A stretch of 64,000 nt of DNA, from assembly GCF_018457165.1 (NCBI RefSeq), contig NZ_JAFMNX010000004.1:124001-188000 (forward strand), written 5' to 3'. This document shows, piece by piece, positions 1 to 64,000 of the stretch. The notes below the pieces were generated by a model that was not told the DNA's origin, ran no database searches, and saw only the letters and a list, made by a program, of their open reading frames with translations. The translations under genes were made by a program, and so were the position numbers. Numbering within the stretch: position 1 is the stretch's first letter; each line of letters opens with the position of its first letter. Source of the stretch: Tianweitania aestuarii. GTDB lineage: Bacteria; Pseudomonadota; Alphaproteobacteria; Rhizobiales; Rhizobiaceae.

Positions 1-1243
1 GGTTGCCGCCTGACAGGTTGCGAGTGGCCTGGTTGAGATGGGGTGGCTGGATGCGCAGCCGCTCGACCAGGGAATTGGCCGCAGCACGCTCTTGCCCGCC
101 GCGCACGATGCCGGCGCGCGAAAAGCGGCTGAGTTCGGGCAGCGTAAGGTTCTCGCGCACCGTCATGTCGGTTACCAGACCTTCATGACGGCGGTCTTCC
201 GGGATGAGTGCGAAGCCCTGCTTCTTGGCGCTGCGGGGTGTACGCGGATCGGATGGTTTGCCGGCGACAGTCACCGAACCACCCGAACGGGGCAGGGCAC
301 CGATCAGGGACAAAGCAAGCTCGCTCCGGCCGGCGCCCATCAAACCCGCAATGCCGAAGATCTCGCCGCGCCGAACATCGAGATCGACGCCGCGCAGCAT
401 ATGGCCTTGTGTCAGACCGCGAACCTGGAGCAGCGGCTCGCCGATCGTGACCTGTTCTTTGGGATAAAGCTGCTCGATGTCGCGGCCGACCATCATCTGG
501 ACGATGCCAGCGCGGGACGTTTCGGCAACAGGCAAGGTAGCAACCAGCTTGCCGTCGCGCAGAACGGTGACACGGTCAACAAGATCAAGCACTTCGTCGA
601 GATAGTGCGAGATATAGATGATGGTGACACCGTTGTCGCGCAGAGCGCGGACGATGCCGAACAGAAGTTCAGCTTCGCTGTCGCTCAAGGATGCAGTAGG
701 TTCATCCAGGATGAGGATGCGCGGCTTTCGCACGATCGCTGCGGCAATCGCCGCCTGTTCACGCTGCGCCACGCTCAACTCGCTGACGAGCGTGTCGGCA
801 TCAAAGGTTGCACCAACCTGTCTCAACGCGTCGGCTGTTTGCTTCCGCATGGTCGAGAGATCAAGCACGCCTCCGGCAAGCGTGATCTCCTGTCCAAGGA
901 ACACATTCCGCGTGACATCGAGCTGGGCGACCAGCGGCTGGTCCTGATGCACGATGGCGATGCCATTGGCTTCTGCGTCACGCGGATCGCGCAGCTGCAC
1001 ACTCTTGCCACCAACCAGGATCTCGCCGCGTGTGGCTTGATAAACGCCAGTCAGCACCTTGACCAGCGTCGACTTGCCCGCACCGTTTTGGCCAAGGAAT
1101 GCGTGAATCTCACCGGCGCGGATCTCAAGCGAAACATCGCTCAGGGCAACAACGCCGGGGAACTCCTTGCCGATGCCACGGCATTCCAGAACGGAGGTTG
1201 TCGCAGCTTCTTGATGGCGCGCAACATCGATGGTGCTTGTCAT
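1..1243 (-). CDS. Sugar ABC transporter ATP-binding protein, RbsA/MglA type (3' end missing)
   Basis: Reading down from an ATG at 1243 the frame stays open to the window edge for about 414 residues, so the C-terminus is missing. The protein is a double ATPase of the ribose/galactose (CUT2) type. Walker A GQNGAGKST lies at residues 51-59 and Walker B ILILDEPTASLS near 180. The second half has the degenerate P-loop GLMGAGRSE typical of this family. The second-domain signature LSGGN falls right at the window edge. It would energise import by the binding protein encoded 70 bp upstream, and the membrane component should lie beyond the left edge. The assignment to a monosaccharide transporter is sure; the substrate is not visible. 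Confidence 0.93.
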   Translation of the reverse strand, partial: MTSTIDVARHQEAATTSVLECRGIGKEFPGVVALSDVSLEIRAGEIHAFLGQNGAGKSTLVKVLTGVYQATRGEILVGGKSVQLRDPRDAEANGIAIVHQDQPLVAQLDVTRNVFLGQEITLAGGVLDLSTMRKQTADALRQVGATFDADTLVSELSVAQREQAAIAAAIVRKPRILILDEPTASLSDSEAELLFGIVRALRDNGVTIIYISHYLDEVLDLVDRVTVLRDGKLVATLPVAETSRAGIVQMMVGRDIEQLYPKEQVTIGEPLLQVRGLTQGHMLRGVDLDVRRGEIFGIAGLMGAGRSELALSLIGALPRSGGSVTVAGKPSDPRTPRSAKKQGFALIPEDRRHEGLVTDMTVRENLTLPELSRFSRAGIVRGGQERAAANSLVERLRIQPPHLNQATRNLSGGN

Positions 1244-1277
1244 AGGACAGAACCTCGGCGGGACTTCATGCGGAAAA

Positions 1278-1302
1278 GGGTGGCGTTTGTTCTCCGCCAC
1301 CC
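1278..1302 (-). repeat. Intercistronic hairpin between binding-protein and ATPase genes
   Basis: GGGTGGCG at 1278-1285 pairs perfectly with CGCCACCC at 1295-1302 across a 9-nt loop. It lies just after the binding-protein stop and before the ATPase start, with no T-run. This is the usual place for a hairpin that protects or attenuates the 3' end of a highly expressed binding-protein message. Confidence 0.6.
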
Positions 1303-1313
1303 ATCGACGATGA

Positions 1314-2363
1314 TTAAGGAAGGATCGGATGGACGACGATCAATTCGCCGTTCTGCTCCCAACGCTCTTCGACATCTTCGCGCGGAATGGACATCTCGTC
1401 CCAGATTCCAGCGCCCCAACGCTTTTCGGCTGAGGCAACGCCGTTGGCGTGGGTTGCAAGCCAGGCATCGGTGAACAGCGTGCTCGGGAAGTCCGTCTCG
1501 CCAGCCATGCCTTTCAGCAGGATTTCAGCGGCAAGCGAACCGATGCGTGGAACGTCCTGCACGACGGTCGCGACGAATGGGCTTTCCTCGTCCAGCAGCA
1601 TCTGGAAACCGACCCGGTCGCCATCGATTGAAGCGATCTTGATCTCGTTGCGATCGTTGCGGCGCACGGCTTCAACAGCACCGGAAACGAGCAGGTCATA
1701 TGCACCCCAAACAGCGGCAACGCTGCCTGGCTCTGGATTTGCGGTGAGGATGTCTTCCATCTGCGCTTGAACACGCGCAGCACTATGCTCGGTTGGCACT
1801 TCATGCAGCTTGACCTGCGGATAATCCGCGACCATCGCCTGAAGGATCCGCTTGCGTGTCTCCAGAATTGGCGCGCCCGGCACCCAAAATACGTAAACAT
1901 CGCCCTTGTAGTCGATGCTCGACAAAAGCGCGCGGCTGACGATTGCCGACATCAAGGCATCGTCGCCACCCACATCGGCCAGAACGCCTTCCGTCTTGGA
2001 TCCAATCGAGGTGGTCACGACAGGGATGCCGGCTGCATTTGCCTTCGCCACCACGGGTGCCAGCTGCTGCGCATCGCCGAGCTGAACCACGATGCCGGAA
2101 ACGCCTGAATTGATCAGACTTTCGATATTTTCGTTGTGCTTGCGCGGATCCGCGCCGCCGTCAGTAACGACGACTTCCGCACCCGCTGCCTTCAACGCCT
2201 TCTCTGCACCAGCAATGATGTCGCGGTTGTAGTCGTTGGTGATTTCGCGCGCGGCGATACCGATTTTCTTGCCAGCAGCCTCCTGTGCATGAGCCGTGCC
2301 GGTGAGCGCCGCCAACCCGATGGCCGCGGAAAGGGCCAGACCCTTCAGCGTTTCTGAAATCAT
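1314..2363 (-). CDS. Sugar ABC transporter substrate-binding protein (RbsB-like)
   Basis: 349-residue periplasmic binding protein of the ribose/galactose group (type 1 periplasmic fold). A clear Sec signal peptide ends at about AHA-QEA (residues 24-27). The mature start (KKIGIAAREITNDYNRDI) and the repeated motif around VTDGGADPRKHNENIESLI match the Peripla_BP_4 family. The start is supported by AGGAGG about 8 nt upstream. It is the first gene of a transporter operon that continues into the RbsA-type ATPase. The ligand is unknown; the family binds free monosaccharides or sugar-like signals. Confidence 0.92.
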   Translation of the reverse strand: MISETLKGLALSAAIGLAALTGTAHAQEAAGKKIGIAAREITNDYNRDIIAGAEKALKAAGAEVVVTDGGADPRKHNENIESLINSGVSGIVVQLGDAQQLAPVVAKANAAGIPVVTTSIGSKTEGVLADVGGDDALMSAIVSRALLSSIDYKGDVYVFWVPGAPILETRKRILQAMVADYPQVKLHEVPTEHSAARVQAQMEDILTANPEPGSVAAVWGAYDLLVSGAVEAVRRNDRNEIKIASIDGDRVGFQMLLDEESPFVATVVQDVPRIGSLAAEILLKGMAGETDFPSTLFTDAWLATHANGVASAEKRWGAGIWDEMSIPREDVEERWEQNGELIVVHPILP

Positions 2364-2730
2364 GATGTTTCCTCCTGCCGCCGGTCTACCTACCAGCTGT
2401 TAGCATCATTTATGGCGAGCAATTATTCGCACGGCAAGCAGAAAATCATCCATATAGTTTATACAGGCCACTCAGCAGATGCTGGATCGCGAGCAAAAGC
2501 TCATTGTTGATGAGGTGCGATTTATTTGCTTCCAGAGATAATTGGCGTCTGATGCGCGCGAGACGAGGGCGGCATCCATGCCGACCTGCTTACCCCCAGC
2601 TCTCCAAGCTGATCCCGTCTTCCTGCTTGCTGCGCGCGAAGACGTGGATTAAAAGTCCACAAAAATCGGCTTCAGCCGCTCAAACAGGGAACGCGACAAA
2701 TACCGGCAGCACCAAGGCTGTCATCTATCA
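2364..2730. other. Divergent promoter region between sugar ABC operon and gcv operon
   Basis: No convincing gene lies in this 367-bp stretch. It must carry the leftward promoter for the sugar transporter and the rightward promoter for the glycine riboswitch transcript. A weak dyad, GCGAGCAATTATTCGC near 2415-2430, could be an operator for the sugar operon, but nothing else supports it. Confidence 0.5.
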
Positions 2731-2892
2731 AGATGAGTGGAAGAGATCGGCTTTCAGGCCGGCGCCGAAGGAGCAACCGCCCCGGAAACTCTCAGGCAAA
2801 GTGGACCTCTCATCTTCGCAAATCTGGAAAGAAATTCGGCCGCAAAGCTGGATTCGCCGACGGGATAACACTCTCAGGCACACAGGACAGAT
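2731..2892 (+). promoter_or_regulatory. Tandem glycine riboswitch (two aptamers)
   Basis: Aptamer 1 spans 2731-2815. Its P1 is AGATGAG (2731-2737) with CTCATCT (2809-2815), and it contains the conserved blocks GCGCCGAAGGAGCAA and AAACTCTCAGGCAAA. Aptamer 2 spans about 2822-2892, with P1 ATCTG/CAGAT and the conserved CACTCTCAGGCAC block. The arrangement is the cooperative tandem form known upstream of gcv operons. Glycine binding should switch on expression of the cleavage system that degrades glycine. Confidence 0.95.
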
Positions 2893-2902
2893 GGGGCTCC
2901 AC

Positions 2903-2949
2903 GCGCGGCAACGCGCATCATCGCCGCTTCAAGAAAGCGGCTTCGGGAG
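2903..2949 (+). promoter_or_regulatory. Expression platform of the glycine riboswitch
   Basis: Two hairpins lie between aptamer 2 and gcvT: GCGCG-GCAA-CGCGC (2903-2916, GNRA tetraloop) and CCGCTT-caaga-AAGCGG (2924-2940). The second ends a few bases before the ribosome-binding site GGGAG (2945-2949). Neither is followed by a T-run, so control at translation initiation is more likely than transcription termination. That is an inference from layout. Confidence 0.5.
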
Positions 2950-2957
2950 CACACTGA

Positions 2958-4094
2958 ATGGACCATCAATCCACCCTGCACCAAACGCCGCTGCACCCGC
3001 TTCATGTCCGGTTGAACGCCAGGCTGGTGCCTTTCGCCGGCTATGACATGCCGGTGCAATACCCCCTCGGCATCATGAAAGAGCATCTGCAAACCCGCTC
3101 AGGCGCCGGCCTGTTCGATGTTTCGCATATGGGTCAGGTCGTGGTGAAAGCGCAGTCTGGCAACTATGCCGACGCAGCGCTTGCGCTTGAAGCACTGGTG
3201 CCCGTCGACCTGCTCGGCCTGAAAGCGGGACGGCAGCGCTACGGCTTTTTCACCAATGACGAAGGCGGCATCCTCGACGATCTGATGATCACCAATCGCG
3301 GCGATCATCTCTTGGTTGTCGTCAACGCCGCCTGCAAGGAAGCCGATCTCGCTTATATGGAGGCTAAGCTGACGTCCTGCGCGGTGAACCTGCTTGAAGA
3401 TCGGGCTTTGCTCGCGCTGCAGGGCCCGCGCGCCGAAGCCGTTCTGGCCACGCTATGGGACGGTGTTTCGGCCATGAAGTTCATGGATGTGCGCGATGCC
3501 ACCTTGTGCGGTGCAGCCTGCATCGTGTCCCGCTCGGGCTATTCCGGCGAGGACGGGTTCGAGATCTCGGTGCCGGCGGAAAAAGCGGAAGAGCTGGCGC
3601 AGGCGCTGCTCGACCATCCCGATTGCGAGGCGATCGGCCTTGGCGCGCGTGACTCCCTGCGGCTCGAAGCGGGGCTTTGCCTTTACGGCAGCGATATCGA
3701 CACCACGACCTCGCCGGTGGAGGCCGCGCTCGAATGGGCGATCCAGAAGGCGCGCCGCACGGGCGGCGCTCGGGAAGGGGGCTTCCCCGGTTCCGCACGC
3801 ATTCTGGAGGAACTGAACAACGGTGCGGCTCGCCGTAGGGTCGGCTTGAAGCCGGACGGCAAGGCACCCGTGCGCGCTCATGCCACGCTTTTCAGAGATG
3901 CCGGTGGTCGGGAGCCGATCGGCGAGGTGACGTCGGGCACGTTCGGCCCTTCGGTGGAGAGCCCCGTTGCAATGGGCTATCTGCCGGCCGACTTGGCTGC
4001 TGCCGGTACGCAGGTCTTTGCGGAAGTGCGCGGCAAGTACCTGCCCATGACCGTGGCATCGCTGCCCTTCATCACGCCGACCTATAAACGCTGA
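2958..4094 (+). CDS. gcvT: Glycine cleavage system T protein (aminomethyltransferase)
   Basis: 378 residues, close to the usual length. It transfers the methylene group from aminomethyl-lipoyl-GcvH to tetrahydrofolate and releases ammonia. The N-terminal stretch with [12 protein letters not shown] and [11 protein letters not shown], the central [17 protein letters not shown] and the C-terminal [11 protein letters not shown] are family hallmarks. The start ATG at 2958 has GGGAG 8 nt upstream. It is the first gene of gcvTHP under the tandem glycine riboswitch, in the cytosol, and feeds one-carbon metabolism. Confidence 0.97.
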
Positions 4095-4171
4095 ACACCC
4101 TTTCGGACTCTTTGACCGGATCTCGCTGCAGCGCAGGCTTCCGGTCCACACATCCATTTTGGAGACAAGAC

Positions 4172-4531
4172 ATGCTGAAATTCACCGCCGAACACGAATG
4201 GCTGAAACTCGATAACGGCGTTGCCGCCGTTGGCATCACGCAGCACGCCGCCGAACAGCTGGGCGATCTCGTTTTCGTGGAACTGCCGGAAGTCGGTGCC
4301 GAGCTTACCAAGGGCGGCAATGCCGCTACTGTTGAAAGCGTCAAGGCGGCGTCCGACGTTTATGCGCCGCTTGATGGCGAAGTCACAGAGGTTAACCAGG
4401 CGCTGGTGGACGACCCGTCGCTCGTAAACTCCGATCCGCAGACTGCCTGGTTCTTCAAGATCAAGCTCAAGAACCCGGCGGATGCCGACGCCCTGCTCGA
4501 TGAAGCAGCCTATCAGGACCTCATCGCATGA
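4172..4531 (+). CDS. gcvH: Glycine cleavage system H protein
   Basis: 119-residue lipoyl carrier protein. The lipoylation site is Lys58 in ESVKAASD, in the canonical context before VYAPLDGEV. The start at 4172 ([10 protein letters not shown]) is chosen over an upstream in-frame ATG because GGAGA lies just before it and homologues start there. Its last four bases overlap the start of gcvP (ATGA), so translation of the two is probably coupled. It shuttles the aminomethyl group from GcvP to GcvT. Confidence 0.97.
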
Positions 4532-7392
4532 GCGATTCCACCGACTTCCATTTTACGGATTACGATCCGTATGATTTTGCCAACCGTCGCCACATCGGTC
4601 CGTCACCGGCCGAAATGGAGGCGATGCTGGACGTGATCGGCTATGCGTCGCTTGATGCACTGATCGATGCCACGGTTCCCGCATCCATCCGCCAGCAAAA
4701 GCCGCTGAGCTGGGGCGCAGCCCTGACGGAGCGCGAAGCGCTCGACCGGCTGCGCGAGACCGCCAACAAGAACCAGGTGCTGACCTCGCTGATCGGGCAG
4801 GGCTATTACGGCACGGTGACGCCGCCGGTGATCCAGCGCAACATCCTGGAAAACCCTGCTTGGTACACGGCCTACACACCGTATCAGCCGGAAATCAGTC
4901 AGGGCCGTCTTGAGGCGCTCCTGAACTTCCAGACCATGATCTGCGACCTGACCGGGCTCGATGTCGCCAATGCCTCGCTGCTCGACGAGGCCACAGCCGC
5001 CGCCGAGGCCATGGCCCTGTGCAAGCGCCAATCCAAGAACAAGGTCACCGCGTTCTTCGTCGACCAGGCCTGTCATCCGCAAACTATCGCGCTGATCGAA
5101 ACGCGCGCAGCCCCCCTTGGCTGGACAGTGATCGTGGGCGACCCGATGACCGATCTGGATCCCGCCGACGTGTTCGGCGCTATCTTCCAGTATCCCGGCA
5201 CGCACGGCCATATCCACGATTTCTCCGGCCTGATCGCCCGCCTTCACCAAACCGGCGCAGTGGCTGCCGTTGCCGCCGATCTTCTGGCGCTGACGCTTCT
5301 TAAATCGCCGGGCGAAATGGATGCCGATATAGCGATCGGCACCTCGCAGCGCTTGGGCGTGCCGGTTGGATATGGCGGCCCGCACGCCGCCTATATGGCG
5401 GTGAAGGATTCCCATAAGCGCGCGATGCCTGGCCGTTTGGTGAGCGTCTCAGTGGATGCACGCGGCAATCGCGCTTATCGGCTGGCGCTGCAAACCCGCG
5501 AGCAGCATATTCGCCGCGAAAAGGCGACGTCGAACATCTGCACCGCGCAGGTTCTGCTTGCCGTGATGGCCTCGATGTACGGCGTGTTCCACGGCCCCGA
5601 CGGGTTGAAGGCGATTGCTCAGCAGGTCCACAAGAAGGCCGTGCTGATGGCCAAGGGATTGGAAAAGCTCGGCTACACGATCGAGCCGGAAGCCTTTTTC
5701 GACACCATCACCGTTGATGTCGGTCACATGCAGGGGCTGATCCTGCGTGCTGCCGTGGCCGAGGGTGTCAACCTGCGCAAGGTTGGAACCACCAAGATCG
5801 GCATGTCGCTGGATGAGCGCACACGGCCGTCAACGCTGGAAGCAGTTTGGCGCGCCTTTGGCGGCACTTTCGCGGTTGCCGACTTCACGGCCGATTACCG
5901 GCTGCCGTCTGCGCTTCTGCGGAAATCGGCTTACATGACGCATCCGATCTTCCACATGAACCGGGCGGAAAGCGAGATGACGCGCTATATCCGCCGGCTT
6001 TCGGATCGCGATCTGGCGCTCGACCGCTCGATGATCCCGCTCGGCTCCTGCACGATGAAGCTGAATGCCACGGCCGAAATGCTGCCGATCACTTGGCCGG
6101 AGTTCGCCGACATCCACCCCTTCGTGCCGGCCGATCAGGCGCTCGGCTACAAGGAGATGATCGACGATCTCTCGGACAAGCTGTGCCAGGTCACCGGCTA
6201 TGACGCGTTTTCCATGCAGCCGAACTCCGGCGCACAAGGGGAGTACGCCGGCCTGCTGACCATCCGCAACTATCACCGCGCCAACAACGAACCGCATCGT
6301 GATGTGTGCTTAATCCCAACCTCCGCGCATGGCACCAATCCGGCCTCCGCGCAGATGGCTGGCATGAAGGTGGTTCCGGTAAAGGCGCGCGAAAACGGTG
6401 ATGTCGATCTCGAGGACTTCCGCGCCAAGGCCGAGCAGCACGCGGCAAACCTGTCCTGCTGCATGATCACCTATCCGTCCACGCATGGTGTGTTCGAAGA
6501 AACGGTGCGGCAGATCTGCGAGATCACCCATGCCCATGGCGGACAGGTCTATCTTGACGGCGCCAACATGAATGCGATGGTCGGCCTGTCGCGGCCCGGC
6601 GACATCGGCTCCGATGTCAGCCATCTCAACCTGCACAAGACTTTCTGCATTCCCCATGGCGGTGGCGGACCGGGCATGGGTCCGATCGGCGTCAAAGCGC
6701 ATCTGGCAGCCCATCTGCCGGGGCATCCGCAAGATGGCGGCGGCGAGGGGGCTGTGTCCGCAGCTCCGTTCGGTTCGCCGTCGATCCTGCCGATCTCCTG
6801 GTCGTATTGCCTGATGATGGGCGGCGAGGGGCTCACACAGGCAACCAAGGTTGCGATCCTGAACGCCAACTATATCGCCGCACGGCTGAACGGCGCTTAT
6901 GACGTGCTCTACAAGTCGGAAGCGGGTCGCGTCGCGCATGAATGTATCATCGACACGCGTCCGCTCAATCCGGCCGCCGGCGTCACGGTCGACGATGTCG
7001 CCAAGCGCCTGATCGATTGCGGTTTCCACGCGCCCACCATGAGCTTCCCGGTTGCCGGCACGCTGATGATCGAACCCACGGAATCGGAAACGAAGGCGGA
7101 ACTCGACCGCTTCTGCGAGGCGATGCTGGCAATCCGCGAGGAAGCCCGCGCGATTGAAGACGGGCGGATGGACAAGACGAATAACCCGCTGAAAAACGCG
7201 CCGCACACCGTGGCGGACCTAATCGGCGAATGGGATCGTCCATATTCACGCGAACAAGCTTGCTACCCGCCCGGCGCCTTCCACGTCGACAAGTACTGGT
7301 CGCCGGTCAACCGCGTCGACAACGTCTACGGCGACCGCAACCTCATCTGCTCCTGCCCGCCCATGGAAGACTACGCCGAAGCGGCCGAGTAA
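4528..7392 (+). CDS. gcvP: Glycine dehydrogenase (decarboxylating), P protein
   Basis: 954-residue single-chain P protein, which decarboxylates glycine with pyridoxal phosphate and passes aminomethyl to GcvH. The PLP lysine is Lys704 in [17 protein letters not shown], followed by the conserved glycine-rich loop. The N-terminal half begins with the typical [17 protein letters not shown]. The gene starts inside the gcvH stop codon. It ends the operon; the L protein (lipoamide dehydrogenase) is not nearby and is normally shared with other complexes. Confidence 0.97.
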
Positions 7393-7432
7393 TATCTGGA
7401 TTGGAGCTGAGGCGTTTCGCCAAACATTGAAG

Positions 7433-7481
7433 GCTGATGATCGAATTTAAGACCGGTTCTGCGGTCTGCTCGATCATCAGC
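7433..7481. terminator. Nested hairpin between convergent gcvP and SDR genes
   Basis: GCTGATGATCGA (7433-7444) pairs with TCGATCATCAGC (7470-7481), and an inner AGACCG/CGGTCT pair (7450-7467) stacks within it. The genes on both sides end toward it. There is no T-tract, so it is a terminator-like or message-protecting structure rather than a textbook intrinsic terminator. The rest of 7393-7574 shows nothing recognisable. Confidence 0.55.
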
Positions 7482-7574
7482 TTGTCACGAGCAACTCCGG
7501 TTTGACCTTCCAGCGCCTGGCAAAGGTGCCGACATCAATGGGAGCTTGATTGGCGTCTGCACCGCAGATCAACG

Positions 7575-8336
7575 TCACGTCAGACCGGCATCCACCAGGA
7601 AGTTTGCCCCTGTACAGCCGCTAGATGCGTCGGAGGCGAGGAACAGGGCCATGGCTGCGACGTGGGCGGGGGACAGGTCGATCTTGAGGGCTTGAGCGGC
7701 AAGGATTTCGGCGTCAGCTTCCGGCGAGCGCCAGAATGCGTTCTGCCGTTCGGTGCGAATTGCGCCTGGTATCAGGCAGTTCACGCGGACGCCGGAAGGG
7801 CCAAGTTCACGTGCGAGTGTCCGGGTCAATCCAACCACGGCGGCTTTCGCTGTCGTGTACCCGACCATGCCCGGCCTGCCTTTCATGAACGAGGTCGAGC
7901 TCGTCATCACGATCGAGCCGGAGCCTTGCGCGCACATGATGTTCGCTGCCACCTGTGATGCGAAGAACTGGTGATCGAGATTGACGGCGAGGTGCTTGCG
8001 CCAGTCGCCCGGTTCGACCTCGCTCATCGCATGGCGATCATCGCGCGACGCATTGTTGATGAGGATGTCGATGCGGCTGCGATCTCTGGCGATGGTCGCA
8101 AATGTTTCTCGCAATGGCTGCGTATCGGTGAGATCGAGGGCGTGAAAGCGCGCGCGGGGAACGGCCTGAGCCAAAGCTTCGCCGCTCGTCTCATCGATGT
8201 CCAGGAAATCGACGACGGCGCGCTGATCGGCAAAAGCCCGCACGAGAGAAGCGCCGATGCCGGTGGCCCCGCCGGTGATCACGACGGCCTTGCCTTCGAG
8301 ATCGGGATAGCGGGCAGAAAGCGGATCAGACGCCAT
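7575..8336 (-). CDS. Short-chain dehydrogenase/reductase, last gene of the sulfatase operon
   Basis: 253-residue classical SDR. The cofactor motif TGGATGIG is at residues 21-28, NNAS at 94-97, the catalytic serine is in TSSTS (about 145-149), and Tyr160-x3-Lys164 are intact. An acidic residue after strand 2 (FLDIDE, Asp45) suggests NAD rather than NADP. Its start overlaps the preceding sulfatase by 11 bp. By position it may oxidise the alcohol released by the sulfatases (inference). The substrate cannot be named from sequence. Confidence 0.88.
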   Translation of the reverse strand: MASDPLSARYPDLEGKAVVITGGATGIGASLVRAFADQRAVVDFLDIDETSGEALAQAVPRARFHALDLTDTQPLRETFATIARDRSRIDILINNASRDDRHAMSEVEPGDWRKHLAVNLDHQFFASQVAANIMCAQGSGSIVMTSSTSFMKGRPGMVGYTTAKAAVVGLTRTLARELGPSGVRVNCLIPGAIRTERQNAFWRSPEADAEILAAQALKIDLSPAHVAAMALFLASDASSGCTGANFLVDAGLT

Positions 8337-9825
8337 GCTGGCGCGCCGTGTTCGGCGGTGTCTTATGCGGGCCGCTGCCGATCGTTATGCCCTCTTGCCA
8401 ACCTTGCGTATGAACATCGCTGAGCACGCGCCAGCGGAAGATTTCGTCCAGCAGCGTGCGGCGGGTGTCGGCATGAGCCGGGTCGTTCCAGAGATTGCGC
8501 ATCTCATGCGGGTCAGCCTGGAGGTCAAACAGCTGCCCCTCGTCACCTTCCACGAAATGAACCAGCTTCCAGCGGCGATCGCGGATCATGGTCATGAACT
8601 GCGTGCCACTGAGGATGCGGTCTCCGGCATGTTCGGAAAACACATGCTCGCGGCTGGCTTGCGGTTCTGCGCCTTCTTCCACGACCGGCTTGAGCGACCG
8701 CGCTTCCATCCAGCGCGGAACGTCCAGGCCGGCGAATTCGAGGATGGTCGGCCCGAGATCGAAAAGCGACACGAGGTCGTCGATCGCTCCCGCCGCACGC
8801 ACCCGGCCGGGCGACCAGACGATGGCGGGAACGCGCACGCTTTCCTCATACATCGTCCACTTCTGGGAATGACCGTGATCGCCGAGGCAATCGCCGTGAT
8901 CGGAGGTGAAGATCACGATCGTGTCTTCAAGCACGCCGCGCGCTTCCAGCGCATCGATCAGATGTCCCATCTGTTCGTCGATCATCGAGACGTTGGCGAA
9001 GTAGTGCTCGCGTTGACGGCGCAGTTGTTCGGCCGTCGGATTTTCTAGGTGAACGACAGCGTCGTGGTCGACCGAAAGATGCTGCTCACGCAGCTTCCGG
9101 AGCGCCGAAGGCTGGCTGTCGAGTTCCGCTCGATCGAGAACGGGCAGCGGCAGGTCGCGATCCCTATAGAGTTCGACATACTCCGGCGTTGGATCATAGG
9201 GCGGATGGGGGCCGGGTATGCCGATCTGGAGAAAGAACGGTTCGGTCCCCGAATATTGCTCGAGCCAGTGCTTCGCGAGATCAGGCACGAAGTTGTCGGA
9301 ATGAAGCTCCGGCGGCAACTCCCAAGTGAAAGCGCCCAAGCTTTCCTTATAGTCATCGCGACGGCGATAAGTGACGCGGCTCGGCTTTTCCAATCCGCGC
9401 GCAAAGAACGCCTTGTCCCAATGATCAAGGAAGAACGGCAGGCGTGCGGTGGCGCGATCCTTGTTCTCGACGACATGGCGCTCGTGAAAACCGAACGCGT
9501 CCTCGAAGGGCGAGGTATGCATCTTTCCGACATTCACGCAGCGATAGCCGCTGGCGGATAGCTGCTGCACCCAGGTGTGGGTCCAAAGCTCGTCGTTGCG
9601 ATAGACCTTGGTGGTGTGCGGATAAAGCCCGGTAAACAGGCTGGCGCGCGAAGGCGCGCAGGAGGGCGAGGTGCAGTACATATGGGTAAAACACACACCC
9701 TCACGCGCCATGCGGTTGAGGTTGGGCGTATGCATGTAGTCGTAACCAGCCGCGCCGATCGTGTCGAAACGCTGCTGATCGGTGATGACGAAGACGATGT
9801 TGGGTCTTTTTGCCCGTTCCGGCAT
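8326..9825 (-). CDS. Cytosolic sulfatase 1 (formylglycine-dependent type I)
   Basis: 499-residue alkaline-phosphatase-superfamily sulfatase. The modification motif C-A-P-S-R is at residues 56-60, so Cys56 should become formylglycine. The metal-site motifs FVITDQQRFDT near the N-terminus and FTSDHGDCLGDHG in the second half are present. The start at 9825 is set by GGAGAGG 6-7 nt upstream, against a longer frame beginning at 9897. There is no signal peptide, so it should act in the cytosol. It closely resembles the second sulfatase at 13483-14964. A phosphonate or phosphate monoester substrate is possible in this family, but the adjacent FGE and SsuABC-like genes favour a sulfate ester. Confidence 0.9.
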   Translation of the reverse strand: MPERAKRPNIVFVITDQQRFDTIGAAGYDYMHTPNLNRMAREGVCFTHMYCTSPSCAPSRASLFTGLYPHTTKVYRNDELWTHTWVQQLSASGYRCVNVGKMHTSPFEDAFGFHERHVVENKDRATARLPFFLDHWDKAFFARGLEKPSRVTYRRRDDYKESLGAFTWELPPELHSDNFVPDLAKHWLEQYSGTEPFFLQIGIPGPHPPYDPTPEYVELYRDRDLPLPVLDRAELDSQPSALRKLREQHLSVDHDAVVHLENPTAEQLRRQREHYFANVSMIDEQMGHLIDALEARGVLEDTIVIFTSDHGDCLGDHGHSQKWTMYEESVRVPAIVWSPGRVRAAGAIDDLVSLFDLGPTILEFAGLDVPRWMEARSLKPVVEEGAEPQASREHVFSEHAGDRILSGTQFMTMIRDRRWKLVHFVEGDEGQLFDLQADPHEMRNLWNDPAHADTRRTLLDEIFRWRVLSDVHTQGWQEGITIGSGPHKTPPNTARQHGV

Positions 9826-9871
9826 TGACCTCTCCATATTTGTTTTTGACCGGCGAACGGGAAGGTCGAAC

Positions 9872-9895
9872 GCGCCGAGGCAAGAAACTCGGCGC
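9872..9895 (-). repeat. Intercistronic hairpin after the SsuA-like gene
   Basis: GCGCCGAG (9872-9879) and CTCGGCGC (9888-9895) form a perfect 8-bp stem in the 82-bp gap between the binding-protein stop and the sulfatase start. No T-run follows on the minus strand. It is probably a 3'-protecting or attenuating structure that lets the binding protein be made in excess. Confidence 0.55.
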
Positions 9896-9907
9896 ATTCG
9901 CAGGGGG

Positions 9908-10888
9908 TCAGGCGGACAGGAACAGGTCGGCCGTGTAGAACTCCTTCGGCGGCATGGCTTCCTTCAGCTGGCCGAATTCCACGAACATCTTGTTGAACTG
10001 ATCGAGCCAGCTTTCCACCGTGCCATCCTTAGTGAAAGTTTCGAGTTCCTGGCTCGTCAGCAGCTTGCGGCTGCGGGCGACGTTCTCGACGGCTTCCTTT
10101 GGCGCATTGAGATAAGCAGTGGTCAGTTCGATGGATTCATCGAGATTGGCGGCGCGCCAATCGATCGCCTTCTTCATGACCGACAAGAACTTCTTCACCT
10201 TCTCCGGGTCCTGATCTACCACCTCGTTACGGGCAACGAGCGTGTTGATGAAGGACGTATCCGGATAGAAGTCCGCATTGGCCGCTAGTTCCTTCATCTC
10301 CGGCACCTGCTTCTTGATCACCGTGATCAGCGGGTACCAGATGCCCGCAGCCTCGATCTGGCGTGACGCGAAAGCGGCGACAACCGTGCTCGGATCCATC
10401 GGCACCATGTCGATGTCGTTGACCGTCATGCCTGCTTTTTCCAGCGCCAGGCGCAGGATCATGTCGCCCGACGTGCCCTGCGGCACACCCACTTTCTTGC
10501 CCTTGAGCTGATCGATGGAGGCAATGTCCGGCTGCGCAATGACGCGGTCTGAGAAGCCGATATCGTTGACCGAAATGACCTTGGCGCGACCACTCGCCGG
10601 CAGCCACAGCGCGCCCGGTCCGATCGTACCAAAGTCGAGGCTTCCCGCGCCCATCGCCTGGATCTGTATCGGGCCGTTTGTAAACACCTTGGCATCAGCG
10701 GTGAGGCCTTCGGCTTCCCACAGCTTCTGGTTATCGGCGATGGCGAGCACGCTCGCATTGGGGAAATCGGCGATATAGCCGACGCTGATGTTTGTTGCCG
10801 ATTGTGCGCGACCGATGGTGGCCGGCATCGCTAAGCCGAACGCAGCAACCGCCGCGCTCGTTTTCAGGAATGATCGTCTCGATGGCAT
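9908..10888 (-). CDS. ABC transporter substrate-binding protein, SsuA/TauA/NrtA group
   Basis: 326 residues. A twin-arginine signal motif, SRRSFLKT (residues 3-10), and hydrophobic stretch up to about GRAQS indicate Tat export. The body (IPVGYIADFPNAS-like start, KKVGVPQGTSGDMILRLALEKAG) matches the NMT1/SsuA-like binding proteins for sulfonates, taurine, nitrate and sulfate esters. The start at 10888 is fixed by GGGAGGAAGACAAC directly upstream; the frame runs further upstream but only as antisense coding noise. Together with the ATPase and permease upstream it forms an importer embedded among sulfatase genes, so a sulfate ester is the likely cargo (inference). Confidence 0.9.
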   Translation of the reverse strand: MPSRRSFLKTSAAVAAFGLAMPATIGRAQSATNISVGYIADFPNASVLAIADNQKLWEAEGLTADAKVFTNGPIQIQAMGAGSLDFGTIGPGALWLPASGRAKVISVNDIGFSDRVIAQPDIASIDQLKGKKVGVPQGTSGDMILRLALEKAGMTVNDIDMVPMDPSTVVAAFASRQIEAAGIWYPLITVIKKQVPEMKELAANADFYPDTSFINTLVARNEVVDQDPEKVKKFLSVMKKAIDWRAANLDESIELTTAYLNAPKEAVENVARSRKLLTSQELETFTKDGTVESWLDQFNKMFVEFGQLKEAMPPKEFYTADLFLSA

Positions 10889-10917
10889 GTTGTCTTCCTC
10901 CCAGTTGAACTTCACAC

Positions 10918-11691
10918 TCAAGCAGCGGCGGCCGGATGATAAACGGCACGCCACACCTCGTTTCGCAGCGTTGCGAATTCGGGCGACAAACGGATCTCCT
11001 CCGTTCGTGGATACGGCAGGCCAACGTCGATGATCCGGTCTAGGCGGCCGGGTCGCGCCGCCATGACGACCACACGATTGGCGAGATACACCGCCTCGTC
11101 GACGTCGTGGGTGATGAACATTACCGTGCGCCGTTCCTTGCTCCAGGTCTGCAGCAGCTGATCCTGAAGCTGCACGCGCGTCAGGGCGTCGAGTGCGCCA
11201 AAGGGCTCGTCCATCAGCAGGATCTTGGGGTTGACGGCATAGGCGCGCGCGATCGCGCAACGCTGCTTCATGCCGCCGGACAGCATCTTCGGCAGCGCAT
11301 GAGCGAAGTCCTTCAGCCCCACAAGGTCGATGAAGTGATCGGCGATCTCGCGACGCTTCTGCTTCGGTATGTTCTGAAGGCGCAGGCCAAATTCCACGTT
11401 CTCGCGAACGGTCAGCCAGGGAAACAGCGCATATTGCTGGAAGATCACGCCGCGCTCCGGACCTGGGCCCTTCACCTCCACGCCATCGACCACGACCTGG
11501 CCCGATGAGGGTTGGAGAAGCCCGGCCGCGATGTTCATGGCTGTCGACTTGCCGCAACCGGAAGGGCCGACAACCGTGATGAACTCGCCGTCCTCGATAT
11601 CGAGAGAGAAGCGGTCAAGCGCCTTGAAGATCGGCCGACCGGCCACGTCGAAGGTGCGCGAAACGTCCTTGAACGAGATCTTCGGGTTCAT
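10918..11691 (-). CDS. ABC transporter ATP-binding protein, SsuB/TauB type
   Basis: 257 residues. Walker A is at 42-50 (GPSGCGKST), the signature is LSGGMKQR and Walker B is [12 protein letters not shown], all intact. The start at 11691 overlaps the permease stop by four bases (ATGA), which decides it over the longer open frame. The family energises import of sulfonates, taurine, nitrate or aliphatic sulfates. It sits between permease and binding-protein genes in the 11-gene operon, with 29 bp to the binding-protein gene. Confidence 0.94.
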
Positions 11692-12491
11692 GCCTTTTCC
11701 TGCCAAGCAGTGAGACGTCTGTCGGCGGCGATGACGATGCGGTCCATGATCAAACCCAGAATGCCGATCGTGATCAGGCTGACGAAGATAACCGGCAGGT
11801 CGTAGTAAAGCTGGCCCTGCTGCATGCGAAAGCCAAGACCGGACTGTGCCGCGATGAGTTCGGCGGCCACCACGGTCGCCCAAGACGAACCCAGCCCGAT
11901 GCGCACGCCAACCATGATGAAGGGGGTCGACGCTGGGATTACGACGCGGCGGAAGATGGTGGCATCCCTTGCGCCAAGAACCCGCGCGGCGTTGATCAAC
12001 GTGCGGTCGACGCTGATGACGCCCTGAAAGGTCGCAACGACGCTGGTGAGGAAGGCGGCCAGGAAGATGACGAAGATCTTGGGAACCTCGCCGATGCCCA
12101 TGGTGACAATCGCCAACGGGATGATGGCGAGTGGCGGAATGGTGCGGAAGAACTGGATATAAGGTTCGATCAGTCCGCGTGCGGTGGGATACCAGCCCAT
12201 TAGGAAGCCGACCGGGACGGCCACCGCTATGCCGAGGATGAAGCCGGTCAACACACGAGCCAGACTTGCCAGCGCATCGGAAACCAGCAGGCCGCTGGAG
12301 ATCGAAGCAATGGCCTGATTGAAGACCTGGACCGGCGTCGGCAGGCCTACCACACCGAGCGAGGTGACCAGCTGCCAGAAGCCGAGGCCGAAAACCAGCG
12401 CGACGATGTTCAAGCCGATCATGCTGTTGAAGCGCCAGCTGCTTTTAACAGCGCCAGCTTGCGGGAGCGGCTCCGTTGCTGCTTCGCTCAT
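11688..12491 (-). CDS. ABC transporter permease, SsuC/TauC type
   Basis: 267-residue inner-membrane permease with about six hydrophobic segments and the BPD_transp_1 coupling region ([19 protein letters not shown]). The N-terminus is cytoplasmic and polar ([13 protein letters not shown]). The start overlaps the FGE stop by four bases, and its own stop overlaps the ATPase start. It is the channel of the SsuABC-like importer. Confidence 0.93.
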
Positions 12492-13483
12492 GCGGCACCT
12501 GTCGGTGCTGATTTCCCGGAGGAAGGCTCGCGCCGCACGCAGCGAAAGCCGATATGCGTGGTTGCACTATCGACCATTTCCGCATGCCGTGCGGCCGGTC
12601 GGTAGCGTTGGCAATAATTGGGCGCACACATATGCGACCCTCCCTTGAGAACCTTGCGCGGAATGCGGATGGCCGGCTGGTTGCGATCGAAGCTGCTGTC
12701 CGGATCGCTCCGCCTCGGGTTCAGCGCTACGCAACAGGACCCTTCGCTCGGTTGATGCCGGTCGCTCCAGAAGTCCTCCGTCCATTCCCAGACATTGCCG
12801 ATCACGTCGAAGAGACCAAAGCCATTGGCGGGATAGGACCCCACCCTGCTCGTCCCGAAGTCGCCATCTCCATCCGGATCACGAAACGGAAAAGCGCCGT
12901 TCCAGGTGTTAGCCATGCGCTGGCCACCGGGCATCAACTCGTCGCCCCAGGGGAAATCCGCTCCATCGCGACCGCCGCGTGCCGCAAACTCCCATTCCGC
13001 TTCCGTCGGCAGCGCCTTGTCTGCCCATTCGGCATAAGCGGCGGCATCGGAATAGGCGATATGAACGACCGGGTGGTCCATCATCGCCTCCGTCAACGGC
13101 GTTTCGCCATCGGGCAGGTGCCAGCAGGCACCGTAGCAGAAGCGCCACCAGCGTTCCCGCGCACGTGGATCGGCGGGCGATGTCGGCGGATCGAATACGA
13201 TCGAGCCGGCCTTCAGCATCGATGGATCGGCACCTGGATAAAGCGCGGGATCGGGATCGTGCTCAGCCACCGTCTTGTAGCCGGTATCAGAAACAAAGCG
13301 CGCGAAGTCCCGGTTGGTGACCGGCGTCGGATCGATCCAGAAACCATCGACCTGAACGCGGCGCACGGGACCTTCTTCCGGATAGTGGCGGTCGGATCCC
13401 ATGTAGAAGGTGCCGCCTTCGATCCAGATCATCTCGTCCTGTGCTGCTTGGGCGGCTGTCGCCGCTGTAGAAGATAAAGTCAT
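12488..13483 (-). CDS. Formylglycine-generating enzyme (sulfatase-modifying factor)
   Basis: 331 residues of the FGE/SUMF1 fold. The catalytic cysteine pair is intact: Cys286 and Cys291 in [12 protein letters not shown], followed by HIGFRCVR as in characterised aerobic FGEs. [15 protein letters not shown] and [11 protein letters not shown] are family hallmarks. It oxidises the CxPxR cysteine of sulfatases to formylglycine with copper and oxygen. There is no signal peptide, so it would act in the cytosol on the two sulfatases in the operon. It overlaps the upstream sulfatase by one base and the permease by four. Confidence 0.95.
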
Positions 13484-14964
13484 CAGCGCATCTCCGCCGT
13501 GCGGTTACGCGTGCGATAGTTGGAATCGATCAGCCATTCGCGCATGACATCGAGCAGCTCACGCCGGATCTTGGCGTGTGCCGGATCGTTCCAAAGGTTG
13601 TGAACCTCCTTCGGGTCGGCTTCAAGATCAAACAGCTGGCCCTCCTTCGATCCCTTGAAGTGCACAAGCTTCCAGCGATCGCTGCGCACGCCGGTGATGA
13701 ACTCGACGCCCCCAAGCGCAACATCGCCAGCCTGTTCGCAGAAGACGTAAGAACGCGGTTCCCAAGGCTTGTCTTGGAGGGCTGGCATCAGGCTCTGCGC
13801 TTCGAAATCGGGCGGCGGCGTGATGCCGGCGAGTTCGAGAATGGTCGGCCCGAGGTCGAACCACTGGCACTGCCCGTCCACAGTGCGCCCGCCTTCAAAA
13901 CGGCCGGCGGATGACCAGACGATAGTGGGCACGCGCGTGACCACATCATACATCGACCACTTCTGGATCAGCCCATGCTCGCCGAGACATTCGCCGTGGT
14001 CGGAGGTGAAGATGATCACCGCATCTTTGAGATAGCCGCGTTCCTCGAGCGAGGTGAGCAGCTGGCCGATCTTCTCGTCGATCAGCGTGACATTGCCGAG
14101 ATAATGGGCCCACAGGCGGTGCATCTGTTCGGGTGTGGGATCGAGGCTCCAAACAACGGAGTCATGATCCACCTCGACATCATGGACGCGCTTTTCCTTC
14201 AACGCAGGATGCAGCGTTTCGAGTTCTTCCGCGGACGGCTTGGTGACCGGCAGATCGTTGCGCTTGAGATAAGGCTCGGAATAGCGGGCAGGGGGATCGA
14301 AGGGTGGATGGGGGCCGGGCATACCGACCTGCAGGAACAGGGGTTCTGTGGTCGGGTAGGTCTCGACCCACCATTTCGCCATGTTGCCGACAAAGGCATC
14401 CGAATGGAGCTCTTCCGGCAGTTCCCAGTCAAAGCAGCCGAGACTTTCGCGGTAGTCGCTGCGCTGGCGATAGGTTTCGCGCTGCTGCTTGACGAGACCA
14501 TGAGCGGCCAGCGCCTTGTCCCACTCGTCGAAATACCATCGGCCTTCGAGATAGCGATCCTTGTTTTCAACGACGTAGCGCTCGTTGAAGCCGGCATCGG
14601 AATCGTAGGGGATCGTATGCATCTTGCCGATGTTGACGCATCGATAGCCGGAATCCCGGAGCTGCTCGACCCAGGTGTGTTGCCACTTCTGGCCGTTTGC
14701 GAGCACGCCGGTCGTGTGCGGATAATAGCCGGTGAACAGGCTGGCGCGCGACGGCACGCAGCTCGGCGCCGTGATGTGACATTGCGAGAAAACAACGCCT
14801 TCCTGCACGAGACGGTCGAGGTTCGGCGTCACCGCGTAAGGAAAGCCGAGCGCCGCGATGGTGTCATAGCGCTGCTGGTCGGTGATGATCAGGATGATGT
14901 TGGGCCGATCAGCCACGGAAGGCACCTTTGTTTGTTCGTCTTTTGCTGTCACGGAAGCGCTCAT
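13483..14964 (-). CDS. Cytosolic sulfatase 2 (formylglycine-dependent type I)
   Basis: 493 residues. The formylglycine motif C-V-P-S-R is at residues 69-73. Metal-site motifs IIITDQQRYDT-like and FTSDHGECLGEHG are present. The start at 14964 overlaps the GntR stop (ATGA); the frame extends upstream to 15138 but only inside the GntR gene. It shares long blocks with sulfatase 1 by eye (SGYRCVNxGKMHT, RYVVENKDR, ELHSDxFV, GPHPPxDP), so the pair looks like an old duplication now separated by FGE and transporter genes. It has no signal peptide. The two may act on different positions or chain lengths of one substrate (inference). Confidence 0.92.
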   Translation of the reverse strand: MSASVTAKDEQTKVPSVADRPNIILIITDQQRYDTIAALGFPYAVTPNLDRLVQEGVVFSQCHITAPSCVPSRASLFTGYYPHTTGVLANGQKWQHTWVEQLRDSGYRCVNIGKMHTIPYDSDAGFNERYVVENKDRYLEGRWYFDEWDKALAAHGLVKQQRETYRQRSDYRESLGCFDWELPEELHSDAFVGNMAKWWVETYPTTEPLFLQVGMPGPHPPFDPPARYSEPYLKRNDLPVTKPSAEELETLHPALKEKRVHDVEVDHDSVVWSLDPTPEQMHRLWAHYLGNVTLIDEKIGQLLTSLEERGYLKDAVIIFTSDHGECLGEHGLIQKWSMYDVVTRVPTIVWSSAGRFEGGRTVDGQCQWFDLGPTILELAGITPPPDFEAQSLMPALQDKPWEPRSYVFCEQAGDVALGGVEFITGVRSDRWKLVHFKGSKEGQLFDLEADPKEVHNLWNDPAHAKIRRELLDVMREWLIDSNYRTRNRTAEMR

Positions 14965-15674
14965 TCTTCGATCCTGAGGTCGAAGAAGCGTTCTGCCAAA
15001 GTGTCGAGGTGCGCTTCCATTGCCGTCCTCGCCGCAGCAGGCAAACGACGGTGTATCGCGCGTTGAATGAGGCCGTGTTCCGCTGCGGACTTGCGCCGAT
15101 TGGCGGCCGAACGCGTGCGCGAATACCAGCGGTCCCACATCGGGCTTTCGCGCATGCGCCAGAGATGGCCGACATAGGTCTCGAAGATGCCGTTACCGGA
15201 CGCCTTGGCGATCAGCATGTGAAACTCGGTGTCGGCATGATCGAAGCGCGGCACATCGTTGATGGAAGCAGCCATGATCTCCAGAGCACGCCCGATCGCT
15301 GCAATCTGCGCGTCGGTTCCGCGTTCCGCCGCAAGAGCCGCCGCTTCACCTTCGATCACACGCCGCGCATGCAGCACCTCCCAAGGACCTTCCAGCTCCG
15401 GCACGTCGAGCGCGGACATGCTGACATTGCGGCCGATCTGCGGAAGAACGAAAATTCCCGAACCAACGCGGATTTCGACATGGCGCATCAGTTCCAGCGC
15501 CAGCATCGCCTCGCGTAAGGTCGCGCGACTGACTTCATAACGCACGGCGAGCTCCCGTTCCGGCGGAAGCCGGCTGCCGGGCGCAAACTCGCCAGCGAGA
15601 ATGCAGCGGATCAGATCCTGCGCGACCTGCTGGTAACGACGATCGCCGGCCGATGGAAACTCGAACATCTTCAT
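14961..15674 (-). CDS. GntR-family transcriptional regulator, FadR/FCD subfamily
   Basis: 237 residues. The N-terminal winged helix-turn-helix (ILAGEFAPGSRLPPERELAVRYEVSRATLREAMLAL, quoted in part) is followed by an all-helical FCD ligand domain from about residue 95. The gene lies inside the operon, overlapping tctA upstream and sulfatase 2 downstream by four bases each, so it would be made together with what it controls. Its likely operator is the TGGTCAGACCA dyad at 18753-18763 upstream of tctC. The FCD domain usually binds a small organic acid bound to a metal, which may be the pathway product or substrate. Confidence 0.93.
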   Translation of the reverse strand: MKMFEFPSAGDRRYQQVAQDLIRCILAGEFAPGSRLPPERELAVRYEVSRATLREAMLALELMRHVEIRVGSGIFVLPQIGRNVSMSALDVPELEGPWEVLHARRVIEGEAAALAAERGTDAQIAAIGRALEIMAASINDVPRFDHADTEFHMLIAKASGNGIFETYVGHLWRMRESPMWDRWYSRTRSAANRRKSAAEHGLIQRAIHRRLPAAARTAMEAHLDTLAERFFDLRIEE

Positions 15675-17155
15675 TCAGCGGTCCTTCTCACGCGCTTGGC
15701 AAGATGGGCCGATACAGCAGGCCAAAGAAGCGCCGCGAAGGCGATGACAAGGAACACAAGCGCAAACGGCCGCTGGAGAACCGCCGTCACGTCGCCATCG
15801 GACATCATCATGGACGCCCGCAATTGCTCCTCCGCGATCGGGGCCAGCACGAAGCCAATGACGAACGGTCCAAGCGGCACCTTGGCGAGTTCCAGGCACA
15901 GCCCGATCACACCAAAGGCGATCATTACCCAGACATCGAAGAAGCTGTTGTTGACCGCAAACGAGCCGACCACGCAGAACACGAGAATGACACCAAGCAA
16001 ACCCGCGCGCGGGATCTGCGCGATTGCCGCGATATAGCGCACGGTGCTCCACATGAGGATGAGCATGAGAATGTTGGCCACGAGATAAGCGGCAATAATG
16101 CCATAGGCGATTTCCGGCGAGTTTTGAAACAGCAGCGGACCCGGTTGAAGATTGTGGATCGTGAGCGCGCCAATCAGGATCGCTTCCGTCACGCTGCCCG
16201 GGATGCCCATCGTGATCAGCGGGATCAAGGCGCCGCCAATCGCGGCATTGTTGGCGGTCTCACCAGCCACAACGCCCGCTTCCTCGCCCTTGCCGAAGCG
16301 TTCCGGATTCCGCGAGAATTGACGAGCGATGCTGTAGGAGATCAGCGCCGCCACATTACCGCCGATGCCGGGCAACAGGCCGATCCATGTTCCGATCACC
16401 GATGAGCGCATCATGTTCGGTCCATGGCGGCGAATATCCGAGACGTGAACCGGCAGGTGGCGATCCGGCAAACGGAATGGTCCTGTCGCCTTTGCAGGTG
16501 CGGCCGCTTCGCGGAGGATCTGGCTGATCGCGAATGCGCCGATCAGCACCGGCAACAGCCCGAAGCCGGACAAAAGGCTGTCGAAGCCAAAGGTGAGGCG
16601 GTCACGTCCAACGGAACTGTCGATGCCAGGCAGCGCGAAGGCCATTCCAAGGGCTGCACCCAGAAGCGCCTTGACGAGCGAACCGCTTGCCAGCGCCGCC
16701 AGCATGAACAACGCCATCAGAACGAGCGCGAAATATTCCCAAGGGCCGAACTGCAGCGCGACATGCGCCAAAGTCGGCGACATGCCGGCGAGAAAAGCCC
16801 AAGACACCAGCCCACCGACGACCGACGCCATGATGCCGAGCGCAAGAGCGCGTTCAGCCTTGCCCTGCTGCGCCATGGGATAACCGTCGAAGGTCGTAAC
16901 GATGGAAGAAGGCGTACCAGGCATGCGCAGAAGAATGGCGGTGATCAACCCGCCCGAGATGCCGCCCACATATTCCCCGATCAGAAGGGTGACGGCGTTG
17001 ACCGGGTCCATGTGGAAGGTCAACGGCAAGGTCAGCGCAATCAGCATGGAGGCCGTGAGGCCCGGAATGGCGCCCACCACGATACCGAGCGCGGTTCCGC
17101 AAAGAAGGAACAGGAGGTTGTCGACTTGGAAAAGAACAAGCAGCGCGTCAAGCAT
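15671..17155 (-). CDS. Tripartite tricarboxylate transporter, large permease (TctA family)
   Basis: 494-residue, very hydrophobic protein with about 11-12 membrane segments. It contains the TctA glycine-rich motifs GAIPGLTASMLIALTLPL near the start and GLLPGIGGNVAALISYS in the middle. It starts 2 bp after tctB stops and overlaps the regulator gene by four bases. It is the main channel of a secondary, ion-driven transporter that works with a periplasmic binding protein. Known substrates of the family are citrate, tartrate, aromatic acids and other carboxylates. Confidence 0.95.
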   Translation of the reverse strand: MLDALLVLFQVDNLLFLLCGTALGIVVGAIPGLTASMLIALTLPLTFHMDPVNAVTLLIGEYVGGISGGLITAILLRMPGTPSSIVTTFDGYPMAQQGKAERALALGIMASVVGGLVSWAFLAGMSPTLAHVALQFGPWEYFALVLMALFMLAALASGSLVKALLGAALGMAFALPGIDSSVGRDRLTFGFDSLLSGFGLLPVLIGAFAISQILREAAAPAKATGPFRLPDRHLPVHVSDIRRHGPNMMRSSVIGTWIGLLPGIGGNVAALISYSIARQFSRNPERFGKGEEAGVVAGETANNAAIGGALIPLITMGIPGSVTEAILIGALTIHNLQPGPLLFQNSPEIAYGIIAAYLVANILMLILMWSTVRYIAAIAQIPRAGLLGVILVFCVVGSFAVNNSFFDVWVMIAFGVIGLCLELAKVPLGPFVIGFVLAPIAEEQLRASMMMSDGDVTAVLQRPFALVFLVIAFAALLWPAVSAHLAKRVRRTAE

Positions 17156-17157
17156 GA

Positions 17158-17670
17158 TCAGCCGATCGTCACGTAGAGATAGCGCTCGAAAACGAACTGA
17201 ATGGCGAGTGCAAGCAGGACGCCGGTGATGCCGATGGTGATCGCCGTGCGCAGTCGGGCCACACCAAGGAAGGCACCCAGCGCAGCCATGAGGATCGTGG
17301 TGGCGAGCACGAAGGGTACGCGAAAGACATCAAGCGCCGCGACATAGACGATCAGCGCAGCCAGAACGGCAATCGTCTGGAGCGGCCTTGCGGCGGAAAG
17401 ATCCGAAGCATCGGCTGCAGCAACTTCATCGGACGCCGCATCGGGCTCCTGGATAGAGTGGCGCTTCCCGCCGAGCGCGGCACCGGCCGCGATGATCAGT
17501 GCAAGAACGGTAATGCAGACGCCCAGGATGCGCGGCAGGGCGGCAGAGCCCAACGGCTCGAAGCGCGGCGGTGGCAGCTCCGACGCGCCCCAGAACAGCA
17601 GACCGGCGCCGATCAGGGCGCCCGCTGCGAGCAGCAGATCGCCCACAGCGGTTTTCCGCGGCTGGTTCAT
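17158..17670 (-). CDS. Tripartite tricarboxylate transporter, small subunit (TctB family)
   Basis: 170 residues with four predicted membrane segments and a polar loop in the middle, which is the TctB pattern. The start at 17670 has GGGGGAT upstream. It lies between tctC (33 bp gap) and tctA (2 bp gap). It has no catalytic role of its own; it is the required small membrane subunit of the carrier. Confidence 0.9.
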   Translation of the reverse strand: MNQPRKTAVGDLLLAAGALIGAGLLFWGASELPPPRFEPLGSAALPRILGVCITVLALIIAAGAALGGKRHSIQEPDAASDEVAAADASDLSAARPLQTIAVLAALIVYVAALDVFRVPFVLATTILMAALGAFLGVARLRTAITIGITGVLLALAIQFVFERYLYVTIG

Positions 17671-17703
17671 CCGGTTATCCCCCTGGATCGACGCGAAGCA
17701 GTG

Positions 17704-18690
17704 TTACTGGATGCGCTCGGCGACGGTGCGAAGCGAGCCAAGCGTTTCTTGCGCTTCGGTCATCGCAGTCTCGCCATCGGTCCAATAGGGATCGAGCGTG
17801 TTCTGCTTGAAGTATTCGATGATCTCGGGATCGTTGATCGCCTTCTCCAAAGCACCCGCGATCTTCTGCACGGCTTCATCCGGCGTGCCGGCAGGCGCCA
17901 GCCACCAGTTCGGATTGGCCCAAACGACGTTGTAGCCGAGCTCGGTCGCGGTTGGCACATCCGGCAGAGCAGGGGAGCGCTCGCGGCCGAAATAGACGAT
18001 GGCGTTCAGATCCTTGCCCTGCGTCACATATTCCGATGCAGCGAACAGCGCGATGTCGGCATTGTTTCCGAGCAGCAGGCGCAAACGGTCGGCATTGCTG
18101 TTGGCCGTGACATAGCGGGTTTCGAAACCAGCTTCCTGCGCCAGCATCGCACCGATGAAGTGGGGGATCGAACCGATGCCGACCGCTTCAACCAGACTGC
18201 GCGGCTTTTCCTTGAGGGCCGTGACAACCTCTTCCAACGACTTGTAGGGCGCATCCTTGCGCACCGCCCAAAGCGGGCTGCCGCCACCGGTCAGACCAAT
18301 CGATCGAAAATCCTCAAGCTTGAAGTTGCCGAGGTTCATTGCGATCGACATCAGGATTTCATGCGACCAGTGCATGATCGTGTAGCCATCCGGCTCACCG
18401 CGCTGAAGCTGTGCAATGGCGTTGGCACCAGCACCACCATCAGCGTTGACGATCACCATCGGCTGTTCCAGCCAGCCTTTCTCCTGGATCTTGTCCGCAA
18501 TCAGCCGGGCCACCACATCAGTGCGACCACCTGGCTTGAAAGGAACGATCACCCGGATAGGCTTCTCGGGAAAACCTTCAGCCTGAGCCTGAGACATCAG
18601 CTGAGGCAGACATGTCGTCGTGAGCGCAGCCAGGGCAATACCTGCTGCCGAAACGGTCCGCACAATCGCGCGCCGAAAATCTCTTGCCAT
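17704..18690 (-). CDS. Tripartite tricarboxylate transporter binding protein (TctC/Bug family)
   Basis: 328 residues. A signal peptide ends near QAQAEG (about residue 37). The mature start FPEKPIRVIVPFKPGGRTDVVARL is partly the Bug-family ligand loop (PGG-x-x-D). The start at 18690 is fixed by GGGAGGAGATTGCA directly upstream, against a longer open frame reaching 18969. It is the first gene of the operon. It would capture a carboxylate-bearing ligand in the periplasm for TctAB; in this context that could be the sulfate ester or its product (inference). Confidence 0.93.
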   Translation of the reverse strand: MARDFRRAIVRTVSAAGIALAALTTTCLPQLMSQAQAEGFPEKPIRVIVPFKPGGRTDVVARLIADKIQEKGWLEQPMVIVNADGGAGANAIAQLQRGEPDGYTIMHWSHEILMSIAMNLGNFKLEDFRSIGLTGGGSPLWAVRKDAPYKSLEEVVTALKEKPRSLVEAVGIGSIPHFIGAMLAQEAGFETRYVTANSNADRLRLLLGNNADIALFAASEYVTQGKDLNAIVYFGRERSPALPDVPTATELGYNVVWANPNWWLAPAGTPDEAVQKIAGALEKAINDPEIIEYFKQNTLDPYWTDGETAMTEAQETLGSLRTVAERIQ

Positions 18691-19023
18691 TGCAATCTCC
18701 TCCCTTTGCAAAGCGGAAGCTGATCGCCTCGCGCTTGAACCACCCTCCCAAGTGGTCAGACCAATCATGCAGGGAAATACAGAATTGTCCAGACCGGTTT
18801 TGAAGATCGTGTTGGCATGGATGTTTGCAGTGCCAAGACAAACATCAGCAAAGCCCGCTGCTCTTAGAAGGAACAGGGCAGTCGACGTTGGTGACGAATG
18901 TAAACCACCGATATTGATGCGCGGCTGCAGATCGATGTCAGTTTTGCTGCTCGATCCAAGCCGGTCCACGCTTCAACCCGCGCCCGCGTAGAATGACCAT
19001 GCGAGCGCAGGCATACGAAGACC
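18691..19023 (-). promoter_or_regulatory. Promoter region of the sulfatase operon with FCD-type operator
   Basis: This 333-bp stretch between fbp and tctC holds no gene. A perfect dyad TGGTCAGACCA (18753-18763) lies 63 bp upstream of tctC and fits the FadR-family consensus TNGTNNNACNA. A related imperfect copy, TTGTCCAGACCGG, starts near 18785. Further upstream TTGGCA (18812-18817) and TGCCAA (18831-18836) form a spaced inverted repeat. The first is the likely site for the operon's own GntR regulator; the others are suggestive only. Confidence 0.55.
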
Positions 19024-20040
19024 TTATCCGTTTGCAGAACCGGCGTAGTAGTCGGCAACGCGGGCGACTTCCTCGGCAGAACCGAGCACCACGCCGACAC
19101 GCTGATGCAAGCTATCGGGCTGGATCTCGAGAATACGGCGCTTACCGTCGGTTGCCATGCCACCGGCCTGTTCCACCAGGAAGGCCATTGGGTTGGCTTC
19201 GTACATCAGGCGAAGCTTGCCGTTCTGCATGTTAGGCCGGGTGTCAGTCGGATACATGAAGACGCCGCCGCGCGTGAGAACGCGATGAACGTCGCCCACC
19301 ATGGAGGCCATCCAGCGCATGTTGAAATCCTGCGCGCGTGCGCCTTCCTTGCCGGCCACAAGCTCATCGATATAGCGGCGTACCGGTGCTTCCCAGTGGC
19401 GCTGATTGGCCATGTTGATCGCGAACTCGCGCGTGGAGCGCGGGATCGTCATGTTGTCGGCCGTCTGCACCCAAGACCCCATCTCGCGATCGAGCGAAAA
19501 GGCATGAACACCGGTGCCGACGGACAGCACCAGAAGCGTCTGCGGGCCGTAGATCGCGTAACCGGCAGCGACCTGCTGTGTACCCGGCTGAAGGAAGTCG
19601 GCTTCAACCGCCTCACGGCCCGCCACACTGTCCGGCGCCTTCAGGACCGAGAAGATGGTGCCGACCACGCCATTCACGTCGATATTGCTCGACCCGTCGA
19701 TCGGATCATAAACAAGCAGATACTCACCCTTGGGAAAACGATGCGGAATAGGGTGGATCGCTTCCATTTCCTCGGACGCAAGCGCTGCCAGGTTGCCGCC
19801 CCATTCGTTGGCATCCAGCAGAATGTCGTTGGACACGACGTCCAAGCGCTTCTGGACTTCGCCCTGCACATTGATCTGGTCGAGAGAACCAAGCGAACCC
19901 GTGATCGCCCCTTTGTTCACGGTGTGGCCGATCACCTTGCAGGCGCGCGCCACGACCTCGATCAACAAACGGAGCTGAGCCGGCAGGGCATTCTCCAGCC
20001 GCTGCTGTTCAACGAGAAACTGCGTCAAAGATTTCTTCAT
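19024..20040 (-). CDS. fbp: Fructose-1,6-bisphosphatase, class I
   Basis: 338 residues, normal for class I. The metal/substrate motif [17 protein letters not shown] and the preceding LASEEMEAI are intact, as is the C-terminal [21 protein letters not shown]. It hydrolyses fructose-1,6-bisphosphate to fructose-6-phosphate, the committed step of gluconeogenesis, in the cytosol. GGAGGG precedes the ATG at 20040. It stands alone, between the sulfatase operon and a long intergenic region. Growth on the sugar acids and carboxylates imported by neighbouring systems would need it. Confidence 0.96.
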
Positions 20041-20855
20041 GCAAAACCCTCCGGATCATCAAGCCATCACAAGCCGCGCTTACGGCCGATCTTCGTGGAT
20101 CACGGCCTAGCCTACTTACATCCGCCCGCACAGGCGTCCGAGCAGCCTCAAATCGATTTTACTTGCGGTAGGGCGCGACTTGTTCGGTCAAAGCCACGAA
20201 GCGACCTTGTTGTCACGGACTCGGCCAGTGCTTTGTGAGCGCAGGCGACAGGCGCGCCTTTGCGCGTTAGAGCGCCATTAAATCACATAAGGCATCTTAT
20301 GGAACATCATGCCGGTTTGGCGGGCCCCTTGGTCCAAGTTCATGTCTAAAATTGGTTCACCAAACCTGAAGCGGCCAACAGCCGTTGACTAGTATGGAAG
20401 CTGTCTTCACAATACCCGTAACGCCGCCATCTGATGGGAGCAGATGCTGGATATCCTGAGCTTCAATAAGTTTTCCGATCTCGGCGCGAGGCGCGAGCAC
20501 GTGTGCGCAGTATTTTTCGCAACTGCTGTCTGGTGCAAGCGCTCAGCCATGGGCGAATGGCAAGATCTACGGTACCTGTTGCCAGCTAATAAGACAGGCA
20601 TGCCATAAAATCTAAAGGTGATTACAAATCACATGCGGCACTCGAGTGTCATACAAACTTTCTGGTCAGTTATAATTAGAAAACTCGAGTTGCACTGTCA
20701 GCAGTTCGACCGGTTCGTGCAGAAGGATGTATGCGCAATTGACGACGGAAATAAAAGTTGCTGTCGAGACTCAAATCAAACGACCTCAGATTCTGAGGCC
20801 GGGCGAATAAATACTAAACGCAATAAAACTGGGATCTACCTAAGGAGGATAGGGC
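20041..20855. other. Long intergenic region with several dyads, between fbp and a TRAP operon
   Basis: 815 bp without a convincing gene and less GC-rich than its surroundings. A 54-codon frame at 20444-20608 (start MLDILSFNKFSDLG) resembles nothing I know and is probably chance or a remnant. The stretch holds dyads TTGGTTCACCAA (20352-20363) and GTGATTACAAATCAC (20618-20632) and a pair of ACTCGAGT palindromes around a possible -10 box. It must contain the leftward fbp promoter and the rightward TRAP promoter. Confidence 0.5.
20639..20691 (+). promoter_or_regulatory. Candidate promoter flanked by two ACTCGAGT palindromes
   Basis: CACTCGAGTG (20639-20648) and AACTCGAGTT (20682-20691) are perfect 10-bp palindromes with centres 43 bp apart, about four helical turns. 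Between them lies TATAAT (20671-20676), a good -10 box, with only a weak -35. The layout suggests a repressor pair that could loop or block the promoter of the TRAP operon starting 165 bp downstream. This rests on sequence pattern only. Confidence 0.4.
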
Positions 20856-21833
20856 ATGAAAGTCTCAAAGTTGATGGTGCGAACGCTTGGTGGGTTGGCG
20901 TTGTCGGCCGTTATGGCCCTCAGCGCACAAGCACAGGAAATGACCCTGAAGCTTGGACATCTCGCAAATGAAGCAAACTCCTGGCATAAGGCCTCGTTGC
21001 TTTTTGGCGAGGAAGTCGCGAAGCGCACTGACGGCCGTATCAAGGTCGAAGTCTACCCAAATGACTCACTGGGTCGTGAGGTCGATCTGATTAACGGCAT
21101 GCAGCTCGGCACAGTTGAGATGACGATCACTGGCGAGACGCTGCAGAACTGGGCGCCTATGGCCGCCATGCTCGCGCTTCCTTATGCATACAAATCGCTT
21201 GAAGATATGGATCGAGTGGCATCCGGCGAAATCGGCAAGCAGATCGAAGAGCAGATCATCGAGCGCGCGCAGGTCCGGCCGCTTGCTTATTTCGCCCGTG
21301 GTCCTCGCAACCTTACTGCTAATCGCGCAATCAAGGCGCCGGCAGATCTCAACGGAATGCGCCTGCGCGTACCGAATGTGCCGCTGTTCGTGGATGCTTG
21401 GTCGGCTATGGGAGCGCAGCCCTTGCCGATGGCCTTCTCTGAAGTCTTTACATCGCTGCAAAACGGAACGCTCGACGGGCAGGAAAATCCGCTCGCATTG
21501 ATCCAGTCGGCTTCGTTCAACGAAGTACAGACCCATGTGAACCTGACCGAGCATGTCCGATCCTGGATCTACCTGACGATTGCGGAGCAAACCTGGAGCC
21601 AGTTGTCCGAGGAAGATCAGGGCCACCTGATGGAAGCAGCCAAGATTGCCCAGGAATTCGAGCGCAAGCAGTTTCTGAGCGATGAGGATGCAATTCGAGC
21701 CGATCTCGAAAAGAAGGGCATGACGTTCGTTGAGGTCGATCAGCAGGCCTTTGCCGATGCTTCGCGTGATGCAGTGATCAAGAGCGTGGACGAAAGCATT
21801 CGTCCGACTGTCGAAAAACTGTTCGCTCAGTAA
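20856..21833 (+). CDS. TRAP transporter substrate-binding protein (DctP family), system 1
   Basis: 325 residues with a signal peptide ending near AQAQE (about residue 26). Family features include LKLGHLANEANSWHKASLLFGEEV at the start, the RNLTANRAIKAPADLNGMRLRVP segment with the ligand-carboxylate arginine, and PLPMAFSEVFTSLQNGTLDGQENP. AAGGAGGA lies just before the ATG. It binds an organic acid in the periplasm for the DctQM pair encoded downstream. The following idonate-dehydrogenase-like gene suggests a sugar acid. Confidence 0.94.
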   Translation: MKVSKLMVRTLGGLALSAVMALSAQAQEMTLKLGHLANEANSWHKASLLFGEEVAKRTDGRIKVEVYPNDSLGREVDLINGMQLGTVEMTITGETLQNWAPMAAMLALPYAYKSLEDMDRVASGEIGKQIEEQIIERAQVRPLAYFARGPRNLTANRAIKAPADLNGMRLRVPNVPLFVDAWSAMGAQPLPMAFSEVFTSLQNGTLDGQENPLALIQSASFNEVQTHVNLTEHVRSWIYLTIAEQTWSQLSEEDQGHLMEAAKIAQEFERKQFLSDEDAIRADLEKKGMTFVEVDQQAFADASRDAVIKSVDESIRPTVEKLFAQ

Positions 21834-21842
21834 GACAAAACG

Positions 21843-21872
21843 TCACCCAGCCGGCAAGGGTCGGTTGGGTGA
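21843..21872 (+). repeat. Intercistronic hairpin after TRAP binding-protein gene
   Basis: TCACCCAGCCG (21843-21853) pairs with CGGTTGGGTGA (21862-21872) over 11 bp, with one G-U wobble in RNA and an 8-nt loop. It lies 10 bp after the dctP stop and before dctQ. No T-run follows. It is likely an mRNA-stabilising or attenuating element that raises binding-protein yield over the membrane subunits. Confidence 0.6.
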
Positions 21873-21934
21873 TCCAACTCTCATCGCCACAAAGGACACA
21901 GATCGTTCTTGATCTGAGGAGAGGCTATCCGATC

Positions 21935-22450
21935 ATGGATCCGCACTTATCGACTTTGCCCGAGCGAGTCTTGGTCGCGCTATGCAGGACTGCAATTGGG
22001 CTGGCCTTTCTTGTTCTGATCGCTGTCGTTCTGATGCAGGTCACGACACGTACGCTCGGTCTGTATTCGCCCGTCTGGACCGAAGAGATGGCGCGTTACC
22101 TGCTTCTCTACATGACAGCCTTCGGCATCGGATTGTCCTTGATGACGGGCGATCTCGTCAATGTCGATCTCGTGCAGGAGATGATGCCGGAAAGCGTGTC
22201 ATGGTGGATGCGACTGGTTTCGGCGATAGCAACGGCGCTACTGGGAGCAGTGATGATCTATCCAGCATGGCGTTTCACGCAGATAGGCACATTCCAGATG
22301 TCGCCGACCCTGCGCTGGCCGATGAGCTTCGTCCACGCCTCCGTCTTCGTTCTTGCCCTCACGTTGCTGCTGTTCGGGCTACTTCGCGTCGTTGCCATGA
22401 TAACCGGCAAGAGCGACGGTCGGCCTGAACTTTCCGAGGACCTCGGCTAG
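21935..22450 (+). CDS. TRAP transporter small permease (DctQ family), system 1
   Basis: 171 residues with four membrane segments, including the family motif VWTEEMARYLLLYMTAFGIG. The start at 21935 is chosen because GAGGAGAGG lies about 9 nt upstream; an in-frame ATG at 21869 sits next to the dctP hairpin and lacks a ribosome-binding site. The stop codon directly abuts the dctM start. Confidence 0.9.
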   Translation: MDPHLSTLPERVLVALCRTAIGLAFLVLIAVVLMQVTTRTLGLYSPVWTEEMARYLLLYMTAFGIGLSLMTGDLVNVDLVQEMMPESVSWWMRLVSAIATALLGAVMIYPAWRFTQIGTFQMSPTLRWPMSFVHASVFVLALTLLLFGLLRVVAMITGKSDGRPELSEDLG

Positions 22451-23734
22451 ATGGATATTTTCATTCTTATCGGCGTGTTCCTTGGAACGTTGGTCCTTGG
22501 GGTTCCTGTTGCAATCTGCCTGGGGCTTTCTTCGCTGGCCTATATCCTTGTGGCCGGCCTTCCAGTCGTCATTATCCCGCAGCGCATGTTCGCGGGCATG
22601 GATGTGTTTGTTCTTCTATGCATTCCCGGCTTTATTCTTGCCGGCAATCTGATGAACTCCGGAGGAATTACCGAGCGCATCATCCGGCTGGCCAACGCGC
22701 TTGTTGGTTGGATGCGGGGCGGCCTTGCCATGACCAATGTCGCGACCTCGATGATGTTTGGGGGAGTTTCCGGCACTGCTGTCGCGGACGTAGCCGCGAC
22801 GGGCGGTGTTCTCATCAACGGTATGAAGAAATCCGGCTACACGGCGCAGTTCTCGGCAGCAATTACGGCGGCCTCGTCGACCGTTGGCCCGATGATCCCG
22901 CCGAGCGTACCGATGATTATCGTCGGTGCGCTATCCGGTATCTCAGTCGGGCAGCTGTTCCTCGCTGGCGCTGTTCCCGGTGTGCTCATGGGCGTTGCGA
23001 TGGCAATTGGCTGTTATCTTCTTGCGATCAAGAACGATTTTCCGAGGCAGAAATGGCAAGGCTTCCGGGAATTGTTCACTGCATTCCTGGGCGCATTCTG
23101 GGCATTGGCAATGACCGGCCTGATCCTAGGTGGCCTTCTGACTGGTGTCGCAACGCCGACCGAGACCGCGATCGTGGCCAGTGCCTACGCCTTCATCGTC
23201 GGCGGCTTCGTGTATCGAGAACTGCCGATGCGCAAGGTTCCGAAGATCGTCATCAACAGTGCTATCTCTTCGGCGGGAATTCTGGCGCTGGTCGGCTTTG
23301 CCAATGTGTTCGGTTCGATCCTCGCTTCCGAGCGTATCCCACAGATGCTGGTGACGGCCGTACTGAATATTACGGACAACCCGATTCTGGTTATCCTGCT
23401 CATAAATACGCTGCTGCTGATCGTCGGCATGTTCATGGAAACGATTGCCGCGCTCATCATCTTGTTCGTACCGCTTCTCGGGCTTGCAACGAGCGTCGGG
23501 ATCGATCCAGTTCACTTCGCGACCTTTGCGGTGCTGAACCTGATGATCGGCCTGACCACGCCGCCGGTCGGTATCTGCCTGTTCGTCGCTGCCAACATCG
23601 CCCGCGTACCGCTGGGCGGCGTCATCAAGGCTGTGTTCCCGTTCCTTCTGTCCAACATCATCGTCCTTCTTATGGTCTCTTATTATCCGCCATTGGCGAC
23701 GTGGCTGCCCACGACACTCCTCGGCTCCAATTAA
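22451..23734 (+). CDS. TRAP transporter large permease (DctM family), system 1
   Basis: 427 residues with about 12 membrane segments. Hallmarks are the FVLLCIPGFILAGNLMNSGGI segment, GGVSGTAVADVAATGGVLI and MIPPSVPMIIVG. It is the sodium-coupled channel subunit of the TRAP carrier. It starts on the base after the dctQ stop, so the two are translated together. A dehydrogenase gene follows after 76 bp in the same direction. Confidence 0.95.
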   Translation: MDIFILIGVFLGTLVLGVPVAICLGLSSLAYILVAGLPVVIIPQRMFAGMDVFVLLCIPGFILAGNLMNSGGITERIIRLANALVGWMRGGLAMTNVATSMMFGGVSGTAVADVAATGGVLINGMKKSGYTAQFSAAITAASSTVGPMIPPSVPMIIVGALSGISVGQLFLAGAVPGVLMGVAMAIGCYLLAIKNDFPRQKWQGFRELFTAFLGAFWALAMTGLILGGLLTGVATPTETAIVASAYAFIVGGFVYRELPMRKVPKIVINSAISSAGILALVGFANVFGSILASERIPQMLVTAVLNITDNPILVILLINTLLLIVGMFMETIAALIILFVPLLGLATSVGIDPVHFATFAVLNLMIGLTTPPVGICLFVAANIARVPLGGVIKAVFPFLLSNIIVLLMVSYYPPLATWLPTTLLGSN

Positions 23735-23810
23735 GAGGTAGGTCGGTGCCGCAGGCACGGACCTGGCTCATCCCGCCGTCAAGAACATGCGCCGTATCTC
23801 GGAGAACAAC

Positions 23811-24854
23811 ATGTCGGAACTGATCGGATGCAGGCTTCATGCGAAGCATGACCTGCGGGTCGAAGCGTTGGACGAACCGGTGGCGGGCGAAGAAGACGCC
23901 ATCATTCGCGTGGAGCGCGGCGGCATCTGCGGGTCCGATCTGCATTACTACCATGCCGGAGGGTTCGGCCCGGTGCGCGTGCGCGAGCCGATCATTCTCG
24001 GCCACGAAGCGGCCGGCATCGTGGAAACTGCCCCTGAAGGATCGGGGCTGCTCGTCGGTCAAGTCGTCTCGCTTTGCCCATCTCGCCCCTGCGGTCATTG
24101 CATGTTTTGCCAACAGGGACTGGAGCGGCACTGTCTCGAAATGCGGTTTTCCGGCTCCGCCATGCGCATGCCGCATGAAAATGGCTTCTTCCGCACCCGG
24201 CTCGCCCATCCCGCCCGGCTTTGTCTTCCGGCCGGCGAAAACACCACCACCGAGCAAGCGGCAGCCGCCGAACCGCTGGCCGTCTGCCTTCATGCCCTGA
24301 GCTTTGCCGGCGATCTTTCAGGCAAGCGTGTGCTTGTCACCGGCGCGGGTCCTATCGGCGCGATCTGCGTAGCGCTGGCGCGGAGGTCCGGAGCGGCGGA
24401 AATCATCGTAACCGATGTCCAAGATTATACGCTCGGCGTCGCCGAACAGATGGGTGCACACCGCGTCGTCAACGTGGCCGTGCAGCCGGACGGACTGGCC
24501 GATTATGCCGCGAACAAAGGAACAATCGACGTCGTGCTGGAATGTTCGGCCAATCCGCATGCCATCGCGCAGGCCGTGGCGGTCACCCGACCGCTAGGCA
24601 TCTTCGTGCAGATCGGCGTGAGCGGCACAACGCCCCTGCCCCTCAATCTTCTCGTGGGCAAAGAGATCGCCTTTCATGGAACGCATCGGTTCGATCGCGA
24701 ATTCTCTGAAGCCGTAGCGTTGATTTCGTCGGGCAGCATAGACCTGTCGCCGATGGTGACCCATGTCATTCCAGCATTCGAAGCTATCCGGGCGTTCGAC
24801 CTTGCCGGCGACCGCGCGCAAGCCGTCAAGGTTCAGCTAGACTTCGCAGCTTGA
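23811..24854 (+). CDS. Zinc-dependent alcohol dehydrogenase, L-idonate 5-dehydrogenase-like
   Basis: 347-residue medium-chain dehydrogenase. Catalytic zinc residues are Cys40, His65 and Glu66 (GGICGSD, GHEAAG); structural zinc cysteines are 94, 97, 100 and 108. The nucleotide motif GAGPIG is present. The GGICGSDLHYYHAGGFG block is typical of L-idonate/sorbitol-type dehydrogenases. The start at 23811 has GGAGA upstream. It would oxidise a secondary hydroxyl of the acid imported by the TRAP system just upstream, for example idonate to 5-ketogluconate. The exact substrate is inferred. Confidence 0.85.
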   Translation: MSELIGCRLHAKHDLRVEALDEPVAGEEDAIIRVERGGICGSDLHYYHAGGFGPVRVREPIILGHEAAGIVETAPEGSGLLVGQVVSLCPSRPCGHCMFCQQGLERHCLEMRFSGSAMRMPHENGFFRTRLAHPARLCLPAGENTTTEQAAAAEPLAVCLHALSFAGDLSGKRVLVTGAGPIGAICVALARRSGAAEIIVTDVQDYTLGVAEQMGAHRVVNVAVQPDGLADYAANKGTIDVVLECSANPHAIAQAVAVTRPLGIFVQIGVSGTTPLPLNLLVGKEIAFHGTHRFDREFSEAVALISSGSIDLSPMVTHVIPAFEAIRAFDLAGDRAQAVKVQLDFAA

Positions 24855-25430
24855 TCATACCCTGTCAGCGAGATCGCAGGAATAGCGGCGGATGCATCGA
24901 AGATGTGCTATCCGCCGGCTGCAGGCAAGAATATCAGTCATACGCAATCGGCTGTTTCGCAGATCCTGAAACAATGGAAGGCTAAAGCGCAGCATTGGCC
25001 TGCAGGCTGTCTTTTTGCCCATGACAGAAGAACTTTGCATCTAGTAACGCGGACAAATAGCTGCCGCTCTTCCTAATCTGAAAGACCTTTTCCACGGTGC
25101 TCCGATAAGGGTCTGAGAGAGACCACTGTCGATGGGCTTTCAGCCAGAAGACCATAGTACAACCACCGTGGCCTTCTTTGGTCCAACTGGATGTAACATT
25201 ATACGACGACAAGCTGCATGCGTCGCGGCCAGCTTGGCATCAGAAGGCACTATTTCACCGCAACGCCGGAAAATCCGCTGAGGTGTCCACGGGTATCCCG
25301 CGTGTCTCCAGTCCTCCGCTGTCGCTTAGTGTCGGTTCTGTGACAGAATTGGAAACAGGCTGAAACGTCTGTTACGTGCACGACATGCAAAGGCGTTAGA
25401 GCCCGCTCCGAGTGAGGCGTCGCGGAAGCG
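24855..25430. other. Intergenic region with no recognisable gene
   Basis: 576 bp between the idonate-dehydrogenase-like gene and the metallophosphatase operon. A 76-codon open frame on the minus strand (24982-25212) has no recognisable motif or ribosome-binding site, and I do not call it. The right-hand part must hold the promoter of the operon starting at 25431. Confidence 0.5.
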
Positions 25431-26285
25431 ATGTCCTCCGTGAATTCGGAGACGGCCTTGAAAATCATCCAGATCACCGACACGCATTTCAGCCCTGAAA
25501 AGCGTCACTTCAACGGCAATTGGGCGCCGCTGCTGAATTGGATCGAGGGCCAGAATCCCGATCTCATCGTGCATACCGGCGACTTGACGGTTGATGGCGC
25601 CGACCACGAAGCCGACATCACCTTTTCCATGGACCTGATGGGCCAGCTGCCGGCACCGATGCTGATCGTGCCCGGAAATCATGACGTCGGCCATTATCCG
25701 GATATGCACCAGCCCGCCAATGCCGCGCGTCTGCAGCGCTGGCGTGGCCTGGTGGGCAGCGACCGTTTCGTGGAAGACACGAAGGGATGGCGACTGGTCG
25801 GCATCAACGCGCTTCTGCTCGGGCATGACAATGACGAAGAAGCGATGCAGTTCGAATGGCTGGAAAAAGTCCTTCAGGAGCGCGGCGGCCGTCGCGTTGC
25901 GCTGTTTTCGCACAAGCCGCTTTTCGTGGATGCGCCGGATGAAGGCGAAACCGGTTACTGGGGCTTCCGTCCTGAACCGCGTCAGCGCGTTTTCGACCTC
26001 ATCGCTGCCCATGACGTGGCGCTGGTGGGCAGCGGCCATACGCATTGGGCCTGGCAGGGCCGTTACAAGAACACGGCTCTGACCTGGGCACCGTCGGCGG
26101 CCTTCGTGATCGACAAGCTCGAGCGCGAGATGCCGGGCGAGCGCCGCGTCGGCGCGGCCGTGCATGAGCTGAACGGCGATGTCCGCAGCGCGATCGTCAC
26201 CGTGCCCGGCATGACCGCGCATGTGATCGATGATGTCGTGCATGAAGTCTATCCATGGGACGCCCCGCCGGAGGTAGCGGCATGA
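25431..26285 (+). CDS. Class III cyclic-nucleotide-phosphodiesterase-like metallophosphatase (GpdQ/CpdA family)
   Basis: 284-residue calcineurin-like phosphoesterase. All metal motifs are visible: IITDTH-type D-x-H (Asp17, His19), HTGDL, VPGNHD and GSGHTH. The family includes 3',5'-cAMP phosphodiesterase CpdA and glycerophosphodiesterase GpdQ. There is no signal peptide, so it is cytosolic. Its stop overlaps the next gene, an ABC ATPase, by four bases (ATGA). Sitting first in a CUT1 transporter operon, it probably cleaves an imported phosphodiester such as a glycerophosphodiester (inference). The start codon is the least certain part; no strong ribosome-binding site is seen. Confidence 0.87.
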   Translation: MSSVNSETALKIIQITDTHFSPEKRHFNGNWAPLLNWIEGQNPDLIVHTGDLTVDGADHEADITFSMDLMGQLPAPMLIVPGNHDVGHYPDMHQPANAARLQRWRGLVGSDRFVEDTKGWRLVGINALLLGHDNDEEAMQFEWLEKVLQERGGRRVALFSHKPLFVDAPDEGETGYWGFRPEPRQRVFDLIAAHDVALVGSGHTHWAWQGRYKNTALTWAPSAAFVIDKLEREMPGERRVGAAVHELNGDVRSAIVTVPGMTAHVIDDVVHEVYPWDAPPEVAA

Positions 26286-27448
26286 GCGCCCTTTCACTTC
26301 GCGCTATCGAGAAATCTTTCAACGGAAATCAGATCCTGAAGGGCGTCAGCCTGGATGCCGAGCCCGGCGAGTTCATCGCCTTGGTTGGCCCGTCGGGCTG
26401 CGGCAAGAGCACGCTTTTGCGCATCCTTGCCGGTTTGGAAACGGCCGATAGCGGCATGATCACGGTTGGCGATCAGGATCTCACCAAGTTGCAGGCTGCG
26501 GCCTGCAACGTCGCCATGGTGTTCCAGTCTTATGCGCTTTATCCGCATCTGACGGCCGCGCAGAACATTGCGGTTCCGCTGGTGATGCGCCGTTTGACGC
26601 GCGCACAGCGCCTGCCGCTTCTCGGTCCGTTGATGCCCGGCCAACGTCAGGCTGTGGCCGAGATCAAGCGCGATGTGCGCGACATGGCCGTTTCGCTGAA
26701 GATCGACCATCTGATGGACCGCAAGCCTGGCCAGATGTCAGGCGGACAAAGACAGCGCGTGGCACTCGGCCGTGCAATGGTGCGGCGTCCAGCCGTCTTC
26801 CTCATGGACGAGCCGCTGTCGAACCTCGATGCCAATCTGCGCGTGCATGCCCGTGGCGAGATCGTGGACCTGCATCGCCGCGCCGGCGTGCCGACGGTTT
26901 ACGTCACGCATGACCAGGCCGAGGCCTTGTCGATGGCCGATCGTGTTGCCGTGATGATCGGCGGTGCGCTGCTGCAACTGGCGCCGCCTGCCGTGATCTA
27001 TGATGATCCTCGCCATATCGAGGTCGCGAAATTCGTTGGCCAGCCGCGCATCAACCTTCTCAGCATGCAGGTCGACACCGATGGTACGGTCGGCTTTGGC
27101 GAAGCGCGCTGCGGCCTGTCGCGTATCGATGTTGCGGCAGCTTCTTCCGTCACGCTCGGCATTCGGCCGGAATTTGTCAGCGTTTCGCGTGAAGGTCGCG
27201 GCATGCCGGCAAAGGTCGAGCGCATCGAGTTTCTCGGATCCGAGATCATCGTTCACAGCCGTCTCGATCAGTCCGGCGACACGATGATCGCCAAGCTCAC
27301 GCCAGCAGAAGGCGCGGGTCTCACGGCCGGCATGCCGATCCGTTTGAACGCTGCGCCCGAACGCTTGTTCGTGTTCGCACAAGACGGTCGTCGCTTGTTT
27401 TCGACGCCGGTGATGGACAGCGATCTGCGGGAACGTGCCTATGGCTGA
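26282..27448 (+). CDS. ABC transporter ATP-binding protein, UgpC/MalK (CUT1) type
   Basis: 388 residues. Walker [10 protein letters not shown] is at about 36-44, the signature is MSGGQRQR, and Walker B is FLMDEPLSNLD. A C-terminal regulatory TOBE-like domain follows from about residue 240. The stretch between the Q-loop and the signature is longer than usual, with an insert around RAQRLPLLGPLMPGQRQ. The start at 26282 is set by overlap with the phosphoesterase stop. Its 3' end overlaps the permease start by 8 bp. The family drives import of sugars, polyols or glycerol-3-phosphate. Confidence 0.93.
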   Translation: MSALSLRAIEKSFNGNQILKGVSLDAEPGEFIALVGPSGCGKSTLLRILAGLETADSGMITVGDQDLTKLQAAACNVAMVFQSYALYPHLTAAQNIAVPLVMRRLTRAQRLPLLGPLMPGQRQAVAEIKRDVRDMAVSLKIDHLMDRKPGQMSGGQRQRVALGRAMVRRPAVFLMDEPLSNLDANLRVHARGEIVDLHRRAGVPTVYVTHDQAEALSMADRVAVMIGGALLQLAPPAVIYDDPRHIEVAKFVGQPRINLLSMQVDTDGTVGFGEARCGLSRIDVAAASSVTLGIRPEFVSVSREGRGMPAKVERIEFLGSEIIVHSRLDQSGDTMIAKLTPAEGAGLTAGMPIRLNAAPERLFVFAQDGRRLFSTPVMDSDLRERAYG

Positions 27449-28382
27449 GGTCATCGCTTCCTCGTCCCCCAGCCCCGTGTCCGTGCGCGCAATTCCACGC
27501 AGCGATGCGGACCGGCATGAAGCGCGTGCGGCCTGGATGCTCGCTGCGCCCGCTATCTTGCTGACGTTTCTGTTTATCATCCTTCCGGTCTGTGCCGTCG
27601 TTACGCTCGGCTTCACCGATTTTGAACTCGGCTATTCCGGCTTTCGCTTTGTTGGCTTCGAGAACTACGCCGAACTCCTGAACGACCGGACTTTCAAACA
27701 GTCGCTCTGGAACACATTCATCTACGCCGCGATCGTGGCACCGGTTTCGATCTTTCTGGCGCTGGGTCTCGCCATGCTGATCGAGGCGGAAGGCATCGGC
27801 CGATCCTTCTTCCGCACGGCCTACTTCCTGCCCGTGGCATCCTTGATCGTGGCGATGGCGACGGTGTGGCAGTACCTATTTCATCCAAGCATCGGGCCGA
27901 TCAATGCCCTGCTCGCCCTGGTCGGGATCGAAGGGCCGAACTGGCTCGGCGCATCTTCCACCGTTCTTTACAGCCTGGCGCTCATCGGCATCTGGCAAAC
28001 GGTCGGCTTCAACCTCGTTTTGTTTCTTGCCGGCCTTACCGCCATTCCGCGCGATCTTTACTCGGCGGCGGAAGTGGATGGTGCGCGCTCGGCCTGGGAT
28101 CGCTTTCGTCTGGTGACCTGGCCGATGCTTGGGCCGACCACCCTGTTTGTCACCACCATCAGCGTCATCAACGCCGTGAAAGTGTTCGAAACGGTCAAGA
28201 CGCTAACCGAAGGCGGACCGAACAAAGCGTCGGAAGTGCTGCTTTTCACCATCTACCAGGAAGGCTTCGTGTATTTGCGGGTCGGCTACGCATCCGCCAT
28301 GACCGTGGTTTTCCTCCTCATTCTGATCGTCCTGATGTTCGTGCAATACCGCATCCAGGACCGGCAGGTGCATTACACATGA
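27441..28382 (+). CDS. CUT1 ABC transporter permease, UgpA/MalF type
   Basis: 313 residues with six membrane segments and the coupling motif EVDGARSAWDRFRLVTWPML. The start ATG at 27441 lies within the ATPase 3' end, giving an 8-bp overlap. The segment LTEGGPNKASEVLLFTIYQEGF is typical of the UgpA/sugar permease group. It pairs with the second permease downstream. Confidence 0.93.
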   Translation: MAEVIASSSPSPVSVRAIPRSDADRHEARAAWMLAAPAILLTFLFIILPVCAVVTLGFTDFELGYSGFRFVGFENYAELLNDRTFKQSLWNTFIYAAIVAPVSIFLALGLAMLIEAEGIGRSFFRTAYFLPVASLIVAMATVWQYLFHPSIGPINALLALVGIEGPNWLGASSTVLYSLALIGIWQTVGFNLVLFLAGLTAIPRDLYSAAEVDGARSAWDRFRLVTWPMLGPTTLFVTTISVINAVKVFETVKTLTEGGPNKASEVLLFTIYQEGFVYLRVGYASAMTVVFLLILIVLMFVQYRIQDRQVHYT

Positions 28383-29215
28383 CCTCCAATGGTTTTCCTC
28401 CAGCCCGGATCGCACGGCTCGCTTTGCTCGGCTTCGGCGCTCTGGTTTTCCTCAGCCCCTATATCTTCATGATCTCGACGGCCGGAAAAACGCAGAGCGA
28501 CATCTTCACGTCGTCGCTGACGCTTATTCCGCAGCGCTGGTACTTCTTCGAGAACTTCGCCAAGGCATGGTCGCGCGTGTCGATGCCGACCTTGCTGTTC
28601 AATGGCGTTGTTGTTTGCCTTCTGATCCTCGTGATCCAGGTGATCGTCGCCGTGCCTTGCGCTTATGCGATGGCAAAGCTGAAGTTCCGCGCGGCTCGCG
28701 CCATGATGGTGCTGGTGATGCTCGGCCTGCTGGTACCGATCCACGCAACCGCGCTGCCCCTTTACGTCGGTTTCGACCGGGTGGGTGCGCTCAACAGCTA
28801 TGTCGCGCTGGTCGCCCCTTTCACCATCTCCGTGTTCGGCATCTTCCTGTTTCTGCAGTTCTTCCGCTCCATGCCGGATGATCTGATCCATGCGGCAAGG
28901 CTCGATGGCATGAGCGAGGTCGGCATCATCGCCCGGGTGATCGTACCCAATGCGTGGCCGGCGATCACCGCTTTCTCGATCTTCTCCGTGGTTGCGCACT
29001 GGAACGACTTGTATTGGCCGCTGATCGTGGTGTCGAACCAGGCTTATGCAACACCTCCGCTTGGCCTTCTTTACTTCCGCGCCGCCGAGGCCGGAGACGA
29101 CTACGGCGCGCTGATGGCCGCCACCCTCATCATCACCTTTCCCCTCGTCGCTGCCTTTCTGCTGGCTCAGAAGCGGTTCGTGGAGGGCATCACCATGACC
29201 GGTCTCAAAGGCTGA
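28379..29215 (+). CDS. CUT1 ABC transporter permease, UgpE/MalG type
   Basis: 278 residues, six membrane segments, and the coupling motif AARLDGMSEVGIIARVIVPNAWP. It starts inside the first permease's stop codon (ATGA at 28379), which decides the start against a much longer open frame. It completes the heterodimeric membrane channel. The binding-protein gene follows 31 bp downstream. Confidence 0.93.
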   Translation: MTSNGFPPARIARLALLGFGALVFLSPYIFMISTAGKTQSDIFTSSLTLIPQRWYFFENFAKAWSRVSMPTLLFNGVVVCLLILVIQVIVAVPCAYAMAKLKFRAARAMMVLVMLGLLVPIHATALPLYVGFDRVGALNSYVALVAPFTISVFGIFLFLQFFRSMPDDLIHAARLDGMSEVGIIARVIVPNAWPAITAFSIFSVVAHWNDLYWPLIVVSNQAYATPPLGLLYFRAAEAGDDYGALMAATLIITFPLVAAFLLAQKRFVEGITMTGLKG

Positions 29216-29246
29216 CCGGTTTCATCTTCCCAAGGAGCATTCCCTC

Positions 29247-30515
29247 ATGAAGCACTTCACCAAGCTGCTCGCGACCGCTGCGGTCGCGGTCACTACTGCC
29301 TTTCCGGCTTTTGCCGACACGACGCTGACCGTGCATTATCCGATGCCCGGCTTCTTCAAGGACGTCATGGACACGATCTCGAAGAAGTTCATGGAAGAAA
29401 ATCCGGACATCACCATCCAGTTCGCCAATCCTTCCGCAACCTATGAGGAAGGCATCCAGACGATCATGCGCCAGGCCGGCACGTCCGAAATGCCGGACCT
29501 GACCTTTATCGGCCTCAACCGTTTGCGTATGGCCGACGAGCGCGGCATCCCCGTCGATATGGGCCCGCTGATCCAGAACGATCAGAACTCCATGGCGGAA
29601 CAGGGCTTTTCCGACACGATCCTGAAGCTCGCGCAGGTCAACGGCAAGCAGGTGGGCCTGGCTTTCGCGACCTCCAACCCGATCATGTATTACAATGCCG
29701 ATTTGGTGAAACAGGCCGGCGGCAATCCCGATAATCCGCCCAAGACCTGGGACGAGGTGATTGCGCTCGGTGCCAAGATCAAGGCGCTCGGCAACGGCGT
29801 CGATTCCATCGACTTCCGCTGGCAGGGTGACGACTGGATGTTTTCAGCGCTTCTGTTCGGCGCCGGCGGCACGATGCTGAACGAAGACGAGAGCGAAGTC
29901 ACGTTCAACGGCCCCGAAGGCCAGAAAGCCATGGAAATCATCGACCGCATGGTCAAGGAAGCCGGCATGCCGGTGTTCACCAAGCCAGCCGGCGAACAGG
30001 CCTTTGTTGCAGGCAAGGTCGGCTTTGCATTCCAGACCACGGGCGCTTTGCGCAACACGATCAAGAATGTCGGCGAAAAGTTCGACCTGCGCACGGCTGA
30101 AATCCCGCTGATCGATCCTGAAAACGGCAAGCTGCCGACCGGTGGCAATGCCGTGGTGATCCTGACCAAGGATGAAGCCAAGCAGGACGCAGCCTGGAAG
30201 TTCGCGAAGTTCGCTGCCGGCCCTTACGGCGCTTCGGTCGTCGTTCCCGGCACCGGTTACGTTCCCAACAACGAACTGGCCGCCAAGTCGCCTGAATATC
30301 TCGGCGACTTCTATAAAGAAAACCCGCTGTTCCAGGCCGGTCTCAAGCAGATGCCGCGCATGATCCCCTGGTATGCTTTTCCCGGTGCCAACGGCGTTCG
30401 CGTAACTCAGGCCATCGTCGACAACACGTCGCGCGTGGTTGATCAGTCGGCCACGCCGCAAGAAGCGCTCGATGACGCCGCAAGCGAAGTGAAGCGCCTC
30501 CTGCCGCGCAAGTAA
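29247..30515 (+). CDS. CUT1 ABC transporter substrate-binding protein (UgpB-like)
   Basis: 422-residue extracellular solute-binding protein family 1. A signal peptide ends at FAFA-DTT-like PAFADTT (about residue 24). The mature N-terminus LTVHYPMPGFFKDVMDTIS and the segment GKQVGLAFATSNPIMYYNADLVKQAGGNPD are typical of UgpB and related sugar or glycerol-phosphate binders. AAGGAG precedes the ATG. It is the last gene of the operon and is followed by a strong intrinsic terminator. The ligand may be a glycerophosphodiester, judged from the phosphoesterase gene in the operon (inference). Confidence 0.92.
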   Translation: MKHFTKLLATAAVAVTTAFPAFADTTLTVHYPMPGFFKDVMDTISKKFMEENPDITIQFANPSATYEEGIQTIMRQAGTSEMPDLTFIGLNRLRMADERGIPVDMGPLIQNDQNSMAEQGFSDTILKLAQVNGKQVGLAFATSNPIMYYNADLVKQAGGNPDNPPKTWDEVIALGAKIKALGNGVDSIDFRWQGDDWMFSALLFGAGGTMLNEDESEVTFNGPEGQKAMEIIDRMVKEAGMPVFTKPAGEQAFVAGKVGFAFQTTGALRNTIKNVGEKFDLRTAEIPLIDPENGKLPTGGNAVVILTKDEAKQDAAWKFAKFAAGPYGASVVVPGTGYVPNNELAAKSPEYLGDFYKENPLFQAGLKQMPRMIPWYAFPGANGVRVTQAIVDNTSRVVDQSATPQEALDDAASEVKRLLPRK

Positions 30516-30533
30516 CAGCGCTCAGATGAACCG

Positions 30534-30564
30534 AAGCCGCCCTGCTCTGCCGGGCGGCTTTTTT
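30534..30564 (+). terminator. Intrinsic terminator of the phosphoesterase/CUT1 operon
   Basis: AAGCCGCCC (30534-30542) pairs with GGGCGGCTT (30552-30560), and the stem runs into TTTTTT (30559-30564). It is the only textbook rho-independent terminator I see in the window. The convergent LacI gene ends at 30583. Confidence 0.9.
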
Positions 30565-30582
30565 CGTTGTCGTCTGGGTGGA

Positions 30583-31563
30583 TCAAAGCCTGCGAACCGT
30601 GCCGCCGGCCCGTAAACTGAACGGGATCTCGAGGTGACGGGGTGCTGCACCATTATCCGCCATGTCGAGCAAAAGCGAAGCCGCAGCCGCTCCGATGCTG
30701 ACATCGGGCATCTCGATCGTGGTCAACACGGGATTGATCATTCGTCCGATGGCAATGCCATCAAACCCGGCAACCGAAATGTCGTCCGGCACAGACAAAC
30801 CGTCGCGACGCAGCGCCCCGATGACACCAAGTGCCAGAAGATCGTTGGAAGCAATGATTGCTGTGGGCCGGGCGATGCGCAAGGCCTCTCCGAGATCGAG
30901 CCCATCATAATCGCCGAAGCCGACTTCAAGCGCTTCCAATGGCTGCAGGCCGGCTTTTTCCATCATCGCACGATAGCCGGCATAACGCTGCAGCGCACGA
31001 TCGGACGAGGCGAAACTGCCGGACACAAACAGGATCGATCGGTGGTGATGCTCGATCAGATGGCGCGTCATGACAAAGCCCGCCGCATGATTGTCCGCCG
31101 CGACCGCTGCGGGAAAACGCTCGGACGGGCGATTGTTCATAAGAACCACATGCGGCATCTCGCCAGAAACAGCCAGATCCAAGCCGGGATTGCAAAGCGT
31201 CAGGATAAGGCCGGCCGGACGCTCCACCAAAAGTGTGGCAATCGCATCGGCTTCCTGCGCCGGATCGTAGTTCGATAGTGCGATCAGCACTCGATGGCCT
31301 GCCATCAGCATGCGGTTCTGGATTACCGACACGGATGTCGCAAAAACCGGATTGGTGATGCTGGGGATCAGCACGCCAACCACCGCGCGTCGTCGCGAGC
31401 TCGTACCTGAAGCGCCAAAAGGCGCGCGATAGCCGAGTTCGACCGCAGCCTTGACCACGCGGCGAACCATCTTCTCGCTGACCTTACCGCTTTTCGTCAG
31501 CGCCCGGCTCGCAGTGGCTTGCGAACACCCCGCTTGGGCAGCAACGTCGGCAAGTGTGGCCAT
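30583..31563 (-). CDS. LacI-family transcriptional regulator
   Basis: 326 residues. The N-terminal helix-turn-helix with hinge (TLADVAAQAGCSQATASRAL) is followed by a periplasmic-binding-protein-like sensor domain (VGVLIPSITNPVFATSV, SVAGFDGIAIGRMINPVLTTI). It is convergent with the CUT1 operon and divergent from the EamA gene. Its most likely target is the CUT1/phosphoesterase operon, since these regulators usually sit next to sugar transporters; this is inference. A dyad GATGC-TTGTT-GCATC (31583-31597) just upstream of its start could serve autoregulation. Confidence 0.93.
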   Translation of the reverse strand: MATLADVAAQAGCSQATASRALTKSGKVSEKMVRRVVKAAVELGYRAPFGASGTSSRRRAVVGVLIPSITNPVFATSVSVIQNRMLMAGHRVLIALSNYDPAQEADAIATLLVERPAGLILTLCNPGLDLAVSGEMPHVVLMNNRPSERFPAAVAADNHAAGFVMTRHLIEHHHRSILFVSGSFASSDRALQRYAGYRAMMEKAGLQPLEALEVGFGDYDGLDLGEALRIARPTAIIASNDLLALGVIGALRRDGLSVPDDISVAGFDGIAIGRMINPVLTTIEMPDVSIGAAAASLLLDMADNGAAPRHLEIPFSLRAGGTVRRL

Positions 31564-31582
31564 GGGTTCAACAGCTCAGAAG

Positions 31583-31597
31583 GATGCTTGTTGCATC
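31583..31597 (-). promoter_or_regulatory. Candidate operator upstream of the lacI-family gene
   Basis: GATGC (31583-31587) and GCATC (31593-31597) form a short dyad 20 bp upstream of the LacI-family start, in the 200-bp divergent region shared with the EamA gene. It lacks the central CG common to LacI operators, so the assignment is weak. Confidence 0.3.
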
Positions 31598-31763
31598 TTA
31601 GCATAAGGGTGAGACATATAAGTGTAGGCAAGTCTGCAACGTCCAGCCCCTTGCTATAGTCGATCGATGGATTAAAACTTAAGCGATATCTCGAGCGGGT
31701 CTCACCGTCAGCCGCCGCGGTACCGACGTTTCCACCATCTATCTGACCTGCTTGAGCTTAGTC

Positions 31764-32687
31764 ATGGCCACTCAAAGCGACACTAACGCCAGGGGCTTGG
31801 GCATCGGTTCGATTGCGGGGCCGGGCCTGATGTTGCTCGGCATGCTGATGTTTGCGTTGAACGATGCAATCGGAAAGTGGTTGGTCGCAAGCCATGGTCT
31901 CGGCCAGGTCATTCTCATCCGCAGCCTGGCGGCGTTGCTGATCCTGGCGCCGTTTCTTTGGATGGCGGGACGCAAGCCGATTATCACGGCCGAGCAGCCG
32001 CTCATGCAGGTGGCTCGGGTGCTGTTCTCGACCTTGGAGGTATTCTGTTTCTACTATGCGGTAATGTATCTGTCGCTGGCTGACGTGATGACCTACTGGC
32101 TAGCCGCGCCGATCTATGTGGCGGCGGCCTCGCCTCTTCTTTTGCGCGAGAAGGTCGGCTGGCGGCGGTGGACGGCAATCTTCGTAGGCTTTCTCGGCGT
32201 GATCATCACGCTGGAACCGTCCAGCGCAATGTTCACCATGCCCGCCATCATCTCGCTCGTCGGCACCTTCGCGTTCGCGTTCATGCTGCTGTCCGGCAGA
32301 AAACTTCGAGCGACACCGGACAAGACGCTGGTTTTGTTCCAGCTCGCAGGAGCAGGCTTCGCCGGTCTCCTGTTCGCTCCGTCGGACTGGAAGCCGATCG
32401 CGTCTGCCTCCCAGTTCGGCTTGTTATGTCTGCTAGGCGTCGTTGCGATGGGCGCGCACATGCTCGTTAACCGGGCACTGAAGATATCCGATGCGGCCAC
32501 GGTCGCACCCTTGCAGTATACGCTGCTTTTGTGGGCGATCATTTTCGGCTGGATGTTCTTCGGCGATGTCCCGCGCTTGAGCATGATGCTTGGCGCAACG
32601 CTGATCATCGGCTCCGGCCTGTTCATTTTCTTTCGTGAGCAACAGTTGAAGAAGCGCCAACCCGAGCCGCTTCTCGATCTACCCTGA
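31764..32687 (+). CDS. EamA/DMT-superfamily transporter
   Basis: 307 residues with ten hydrophobic segments in two repeats, the drug/metabolite transporter pattern. The first repeat ends with WLAAPIYVAAASPLLLREKVGWRRWTAIFVGFLGV, a typical EamA segment. The start ATG at 31764 is chosen over an in-frame TTG at 31752; neither has a strong ribosome-binding site. Members export amino acids, metabolites or dyes; the cargo here is unknown. It stands alone. Confidence 0.88.
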   Translation: MATQSDTNARGLGIGSIAGPGLMLLGMLMFALNDAIGKWLVASHGLGQVILIRSLAALLILAPFLWMAGRKPIITAEQPLMQVARVLFSTLEVFCFYYAVMYLSLADVMTYWLAAPIYVAAASPLLLREKVGWRRWTAIFVGFLGVIITLEPSSAMFTMPAIISLVGTFAFAFMLLSGRKLRATPDKTLVLFQLAGAGFAGLLFAPSDWKPIASASQFGLLCLLGVVAMGAHMLVNRALKISDAATVAPLQYTLLLWAIIFGWMFFGDVPRLSMMLGATLIIGSGLFIFFREQQLKKRQPEPLLDLP

Positions 32688-32703
32688 CGCAGCCTGTCCT
32701 AAA

Positions 32704-32737
32704 GCAAGAACCCGCCGGCGATGCAGCGGGTTCTTGC
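32704..32737. terminator. Hairpin between convergent EamA and TRAP-2 genes
   Basis: GCAAGAACCCGC (32704-32715) pairs perfectly with GCGGGTTCTTGC (32726-32737) over 12 bp with a 10-nt loop. It lies between two gene ends. No T-tract follows in either direction. Confidence 0.55.
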
Positions 32738-32773
32738 AACCATCATTGCGCCGAAATGCGCCAAGAGGTCGCT

Positions 32774-33778
32774 TTACTTACGGATCTCGGCAAGCTCCGC
32801 CATGATGCCTTCGACGACATCGGGGCCGATTTCGGCCTTGTGCTTGTCATAAACGACCATGGACTTCTCGCGAATGCGGGCCTGTTCTTCCGGCGACAGC
32901 ACATTCACCTCAAGACCGGCCTCCTTGATCTTTTCCAGCGACTTCTGGTTCAGATCGCCGATCACCTGGCGCTCGACATCGCGGCCGACCACGGCGCAAT
33001 CCTTGAGCGCGGCCTGCTCCTCGGGCGAATAGGTATCGAAGATCGCCTTGGAGAAAAGGAACAGGAACGGCGTATAAGCATGGTTGGTCTGGGTGACGTA
33101 TTTCTGCACTTCGAAGAACTTCGACGTGTCGATGGTCACATACGGGTTTTCCTGCGCATCGATCGTCTTGGTTTCGAGAGCCGAGAACACTTCGCCGAAA
33201 GCCATCGGCGTTGCGTTGGCGCCGAGGTTCTGGAAGGTGTCGAGGAAGACGTTGTTTTGCATGACACGAACCTTCATGCCTTCTAGGTCTTCCCACTTGT
33301 TCACCGGGCGAACCGAGTTGGACAGGTTGCGGAAGCCGTTTTCCCAATAAGCGAGGTTGATGAGGCCAACGGCCGCCAGCTTCTCGTCGATCATGTCGCC
33401 GAACTTGCCGTCCAGCACCTTGTAGGCTTCTTCCGAGTTGGAAAACAGGAACGGCAGATCGAACACGCCGAGGGCCGGCTCGATACCGACGAGTGGCGAC
33501 GAGGATGTGACCACGGCTTCCTGAACACCCGAACGCAGAGCTTGGGTTGCCTGCAGATCACCGCCAAGAGCGCCGCCCCAGAAGGTCGAAAGCTTCAGCT
33601 TTCCGCCCGACTTGTCATCAAGGCACTTCTGCATGGCCTCGATACCGTTTCCAACCGGATGATCGGCGTTGATACCGTTGGAGACACGGATCGTGCGCTC
33701 CGTGAACTCGGCAAAAGCAGGTACGGAGGCAGACAGGGTGCAGGCGATTGCAGTCGTGGCAAGCAGCAGTTTTCTCAT
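32774..33778 (-). CDS. TRAP transporter substrate-binding protein (DctP family), system 2
   Basis: 334 residues with a signal peptide ending at PAFA-EF (residue 23). The family segments FRNLSNSVRPVNKWEDLEGMKVRVM, with the ligand-binding arginine, and TPMAFGEVFSALETKTIDAQENP are present. It is the last gene of the minus-strand operon running from the XylX-like gene through dctQ and dctM. The likely ligand is the sugar acid degraded by the surrounding dehydratases (inference). Confidence 0.94.
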   Translation of the reverse strand: MRKLLLATTAIACTLSASVPAFAEFTERTIRVSNGINADHPVGNGIEAMQKCLDDKSGGKLKLSTFWGGALGGDLQATQALRSGVQEAVVTSSSPLVGIEPALGVFDLPFLFSNSEEAYKVLDGKFGDMIDEKLAAVGLINLAYWENGFRNLSNSVRPVNKWEDLEGMKVRVMQNNVFLDTFQNLGANATPMAFGEVFSALETKTIDAQENPYVTIDTSKFFEVQKYVTQTNHAYTPFLFLFSKAIFDTYSPEEQAALKDCAVVGRDVERQVIGDLNQKSLEKIKEAGLEVNVLSPEEQARIREKSMVVYDKHKAEIGPDVVEGIMAELAEIRK

Positions 33779-33823
33779 GATAATCCTCCCATGGATGTTG
33801 GTTTGAGAAACGGGTTCATCCCC

Positions 33824-35101
33824 TCAATGCAGCCACCGCGCTGGCACGATGACGATATCGGGAAACAGAACGAGCAGCATGAGGACAGCGACCTGGGCGA
33901 GGAGGAACGGCAGGATACCGGTCACGACCTTGCCCAGCGGAACGCGTCCAACACCGCTGACGACGTTCAACACGACACCCACCGGCGGCGTGATAAGACC
34001 GATGCAGCAGTTCATGATGAACATGACGCCGAAATAGATCGGATCGATACCGGCCTGCTTGATGATCGGCATCAGCACCGGCGTCAGGATCAGAATGGTC
34101 GGCGTGAGATCGAGTGCCGTGCCGACCAGAAGCACCAGCAGCATGATCACGAACATCAGCAGCACCGGGCGATCAATCAGCGGCTCGATATAGCCGACGA
34201 TTTCATTGGGAATGTTCGCCGCGGTGATGAGCCAGGCCGAAACGAGTGCCGCGCAGACCAGGAACATGATGACCGACGTCGTCTTGGCCGCCTGCAAAAC
34301 AACATGCGGCAGATCCGTGATCTTCAGCTCCCTGTAGATCACCACGCCTACGAACAAGGCGTAAGCGGCCGCAACAACCGCGGCTTCCGTCGGTGTCATG
34401 ATGCCGGCCTTGATGCCGCCCAGGATAATGACCGGCATGCCTAAAGCCCAGGCAGCACGCCCTGTCGCGGCAAGGCGCTCCCTGGCCGGCGCTTTGGGCA
34501 GGGGTTGAACATTGTCCTTTCGCACAACGATCAACCAGGCCGCTATCAACGACAGGCCCATCAGGATGCCCGGCACGATGCCGGCCATGAAGAGTTGGGT
34601 TATGGACACATTGGCAGCAACACCAAAGACGATGAAGGCCATTGATGGCGGGATAACCGGGGCGATGATACCGCCGCTGGCAATCAGACCAGCCGAGCGT
34701 GGCACGTTGTAGCCTGCCTTAGCCATCATCGGGATCAGGATCGCGGCGAGAGCGGCGGTATCGGCAGCGGCCGATCCGGAGATGCTCGCCATGATGATCG
34801 CAGCCATGATGGCTACGATGCCCAGACCGCCTCGAATGTGCCCGACGCAGGCGATTGCAAACTGGATGATCCGCTTCGACAATCCGCCGGCATTCATCAA
34901 CTCGCCAGCCAGAACGAAGAAGGGGATCGCGAGGAGCGTGAATGTGTCGGCGCCGATGATCATGTTCTGGGCAATGATCTGGCTGTTATACATCCCCATG
35001 AACCACATGAGGATGACGCCGCAGAACACCAGCGCAAAGGCAACCGGCACGCCGATCGCCATGGCTCCGAGAAGCGATGCGATAAACACCAGAAGGGTCA
35101 T
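33824..35101 (-). CDS. TRAP transporter large permease (DctM family), system 2
   Basis: 425 residues with about 12 membrane segments. Motifs include FTLLAIPFFVLAGELMNAGGLSKRI, SGSAAADTAALAAILIPMM and VIPPSMAFIVFG. The start overlaps the dctQ stop by one base (TGATG). A 45-bp gap separates it from dctP downstream. It is the sodium-coupled transport subunit. Confidence 0.95.
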   Translation of the reverse strand: MTLLVFIASLLGAMAIGVPVAFALVFCGVILMWFMGMYNSQIIAQNMIIGADTFTLLAIPFFVLAGELMNAGGLSKRIIQFAIACVGHIRGGLGIVAIMAAIIMASISGSAAADTAALAAILIPMMAKAGYNVPRSAGLIASGGIIAPVIPPSMAFIVFGVAANVSITQLFMAGIVPGILMGLSLIAAWLIVVRKDNVQPLPKAPARERLAATGRAAWALGMPVIILGGIKAGIMTPTEAAVVAAAYALFVGVVIYRELKITDLPHVVLQAAKTTSVIMFLVCAALVSAWLITAANIPNEIVGYIEPLIDRPVLLMFVIMLLVLLVGTALDLTPTILILTPVLMPIIKQAGIDPIYFGVMFIMNCCIGLITPPVGVVLNVVSGVGRVPLGKVVTGILPFLLAQVAVLMLLVLFPDIVIVPARWLH

Positions 35102-35649
35102 CAGCCGCGCTCTGCCAGATGCTCGAGAGATGTATGTTCACCGGCAAAGGCGCCGATTTCTTCTTCCGTGATGCGGCCGGTGAGGACACGAAGCAGGCGT
35201 TCAAGCGCGATGATCACGCATCCCCCGCCTGTAAACAGTCCGATCCCGTACACCCATCCCATGGACAGCCCCGTCACCGGGGCGCTCATGCTGGTGTTGA
35301 TCGGCAATTGCTTCCAGGTTCCCCAGAAGAAGATGCCCGAACAGGCGATGATCAGGATGTTGCTGAGTGCCATGCAGATGAGGCGGCCATTGCGCCCGAA
35401 CCGGACGACCACCGTTTCGACGCCCATATGCGCGTAATCGCGGAATCCGACCACCGCGCCGATGAAGGTCAGCCAGACAAAGAAGTAACGCGACAGTTCA
35501 TCCGAAACCGTCAGCCCGGAATTGAAGGCGTATCGAAGGATGACATTGCCGAACACCATGATCGACATGCCCGAAAGAAGCAGGATCATCAGGAGTTCAA
35601 GGAACCGGTAGAATAAATCAACGGCTTTCTGCACCTGCTTGCCTCTCAT
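35101..35649 (-). CDS. TRAP transporter small permease (DctQ family), system 2
   Basis: 182 residues with four membrane segments. The conserved SDELSRYFFVWLTFIGAVVGFRDYAHMGVE segment is the DctQ signature. It starts 6 bp after the XylX-like stop and ends in a one-base overlap with dctM. Confidence 0.92.
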   Translation of the reverse strand: MRGKQVQKAVDLFYRFLELLMILLLSGMSIMVFGNVILRYAFNSGLTVSDELSRYFFVWLTFIGAVVGFRDYAHMGVETVVVRFGRNGRLICMALSNILIIACSGIFFWGTWKQLPINTSMSAPVTGLSMGWVYGIGLFTGGGCVIIALERLLRVLTGRITEEEIGAFAGEHTSLEHLAERG

Positions 35650-35655
35650 TCCACC

Positions 35656-36816
35656 TTACAAAAGGCCGCGCTTGGCCAGGTTTTTCATCAAAGCGCCGAC
35701 GCCGAAGGTCCATTCCGGGCAGGCATCGCTGCGATCCACCCAGTTCACGAGGCGGCCGAGAGAGGGTGTCGAAATTTCGACTCGGTCGCCGATCTCGTGG
35801 GTAAAGCCCTGCCCTGCTCCGCGACGATCCTTGACCGGAGCAAACATCGTCCCGAGGAAGAGCACCGCGCCATCGGGATATTGGTGGTTGCGATTGCGCA
35901 GCTGGCCGGCAAGGTCGGCGGGCTTGCGGCTGATCGCTTCCATCGCGCTCTCGCCGGTCATGCGAAAGCCGTCCTGCCCTTCGACAACCAAGCCGACCCG
36001 AACCCTGCCGAGCGTTTCCAGCGTGAATTGACCGTCGAACAGGCGGATAACGGGACCGATGGCGCAGGACGCGTTGTTGTCCTTCGCCTTGCCGAGCAGC
36101 AGCGCCGAGCGCCCTTCGACATCGCGCAGATTGACGTCGTTGCCGAGCGTTGCCCCAACGATGTCGCCGGACGCCTGAAGAACAAGCACGATTTCCGGCT
36201 CTGGATTGTTCCATTCCGACATCGGATGGATGCCGACCAACGCACCGCACCCGACCGCGGACATCGGCTGTGACTTGGTGAAGATCTCGGCATCCGGTCC
36301 GATACCCACTTCAAGATATTGCGACCACAGGTTCATGTCCTGCAACAGCGCCTTAACGCTCGCCGCCTGCTCGGAACCGGCGACGAGGCCACGAAGACTG
36401 TCGCCCAGAACCGGCGCCAAACGCTCGCGGATCTCCAGGGCGCGCTTTGCGTCACCCCTCGCCTGCTCCTCGATCACCCGTTCCAGCATGCTGTCTGCAA
36501 AGGTGACGCCGGCGGCCTTGATGGCCTGCAGGTCGATCGGAGCCAGCAGGACGCCAGCCTGTTCGGACAGGAAGTCGTCAACAGAGCCGAGATCAGGAAG
36601 GTCTCGCGCCGCTTTCAGGGTCTGGACGAGATTGCCGAGTTCAAGGAGCGCCGAAACGGTTGGCGAAACCGACGACAAATCCAGCACGCGCTCGCCGCGA
36701 ATGAGAACCGGGCATGGTCCCTCTGCGGAATGGGACCAGACGCGGCCGATCAGAAGCGCGTCCGCCGCATCTTCCGGCAGAATCGCGGAAGCACGAAGCG
36801 ACTTGTTGGAATGCAA
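35656..36816 (-). CDS. FAH-family 2-keto-3-deoxy-pentonate dehydratase, XylX-like
   Basis: 386 residues, the length of Caulobacter XylX. Characteristic blocks are LLGRVW-like opening, LAPIDLQAIKAAGVTFADSMLERVIEE, LWSQYLEVGIGPDAEIFTK, WNNPEPEIVLV with the metal-binding acidic residues, and KAKDNNASCAIGP. XylX converts 2-keto-3-deoxy-D-xylonate to alpha-ketoglutarate semialdehyde in the Weimberg route. The start is a TTG at 36816, set by GGGGGAGG 6 nt upstream; an upstream ATG at 36981 would overrun the operator at 36870-36888. It heads an operon with TRAP genes. Function rests on by-eye resemblance to XylX. Confidence 0.85.
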   Translation of the reverse strand: MHSNKSLRASAILPEDAADALLIGRVWSHSAEGPCPVLIRGERVLDLSSVSPTVSALLELGNLVQTLKAARDLPDLGSVDDFLSEQAGVLLAPIDLQAIKAAGVTFADSMLERVIEEQARGDAKRALEIRERLAPVLGDSLRGLVAGSEQAASVKALLQDMNLWSQYLEVGIGPDAEIFTKSQPMSAVGCGALVGIHPMSEWNNPEPEIVLVLQASGDIVGATLGNDVNLRDVEGRSALLLGKAKDNNASCAIGPVIRLFDGQFTLETLGRVRVGLVVEGQDGFRMTGESAMEAISRKPADLAGQLRNRNHQYPDGAVLFLGTMFAPVKDRRGAGQGFTHEIGDRVEISTPSLGRLVNWVDRSDACPEWTFGVGALMKNLAKRGLL

Positions 36817-36869
36817 GCAACACCTCCCCCATGTCTCCAGCAAGGCAGCCCTCCCGCCAACTTGCCGGA

Positions 36870-36888
36870 TTGTCAGAATGTCTGACAA
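36870..36888 (-). promoter_or_regulatory. Palindromic operator upstream of the XylX-like gene
   Basis: TTGTCAGA-ATG-TCTGACAA is a perfect 8-3-8 palindrome. It lies 54 bp upstream of the TTG start of the XylX/TRAP operon and 130 bp from the GntR/FCD regulator gene. It shares the TTRTCAGA arm with a second dyad at 39272-39290 at the other divergent promoter of the cluster. It is the probable binding site of that regulator. Confidence 0.65.
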
Positions 36889-37018
36889 CGGTAGTTGTAA
36901 GACGTACCCACAGTTCCCGTCCCTGTCCAGCGCTGAAAACCACACGGAATGAACGACAACTTGGGAAAGACGATCTTCCACTACAGGCCGCCGCCGAGCG
37001 GCGCCATAATACTTTCAG

Positions 37019-37732
37019 CTAGCTTTCCAGAACCAGATCAAGTCGTGCGGCTGCACCAAGCAGATGCTTTTTCATGGCCTCGCGCGCACGCTGCGGATCG
37101 CGGCTGGCGATCGCGTCACGGATCGCCACATGCTCGGCGATCGTCACTTCCACGATCTCCTCGAGAGCTGCCACGGCTCGTGCAGCGTTGATGGCAAGGC
37201 TGATGCGCTCGGCTATGAAGCCGACAAACAGCGCGAAATATTCATTGCCGGTCGCCGCCGCGATGATGCGATGAAACAGCAGATCGGCCACGATTCCCTG
37301 GTCGGTCCATTTTTCTGCCCCCATCATCGTGGCCAGGCATTGGTCGAGCTTCACCAGATCGCTGTCGGCATGGTGTCTTGCCGCCAGGCCGGCGGCTTCG
37401 ATTTCCAGCGGCATGCGCAGGTGGAACAGATCCCGGAAGCTCGCCCGATCATGAAGGTCGTCCTGCTCGATGCGGATCGTTTGGCGTGCCTTCATCTCGG
37501 TGGCGAATGCACCGACACCTTGTCTGGTTTCAACGAGACCCTCGTTGCGCAACTGGGCAATCGCCTCGCGAACAACCGAGCGGCTGACGCCGAAGCTGCT
37601 GGCCAGAAAGTGCTCCGTCGGCAGCTTGCTTCCAGGCAAAATGTGGCCGTCCGTTATCTCGCGCGCCATCTGGGCAGCAATTCGCGCCGGAAGATGCTCG
37701 CTGCGCCTGATCTGACCGAAATCGAGTGACAT
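37019..37732 (-). CDS. GntR-family transcriptional regulator, FadR/FCD subfamily (sugar-acid cluster)
   Basis: 237 residues. The winged helix-turn-helix (ILPGSKLPTEHFLASSFGVSRSVVREAIAQL, quoted in part) is followed by an FCD domain from about residue 95, with histidines (FHLRMPLEIEAAGLAARHH, LLFHRIIAAATGN) that usually hold a metal and a carboxylate ligand. It lies 24 bp after the FAD-oxidase gene on the same strand. Two dyads in the cluster are its likely operators. It should be released by a pathway intermediate such as a 2-keto-3-deoxy acid (inference from the family). Confidence 0.93.
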   Translation of the reverse strand: MSLDFGQIRRSEHLPARIAAQMAREITDGHILPGSKLPTEHFLASSFGVSRSVVREAIAQLRNEGLVETRQGVGAFATEMKARQTIRIEQDDLHDRASFRDLFHLRMPLEIEAAGLAARHHADSDLVKLDQCLATMMGAEKWTDQGIVADLLFHRIIAAATGNEYFALFVGFIAERISLAINAARAVAALEEIVEVTIAEHVAIRDAIASRDPQRAREAMKKHLLGAAARLDLVLES

Positions 37733-37756
37733 GCCGGAACTCCAAAAACCTGCCTT

Positions 37757-39226
37757 CTATGAAGGCCGCTCGTACTCCAGTTGGCAACCCGGATTCATCA
37801 ATCCTTGTGGATCCACGGCCTGTTTCAGCGCGGCAAGCAGTGCCCTTTGCGCCGGCGCGATGCGGGCTTCATGTTCGGTCCTTTTTAAGCGGCCGATACC
37901 ATGTTCGGCGCTGAGCGAGCCGTTGTAAGCATCGAGAACCGTATTGATGGCCTTCTTCGCATCATGAATGCGCGCCTCGATCTCGTTCCGCGAAAGGCCG
38001 GCCGGCGGCAGAACGTTCAGATGAACATTGCCATCGCCGATATGCCCATAAGAAACGCAGATCGCGTCCGGCACGACGTCAATCACCGCCTGCTCGGCTT
38101 CGCGGACGAAATCAGGAACTTGCGACAACCGCACGGAAAGGTCGGTACGCAGATGCGGCCCACGCTTCGCCTGGCCTTCGTTCATGCCTTCGCGGAACAG
38201 CCACAGATTGCGCGCTTGTGCCGTCGAGCTGGCGATGACCCCATCCGCGACCAGTCCTTCCTCCATGACGGCTTGAAGAAACCGTTCCGTCAGGTCGTTG
38301 ATGTCGACCAGACCGGAGCCGGATATTTCCAGAAGCACGTAGGCGGCATGATCTCCAGATATCGGCATCTCGAGGTCGGGAATTGCTTCGCGGGCGAGAC
38401 CGAATGCCACCGGCGGCATGAACTCGAAGGCAGACATCAGGTCACAACAGTCGCGCCGGGCGCGGCGGAAAAGCGCGATCGCATCATCGAGGGAATTGAG
38501 CCCCAAAAGCGCCGTGGCGACCTGATCGGGCTGCGGCGCGAGCTTCACCGCCACCGCGGTGATGATGCCGAGCGTGCCTTCCGCGCCAATGAAGATCTGC
38601 TTGAGATCGATGCCGCGATTGTCCTTGCGAAGCGTCGACAGCCCGTTGAGAATCGACCCGTCCGGCAACACGCATTCGAGACCGAGCACCAGTTCCCGTG
38701 TCATCCCATAGCGCAGAACGTTGATGCCGCCGGCATTGGTCGAGACATTGCCGCCGATACGGCAGGACCCTTGTGCGCCAAGCGCCAGCGGAAAGAACAT
38801 GCCTTCGCATGCAACCGCGTCCTTGAAGTCCGAAAGAATGCAGCCGGCCTCTACCACGGCAGAGAAATCATCAGGGTCGATGCGGCGAATGGCGTTCATG
38901 CGCTCCAGGCTGATCACCACTTGATCGGCTGGTCGATCAGGCAGCGCGCCAAGAACGAGACCCGTATTGCCGCCTTGCGGAACGATCGACAAACCGAGGC
39001 GCGCGCAGGTTTTGACCGCATCGGCCACTTCGTTGGTGGTGCGCGGGCGCAGGACCGCCACCGCTTCCGACGTCACATCGCCATGCCAGTCCCGGCAATA
39101 TTTCTCAGTAGCCGGTCCGGAAAGAACCATGTCGTCACCAAGCGCCTGAACCAGCAAGTGGATGCAGTCCGATTGCTGTCTGGCGTTCACAACTGGATCG
39201 ACTTGTCCACTCACCTTCGCTTCCAC
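37757..39226 (-). CDS. FAD-binding oxidase, D-2-hydroxyglutarate/D-lactate dehydrogenase group
   Basis: 489 residues. An N-terminal FAD_binding_4 domain shows PQGGNTGLVLGA and GGNVSTNAGGINVLRYG; a C-terminal FAD-oxidase domain carries SYGHIGDGNVHLNV and EHGIGRLKR. The group oxidises D-2-hydroxy acids and passes electrons to a carrier. It is cytosolic or peripheral; no signal peptide is seen. It is divergent from the DenD-like gene across 137 bp and followed by the regulator. In this cluster it may oxidise a sugar acid or a 2-hydroxy-acid by-product; the substrate is not determined. Confidence 0.9.
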   Translation of the reverse strand: MEAKVSGQVDPVVNARQQSDCIHLLVQALGDDMVLSGPATEKYCRDWHGDVTSEAVAVLRPRTTNEVADAVKTCARLGLSIVPQGGNTGLVLGALPDRPADQVVISLERMNAIRRIDPDDFSAVVEAGCILSDFKDAVACEGMFFPLALGAQGSCRIGGNVSTNAGGINVLRYGMTRELVLGLECVLPDGSILNGLSTLRKDNRGIDLKQIFIGAEGTLGIITAVAVKLAPQPDQVATALLGLNSLDDAIALFRRARRDCCDLMSAFEFMPPVAFGLAREAIPDLEMPISGDHAAYVLLEISGSGLVDINDLTERFLQAVMEEGLVADGVIASSTAQARNLWLFREGMNEGQAKRGPHLRTDLSVRLSQVPDFVREAEQAVIDVVPDAICVSYGHIGDGNVHLNVLPPAGLSRNEIEARIHDAKKAINTVLDAYNGSLSAEHGIGRLKRTEHEARIAPAQRALLAALKQAVDPQGLMNPGCQLEYERPS

Positions 39227-39271
39227 CTTTCGAACCGGTCAGCCAAATATCTGTTTTCAACGCAACGGTAT

Positions 39272-39290
39272 AAGGTTATCAGACAACCTT
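39272..39290. promoter_or_regulatory. Operator dyad in the divergent promoter of the sugar-acid cluster
   Basis: AAGGTT (39272-39277) and AACCTT (39285-39290) flank ATCAGAC, giving a dyad whose core TTATCAGACAA resembles the arm TTGTCAGA of the dyad at 36870-36888. It lies between the divergent FAD-oxidase and DenD-like genes, 46 and 74 bp from their starts, so one bound repressor could control both directions. Confidence 0.6.
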
Positions 39291-39363
39291 ACAATAGGAT
39301 TGTTGTCGCACCGCTGTTTCTTGAAAGCCAGGCGGTTCGCAGGCGACGGGGAGGCCGCTCACT

Positions 39364-40350
39364 TTGCATATTCTGATTATCGGTGCCGCCGGCATGGTGG
39401 GACGCAAGCTCACGCAGAAGCTCGTCAAAGACGGGAAGCTCGGCGAGCGTGCGATCGATGCGTTGACACTGGCCGACATGGTCACGCCCGATGCTCCCCA
39501 CGGCTTTGAAGGCAAGGTGACGCTCCAAACGGCAGACCTTTCCGCGCCGGGCGAAGCAGCGCGTCTCATAGGCGCGCGCCCAAATGTCATCTTCCATCTC
39601 GCTGCCATCGTGTCGGGCGAGGCCGAACTCGATTTCGCGAAGGGCTACCGCATCAATCTGGACGGCACGCGCTACCTGTTCGATGCAATCCGCGAAGCCC
39701 ATGATGTCGATGGCTACAAGCCGCGGGTGGTCTTCACATCCTCCATCGCCGTCTTCGGCGCTCCCCTGCCCTATCCCATTCCCGACGACTTCCACACCAC
39801 GCCGCTCACCAGCTACGGCACGCAAAAGGCTATCTGCGAGCTTCTGCTGTCGGATTATTCGCGCAAAGGCTTCTTTGACGGCATCGGCATTCGCCTGCCA
39901 ACCATATGCATTCGCCCGGGAAAGCCGAACAAGGCGGCGTCCGGCTTCTTTTCGAACATCCTGCGCGAGCCTCTTGTGGGACAGGAAGCCGTTTTGCCGG
40001 TGTCGGACGATGTGCGCCACTGGCATACCTCGCCGCGCTCAGCCGTCAGCTTCCTCGTTCATGGCGCGAAGATCGACGTAGAGACGGTCGGCCCAAGGCG
40101 CAATCTGTCCATGCCCGGCCTGAGTGCAACCGTCGGCGAGCAGATCGAGGCGCTGCGCCGTGTCGCCGGAAACAAGGCTGTGGCGCTGATCCGGCGCGAG
40201 CCGGACGAAATGGTGATGCGCATGTGCGCCGGTTGGGCACCAGGCTTCGAGGCAAAGCGGGCAACGGCGCTCGGCTTCGAGGCCGAAACATCCTTCGACG
40301 ACATCATCCGGGCCCACATCGAAGACGAACTTGGTGGCGCCTTGCAATGA
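39364..40350 (+). CDS. NAD-dependent epimerase/dehydratase, D-erythronate dehydrogenase (DenD)-like
   Basis: 328-residue extended SDR. The N-terminal GAAGMVGRKL cofactor motif and the catalytic YGTQK motif (Tyr-x3-Lys) are present. The pattern around HLAAIVSGEAELDFAKGYRINLDGT is characteristic of DenD-type proteins. The apparent start is TTG at 39364, with GGGGAGG 9 nt upstream. DenD oxidises D-erythronate to its 2-keto form; a related aldonic acid is equally possible here. It is first in a three-gene operon in which each gene overlaps the next. Confidence 0.87.
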   Translation: MHILIIGAAGMVGRKLTQKLVKDGKLGERAIDALTLADMVTPDAPHGFEGKVTLQTADLSAPGEAARLIGARPNVIFHLAAIVSGEAELDFAKGYRINLDGTRYLFDAIREAHDVDGYKPRVVFTSSIAVFGAPLPYPIPDDFHTTPLTSYGTQKAICELLLSDYSRKGFFDGIGIRLPTICIRPGKPNKAASGFFSNILREPLVGQEAVLPVSDDVRHWHTSPRSAVSFLVHGAKIDVETVGPRRNLSMPGLSATVGEQIEALRRVAGNKAVALIRREPDEMVMRMCAGWAPGFEAKRATALGFEAETSFDDIIRAHIEDELGGALQ

Positions 40351-41258
40351 AAGGAGAAGAAGAACCAAAGCGGCCGCGCATCGCCTTTCTTGGAACCGGC
40401 CTCATGGGCGCACCGATGGCGCGCCGCCTTTTGCAGGCAGGCCATAGGGTAACGGTCTGGAACCGAGATCCAGCCAAGGCACAGGCTCTGCATGCAAACA
40501 AAGCCGTTGTCGCGCCCACAGCAGCTGATGCGGCACGCGATGCGGATGTCGTCTTCACCATGCTGAGCGATGGCGATGCGGTGAACGATGTCCTGTTCAA
40601 CCAGGGCGTGGCGGATGTGCTCCGAGCAGGCGCGGTTGTTGTCGACACATCGTCGATCGCACCACCTATTGCCCGCCGCCATTGCGAATTGCTCGCAGCG
40701 CGTCAGGTGCATCATGTCGATGCTCCCGTGTCTGGCGGTGTTGTTGGTGCAGAAGCGGGTACGCTTGCGATTATGGCGGGCGGTGATGGGGCCGTTATCG
40801 AGAAGCTCGCAAACCTGTTCGGCGTGCTTGGTCGTGTGACGCATGTCGGCCCTTCGGGCTCAGGCCAGATCTGCAAGCTCGCCAATCAGCAGATCGTCGC
40901 CATCACCATCGGCGCCGTCGCCGAGGCCATGATGCTGGTTGAGGCCGGTGGAGCGGATCGCGGCCGGTTCCGTGACGCGATCCGGGGCGGGTTTGCCGAA
41001 AGCCGCATCCTGGAGCTTCACGGCAAGCGGATGGTGGATCGCGCCTTTGAGCCAGGAGGCCCTTCGCGCTTGCAGCTGAAGGATCTCGATGCCGTCGCGG
41101 CCATGTCGGAAATGTTCGGCCTCACCTTGCCGCTGACCTCCTTGATACGGGACGAATTTCAGCAGTTCGTTGCCGAAGGTGGCGGCGAGATCGATCACAG
41201 CGGACTTCTGCTGCATCTCGAGACGATGAACGATCGCCAGGGGAGACCGGTTCGTTGA
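40347..41258 (+). CDS. NAD(P)-dependent 3-hydroxyisobutyrate-dehydrogenase-family oxidoreductase
   Basis: 303-residue beta-hydroxyacid dehydrogenase. The cofactor motif FLGTGLMGAPMA is near residues 14-25. The substrate motif DAPVSGGVVGAEAGTLAIMAGG and the catalytic-lysine region GSGQICKLANQQIVA are intact. The start overlaps the DenD-like stop (ATGA at 40347). The family includes L-threonate dehydrogenase LtnD, tartronate semialdehyde reductase and 3-hydroxyisobutyrate dehydrogenase. It would oxidise or reduce a short hydroxy acid in the sugar-acid pathway; which one is not clear. Confidence 0.88.
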   Translation: MKGEEEPKRPRIAFLGTGLMGAPMARRLLQAGHRVTVWNRDPAKAQALHANKAVVAPTAADAARDADVVFTMLSDGDAVNDVLFNQGVADVLRAGAVVVDTSSIAPPIARRHCELLAARQVHHVDAPVSGGVVGAEAGTLAIMAGGDGAVIEKLANLFGVLGRVTHVGPSGSGQICKLANQQIVAITIGAVAEAMMLVEAGGADRGRFRDAIRGGFAESRILELHGKRMVDRAFEPGGPSRLQLKDLDAVAAMSEMFGLTLPLTSLIRDEFQQFVAEGGGEIDHSGLLLHLETMNDRQGRPVR

Positions 41259-43039
41259 GCGAAAACAACAAAGCAAGTCGCCGTCTTCGTTCGCAGGACT
41301 GGTTCGACAACCCGGATCATCTCGATCTGACGGCGCTGTATCTCGAGCGCTTCATGAACTACGGCACGACGCCGGAGGAACTGCGCAGCGGAAAGCCCAT
41401 CATTGGCATTGCCCAGTCCGGCAGTGATCTGAACCCATGCAACCGCCACCACCTCGACCTCGCCAAGCGGCTGCGCGACGGCATTCGCGATGCCGGCGGC
41501 ATTCCGATCGAATTCCCCACCCATCCGCTGTTTGAAAACTGCAAGCGTCCCACAGCAGGGCTCGACCGCAATCTTGCTTATCTCGGTCTGGTTGAGATCC
41601 TTTACGGCTACCCGCTCGATGGCGTTGTTCTGACCACCGGCTGCGACAAGACCACACCATCGGCCCTGATGGCTGCTTCCACGGTCGATATCCCGGCGAT
41701 CGTTTTTTCGGGCGGTCCGATGCTGGACGGCTATCATGATGGCGATCTGGTCGGCTCGGGCACGGTGATCTGGCGCTCGCGTCGAAAGTTCGCCGCAGGC
41801 GAAATCGACCAAGAGCAGTTCCTGGAAGCGGCGCTCAGTTCGGCACCCTCCATCGGCCACTGCAACACGATGGGTACGGCATCCACGATGAATGCCATGG
41901 CCGAAGCGCTCGGCATGTCGCTCACCGGATGCGCGGCCATTCCAGCAGCCTATCGCGAACGGGGGCAGATGGCCTATCGAACCGGCCGCCGCGCGGTGGA
42001 ACTGGTGCTGCAGGACATCCGCCCTTCGTACATCCTGACCCGCGCCGCCTTCCTCAATGCCATCATGGTGAATTCCGCGATCGGCGGCTCGACCAATGCG
42101 CAACCGCATCTGATGGCGATGGCCAAGCATGCCGGCGTCGCATTGAACGCCGACGACTGGCAGCTTCACGGCTTCGAAATTCCCCTGCTCGCCAACGTCC
42201 AGCCGGCGGGTGCTTATCTCGGCGAGCGGTTTCATCGCGCCGGTGGCGTGCCGGCGATCATGTGGGAACTGCTGCAAGCCGGTAAGCTGGATGGAAACTG
42301 TCCCACGGTCACTGGCAAGACGATGGCCGCCAACCTCGAAGGTCGCCAGTCCGATGACCGCGAGGTGATCAGGTCCTATGCCGAGCCCTTGCGCGAACGC
42401 GCCGGCTTTCTGGTGCTCAAAGGCAATCTGTTCGACTTCGCCATCATGAAGATGAGCGTCGTCTCGGAAGACTTCCGCAAGCGTTACCTCAGCGATCCCG
42501 GCCACGAAGGCGTGTTTGAAGGCAAGGCCGTCGTGTTCGACGGATCCGAGGATTATCACGCCCGGATCAACGATCCGTCGCTCGCCATCGACGAACGGTC
42601 GATCCTGGTGATCCGCGGCGCCGGCCCGCTCGGCTGGCCCGGCTCGGCCGAAGTCGTCAACATGCAACCGCCAGACCACTTGCTGAAACGCGGCATCATG
42701 AGCCTTCCGACGATCGGCGATGGCCGGCAATCGGGAACAGCCGACAGCCCGTCGATCCTCAATGCGTCGCCGGAAAGTGCGGCAGGCGGCGGCCTGGCTT
42801 ATGTCCGGACCGGCGATGTCATTCGCATCGACTTCAATGCCGGCCGATGCGACATGCTGGTCGACGACGATGAAATCGAGCGGCGACACGGCGATGGCAT
42901 CCCGCAAGTCGCTGCCGACGCAACTCCCTGGCAGATGCTTTACCGGCAAACCGTGACGCAACTGGCCGATGGCGCAACCATCAGGAACGCAGACACGTTC
43001 CGCCAGATCGCCAAGGTGCCGCCTCGCCACAACCATTGA
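41255..43039 (+). CDS. IlvD/Edd-family aldonate dehydratase (D-xylonate/L-arabinonate type)
   Basis: 594 residues, the length of the rhizobial pentonate dehydratases, with the same RHNH C-terminus. Iron-sulfur ligand positions are Cys62 (PCNRHH), Cys130 (TTGCDKTTP) and Cys203 (GHCNTMGT), matching the [2Fe-2S] pattern of that branch. SGTADSPSILNASPE is the conserved active-site region. It removes water from an aldonate to give the 2-keto-3-deoxy acid, the substrate of an XylX-type enzyme such as the one at 35656-36816. The apparent start is TTG at 41255, overlapping the upstream stop, with AGGGGAGA upstream. Confidence 0.92.
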   Translation: MSENNKASRRLRSQDWFDNPDHLDLTALYLERFMNYGTTPEELRSGKPIIGIAQSGSDLNPCNRHHLDLAKRLRDGIRDAGGIPIEFPTHPLFENCKRPTAGLDRNLAYLGLVEILYGYPLDGVVLTTGCDKTTPSALMAASTVDIPAIVFSGGPMLDGYHDGDLVGSGTVIWRSRRKFAAGEIDQEQFLEAALSSAPSIGHCNTMGTASTMNAMAEALGMSLTGCAAIPAAYRERGQMAYRTGRRAVELVLQDIRPSYILTRAAFLNAIMVNSAIGGSTNAQPHLMAMAKHAGVALNADDWQLHGFEIPLLANVQPAGAYLGERFHRAGGVPAIMWELLQAGKLDGNCPTVTGKTMAANLEGRQSDDREVIRSYAEPLRERAGFLVLKGNLFDFAIMKMSVVSEDFRKRYLSDPGHEGVFEGKAVVFDGSEDYHARINDPSLAIDERSILVIRGAGPLGWPGSAEVVNMQPPDHLLKRGIMSLPTIGDGRQSGTADSPSILNASPESAAGGGLAYVRTGDVIRIDFNAGRCDMLVDDDEIERRHGDGIPQVAADATPWQMLYRQTVTQLADGATIRNADTFRQIAKVPPRHNH

Positions 43040-43090
43040 CGGAATGCGAGCCGTCCTTCGTTGATCTTGGCGGGAACGCCTTCGCCTCAA

Positions 43091-45055
43091 TCAACGCCGG
43101 TTCAACAGCCAGACGAGATAAGGTCCGCCCACCAGGGCGGCGACGAGGCCGATCGGGAGTTGGTAGGGGAAGGCCAGCGTGCGGGCCATCCAGTCGGCCA
43201 GAACCATCAAGGCAGCGCCGATCAGAACCGCGCCGATGAGCTGCGGGATCGGTCGAACAAAGCCTGCGAGGCGCGCCATATGCGGCGCCATCAGGCCGAC
43301 AAAGGAAAGCGGCCCGACAAACAGGGTCGAAGCGGCGGACAGAAGGGCGGCGATCAGCACAAGTATGCTTGCAGCCAGGCTGCGCTTCAGTCCAACCGAC
43401 TGAGCAAACGACAAGCCAAGCGGCAGAACCTGCAGCCAGCGTGCCAACAGCGGCAAGGGCGCGATGAACAGCACGGCAGCAGCCAGTGCGGTCATCGCAT
43501 CTTCAGGCGAAACGCGCGAGGTCGAGCCGCTCAGCCAGTTCAGCAACCGCAGCGATTCCGGCCCTCCCCGCGCCATCACGACGGTGACGAGCGCGCCGGC
43601 CAGAGAGCCGACCGCGATGCCTGACAGAAGAAGGCGTTCTGCCGCAAAGCGATGACGCGCTGATAGGGCGATCACCAGGAGGATCGCGATCACGGCCCCG
43701 GCTGCAGCGCCGCCGAGCTCGACCAGGCGCGATGCAGCAGGCATGAACACGAGAACTGCGGCCAACCCGACCCCCGCGCCAGAGGATATGCCGAGCACTT
43801 CGGGGCTCGCCATGGCGTTGCCGGTTATGCGCTGCATCAACACGCCGGCCGCTGCCAGCATTGCACCGGCTGCGGCGGCCGCGATGAAGCGCGGCGCTCG
43901 CCAGGGTACCACGAGATCTAAGATGTGACCCGTTGCGAGCGCCCAGCCCTCGCCGTTCTTGCCGACAAACAGCGCGCAGGCAGCAAGCACAAGGAGCAGC
44001 AAAGCCGGGAAAAGAAGGCGCCAGGATGCCGCTCTGGCGGCCAGAACGACGCTTTGCTGCGTCACCCGAAGCGAGCCGCCGAGACGCGGCAGCAGCCATA
44101 AAAGAAGCGGGCCCCCAAGAAGCGCGGTGGCGGCGCCCGTCGGCACTGTTTGGCTGATCCCCAGCGACACGAGCCGCACCAGACCGTCTGTCATGAGCAG
44201 GATCAGGGCACCGGCGATCGGCGACAAAAACAGGATCTGCCGCAGGGTTCGCGCACCTGCCATGCGCGCGAGGTTGGGCGCGGCAAGACCGATGAAGCCG
44301 ATGACACCAACCTCGGCCGTCACCGACGCTGCGAGGAAAACCGAAAGCGTCAGCACCGCGAGCCGGGTTCCCGTGACGCCAAGGCCGAGCGCCCTTGCAT
44401 TGGCGTCGTCCAGCGCCAGAAGCTCGAGGGGCCGGATCAGCAAACCGGCGACAACGGCCGCGAGAACGAAGCGGATAACGAGCGAAATGGTCGGCGCCCA
44501 GCTTTGCTGTTCCAGCGAGCCGCCGCCCCAGATGAACATCGACATCATGTATTCGCCATTGGCGAGGATCAGCGTTGCCGAAAAGGCGGCAGCGATCAGC
44601 GAGATCAGCATGCCGCTGAGAACAACGGTGATCGGATCAAGCGCGCGGCGCCAGGAAAGGGCGACCACCAGAAACAGCGCAAGCGCGCCACCAACGAAGG
44701 CCACGCCTTCCCGGGCAACGGCCATCAGACCAGGCGCATAAAGAAGCGCCGCACTCATCGCGAGCTGCGCGCCCGAAACAACACCGAGCGTCGACGGGTC
44801 GGCGATCGGATTGCGCAACACGCGCTGCATCAACGCACCCGCGAGCCCCAATGCGGCGCCCGCTAGAAGTGCAACAGCGCCGCGTGGCAGCGTCGCGTAA
44901 AAAAGGATGAGCCCCGCCAGCCGATCGCCGGGTGCCGGCCAGTCACCGACAATCTGCCAGCCGAACAACATGGCCGTCAGCAGGCCTAAGCCCGCCAGAA
45001 GGAGGGTCGCTGACAGTGTCGGGGTCGTGGCCAGCCGGAGGCGATTTAGGCTCAT
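43091..45055 (-). CDS. fhuB: Iron-siderophore ABC transporter permease, FhuB type (double length)
   Basis: 654 residues. Two tandem FecCD permease halves (about 1-330 and 340-654) are fused, as in ferric-hydroxamate FhuB, each with about ten membrane segments. Each half carries FecCD blocks such as GFIGLAAPNLARMAG and PLSFVGLMAPHMARLAG. The start overlaps the FhuD-like stop by four bases. It is last in the receptor-fhuC-fhuD-fhuB operon and is convergent with the dehydratase gene. Confidence 0.95.
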   Translation of the reverse strand: MSLNRLRLATTPTLSATLLLAGLGLLTAMLFGWQIVGDWPAPGDRLAGLILFYATLPRGAVALLAGAALGLAGALMQRVLRNPIADPSTLGVVSGAQLAMSAALLYAPGLMAVAREGVAFVGGALALFLVVALSWRRALDPITVVLSGMLISLIAAAFSATLILANGEYMMSMFIWGGGSLEQQSWAPTISLVIRFVLAAVVAGLLIRPLELLALDDANARALGLGVTGTRLAVLTLSVFLAASVTAEVGVIGFIGLAAPNLARMAGARTLRQILFLSPIAGALILLMTDGLVRLVSLGISQTVPTGAATALLGGPLLLWLLPRLGGSLRVTQQSVVLAARAASWRLLFPALLLLVLAACALFVGKNGEGWALATGHILDLVVPWRAPRFIAAAAAGAMLAAAGVLMQRITGNAMASPEVLGISSGAGVGLAAVLVFMPAASRLVELGGAAAGAVIAILLVIALSARHRFAAERLLLSGIAVGSLAGALVTVVMARGGPESLRLLNWLSGSTSRVSPEDAMTALAAAVLFIAPLPLLARWLQVLPLGLSFAQSVGLKRSLAASILVLIAALLSAASTLFVGPLSFVGLMAPHMARLAGFVRPIPQLIGAVLIGAALMVLADWMARTLAFPYQLPIGLVAALVGGPYLVWLLNRR

Positions 45056-45918
45056 GCCACGCGCTTCAATTCTTCAGCGAGTAGACGCGCAAAACGCCGT
45101 GCTGCCGGCAAACCACCGAAGGGGTTGATGTTCGGCAACCAAACGGTGCGGCCTTCCCGCACCGCCGGCATCGCCCGCCACAACGCGCTCTGCGGCAAGG
45201 TCCGTGCAGCTTCGGGAGGAACGGGACCAACCACGGCGATGATCGCATCAGGATGATCGGCAAGGCTTTCAAGACCCACCGGCGCGGCTGCGCTGTAAGC
45301 GGTTCTCGTTGCCCAGGAGTTCACGAAGCCCATCCGCGCGGCAACATCGCCAAACATGGAGTCGCTTCCGAATGCACGAAAGTGCCTGGCATCACCCAGA
45401 TTGATGATCAGGATCGGACGTTGCCGCTGACGCGCCAGCCGTTCGCCCGTTGCCGCAAGAAAATGCTCCGTTTCAGAGATATAGGTCTCGGCTCGTGCTT
45501 GAAGACCCTGATCGCCAGCCATGCCGCGCATGGCGGCAACGGCCTTTTCGAAGGGTGCTTGCCCGCGCAGATAAATGCTGAACTCGCGCACGGGCGCCAT
45601 GCGCATCAGCGTGTCGTTGGCCCAGGCCGAATAATTCGATCCATAGATGAGGGACGGCTGCAGGGTGGCGAGAAGCTCGAAGTTGAGTGCGCCGCGAAGC
45701 CCGAGATCGATGATGCCATCCGGCAGTGCCGGCTCGGCCACGATCTTCTGGTAAAGCACGAGCTCCACGGCCGCCATCGGCTTCAGCCCAAGCGCCAGCG
45801 CCGTTTCCAGCAGCGCCCAGTCGACAATGGCGATGCCCCCTTCGTCAGCGCGCGCGGAGGCAAAAGGCAGCGCAAGACTGCCGGCAAAAAGCTGAAGAAG
45901 GTTGCGGCGGGTTCTCAC
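45052..45918 (-). CDS. fhuD: Iron-siderophore binding protein, FhuD type
   Basis: 288 residues. The start is a GTG at 45918 overlapping the ATPase stop (GTGA); a longer upstream frame would run through the ATPase gene. The N-terminus RTRRNLLQLFAG is a twin-arginine motif followed by a hydrophobic segment ending near ASARADEG, so Tat export is likely, as for E. coli FhuD. The body is a class III periplasmic binding protein with a long central helix. It delivers a ferric siderophore to FhuB. Confidence 0.9.
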   Translation of the reverse strand: MRTRRNLLQLFAGSLALPFASARADEGGIAIVDWALLETALALGLKPMAAVELVLYQKIVAEPALPDGIIDLGLRGALNFELLATLQPSLIYGSNYSAWANDTLMRMAPVREFSIYLRGQAPFEKAVAAMRGMAGDQGLQARAETYISETEHFLAATGERLARQRQRPILIINLGDARHFRAFGSDSMFGDVAARMGFVNSWATRTAYSAAAPVGLESLADHPDAIIAVVGPVPPEAARTLPQSALWRAMPAVREGRTVWLPNINPFGGLPAARRFARLLAEELKRVA

Positions 45919-46730
45919 CGGACGAACGCGACGGGAATGCCGCTGTCGGGATGGGTGAACAGCCCCATCGAGATCCCGTAGATCCGCTCGAGCACGTCCG
46001 CGCGCATGATGTCGGCCGGTGTGCCATCGGCGACAATGCGGCCCGATCCCATGGCCACCAGCCGGTCGCAGATGCGCGCTGCCATGTTGATGTCGTGCAG
46101 AACGACAACGACGCTGAGACCGCGCTTTCGGGCAAGGTTGCGCACGAGATCGAGCATTTCGGTTTGATGTGAGATGTCGAGGGCGGATGTCGGCTCGTCC
46201 AGCACGAGGCATTGGGTGTCCTGCGCAAGAAGAAGCGCCAGCCACACACGCTGACGCTCGCCGCCCGACAGGGTGTCGACCAGGCGCGCACGGAACGGTG
46301 TGACGCCGGTCTGATCCATCGCTTCGGCGACCTTGGCGCGGTCCACAACCGTGAAGCGCCCGAAGGTGCCGTGCCAGGGAAAGCGGCCAAGCGCGACGAA
46401 TTCTTCGACATTCATGCCATCGGTGCTCGGCATGAACTGCGGCAGATAAGCCAGCCGACGCGCGAAAACCCGATCGCCTTGGCTCTGGATATCCTCGCCG
46501 CAAAAATGGATGCGCCCTGAGGCAGGCACTTCCTGCCGGGCCAGCATCTTCACCAGCGTCGACTTGCCGGAACCGTTGGGCCCGATCAGGCCATGGATCT
46601 GCCCTGCTTCCATACGCAGATCGAGGCTCTCGATGATCGAGCGCCCCGGAACACGAAACGAGACCCCCGCCAGATCAAACAATGCATGCTTGCTAGCGGC
46701 AGGTCTCGCGGCTGACGCTTCCGCTACCAT
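45915..46730 (-). CDS. fhuC: Iron-siderophore ABC transporter ATP-binding protein, FhuC type
   Basis: 271 residues. Walker A is GPNGSGKST at 50-58, the signature is LSGGERQR, and Walker B is CLVLDEPTSALD. The RLAYLPQ Q-loop and EFVALGRFPWHG are typical of FecE/FhuC ATPases. Its first seven bases overlap the receptor's 3' end. A later in-frame start is possible, since the first 14 residues are unconserved. It powers FhuB. Confidence 0.93.
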   Translation of the reverse strand: MVAEASAARPAASKHALFDLAGVSFRVPGRSIIESLDLRMEAGQIHGLIGPNGSGKSTLVKMLARQEVPASGRIHFCGEDIQSQGDRVFARRLAYLPQFMPSTDGMNVEEFVALGRFPWHGTFGRFTVVDRAKVAEAMDQTGVTPFRARLVDTLSGGERQRVWLALLLAQDTQCLVLDEPTSALDISHQTEMLDLVRNLARKRGLSVVVVLHDINMAARICDRLVAMGSGRIVADGTPADIMRADVLERIYGISMGLFTHPDSGIPVAFVR

Positions 46731-48895
46731 TTATAGCCGACGGATCCGATCACCGAACGGCCTTCGCCGAGATAACAGCCGAAGTTACAGCTCGCGGCAT
46801 ACCGCTCGTCGCCGATATTGTTGACGTTCAACGCGGCGCTGAACTGGTCCTTCTCATAGCGGATCGCAGCATCGAACAGCGTTACCGACGGAAGTTCGAT
46901 CGTGTTGCTGTTGTTGCCAAAGCGCGAGCCGAGATACCGCACGCCCGCACCCACCGAAACACCATCCAAGGCCGTATCAGGCGCAAAGGAATAATCGAGC
47001 CAAAGCGACGCGGAATGTTCCGGGATATTGGCTGGCTGGTTGCCGGTGGTGGTCGTCAGCGTGCGGTCGCCTTGCGTGATCTCGGCGTCGGTATAGGTAT
47101 AGCTTGCAAGCAGATCCAGACCCTCGACGAGGCTCGCCGTGCCTTCCAGTTCGAAGCCGCGCGAGCGGACCTCGCCGATCTGGGTGGTTATGGAGCCGGA
47201 GCCGTCGATCGCGATCTCTTGAGCAGCGATGTTGCTTTTTGTCAGATCATAGACACTGGCCGTGATGAAGCTGTTCCAACCATTCGGCTGGAACTTGATG
47301 CCGGCTTCGATCTGTTCACCTTCGGTTGGATCAAGCAGCCCACCCGTCAGGTCGTTCACGCCCGATTGCGGGCTGAAGGAAGTGGAATAGCTGACGAAGG
47401 GCGCAAGCCCGTTGTCGAACAGGTAAACCGCGCCGACCCGGCCCGTCAGCGCATCATCGCGAACGGTTTCGCCGCTGATCTTGTTTTCCGTGTCCGTCCA
47501 GTCCTGGCGCACGCCCGTCGAAACAACGAGCTTGTCGAACCGCATTTGGTCCTGCGCATACAAACCGATCTGACCGAGGCGCGTTTCGGAAAGCGTAGCT
47601 CGGTCGGGATCATAGGTGATCGGCGTGCCATAGGTCGGATTGAAGACGTCGATCGTGGTGAGCGGGCCCGTGAAGTTGGAAGACCGCCACTGGTTGTTGT
47701 AGCGGTAATCCAATCCGACGATCGCCGTGTGCTGAAGCGCGCCCGTGTCGAACTTGGCTTCAAGCTGGTTGTCGACACCGAACGAGTCCGTGCGCTCCGA
47801 TTGCACGCTCGTACCACGCGTCACCGTGCGGAAATCCGAGCCGAGGCTTGAGAAATACAGCGCGTTGTAATCGGAATCGAATGACAGATACTGCGTGTTC
47901 TGGCGGAACTCGAATGTCTCGTTGAAGCGATGGCGGAACTCCGTGCCGATCGTGCCGAGAAGGCTTTCATTATCGTTGAAATTGGGCTCGCCGATATAGC
48001 GACTGCTCGGGATGGAACCATTGGGATTGAAGTCGAGCGTACCGGCCTGCGGCAGGCCGAGCGGCGAGGTCCCCTTGTCATATTGCAGCGATCCAAGAAC
48101 CGTCAGCGACGTGTCGACGCTCGGCGCCCAGGTCAAAGCCGGCGCGACATAGAAACGGTCGTCCGAGGTGAAGTCCTGTTGCCCGTCGGCCAATCGGCCA
48201 AGGCCGGTCAAACGCCAGGACAGCGTGTCGTTCCGTTCGGAAACGCCGCCGAGATCGACTTTGGCGACGCGGCGGGCATCGGTGCCATATTCAAAACCGG
48301 CTTCGCCGAAATTCGTGAAGGTCGGGCGCTTTGCAACCAGATTGACGATGCCGCCCGGCTCGCCCTGCCCGTAAAGAACCGATGCAGGTCCGCGCAGGAT
48401 TTCGATCCGCTCCTGTCCATAAGGTTCGAACGCGACCGCGCCGAAGTCACGGATGAAGCGGAACGAATTGAGATAAACGCTGTCATTGGCCTCGAAGCCG
48501 CGGATCAGCGGGTTGGTGAAGCGGGCGTCAGGTCCGAATGGCTCGGCAACCAGGCCAGCCGAATAGGTCAGCGCCTGACCGAGCGTCTGGACATTGCGAT
48601 CTTCCAGCTGCTCGCGCGTAATCACCGAGATCGATTGCGGAACCTCGATCACCGGGGTTTCCGACTTCGAACCGGTGGTGGTAACCGGCGCGACGTAGCC
48701 GGTGACCGGACCGGTGCCTTCCAGCGCTTCGGCTGCGGCGCTGCCTGCAGGAGCGCCATTGTCGGCGCTCACGACAACCGTCTGGAGTTGGACGGTAGGG
48801 GCTGCCTGCTGCGCTTGCGCTGAAGACATCGCGATCAAAAGCGCTGCCGAAGAAGCGACTGCGTGAAGTGCATACTGGTGACGCTTGATAGTCAT
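46724..48895 (-). CDS. TonB-dependent ferric-siderophore receptor
   Basis: 723-residue outer-membrane receptor of the FhuA/FoxA group. A signal peptide ends near SSAQAQQ (about residue 28), then a TonB-box-like TVVVSADN. The plug domain contains VPQSISVITREQLEDRNVQTLGQALTY-type sequence and RGPASVLYGQGEPGGIVNLV. The beta-barrel ends with an aromatic residue (GYKW), as needed for outer-membrane insertion. The start at 48895 (MTIKRHQ) is preferred to an ATG 15 codons upstream. It is first in the operon, 50 bp downstream of an iron-responsive box, and probably takes up a hydroxamate siderophore, given FhuBCD. Confidence 0.94.
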   Translation of the reverse strand: MTIKRHQYALHAVASSAALLIAMSSAQAQQAAPTVQLQTVVVSADNGAPAGSAAAEALEGTGPVTGYVAPVTTTGSKSETPVIEVPQSISVITREQLEDRNVQTLGQALTYSAGLVAEPFGPDARFTNPLIRGFEANDSVYLNSFRFIRDFGAVAFEPYGQERIEILRGPASVLYGQGEPGGIVNLVAKRPTFTNFGEAGFEYGTDARRVAKVDLGGVSERNDTLSWRLTGLGRLADGQQDFTSDDRFYVAPALTWAPSVDTSLTVLGSLQYDKGTSPLGLPQAGTLDFNPNGSIPSSRYIGEPNFNDNESLLGTIGTEFRHRFNETFEFRQNTQYLSFDSDYNALYFSSLGSDFRTVTRGTSVQSERTDSFGVDNQLEAKFDTGALQHTAIVGLDYRYNNQWRSSNFTGPLTTIDVFNPTYGTPITYDPDRATLSETRLGQIGLYAQDQMRFDKLVVSTGVRQDWTDTENKISGETVRDDALTGRVGAVYLFDNGLAPFVSYSTSFSPQSGVNDLTGGLLDPTEGEQIEAGIKFQPNGWNSFITASVYDLTKSNIAAQEIAIDGSGSITTQIGEVRSRGFELEGTASLVEGLDLLASYTYTDAEITQGDRTLTTTTGNQPANIPEHSASLWLDYSFAPDTALDGVSVGAGVRYLGSRFGNNSNTIELPSVTLFDAAIRYEKDQFSAALNVNNIGDERYAASCNFGCYLGEGRSVIGSVGYKW

Positions 48896-48944
48896 TGCCG
48901 GCCATCCCCATTCCAAACCGCATTGGCCTGTACATGCCATAACA

Positions 48945-48959
48945 TGACTTTTCTAGTCA
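48945..48959 (-). promoter_or_regulatory. RirA-type iron-responsive operator (IRO box)
   Basis: TGACTTTTCTAGTCA fits the rhizobial iron-responsive consensus TGA-N9-TCA exactly, and is part of a longer dyad ATGACT-N5-AGTCAT (48944-48960). It lies 50 bp upstream of the siderophore receptor start. RirA represses iron uptake genes through this kind of site when iron is plentiful. The rest of 48896-49186 shows only the start region of the acyl-CoA synthetase gene. Confidence 0.75.
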
Positions 48960-49186
48960 TCTTTTGATTTTGCACCCTATTTTGAACACACCCTCCTGTC
49001 GGCGCGGCATCTCCGCCACAGGCACCGAGCATGCTGTTCCCCGAGGCGGCGCTGCAATTTTGCCGACGGCTCGGCCCCCACCCCAAGCTGGTATCGAGGC
49101 GGCACATCCTCTAACCTGCGAAGCAGACCAGTCGTCGCCAGATTTGTCGCGACTGGATGCGCGGACCACCGGAGGAGACAGTGGTG

Positions 49187-50917
49187 ATGCACGACAAGGA
49201 TGATCTAACATCCACGAACCGTTTGCCGATCGCGGGCCTCGCCCATGTCGCGGGAAACACGACGCCGCCGCTGCTTGCCGATACGCTGTTCGACCTTCTC
49301 GCCTCCACGGTCGGGAAGGAAGGCGATCGGGAGGCGGCGATTTTCCTGCAACAGAACCGTCGCTTCACCTGGAAAACGCTTGGCGAAGCCGTTGATGCCT
49401 TTGCCGGCGGCCTGCACAGGCTGGGCCTCGCCAAGGGCGACCGGGTCGGCATCTGGTCCCCCAATCGATGGGAATGGCTGGTCACGCAATATGCAACAGC
49501 GCGGCTCGGCCTCATCCTCGTCAACATCAATCCGGCCTATCGCACCGCCGAGCTCGAATACGCGCTCACCAAAGTCGGCTGCAAGGCGCTGGTGACGGCC
49601 GAAAGCTTCAAGTCGTCCGACTACCTGCAGATGCTCGCCACGCTAGCGCCGGAACTGACAGCCGCCGGCTCCGGCCCGCTGAACGCAGCGCGCCTGCCCG
49701 ACCTCCGATATGTCATCCACATGGGCGAAGGCGCGCGGCCGGGCATGCTGAGCTTCAACCAGGTGAGCGCGGATGGCGAACAGGTCTCGCGAGACGAACT
49801 CAATGCGATCAGCGCGACCCTGACCCAGGACGAGCCGATCAACATCCAGTTCACGAGCGGCACGACGGGCGCGCCCAAGGGCGCGACCCTCACACATGCC
49901 AACATCGTCAACAACGGCCACTTCGTCACGGCTGCCATGAAGCTGACGGCGCAGGACAGGCTGTGCATCCCCGTGCCGTTCTATCATTGCTTCGGCATGG
50001 TGATGGGCTCGATCGGCTGCGTCACCAAAGGCGCAACCATGGTGTTTCCAGGCGAGGGTTTCGATCCGGCAGCCACGTTGAACGCGGTTCAGCAGGAAAC
50101 ATGCACGGCGCTTTATGGCGTGCCCACCATGTTCGTCGCCATGCTCGATCATTCCGAGTTCAAGAACTTCGATGTTTCAAGCCTGCGCACCGGCATCATG
50201 GCAGGCGCCCCCTGCCCGATCGAGGTGATGAAGCGCGTCGTGTCGCAGATGCATATGAGCGAAGTCACCATCGCCTACGGCATGACGGAAACCAGCCCGG
50301 TCTCCTTCCAAAGCGCCATCGATGATCCGCTGGAGCGCCGCGTCACCACCGTCGGCCGCGTGCATCCGCATGTCGAGGTCAAGATCGTCGGCGACGACGG
50401 CGAAACGCTGAAGCCCGGCGTTCGCGGCGAGCTGTGCACGCGGGGTTATTCGGTGATGCAGGGCTATTGGGATGATCCCGTCCGGACAACGGAAGCGATC
50501 GACGCGGAGGGCTGGATGCACACCGGCGATCTCGCCGTGATCGATGATGAAGGCTATTGCAACATCGTTGGACGGGTAAAGGACCTGGTGATCCGCGGCG
50601 GCGAGAACGTGTATCCGCGCGAGATCGAGGAATTTCTTTATCGCCACCCGAAAATCCGGGAAGTGCAGGTCTTCGGCGTGCCCGATCCCCGCTATGGCGA
50701 AGAAGTCTGCGCCTGGATCGTACCGAAGGCGGGTGAAACGATCAGCGAAGACGAGATCAAGGCGTTCTGCAAGGAGCAGATCGCCCATTACAAAGTGCCG
50801 CGCTACGTCCGCTTCAAAACCGAGCTACCGACAACCGTCACCGGCAAGGCGCAGAAATTCATGATGCGTGACGCCATGCTCGATGAACTCGGCATCAGCG
50901 CTGCGCAAACGGCCTGA
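49187..50917 (+). CDS. AMP-forming acyl-CoA synthetase (ACSF2/FadD-like)
   Basis: 576 residues of the ANL superfamily. The AMP-binding motif [26 protein letters not shown], the hinge [20 protein letters not shown] and the catalytic lysine region [12 protein letters not shown] are all intact. It activates a carboxylic acid, most likely a medium- or long-chain fatty acid, with ATP and CoA. The start at 49187 has GGAGGAG 9 nt upstream; a GTG two codons earlier is an alternative. It stands alone on the plus strand, divergent from the siderophore operon. Confidence 0.92.
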
Positions 50918-50940
50918 GATCCCGGCTTCTGGCTTGGATG

Positions 50941-50975
50941 ACTTGCGCGCTTCATCCTTCGACAAGCGCGCAAGT
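50941..50975. terminator. Long hairpin between convergent acyl-CoA synthetase and ribB genes
   Basis: ACTTGCGCGCTT (50941-50952) pairs perfectly with AAGCGCGCAAGT (50964-50975) over 12 bp with an 11-nt loop. Both adjacent genes end toward it. There is no T-run on either side. Confidence 0.6.
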
Positions 50976-50992
50976 CGGATAGCTGATCAGCC

Positions 50993-51625
50993 TCAGGCGG
51001 CGGAACGCTTCGCCGTTTCCTGCTCGAGGCGATAGTTCACCAGATCCTTGATCGTGGCGATGATCAGCCCGTGCTGCTCGGCGAAGACTTCCAGATCGCC
51101 AAGCCGCGCCATGGTGCCGTCATCGTTTGCGATCTCGCAGATCACGCCGGCCGGGCTCTTGCCTGCCTGGCGGCAAAGATCGACGGCAGCCTCGGTGTGT
51201 CCGATGCGGCCGAGCACGCCTTGCGGATTTGCCCGCAACGGAAAGATGTGGCCGGGGCGCGCGAACTCTTCCGGCCGCGCCTTCGGATCAACGAGCGCCT
51301 TGACGGTCAGCGCGCGGTCTGCGGCCGAAATGCCCGTCGATGTGCCCGGAATGTAGTCCACGGAGACGGTGAAGGCCGTTTTCATGGATTCCGTGTTGTT
51401 CGGCACCATTAAGGCTAGGTCGAGCGCATCGAGACGCGCGCCGTCCATGGCGATGCAGATCAGGCCGCGCGCCTTGTTCATCATGAACGCGATCTTTTCA
51501 GGCGTCGCATCTTCGGCCGCAAACAGAAGATCGCCTTCGTTTTCGCGATCTTCATCGTCCACGACGATGATCATCTCGCCACGCGCGATGGCTTTGACGG
51601 CATCTTCGATTTTGGAGATAGGCAT
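50993..51625 (-). CDS. ribB: 3,4-dihydroxy-2-butanone-4-phosphate synthase
   Basis: 210 residues, a stand-alone RibB without a GTP cyclohydrolase II domain. Catalytic blocks [16 protein letters not shown] and [25 protein letters not shown] are intact. It makes the four-carbon unit of riboflavin from ribulose-5-phosphate. The start is placed at 51625 (MPISKIED), where conservation begins, rather than at an ATG five codons upstream. The long leader holds an FMN riboswitch, so flavin should shut the gene down. Confidence 0.95.
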
Positions 51626-51642
51626 AAACAAGTCTTTCAAGG

Positions 51643-51676
51643 GTTAAGCCGGTGAAGGCTGTTGCATCGGCTTAAC
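51643..51676 (-). promoter_or_regulatory. Hairpin in the FMN riboswitch expression platform
   Basis: On the minus strand GTTAAGCCG pairs perfectly with CGGCTTAAC (51668-51676 with 51643-51651). The stem ends 18 nt upstream of the ribB start and is not followed by a T-run. It probably takes part in opening or closing the ribosome-binding region rather than ending transcription (inference). Confidence 0.5.
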
Positions 51677-51743
51677 GCCGACAAAACTTTCCCTTGGGCG
51701 AACAAGCGCCACGAGTGACCTTGGTGCGGTCAACGCGGGTTTG

Positions 51744-51880
51744 CTCTCTTCCTTCCGGACTATGACCGTCGGCTCCGGCATCGCACCGGATCTGCTGACC
51801 TTCCCACCGGGAAGCGCTCGCGGGCTCCGGGACAAGCCCGATACCGCCGGTGGGGATTTCCGCCCCGCCCTGAGAACGGG
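51744..51880 (-). promoter_or_regulatory. FMN riboswitch (RFN element)
   Basis: Reading the minus strand, the conserved blocks come in order: TTCTCAGGGCGGGG, ATCCCCACCGGCGGT, GAGCCCGCGAGCG, GGTCAGCAGATCCGGTG, GCCGGAGCCGACGGTCA and AGTCCGG-x-x-GGAAGAGAG. This is a complete RFN element. It lies about 120 nt upstream of ribB and senses flavin mononucleotide. Short open frames that cross it are not genes. Confidence 0.97.
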
Positions 51881-52037
51881 TTGATTGTATGGCCAAACAC
51901 CTGTGAACTGCAAGCCTTCATGACATTCGAACGACGGGTGCAGCAATATCTCTGCTTTCTTCATCGTGTTAAAGCGGCCCGTCGAAGCTGCTTAAACCGC
52001 TGCCGGAACCTGTTCGACAGCATCGGAGGGTATTCAC

Positions 52038-52889
52038 ATGAAGATAACCGCACTTGCCAGAACGCTGATCGTTTCAGCCTTGGCGCTGACCGCCTTTTCC
52101 GCCCATGCGCAGGAAAAGACGTGGACCAAGATCACGATCGCGACCGAAGGCGCGTTTCGTCCCTACAACTTCACCAATCCGGACGGCTCGCTGGATGGCT
52201 ATGAAGTCGATCTCTACAAGGATCTTTGTGGACGCATGAAGATCGAATGCACCATGATCGCCCAGCCGTTCGACAGCATCATCCCGGCTTTGAACGCCGG
52301 CAAGTTCGATGCGATCATGGCCGGCCTGACGGCAACGCCCAAGCGCGAAGAAACCATCGACTTCTCGGTTTCCTACGGCCTCACCCCGCAGACCTTTGCG
52401 ACGCTGAAGGACAGCCCGCTGGCCAAGCTGCCGCATACCGGCGAGACGCTGTACCTCGCTCAAGACGAAGCGGCGGCGCAAAAAGCGATCGACGATGTGA
52501 CGGCCGCCATCGAAGGCAAGATCGTCGGCGTGCAGACCGCCTCGCTCGGTCTTTCCCTGCTCGACCGTTACTTCAAGGATGCTGTCGAGATCCAAGAATA
52601 CAAGACAACCGACCAGCACGACCTCGATCTCACATCGGGCCGTGTCGATCTTGTTGTCGCGTCGCTGGCTTATCTGAAGGACGCAGCCAAGGAGCCGGGC
52701 AACGAAGACATCGTCATGACCGGCCCTTACTTCAAGGGCGGCATTCTCGGGCGCGGCGTGGCCGTCGGCCTGCGCAAGAACGAGCCGGAGCTGAAGGCGA
52801 TGTTCGACGAAGCCATCGAAGCGGCGAAAGCCGATGGCACGATCAAGCGCCTATCCGAAAAGTGGTTCGGCTTCGACGTTACGCCGTAG
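52038..52889 (+). CDS. Amino-acid ABC transporter substrate-binding protein (HisJ/ArtJ family), orphan
   Basis: 283 residues with a signal peptide ending at AHA-QEK (residue 24). The body starts with ITIATEGAFRPYNFTNPDGSLDGYEVDLYKDLC and has FDAIMAGLTATPKREETIDFS, typical of polar-amino-acid binders (arginine, lysine, octopine or similar). GGAGGG precedes the ATG. No permease or ATPase gene is adjacent, so it must pair with a membrane complex encoded elsewhere. A hairpin follows the stop. Confidence 0.92.
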   Translation: MKITALARTLIVSALALTAFSAHAQEKTWTKITIATEGAFRPYNFTNPDGSLDGYEVDLYKDLCGRMKIECTMIAQPFDSIIPALNAGKFDAIMAGLTATPKREETIDFSVSYGLTPQTFATLKDSPLAKLPHTGETLYLAQDEAAAQKAIDDVTAAIEGKIVGVQTASLGLSLLDRYFKDAVEIQEYKTTDQHDLDLTSGRVDLVVASLAYLKDAAKEPGNEDIVMTGPYFKGGILGRGVAVGLRKNEPELKAMFDEAIEAAKADGTIKRLSEKWFGFDVTP

Positions 52890-52901
52890 AAAACGAACCT
52901 T

Positions 52902-52938
52902 GCTCTTGAAGGTCGCCGCGACGGAGACCTTCAAGAGC
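52902..52938 (+). terminator. Hairpin after the orphan binding-protein gene
   Basis: GCTCTTGAAGGTC (52902-52914) pairs perfectly with GACCTTCAAGAGC (52926-52938) over 13 bp. It lies 12 bp after the stop and before the convergent amidohydrolase end. A second small stem, TTCCGG-CCTT-TCGGAA, lies just beyond. No T-tract is present. Confidence 0.6.
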
Positions 52939-52973
52939 GCTTCCGGCCTTTCGGAAGGATCAGCCCACGGCTG

Positions 52974-54419
52974 TTAGTGCGTGTTCGAGCCAGGCTTGAT
53001 CTCGGCCGGGATCGGGCAGACATACGGCTGACCGCCGGTTTTTTCCTTCCATTCCGCCTTTGCAGCGGCGAGGAGGTCGGGTTGCGTCATCAAGGCCAGA
53101 CCGGTTGTCGCAAGCGTCTTTGCGGCATGTGCCATCGCCTTGTGTGCGCCCGCGCTCTTGCCCTGCGCCACGACCTGCCAGGTATGCGGATTGGTGCCGA
53201 TCGCCCAGGTCGGCGTCCAGCACTGCGCGGTCGGCGTGACCCAGCTGACATCGCCGACATCGGTCGAACCGGCGCGGAAATGCGACTGTCCGTCGAAATC
53301 GCGAAGCCCAAGATGCAGCGGCGTCGAGCCGTCGATCTTGGCGTTGGACAGCGCGTCGCCCTTGATCTGGTAAAGCCGAATGCTGCTCTTGATCGCTTCG
53401 TCGGTAAACGTGTCCTGAATGGACTGGGCGAACGACAGGTCCGCTTCATCGAACGGCACCGGCCCGAGCGCCTTCATGTTCTGATGCATCGCCGTTTCCA
53501 GCGTGATGTTGGGCAGGAGGTTGGTGGACGCCGTGTCGAAGACGATCTCGACTTCGGTTTCCGTCATCATCGCGGCACCATGCGCCACCTTGTTGACGCG
53601 CTCGGCAAGAGCGAGCGCCTGGCTCATTTCAGGCGCGCGTACGAGATACAGCACCTCCGCCTGCGCCTGCACGACATTGGCGGCCCGTCCGCCCGTGTCG
53701 GTGATGGCGTAGTGAACGCGGCAATCCTGCGGCATGTGCTCGCGCAGAAAATTGACGCCGACATTCATCAGCTCCACCGCATCCAGCGCCGAGCGGCCGA
53801 GATGCGCCGCGTTGGACGCATGCGCGGCAACGCCCTTGAAGCGATAGAAATACTCGAGAACGGCGAGATTGTTCGTGGACCGCACCCCGTTGAAGGGTGC
53901 CGGATGCCAGGTCAGCGCCGTATCCACATCGTCGAACAAACCGGCGCGAACCATGAAGGTCTTGCCCGAGCCGCCTTCCTCGCCGGGGCAGCCGTAATAG
54001 CGCACAGTGCCGGGAAGGTTGTTTTCCTTGAGATGACGGGCAAGCGCAATCGCGCCCATCATCGAGCCGACGCCCAGAAGGTTGTGGCCACAGCCATGGC
54101 CCGTTGCGCCCGAAACCAGCGGCTTGGGTTCTGCCACGTCAGCTGCCTGGCTCATGCCTGCAAGCGCATCGAACTCGCCGAGGATCGCGATCACCGGCTT
54201 GCCGCTGCCGGCTTCGGCAATAAAGGCGGTTTCCATATCGGCCACGCCGCGGCGCACTTGGAACCCGGCGTCTTCCAACGCACTGGCCAGCGTTTCAGAC
54301 GACCGCTGCTCCTGAAATTTCAGTTCGGCAAATTCCCAGATGCTGTCGCTGAGCTTACTGAAAGTCGGTTTCATCGCGTCGATGGAACGAGCGATCGACT
54401 CCACTGCTTGCTGGTTCAT
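52974..54419 (-). CDS. M20-family amidohydrolase, AbgB-like
   Basis: 481 residues. Metal motifs GHGCGHNLLG and CPGEEGGSGK are those of the M20 amidohydrolases, and the overall pattern (start with FAELKFQEQRSSE, WHPAPFNGVRSTNNLA) is close to AbgB, the B subunit of p-aminobenzoyl-glutamate hydrolase. No AbgA partner is present. It is the last gene of the peptide-transporter operon, 118 bp after the binding-protein gene. It probably cleaves an amide bond of an imported acyl-amino acid or dipeptide in the cytosol (inference). Confidence 0.9.
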   Translation of the reverse strand: MNQQAVESIARSIDAMKPTFSKLSDSIWEFAELKFQEQRSSETLASALEDAGFQVRRGVADMETAFIAEAGSGKPVIAILGEFDALAGMSQAADVAEPKPLVSGATGHGCGHNLLGVGSMMGAIALARHLKENNLPGTVRYYGCPGEEGGSGKTFMVRAGLFDDVDTALTWHPAPFNGVRSTNNLAVLEYFYRFKGVAAHASNAAHLGRSALDAVELMNVGVNFLREHMPQDCRVHYAITDTGGRAANVVQAQAEVLYLVRAPEMSQALALAERVNKVAHGAAMMTETEVEIVFDTASTNLLPNITLETAMHQNMKALGPVPFDEADLSFAQSIQDTFTDEAIKSSIRLYQIKGDALSNAKIDGSTPLHLGLRDFDGQSHFRAGSTDVGDVSWVTPTAQCWTPTWAIGTNPHTWQVVAQGKSAGAHKAMAHAAKTLATTGLALMTQPDLLAAAKAEWKEKTGGQPYVCPIPAEIKPGSNTH

Positions 54420-54501
54420 GCATGATCCCTAAACGTTTATTGGGAGCAAGAGCGCGCAACACCGCTGTCGCGCAGCCTTCGCCACCCCACACTGCAAATG
54501 A

Positions 54502-54529
54502 AAACGCGCCGAACATGGCCGGCGCGTTT
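54502..54529 (-). repeat. Intercistronic hairpin between peptide-binding protein and amidohydrolase genes
   Basis: AAACGCGCCG (54502-54511) pairs with CGGCGCGTTT (54520-54529) over 10 bp. On the minus strand the stem is followed by a short T-rich stretch (TTTTCATTT). It may act as a partial terminator, lowering amidohydrolase expression relative to the binding protein. Confidence 0.6.
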
Positions 54530-54537
54530 CTGAACGA

Positions 54538-56082
54538 TCAGTTTTCGAGCGAGACTTCCCAAAGCCGCGCATTCGACTGCCAGACCGGCATGCCCTTCAG
54601 CGACTTGGACGCGCCCCAGACATCCACCATGTCGTACAAGAAGATGCCCGGCATCTCCTTCAGCATGAGCTCGTGGAACTCGTCGAAGATCGCCTGACGC
54701 TTGGCCTGATCGGCCTCGGCATAGGCGGCGTTCATCAGCTCGATCGCACGTGGATTGTCCCACATCAGCGATGCGTTCTCGTCCTTGTTGCCGACATAGA
54801 AGCTGTACATCAGCACCGGATCGAGACGCGGCGCCACCGACTGCGAGATCACCTGATAGTTGCCCGAGCGGCGGCGATCGACCTGCGTCGCATAATCGAG
54901 CACCTCGATCTGCACGTTCAAGCCGATCTGCTGCATCATGGCCTGCGCCATGATCGCTGCGGGGTAGCTTGGAACGTTGCCGCGCTTGTTGGCGATGATG
55001 GAGATCGGTTCGCCATTATAGCCGGCTTCCTCCAACTCCTTCTTGGCGGCTTCGAGGTCGTAGGGAAGCCGCTTCTTCTGTGTTTCGCTGAAGTACACGG
55101 AATCCTGCGAGACCATTGAGCCATTGGGCTCGCCGGTGCCGTTGGAGGCGGCAGCCACCAGCTGGTCGAGATCGAGCGCCATGGCCATGGCGCGGCGCAC
55201 GCCCGGCTTGCTCAGCACCTTGTCGCGCGTCTGGATGTAGAACAGGTTCTTGCCGTTGTTGCGCGAAACGATCAGCTGCATCTGATCGCTGTTCTCGAAC
55301 TCGGGAATGAGATCCGGCGAGATCTCCGCCGTATCGAGCACGCCCGATTGCAGGCCGGCCTTTACCGTCGATGCATCTGGAATGACCATGAACTTGACGC
55401 CATCGACCAGCGGCCGCTTCGAGCCGACCATGCCGTCCGGCTTGCCGTCGTTTTCAGGTGACTGATAATCGTCGAACTTGGCGAGGCGCACATATTCCGA
55501 CTTCTTCCATTCATCCCACATGAACGGACCGGTTCCGATCGGCTTGTCGAAACTTCCATCCGCCTTCACGGAATCCGGCGAAAGAATGCCGGTATAGCCG
55601 CATTCGGGTCGCGACATCAGGCCGAGAAACACGGCCGACGCCTTGCTGAGCTTGATCTCGACCGTGGAAGGATCGATCGCCTTCACGCCCGACACGGGTG
55701 CGGCACCACCTTCGGCGAAATCCTTCAAACAGGTCCACTTCGTTTCCGGATCGAGATAGCGGTTCCAGCTCCAGACCACGTCCTCGGCGGTCAGGGTCTT
55801 GCCGTTGTGAAACTTCACGCCCTCGCGCAGCTTGAACGTATAGGTCAGCTTGTCATCCGAGGCTTCGAAGCTTTGCGCCAAAAGCGGCTTCACTTCGCCG
55901 TTGTTGGTATAACCGACGAGACCTTCCACCATGTGGAGGATGACGCCATCCGTATTGCCGTCGCGGTTGACGCCGGGATTGTTGCTGCGCAGATCCGAGC
56001 TTTGCGCGATCACGAGATCGCGGGCCTGAACCGTGCCTGAGATCGCCAGCAGGGCGACGCCCGCCAAGAGAAGTTTCTTCAT
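54538..56082 (-). CDS. Peptide ABC transporter substrate-binding protein (DppA/OppA family)
   Basis: 514-residue extracellular solute-binding protein family 5. A signal peptide ends at VQA-RD (about residue 20). The family segments HMVEGLVGYTNNGEVKPLLAQSFE, FKLREGVKFHNGKTLTAEDVVWSWNRY and PIGTGPFMWDEW are present. The start at 56082 (MKKLLLAG) has GAGGG upstream; an ATG 18 codons earlier lies at the hydrolase 3' end. It captures a dipeptide or similar amide for the DppBC channel upstream in the operon. Confidence 0.94.
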   Translation of the reverse strand: MKKLLLAGVALLAISGTVQARDLVIAQSSDLRSNNPGVNRDGNTDGVILHMVEGLVGYTNNGEVKPLLAQSFEASDDKLTYTFKLREGVKFHNGKTLTAEDVVWSWNRYLDPETKWTCLKDFAEGGAAPVSGVKAIDPSTVEIKLSKASAVFLGLMSRPECGYTGILSPDSVKADGSFDKPIGTGPFMWDEWKKSEYVRLAKFDDYQSPENDGKPDGMVGSKRPLVDGVKFMVIPDASTVKAGLQSGVLDTAEISPDLIPEFENSDQMQLIVSRNNGKNLFYIQTRDKVLSKPGVRRAMAMALDLDQLVAAASNGTGEPNGSMVSQDSVYFSETQKKRLPYDLEAAKKELEEAGYNGEPISIIANKRGNVPSYPAAIMAQAMMQQIGLNVQIEVLDYATQVDRRRSGNYQVISQSVAPRLDPVLMYSFYVGNKDENASLMWDNPRAIELMNAAYAEADQAKRQAIFDEFHELMLKEMPGIFLYDMVDVWGASKSLKGMPVWQSNARLWEVSLEN

Positions 56083-56108
56083 CGTTCTACCCTCTTTGTT
56101 GTCTTTGA

Positions 56109-56978
56109 TCATTGAACCGGAAAGTGATCCCAACAAGCGCGCGCAATGCGGCCGATGGTTTCGAGCGACATCGTGTAGCCGGGCGTTCCATCAGGCATTT
56201 CCTGAGGCACGTCGTCGGTATAGGCGGTGACGATAAAGAATGGCGCGCCGTTTCTGTAGACGACACCGGCATCCATGCGACCACGCTTGCCGCGACCGCT
56301 TTTGCTGGCCGTCACGGTTTCGAACGGCAGCCTGGAACGCAAACCATAGCGCAGCACCTGGTTCTTCAGGACCTGCAGCGCCCATTGGCAAAGCTCTTGC
56401 GTACAGCCAAGCTTGGCCTGCGCTTCAACAGATGTCTGGGCATTGAGGATCGTTTCGAGCAGAAGCACCTGATCGGCCGCAGAGGTCGTGGTCACGCTTT
56501 GCAGCGAATGGTCGATCGGCAAAGCCAAAGGCGGGATCAGAAAGCGGTGATGCGTGTTCACCATGCCGAGCGCCTTGCAATAGTTGTCGACCTCTTCCAG
56601 CGTCAGGCGCTCGAGCACCATCTTGGTGCAGACATTGTCGCTGAGCACCATCATGCCGGTGATCGCATCGCGCAGCGAAAGCACCAAACCCGGCGTCATG
56701 AAGCGGATCATGCCGCTGGCGACTTCTTCGGCCAGCCGCTGCTCGTAGACGATGGTCTCGTCGAGATCGAGCCGGCCTTCTGAAGCTGCCTTCAGCGCTG
56801 CCATCATGATCGATGTCTTGCGCGTGCTGCCCGATGGCGTTTCCTCGTTCTCGCCCCGGCCAACGGTTTCGCCGGTCAGCAGGTTCTTGGCCATGAAGCG
56901 GGTAACGAAAGGCTGGGCGTCGCAGATCGCGTCGAGCTCTCCGCGTAGCGTTGCGAGATTGCGTTCGGTGTCCATCAT
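56109..56978 (-). CDS. Cytosolic class A beta-lactamase-like serine hydrolase
   Basis: 289 residues with the active-site triad of the class A beta-lactamase/penicillin-binding fold: Ser51-x-x-Lys54 (STRK), Ser113-Asp-Asn115 (SDN) and Lys226-Ser-Gly228 (KSG). There is no signal peptide; the N-terminus is polar. A clear ExxLN loop is not visible. The start at 56978 overlaps the ATPase stop (ATGA), so it is made with the transporter. In place of periplasmic drug resistance, a cytosolic amidase or peptidase acting on the imported compound seems likelier (inference). Confidence 0.85.
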   Translation of the reverse strand: MMDTERNLATLRGELDAICDAQPFVTRFMAKNLLTGETVGRGENEETPSGSTRKTSIMMAALKAASEGRLDLDETIVYEQRLAEEVASGMIRFMTPGLVLSLRDAITGMMVLSDNVCTKMVLERLTLEEVDNYCKALGMVNTHHRFLIPPLALPIDHSLQSVTTTSAADQVLLLETILNAQTSVEAQAKLGCTQELCQWALQVLKNQVLRYGLRSRLPFETVTASKSGRGKRGRMDAGVVYRNGAPFFIVTAYTDDVPQEMPDGTPGYTMSLETIGRIARACWDHFPVQ

Positions 56979-58618
56979 GCTTCCAGGCGCCATTTGAGTT
57001 TCACGCCGCCCTGCTCGTTCACGGCAAGGGCAGGAATGGCCGAAAGAAGCCGGCGCGTGTAGGCTTCCTGCGGATTGTCGAAGATCGTGTCGCGATCACC
57101 CTGCTCGATGATCCGGCCGTCCTGCATCACCACCACACGGTCGGCGACCTGTTCCACGACGCCGAGATCGTGGCTGATGAACAGGCAGGAAAAGCCGTAG
57201 CGTTTCTGCAGATCGGAAAAGAGGTCGAGCACCTGCGCACGCACGGTCACGTCGAGCGCCGAAACAGGCTCATCTGCGATCAGGAACCGGGGCCGTCGTG
57301 CAATGGCGCGGGCGATCGCCACCCGCTGCCGCTGACCGCCGGACAGTTCATGCGGATAGCGGTCGGCGAAATCACCGCCGAGCCCGACTTCTTCCAGCAC
57401 TTCGCTTGCCCGCTTGCGCTTGGCCGCGCTGTCGAGATCCGGAACCAGCCGCAGCGCTTCTTCAACCAGCGCGAGAATGGTCATGCGCGGATCGAGCGAA
57501 GAATACGGGTCCTGGAACACCATCTGGCAGTTCAGCCGATAATCGCGCCAGTCCGTCTCGCGCGAGCGGCCCTGGAACTGGATATCGCCGCTGCTTTCCT
57601 TGACCAGACCGGCGATGGCACGGCCAAGCGTGGTCTTGCCCGAACCGGAACCGCCCACAAGTGCCACGACCTCACCCTCGTGGATGTCGATCGACACGCC
57701 GTGCAGAGCACGCTTGGCCGTCGCCTTCTTAAGAAACGACTTGCGTCCGGGATAATCGACGACGATGTCCTTCGCCGAAACCATCGGCGCCTTTTTCGTG
57801 TCGACCATGCGCGGTTCGCCGCGCAGCGGCAGGGATTGCAGCAGCTTCTTCGTATAAGGATGCTGCGGCGCGTCGAGCAGGTCTTCCGTGCGGCCGGCTT
57901 CGACGATCGACCCCTTTTCCATCACCACGATGCGGCTCGTGTAACGCGCCACCATCGGCAGATCGTGGCTGATCAGGAGCACCGCCGTGCCTTCCGCCTG
58001 GGTCAGCTCGACCATCAGCTCCATGACGTCGCGCTGGATCACGGCATCGAGCGCCGTGGTCGGCTCGTCGGCGATCAGAAGCGCCGGCTTCAACAACATC
58101 ACGGATGCAAGCATGATGCGCTGGCGCATGCCGCCGGAGAACTCATGCGGATAAGCCGTCAGCGCGCCTTCCGGATCGCGGATGCCGACGCGCTTCAACA
58201 TGTCGAGGATACGATGACGGCGCTCTTCCGGCTGAAGCTTGGTGTGCAGGATCAGCCCTTCTTCGAGCTGACGGCCGATCGTCATTGACGGGTTGAGCGA
58301 GGTCATCGGCTCCTGAAACACGACGCCGATCTCGGCGCCGCGCAGATCGCGAAGGGCGCGTTCCGTCATGCCGAGCACATCGCGGCCCTTGTACTGGACC
58401 GCCCCCGAAGTAACGACAATCGCCTGCGGCAAAAGCCGAATGAGCGAGCGCGTCGCCAGCGTTTTGCCCGAGCCGCTTTCACCCACGATGCCGAAGATCT
58501 CGCCGGGCGCGATGTCGAAGCTGACATCCTGCACGACCTGCCGGTTGCTTCCAGCCACGGCCAGGGAAAGGCCGCGCACGGTCAGAAGCGTGTTCGTCTT
58601 CACGTCGGCGCCGCTCAT
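56975..58618 (-). CDS. Peptide ABC transporter, fused double ATP-binding protein (DppD-DppF type)
   Basis: 547 residues holding two complete ATPase domains. The first has GESGSGKT at about 46-53 and FSGGMRQR; the second has GGSGSGKTT near 330 and LSGGQRQR with FLIADEPVSALD. Each half ends with an oligopeptide/dipeptide C-terminal extension. The start at 58618 overlaps the DppC stop (ATGA). The fusion replaces the separate DppD and DppF found in E. coli, as in GsiA and many alphaproteobacterial systems. Confidence 0.95.
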   Translation of the reverse strand: MSGADVKTNTLLTVRGLSLAVAGSNRQVVQDVSFDIAPGEIFGIVGESGSGKTLATRSLIRLLPQAIVVTSGAVQYKGRDVLGMTERALRDLRGAEIGVVFQEPMTSLNPSMTIGRQLEEGLILHTKLQPEERRHRILDMLKRVGIRDPEGALTAYPHEFSGGMRQRIMLASVMLLKPALLIADEPTTALDAVIQRDVMELMVELTQAEGTAVLLISHDLPMVARYTSRIVVMEKGSIVEAGRTEDLLDAPQHPYTKKLLQSLPLRGEPRMVDTKKAPMVSAKDIVVDYPGRKSFLKKATAKRALHGVSIDIHEGEVVALVGGSGSGKTTLGRAIAGLVKESSGDIQFQGRSRETDWRDYRLNCQMVFQDPYSSLDPRMTILALVEEALRLVPDLDSAAKRKRASEVLEEVGLGGDFADRYPHELSGGQRQRVAIARAIARRPRFLIADEPVSALDVTVRAQVLDLFSDLQKRYGFSCLFISHDLGVVEQVADRVVVMQDGRIIEQGDRDTIFDNPQEAYTRRLLSAIPALAVNEQGGVKLKWRLEA

Positions 58619-59433
58619 TTCAGCCCTCTCATGCGTGGGTCGAGCTTGTCGCGAAGCGCATCGCCCAGAAGATTGATGCCGAGTAGGGTGAGCGCGATGC
58701 AAAGACCGGGAAAGAGGCCGAGCCACACGGCCTGCTCGAAGAACGGACGCCCGGCCGCAAGCATGTTGCCCCAGGTCGGTGCCGGAGGCGGCACGCCGAG
58801 GCCGAGAAACGACAGCGCGCTTTCCGACAGAATGGCCCAGCCGAACATGGAGGTCGCGAGAACCGTGATCGGCGCCAGGCAGTTCGGCAGGATGTGGCGC
58901 AGCATCGTGAACAACTCGCTGTTGCCCATCACCTTGGACGCCTCGATGAACTCGCGTTCGCGAAGCGACAGAACGGCACCGCGCACCACGCGCGCCATGG
59001 ATGGCGTGTAGGCGATGCCGAGCGCGAAGATGATGCCGTATTGATTGGCCCCGAACACGGCGAGCAGGCCGAGCGCCAGGAGAATGCCGGGAAACGCCAT
59101 CAGCGCGTTGTTGATCGCCATGATCACACCGTCGATCCAGCCGCGCGCATAGCCGCTGATCAGGCCGATGATCGTTCCGCAGATCGTTGCGAACGCCACG
59201 GTCAGCGCTCCGATCCAGATCGCGGCACGCGCGCCGACCATCAGGCGGCTGAGTACGTCGCGGCCGAACTCGTCGGTGCCAAGAAGATGCGCACCATCCG
59301 GTGCCGCCAGACGGGCGGTGAAGGACAGCTTCATCGGATCGAACGGTGTCCAGACCAGGCTGAGCAGTGCGATCACAAGCAGGATGCCGATCAGGGTGCC
59401 CCCGATCAAGCCATTGAAAGTGAGCTTTTTCAT
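58615..59433 (-). CDS. Peptide ABC transporter permease, DppC type
   Basis: 272 residues with six membrane segments. It includes the DppC segment PDGAHLLGTDEFGRDVLSRLMVGAR and the coupling region REREFIEASKVMGNSELFTMLRHILPN. It overlaps DppB upstream and the ATPase downstream by four bases each. Confidence 0.95.
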   Translation of the reverse strand: MKKLTFNGLIGGTLIGILLVIALLSLVWTPFDPMKLSFTARLAAPDGAHLLGTDEFGRDVLSRLMVGARAAIWIGALTVAFATICGTIIGLISGYARGWIDGVIMAINNALMAFPGILLALGLLAVFGANQYGIIFALGIAYTPSMARVVRGAVLSLREREFIEASKVMGNSELFTMLRHILPNCLAPITVLATSMFGWAILSESALSFLGLGVPPPAPTWGNMLAAGRPFFEQAVWLGLFPGLCIALTLLGINLLGDALRDKLDPRMRGLK

Positions 59434-60374
59434 TCGGCCACCACCCGCGGATCGAACAGGGGATAAAGCAGGTCGACGACGAGATTGACCAACACGTAAG
59501 ACAAGGCGACCACCAGCAAACAGGCCTGGATCACCGGATAATCACGGGCAAAGATGCTTTCCACCATCAGGCGGCCGAGGCCGGGGATCGTGAACACCGT
59601 TTCGATCACGGCAATGCCGCCGAGCAGATTGCCGAGGATCAGGCCGATCATCGTCCAGGTCGGACCAAACGCGTTCTTGAACGCATGCCGCCACAACACG
59701 GCACTTTCCGACAGACCTTTCGCGCGGGCATGGGTGATGTAATCGAGGCGCAGCACTTCGAGCGTCGATGCGCGTGCCATGCGGATCAACACGCCCATCT
59801 CGTGGATCACCAGCGTCATGACCGGCAAGATCAGGTAAAGCAGCCCGGCTGTCGCATTATCGCGGATCGACACATAGCCGAGCACCGGAAGCCAACCGAG
59901 CTTCAGGCCGAAGAACAGCATCAACAAAAGACCGAGCCAGAAGGTCGGGATCGACAAAAGCACCGTTGCGCTGCCGACAAGCGCAAGATCGGTCACGCTG
60001 TTCTGCCGCCACGCCGCGATCACGCCGGCGGGAACCGCAATCAGGCTCGCCAGAAACACAGCCACGACCACGATCTCGGCGCTGACGACGAAGCGATCAA
60101 GAACCAGCGGCAGCACGGCCTCGCCGTTGACGATGGACTGGCCGAAATCGCCATGAAGAACATTGCCCAGCCAGATCAGGAACTGCTGCGGCAGCGATTG
60201 ATCGAGCCCGAGCTCGGCGCGAAGCGCTTCGATCTGCGCCGGCTGCGCCATGTCGCCAAGCATCAACTCGGCTGGATCACCGGGAATGAAGCGGATCAGG
60301 GCAAACACCGTGATCGCCACAAGGGCGATCGTGGGCAGCGCCATCAGCACGCGATTGAGGATGAACCGTAGCAT
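59430..60374 (-). CDS. Peptide ABC transporter permease, DppB type
   Basis: 314 residues with six membrane segments. Family features are IRFIPGDPAELMLGDMAQPAQIEALRAELGLDQ and the coupling region YITHARAKGLSESAVLWRHAFKNA. It is the first structural gene of the operon; the 176 bp upstream, toward the LysR gene, must hold its promoter. Confidence 0.95.
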   Translation of the reverse strand: MLRFILNRVLMALPTIALVAITVFALIRFIPGDPAELMLGDMAQPAQIEALRAELGLDQSLPQQFLIWLGNVLHGDFGQSIVNGEAVLPLVLDRFVVSAEIVVVAVFLASLIAVPAGVIAAWRQNSVTDLALVGSATVLLSIPTFWLGLLLMLFFGLKLGWLPVLGYVSIRDNATAGLLYLILPVMTLVIHEMGVLIRMARASTLEVLRLDYITHARAKGLSESAVLWRHAFKNAFGPTWTMIGLILGNLLGGIAVIETVFTIPGLGRLMVESIFARDYPVIQACLLVVALSYVLVNLVVDLLYPLFDPRVVAE

Positions 60375-60550
60375 ATGTCCCCCGAGCTTGGTGGGCGCTG
60401 TGTTACCGGCCCAACTCTCGTCATTTTATGAGGGACTATGAAAGGTTAGACGATAACGCGCAATATTATGCGAAAACGTCATACACCTATGCGGGATAGG
60501 CGCGGCTGAAGCGCTCCTCAAAAGCAGCCGAAACCTTCCCTAAGCCGCTG
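60375..60550 (-). promoter_or_regulatory. Promoter region of the peptide/amide operon
   Basis: 176 bp between the LysR-type regulator and dppB, and clearly more AT-rich in the middle. CGCA-N6-TGCG (60459-60472) is a short dyad of the kind LysR-type regulators bind. The assignment is tentative because there is only one copy. Confidence 0.35.
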
Positions 60551-61459
60551 TTATTGCAAAGCCTGTTGCGATCGTCGGATCTGCCGGGTCAGTGCGTCGC
60601 TGAGTGCCTGAGCCGCCATTGAGAGCGGCAGGCCAGCTGATCGGGCGATGCCGAACTGCTGCGCCGAATGGGGAAGAAAGCGGCGCCTGACCACCGGCAG
60701 ATGCGGATAGAGATTCGCATAAAAGCTGCTGATGATGGCAACGCCCAGCCCATGCGCGACATAGGAACAGGCCGAACTGTTCGTGTGCGTTTCGATCTTC
60801 ACCATCTGCTTGACGCCCGCCCGCTTGAACGCCTGATCGAGCACCATGCGGTTGGGACGCTGCCGACCGATCAGGATCAGCGGAACGCCGCGCAGATCCT
60901 TGACCGACACCTCTTCCAGGTCGGCGAGCGGATGGTCCCTGGGTATGACGCAAACGCTTTCGCCGCTGGCAACATGTTCCACTTCGAGATTGGGACCGGT
61001 CTGCCCTTCCATACGAAGAAAACCGATGTCGATGACGCGGTCTTCCAGCAGCTTCTGGATCGCGGTGGTTGTCTCAAAGAAGGTTTCGATCCGCACACCA
61101 GGATAGGCCTGTGCATATTCAACCAGCATGGCCGGCGCGAAATTCTCCCACATGCTGCTTGGAAGCCCGATCCGCACGATGTCCGGCCCGGCGGCGCCAC
61201 TGCGGAGATCTTCTGCATGGCCGTTCATGCGCTCAACGGCGAGCAGCACGTTTTCCGCGTCACGACCGAGCAACTGCGCTTCCGGCGTCGGAATCAGCCG
61301 GCCCTTGTCGCGTGCAAACAGCGTCACTGCGAGATCGGCTTCCAACTGCTGCAGCAATCGGCTCACGCCGGACTGGCTTAAGCCCATCGACTTGGCTGCG
61401 GCAATCGTGGAGCCGGTCGCAAGCAGCGTGCGCAGCACTTCCAGCTGTCGGATATTCAT
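60551..61459 (-). CDS. LysR-family transcriptional regulator
   Basis: 302 residues. The N-terminal helix-turn-helix (MNIRQLEVLRTLLATGSTIA, AAKSMGLSQSGVSRLLQQLE) is followed by a LysR substrate-binding domain (IVRIGLPSSMWENFAPAML). The start at 61459 has GGAG 5 nt upstream and is preferred to an ATG six codons earlier. It lies codirectionally upstream of the dppB operon, rather than divergent as LysR genes usually are. Its target is most likely that operon. Confidence 0.93.
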   Translation of the reverse strand: MNIRQLEVLRTLLATGSTIAAAKSMGLSQSGVSRLLQQLEADLAVTLFARDKGRLIPTPEAQLLGRDAENVLLAVERMNGHAEDLRSGAAGPDIVRIGLPSSMWENFAPAMLVEYAQAYPGVRIETFFETTTAIQKLLEDRVIDIGFLRMEGQTGPNLEVEHVASGESVCVIPRDHPLADLEEVSVKDLRGVPLILIGRQRPNRMVLDQAFKRAGVKQMVKIETHTNSSACSYVAHGLGVAIISSFYANLYPHLPVVRRRFLPHSAQQFGIARSAGLPLSMAAQALSDALTRQIRRSQQALQ

Positions 61460-61536
61460 AACGGCTCCATGCCACAACGTTTGAACGTCATAGCATGGGG
61501 CTTTGTTTCAGTTCTATTCCTGCTGGAGATGCTCGG

Positions 61537-61812
61537 TCACTTGCCCGCGTGGAGTGCCAGCGGCTGCTTGGATCCAAGGAAATCCGCCGATTGCGAAAAG
61601 GTCAAAAGCGCGCGGCGGGCTTGTTCAACGGACAAGCGACCGGCACGGGCTGCAGAACAGGTGCGGCGCGCGGCTTCATAGCTTGGACTGATCCGAACGC
61701 AGGGCCAGCCGCTGAGGAACTCGTGCATTTCGCTCAGCGTGCGAATGTCGCGCTTGGCATCGGGTCCCATCGGCAAAGGCACAGGTATGTAGAACGCGTC
61801 GGTCGTGATCAT
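61537..61812 (-). CDS. DUF982 small protein
   Basis: 91-residue protein of the DUF982 family, common in rhizobia and of unknown function. The family pattern is visible: FLSGWPCVR, SPSYEAARRTCSAARAG, and RLSVEQARRALLTFSQSADF. The start at 61812 has GGGAGGAAG upstream, which rules out the ATG 14 codons earlier. It is cytosolic with no membrane segment. It lies 77 bp upstream of the LysR gene on the same strand. Confidence 0.85.
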   Translation of the reverse strand: MITTDAFYIPVPLPMGPDAKRDIRTLSEMHEFLSGWPCVRISPSYEAARRTCSAARAGRLSVEQARRALLTFSQSADFLGSKQPLALHAGK

Positions 61813-62059
61813 GGTTCTTCCTCCCATCCCGGCTCGATTAACACGAACAGGCACGGAGTGCGCATGTCGGCGTTAACCATCTATTTTCCGAACTGCTACT
61901 CAGCTCAAATGTTCCATGTTCAACCTCTTAAAAGAAGCAATTCGACGGGCAGGCGGTGGCAGTGCCGAGGCTTATGGTGGCGGGGTGGAGGCAACGCTTT
62001 CGTCAGCATGATCTTCCCATGCGCTTGCCCGCCGGAGCGTACGTCATATCTTGCTTCCA

Positions 62060-62251
62060 ATGCCCAAGATGCGCGCCAAAGCCGATCTGCCTGAAAAACC
62101 CTGCCAGCACTGCGGCCGACCGATGGTCTGGCGCAAGGCATGGGCGCGCAGCTGGAACGACGTTCTTTACTGCTCCGACCGCTGCCGCACCCAGGCGGCT
62201 CAAGCGCGCCGCACCGATCACGGCGCCGCCCCCATCAGGGATCACGCATGA
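62060..62251 (+). CDS. DUF2256 zinc-ribbon protein
   Basis: 63 residues with four cysteines in a zinc-ribbon arrangement: KPCQHCGRPMVWRKAW and VLYCSDRCR. This is the DUF2256 family, which is often found next to or fused with photolyase/cryptochrome genes. Its stop overlaps the photolyase start (ATGA), so the two are coupled. The start could also be the TTG at 62051 or the ATG at 62069. Confidence 0.88.
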   Translation: MPKMRAKADLPEKPCQHCGRPMVWRKAWARSWNDVLYCSDRCRTQAAQARRTDHGAAPIRDHA

Positions 62252-63678
62252 CCATCGATCCGCGCCGCATCCGCGTTCTGAAAGACGCACCGGACAACGC
62301 AAATGGCCGCTATGTCCTTTACCTGCTTCAGCAGGCGAACCGGGCCTACAACAATCCGGCGCTGGAACTCGCCATCGAAGAAGCCAATCATCGCGGTTTG
62401 CCGGTGGTGGCGTGCTTCGGCCTGCTTGAAGGCTCGAATGGCTTTCCCGAAGCCAATGCGCGCCATTACGCCTTTCTGCTGGACGGCTTGTGCGACGCCG
62501 CAAACGGGCTGGCCAAGCGCGATATCGGCTTTGTCATGCGCAAGTGCTCGCCCGCCGAAATCGCCATCGATCTGGCCGAAGACGCCGCGCTCCTTGTGCT
62601 CGACCGTGGCTATCTCGGCATTCAGAAGACCTGGTATGCGGAGATCTGCAAGGCGGTCGAAACGAAGATCGTCCAGGTCGAAGGCGATGTCGCCGTTCCG
62701 GTGGAGCTTGCCTCATCGCGCCATGAATTCGCCGCGCGCACCTTTCGCCCCAAGATTTCCCCGCACCTCGACGACTTTCTCAGCCCGCTCACCACGCGCA
62801 AGGTCAAACATCCCGCGCGAGATCTCGATCTGAAAACCGAGATCGACATTTCCGATCCCGAAGCCGTTCTTGCGTCCATGACGCTCGATCGCTCGGTTCC
62901 ACCCGTCAAGCGCTTCAAGGGCGGCGAAACGGAAGCAAGGCGGCGGCTCAAAGCGTTTCTGGCAGGTCCGTTCGAGGATTACGGCGATACGCGTGGCAAG
63001 CCGGAAGCAGGCTCCGCCTCGCATATGAGCCCTTACCTGCACTTCGGTCAGATCTCGCCAGTCGAGATCGTGCTTGCCGCGCGCGAAGCCAAGGCCAGCA
63101 AGGAAGACAAGTCAGCCTTCGTGGAAGAAGTCGTGGTGCGGCGCGAGCTCGCGATGAACCATGTCTTCTACACTGAAAACTACGGCTCCTATGATGAGGC
63201 CGTACCTGAATGGGCGCGCGAAACTTTGGCCGATAAAGCCGGAGACAAGCGCCCGCACCACTACACCGATCGCCAGCTCGCCAATGGCGAAACTCATGAT
63301 CATGGCTGGAACGTCGCCATGAAGGAGATGCGCGAAACGGGATACATGCACAATCACCTGCGCATGTATTGGGGCAAGAAGATCCTGGAATGGTCGAAAA
63401 CCCCCAAGGAAGGCTTCGAGCGAACCTTGCGGCTGAACAACCGGTTCTTCCTGGACGGCCGCGATCCGAACTCCTTCACCAACGTCGCCTGGATCTACGG
63501 TCTGCATGACCGTCCCTGGGTAAAGCGTCCCGTTTTCGGCACGGTGCGCTACCAGAACGAGAACTCGCTGCGCAAATTCAACTTCAAGGCCTATGAGGAG
63601 GACGTCGAGCGTCTTTGTGCCGCCGAGAACGGCCAAGCGGCAGCGGAAGAGGAAGACGAAGAACCGTCCCTGCTCTAG
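62248..63678 (+). CDS. Class II CPD photolyase (deoxyribodipyrimidine photolyase)
   Basis: 476 residues. The class II pattern is clear: YVLYLLQQANRAYNNPALELAIEEA at the start, RHYAFLLDGL, and the FAD-domain stretch TGYMHNHLRMYWGKKILEWSKTP followed by FLDGRDPNSFTNVAWIYGLHDRPW and KRPVFGTVRYQNENSLRKF. It repairs UV-made cyclobutane pyrimidine dimers using light and FADH. The start at 62248 overlaps the DUF2256 stop. The C-terminus ends in an acidic tail (EEEDEEPSLL) and overlaps the convergent dinB 3' end by four bases. Confidence 0.95.
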   Translation: MTIDPRRIRVLKDAPDNANGRYVLYLLQQANRAYNNPALELAIEEANHRGLPVVACFGLLEGSNGFPEANARHYAFLLDGLCDAANGLAKRDIGFVMRKCSPAEIAIDLAEDAALLVLDRGYLGIQKTWYAEICKAVETKIVQVEGDVAVPVELASSRHEFAARTFRPKISPHLDDFLSPLTTRKVKHPARDLDLKTEIDISDPEAVLASMTLDRSVPPVKRFKGGETEARRRLKAFLAGPFEDYGDTRGKPEAGSASHMSPYLHFGQISPVEIVLAAREAKASKEDKSAFVEEVVVRRELAMNHVFYTENYGSYDEAVPEWARETLADKAGDKRPHHYTDRQLANGETHDHGWNVAMKEMRETGYMHNHLRMYWGKKILEWSKTPKEGFERTLRLNNRFFLDGRDPNSFTNVAWIYGLHDRPWVKRPVFGTVRYQNENSLRKFNFKAYEEDVERLCAAENGQAAAEEEDEEPSLL

Positions 63679-64000
63679 AACAGCGCCAGCTGCTGTTGCG
63701 TTTTTTCCTCCTCGACGCCTTCCAGCGACGACAGGGTCACACCCAGCAGCCGGATGCCCTTCGTGACCGGAAACAAGGCGGCCAGCATCGAGCCCGCAAG
63801 ATCCGTCAGGTCGTTCGCCCCCCCAACGCAATCAGGCAAGGTGCGGCTGCGGGTAATTTGCTGAAAGTCGGCATATTTCACCTTCAGCGTCACCGTTCGT
63901 CCGCGCAGCTGCTTGGTCTCGGAATGCCGCCAGACCTTGTCCGCCAAGGGCACGAGCTCCTGGCGCGCCAGCGCGAGATCGAAGATGTCGGCGGAAAACG
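63675..64000 (-). CDS. dinB: DNA polymerase IV (Y family), C-terminal part
   Basis: About 108 residues up to the window edge; the N-terminal part lies outside. The visible part is the little-finger domain (DKVWRHSETKQLRGRTVTLKVKYADFQQITRSRTLP, in parts) and ends with QLALF, the canonical beta-clamp-binding motif. DinB copies damaged templates with low fidelity. It lies tail-to-tail with the photolyase, overlapping by four bases, which puts two DNA-damage responses side by side. Confidence 0.92.
   Translation of the reverse strand, partial: FSADIFDLALARQELVPLADKVWRHSETKQLRGRTVTLKVKYADFQQITRSRTLPDCVGGANDLTDLAGSMLAALFPVTKGIRLLGVTLSSLEGVEEEKTQQQLALF

Follow-up and report, generated by a model that had tools for sequence, protein, structure and literature searches.

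The locus studied here raises the question of which sugar acids are degraded by a cluster that places a TRAP transporter beside two dehydratases of the Weimberg type and three further oxidoreductases. It occupies positions 32774-43039 of the window, the whole stretch of 64,000 nucleotides of Tianweitania aestuarii DNA that was analysed. With a probability of about 0.7, we favour a variant Weimberg pathway, supplied by a TRAP transporter, that would comprise uptake, an IlvD dehydratase, an FAH-type dehydratase, an unlinked aldehyde dehydrogenase, a GntR regulator and the three oxidoreductases. Judged by its sequence, the cluster is a new variant of this pathway and not a new kind of system.

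Gene content, recurrence and control of the cluster

The genes, their order, the operators and the residue patterns are read directly from the DNA. All the proteins named in the initial annotation are there: the nine genes are intact open reading frames and form two divergent operons, one with the order DenD-HIBADH-IlvD and the other with the order FAD oxidase-GntR-FAH-DctQMP. Pfam and NCBIfam models confirm DctP, DctM, the GntR/FCD regulator, the FAD oxidase, DenD, the HIBADH-type protein and IlvD, while DctQ is confirmed by Pfam. The features are as follows.

31752-32687, plus strand: DMT/EamA transporter, a conserved neighbour (51 of the 64 fetched loci contain a homologue)
32774-33778, minus strand: DctP, CxaP-like TRAP receptor (TIGR00787 above cut-off; best PDB match 7bbr)
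33824-35101, minus strand: DctM, TRAP large permease (Pfam and NCBIfam models)
35101-35649, minus strand: DctQ, TRAP small permease (PF04290)
35656-36816, minus strand: putative FAH-superfamily 2-keto-3-deoxypentonate dehydratase, 386 aa, TTG start (55% to 9kkt; residue pattern)
36870-36888, minus strand: palindromic operator 1, at the FAH-TRAP promoter, TTGTCAGACATTCTGACAA (49 of 64 loci match the consensus with at most 3 mismatches)
37019-37732, minus strand: GntR/FCD regulator, probable repressor of both operons (PF00392, PF07729)
37757-39226, minus strand: FAD-linked 2-hydroxyacid dehydrogenase (structure matches; closer to D-2-hydroxyglutarate dehydrogenase than to GlcD)
39274-39288, minus strand: palindromic operator 2, at the divergent FAD oxidase/DenD promoter, GGTTGTCTGATAACC (all 58 regions examined have it with at most 3 mismatches)
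39364-40350, plus strand: DenD-like extended SDR, NAD-type, in a clade of its own (NF043036; 82% to 2hrz; support 100/98)
40347-41258, plus strand: HIBADH-family reductase with an NADPH-type loop, N39-R40 (TIGR01505, 270 bits)
41255-43039, plus strand: IlvD/Edd aldonate dehydratase of the D-xylonate type (NF009560, 1032 bits; 73% to CcXyDHT, 5oyn)

The complete nine-gene order is repeated in 45 of 64 related loci from Rhizobiaceae, Brucella and Rhodobacterales, a recurrence far beyond chance. These loci were gathered using FAH, so that the constancy of FAH is by construction, and were also selected for the presence of GntR; gene calls in the unannotated ones follow a simple codon-position score. 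DenD is found in each of the 62 loci that have a TRAP receptor, IlvD in 56 and HIBADH in 49 (the contigs of L050 and L078 end nearby), and we agree with the initial suggestion of a possible variant characterised by the DenD, HIBADH and FAD genes. Locus L130 holds the whole cluster without FAH. The DMT/EamA gene next to the cluster scores 56 bits with TIGR00950, below the cut-off of 230, and possibly encodes an exporter. The Sinorhizobium meliloti tags SMa0241 and SMa0244 presumably belong to this cluster. In passages of PMC12542648, the former is given as an epimerase and the latter as an FAD enzyme, both without substrate. No account of the cluster in print was found among the titles and abstract openings listed, at most 20 per listing.

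The regulator lies between DenD/FAD oxidase and FAH in 64 of 64 loci, all chosen for having GntR, and probably controls both divergent operons, as a repressor at the two palindromes that would be released when it binds a pathway metabolite. The FAH start is placed at the TTG at 36816, downstream of the ribosome site GGGGGAGG, because the longer reading frame runs over the conserved operator. Across the genome the pattern TTGTCWGAYAW has seven matches, against none for its backward control. A wider GntR regulon was rejected: of the five matches outside the window, two fall within genes (L111, L112), one sits at the start codon of an SDR gene (L114) and two are in regions where no gene could be called clearly (L110, L113); no further clear operator was found in the genome, including at the aldehyde dehydrogenase. 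Shuffling the window gave 0.18 expected sites against the two seen, which adds little because the pattern was derived from those same two sites.

Proposed roles in uptake, dehydration and the final oxidation

The receptor DctP is 44% identical over 326 positions to 7bbr, its best match in the PDB, and both contain YWENGFRN and RVMQN. We take 7bbr to be the sugar-acid receptor CxaP, and aldonates are the most likely ligands of DctP by this homology, which supports the initial proposal that ready-made aldonic acids are imported by TRAP. They would be formed outside the cytoplasm, for instance by the membrane PQQ dehydrogenase of the cell; such an enzyme is encoded by this genome, and one of the glucose type adjoins the cluster in one relative, Qingshengfaniella.

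IlvD enzymes are known to require 2R,3S acids, in terms of the named pentonates. The dehydratase of the cluster has the sequence attributes of a Weimberg aldonate dehydratase, with 73% identity to CcXyDHT, the biochemically characterised D-xylonate dehydratase of Caulobacter, the Fe-S cysteines, Ser493/Thr495 and the recognition helix; the C-terminal PRHNH is also common to both. Cys62, Cys130 and Cys203, as pointed out in the initial annotation, are invariant wherever an aligned relative has a residue there (57-58 of 58). Equivalents of Leu26, Glu29, Arg30, Trp171, Arg174, Glu463, Ser490, Thr492 and the C-terminal His of CcXyDHT, named in passages of PMC5770437, are kept wherever a relative has a residue there (56-58 of 58). 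The equivalent of Arg174, R176, is invariant, and the residue two places earlier varies. The recognition-helix residues do not fix the substrate because they are shared with 7m3k, named galactonate dehydratase. Among the relatives seen outside such clusters, the closest (72%) is in a xylan/xylose Weimberg cluster of Niveispirillum (L174). Homology suggests that the enzyme would convert a 2R,3S acid, most likely D-xylonate and possibly also D-gluconate, to 2-keto-3-deoxy-D-pentonate.

The FAH protein would then dehydrate this product to alpha-ketoglutarate semialdehyde (KGSA). The initial annotation found it very like Caulobacter XylX; in the comparisons made here it is 55% identical to 9kkt and 55% identical to the FAH protein of a xylose Weimberg cluster, and is related to KdaD (2q18); our literature search found no paper on 9kkt/9kkv. 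Its Pfam score is just under the cut-off (22.6 against 23.9), and no NCBIfam model matches at E <= 0.001. The catalytic and metal residues are retained in 78-79 of 79 relatives: Glu177, Glu206, Glu208, Asp227 and Lys245, which include the catalytic Glu and the metal ligands, are kept. It is by this residue pattern that the protein resembles a Weimberg 2-keto-3-deoxypentonate dehydratase. The conversion of a pentonate to the semialdehyde by the IlvD and FAH proteins, as first proposed, is supported at the level of homology.

The statement that sugar dehydrogenase, lactonase and semialdehyde dehydrogenase are missing holds for the nine genes, among which family models find none; a candidate for the last of the three lies elsewhere in the genome, an aldehyde dehydrogenase at C4:235065-236582, 68 kb from the cluster. 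By homology, this enzyme would oxidise KGSA to alpha-ketoglutarate. It scores far below every KGSA dehydrogenase model. In 5 of 64 loci an aldehyde dehydrogenase 61-65% like it lies no more than 2.3 kb from IlvD; in L027 and L042 it is the next gene behind IlvD, which adds support to the proposed pathway. A XylB-like SDR, below cut-off, lies at 7575-8336.

The added oxidoreductases and competing pathways

The DenD-like protein exceeds the cut-off of the D-erythronate dehydrogenase model NF043036 (373.5 against 325), alone in the genome. A tree of 44 rows was built from the window, 20 chosen from the 64 cluster loci, L128, L130, five annotated loci from outside the clusters and 16 of 30 unnamed order loci; a motif filter excluded the remaining 14. 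In this tree the cluster proteins form a clade apart from the operon-linked DenD (support 100/98). Most otn-linked rows are far off on long branches, while L163 (beside otnK and ltnD) and the mixed locus L127 are nearer; the placement of three long-branched rows is unsure. In the same rows His is found at positions 144 and 221 in 23 of 23 cluster proteins, against 3 of 21 others. Asp38, which presumably selects NAD, is invariant; of the 65 rows counted for DenD, one comes from outside the clusters. With a mean pLDDT of 57, the AlphaFold model of this protein was of too low a quality for use.

The HIBADH protein is below the cut-off for tartronate semialdehyde reductase (TIGR01505, 270 against 341), and has N39/R40, which we take as the mark of NADPH, in 51 of 51 relatives. 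The DenD stop overlaps the HIBADH ATG (40347), and the HIBADH stop overlaps the IlvD start. This translationally coupled pair would most likely oxidise with NAD, and re-reduce with NADPH, aldonates that reach IlvD with the wrong configuration at C2/C3, which is a conjecture. Its specific form, a stereochemical funnel in which both act as an epimerase pair that turns aldonates unsuited to IlvD, such as D-ribonate or D-lyxonate, into D-xylonate, we regard as doubtful. The FAD enzyme scores 346 bits with 3pm9, 281 with D2HGDH (6lpn) and 176 with glycolate oxidase (9qgz); we conjecture that its most likely substrate is a 2-hydroxy by-product, for example a 3-deoxy-pentonate or D-2-hydroxyglutarate.

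Several observations count against the favoured pathway. The Weimberg route needs no DenD, yet DenD is constant wherever the TRAP receptor occurs, and a pair indispensable for epimerisation could not lose HIBADH, which is present in 49 of the same 62 loci. Moreover, L130 lacks FAH, the candidate aldehyde dehydrogenase is near the cluster in just 5 of 64 loci, and the identity between the receptor and 7bbr is no higher than 44%. The same gap in L130 would suit an unlikely alternative, in which the cluster degrades hexonates (D-gluconate, D-galactonate, D-fuconate) or scavenges aldonates in general, IlvD making a 2-keto-3-deoxy-hexonate and FAH serving part of the flux. Passages of PMC9795676 and PMC5770437 report that CcXyDHT also takes D-gluconate, and those of PMC12076931 describe CxaP for hexonates as well. 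Genes that look by eye like DgoK and DgoA stand between the aldehyde dehydrogenase and IlvD in L009 and L020. In L027 and L042, however, an aldehyde dehydrogenase directly follows IlvD on the same strand with no kinase or aldolase between, and the studied FAH protein of this type acts on 2-keto-3-deoxypentonates, according to passages of PMC6336799.

A four-carbon pathway for D-erythronate or threonate, led by DenD, would explain the model score, the annotation of relatives as denD and a DUF1537 protein beside an aldolase-like gene elsewhere in the genome. It leaves no place for IlvD and FAH, and neither family models in the window cluster nor the annotated relatives L084, L123 and L128 show OtnK, OtnI, OtnC or LtnD; DenD is 41% identical to that of a canonical otn operon. 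These substrates are disfavoured, and we consider this pathway very improbable; the name denD is likely a misnaming in these clusters, whose DenD proteins, together with 2hrz (presumably from Agrobacterium), may not act mainly on D-erythronate. Equally remote is Route III, in which DenD would oxidise C4 of 2-keto-3-deoxypentonate, FAH would split the diketo acid hydrolytically into pyruvate and glycolate, glycolate would be oxidised by the FAD enzyme and HIBADH would reduce tartronate semialdehyde. It would give each of the four enzymes a place in a single route, HIBADH has its nearest matches among tartronate semialdehyde reductases, and the route exists in Herbaspirillum, as described in PMC6336799. 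Acylpyruvate and diketo-acid hydrolases of the FAH type have a His-Glu pair, whereas Ser109 replaces the His in 79 of 79 relatives, and a hydrolase role for FAH was dropped for this reason; the small FAH proteins of L086 and L127, presumed from context to be Route III hydrolases, carry GLNYxDHAAE (motifs matched by eye). The FAD enzyme is also closer to D-2-hydroxyglutarate than to glycolate dehydrogenases. No glyoxylate carboligase exceeds the cut-off in the genome (345 against 711), on which ground a Gcl-dependent glyoxylate route was dropped.

Relation to known systems

The TRAP-fed Weimberg variant would join a sugar-acid TRAP to Weimberg-type enzymes in plant-associated bacteria, including on the megaplasmids of S. 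meliloti, and would give sugar acids that arise outside the cytoplasm a defined route of breakdown. Were the funnel real, one transporter and one dehydratase would serve several sugar acids, and the orphan crystal structure 2hrz would be that of an aldonate dehydrogenase.

Compared through Niveispirillum L174, the cluster shares with the Caulobacter-type Weimberg system an IlvD/Edd dehydratase (72-73%) and an FAH-type dehydratase (55%) with the same residue pattern. It differs by the absence of sugar 1-dehydrogenase, lactonase and sugar porter, by TRAP uptake and the three added oxidoreductases, and by control through GntR/FCD instead of LacI. With D-erythronate dehydrogenase, the cluster DenD shares the family, the NAD-type site and a score above cut-off, but it stands in its own clade at 41% identity, has His144 and His221, and is not accompanied by OtnK, OtnI and OtnC. 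The nearest PDB entry to the receptor, 7bbr, which we believe to be CxaP of the Advenella CxaPQM TRAP, is only 44% identical. The common idea is the import of aldonates made in the periplasm (passages of PMC12076931 and PMC5812351), and the passages on CxaPQM in these two papers link no TRAP to IlvD and FAH. Finally, the Route II/III pentose clusters of Herbaspirillum, as far as they are covered by passages of PMC6336799, also contain an FAH-type KDP dehydratase, but combine it with another dehydratase family, a classical-SDR 4-dehydrogenase and a true FAH hydrolase.

Gene content, order and distribution of the cluster

The region at 32774-43039 holds nine genes, all intact and arranged in two divergent operons, and the names given to them in the initial annotation were matched by family searches. 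The host genome comprises 3.83 Mb in seven contigs, and the named relatives of its FAH protein point to Rhizobiaceae.

32774-43039, minus-strand operon, in transcription order: FAD enzyme (FADox), GntR/FCD regulator, FAH protein, DctQ, DctM, DctP
32774-43039, plus-strand operon: DenD-like SDR, HIBADH-family reductase, IlvD/Edd dehydratase
43091-48940, minus strand, directly beyond IlvD: iron-siderophore uptake set (FecCD-like permease, binding protein, ATPase, TonB receptor; read from sequence)
20856-24854, plus strand: another TRAP-like set, then a zinc alcohol dehydrogenase-like gene (read from sequence)

The plus-strand genes run into one another: the bases ATGA contain both the stop of DenD and the ATG of HIBADH, and IlvD begins at a TTG that overlaps the stop of HIBADH.

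A scan with the FAH protein as query yielded 79 loci, so the constancy of FAH among them is by construction. DenD and GntR are also present in 64, of which 45 show one identical order of all nine genes. Among these 64, IlvD is absent from 8, HIBADH from 14, FADox from 7 and the TRAP genes from 2, counts that include two short contigs (L050 and L078) and one locus whose FADox is more distant (L070). An orthologous TRAP receptor (at least 60% identity) defines 62 loci, with DenD in 62/62, IlvD and FADox each in 56/62 and HIBADH in 49/62, while 15 loci have FAH with neither DenD nor this receptor. The 64 loci include members of Rhizobiaceae, environmental Brucella/Ochrobactrum species, Pannonibacter, Paracoccus, Loktanella and Bordetella genomosp. 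4, and the cluster also occurs on Sinorhizobium meliloti megaplasmids. Its distribution is patchy, since a receptor match at E <= 1e-130 was found in 21 of 199 family genomes sampled (15 of the 21, the window's own counted, at 71% identity or more) and in neither of two same-genus genomes within that sample. In Qingshengfaniella, found through the FAD enzyme, the cluster lacks FAH. A further variant, L045, lacks TRAP genes and any IlvD above threshold; genes of a TctCAB-like transporter, read from sequence, lie close by instead.

Comparison of the upstream DNA of relatives revealed a palindrome, TTGTCAGACATCCTGACAA, before the FAH gene, behind which come a ribosome site and, for several relatives, a TTG. 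Because palindrome and ribosome site precede this TTG, the FAH start in the window is placed at 36816 (386 aa) and not at 36981. The palindrome recurs with at most 3 mismatches in 49/64 loci; the other 15 (14 Rhodobacterales loci and the Bordetella locus) have at least 5. A second palindrome, GGTTGTCTGATAACC, in the FADox/DenD divergent promoter, is present, again allowing up to 3 mismatches, in all 58 regions examined, the remaining 6 of the 64 loci having no detectable FADox. The half-pattern common to both gave five further genome matches outside the window, none at a clear promoter.

The two predicted core dehydratases

The proposal of the initial annotation that IlvD and FAH would convert a pentonate into alpha-ketoglutarate semialdehyde (KGSA) is supported by homology. 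For FAH, 78-79 of the 79 relatives retain the catalytic Glu, the metal ligands and the Lys, and all 79 carry Ser where the hydrolase His would be; in two small FAH proteins regarded as Route III hydrolases this stretch reads GLNYxDHAAE (matched by eye, as MAFFT left it unaligned). According to PMC6336799, a studied COG3970 FAH protein converts D-2-keto-3-deoxypentonate to KGSA.

Over 592 residues, IlvD matches the Caulobacter D-xylonate dehydratase (5oyn) at 73% identity, compared with 43% for the L-arabinonate dehydratase of its own genome, an enzyme that is over its model cut-off. IlvD and 5oyn agree in the recognition helix (ALYLERFMNYG) and in the C-terminal PRHNH. The structure paper (PMC5770437) names catalytic and specificity residues, whose equivalents are invariant in the 56-58 relatives, out of 58, that have a residue at the position in question. 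The substrate is not settled by these residues, because 7m3k, named a galactonate dehydratase, has a nearly identical helix.

Predicted uptake, possible periplasmic oxidation and a candidate for the last step

The TRAP receptor is nearest to 7bbr (44% identity), which we take to be CxaP; both have YWENGFRN and RVMQN, where 4p47 instead has YWELGFRN and RTLQS. Searches of the cluster loci for sugar dehydrogenases and SMP-30 lactonases gave no more than scattered matches. In Qingshengfaniella a membrane PQQ dehydrogenase gene adjoins IlvD. The own genome has one such enzyme, barely over its model cut-off (833.0 vs 832.65); this glucose-type dehydrogenase sits amid nucleotide-sugar genes (C1:356000-368000). 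An SDR at 7575-8336 (minus strand), 24 kb from the cluster and adjoining a sulfatase-like gene, has the XylB D-xylose 1-dehydrogenase as its best NCBIfam model (294 bits, cut-off 400). At C2:552000-566000, a RuBisCO-like protein next to a DUF1537 kinase and TRAP-like genes (named from sequence) presumably resembles D-apionate catabolism.

For KGSA oxidation, the genome has 13 aldehyde-dehydrogenase matches. The candidate at C4:235065-236582, about 68 kb from the cluster, adjoins an L-arabinonate dehydratase, an AraD1/GguC protein and sugar-ABC genes. Its homologues (61-65% identity) lie within 2.3 kb of IlvD in 5/64 loci, the search having covered about 4 kb past IlvD in most: immediately 3' of IlvD and co-oriented with it in L027 (after a 26-base gap) and L042, adjacent to IlvD in L054, and accompanied by DgoK/DgoA-like genes in L009 and L020. 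As it scores low against the named KGSA dehydrogenase models, its assignment rests on context. The surrounding C4:228000-247000 is a further non-phosphorylative cluster, with sugar ABC, GguC/AraD1, L-arabinonate dehydratase, aldehyde dehydrogenase, and SMP-30-like and DgoK-like genes, the last two named by eye.

The additional oxidoreductases and known systems

DenD is over the D-erythronate dehydrogenase model cut-off, yet 41% identical to DenD of a canonical otn operon. The 23 cluster DenDs form a single clade (support 100/98), far from the canonical otn rows and nearer to L163, beside otnK and ltnD, and to L127. The latter, on a Nitratireductor plasmid, mixes otnK, IlvD, denD, an SDR, a small FAH protein, a HIBADH-like gene and ltnD in one region, another combination of the cluster's enzyme kinds. 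His144 and His221 occur in 23/23 cluster rows and, together, in 3/21 others. The closest structure, 2hrz (82% identity), was deposited as a nucleoside-diphosphate-sugar epimerase. A group of homologues at about 67% identity has sugar ABC transporters as neighbours; in S. meliloti such a gene lies close to an otn operon, though outside it.

An Asp in every aligned DenD row is presumably NAD-type, and the N-R pair of HIBADH (51/51) is assumed to be NADPH-type. Such a polarity, together with the coupling of DenD, HIBADH and IlvD in that order, suggests that DenD may oxidize the substrate and HIBADH re-reduce it with inversion ahead of dehydration by IlvD; against such a pair, 14/64 loci have no HIBADH though DenD remains.

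The FAD enzyme is nearer to D-2-hydroxyglutarate dehydrogenase than to glycolate oxidase. On the Halomonas PA16-9 plasmid a homologue with 50% identity comes after FAH and an enolase-superfamily protein, in a stretch where a search for DenD found none, so that the enzyme seems to belong with 2-keto-3-deoxy-acid chemistry rather than with DenD.

L173 (Halomonas PA16-9 plasmid), 9777-13722: FAH, enolase-superfamily gene and FAD-enzyme homologue in a row, the first two each in two pieces (gene calls)

Genes of DUF1537-like and PdxA-like type lie close to this row, as does a TRAP set.

The cluster most likely encodes a conserved version of the Weimberg pathway that is fed by TRAP uptake and has a DenD-like protein as partner; searches of the open-access literature turned up no paper about it. 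The nearest IlvD seen outside such clusters (72% identity) belongs to a Niveispirillum xylan/xylose cluster with xylan hydrolases, FAH, SDR, SMP-30 lactonase, IlvD and a sugar porter. The variant itself is genuine and lends itself to testing, but most of its chemistry is already known.
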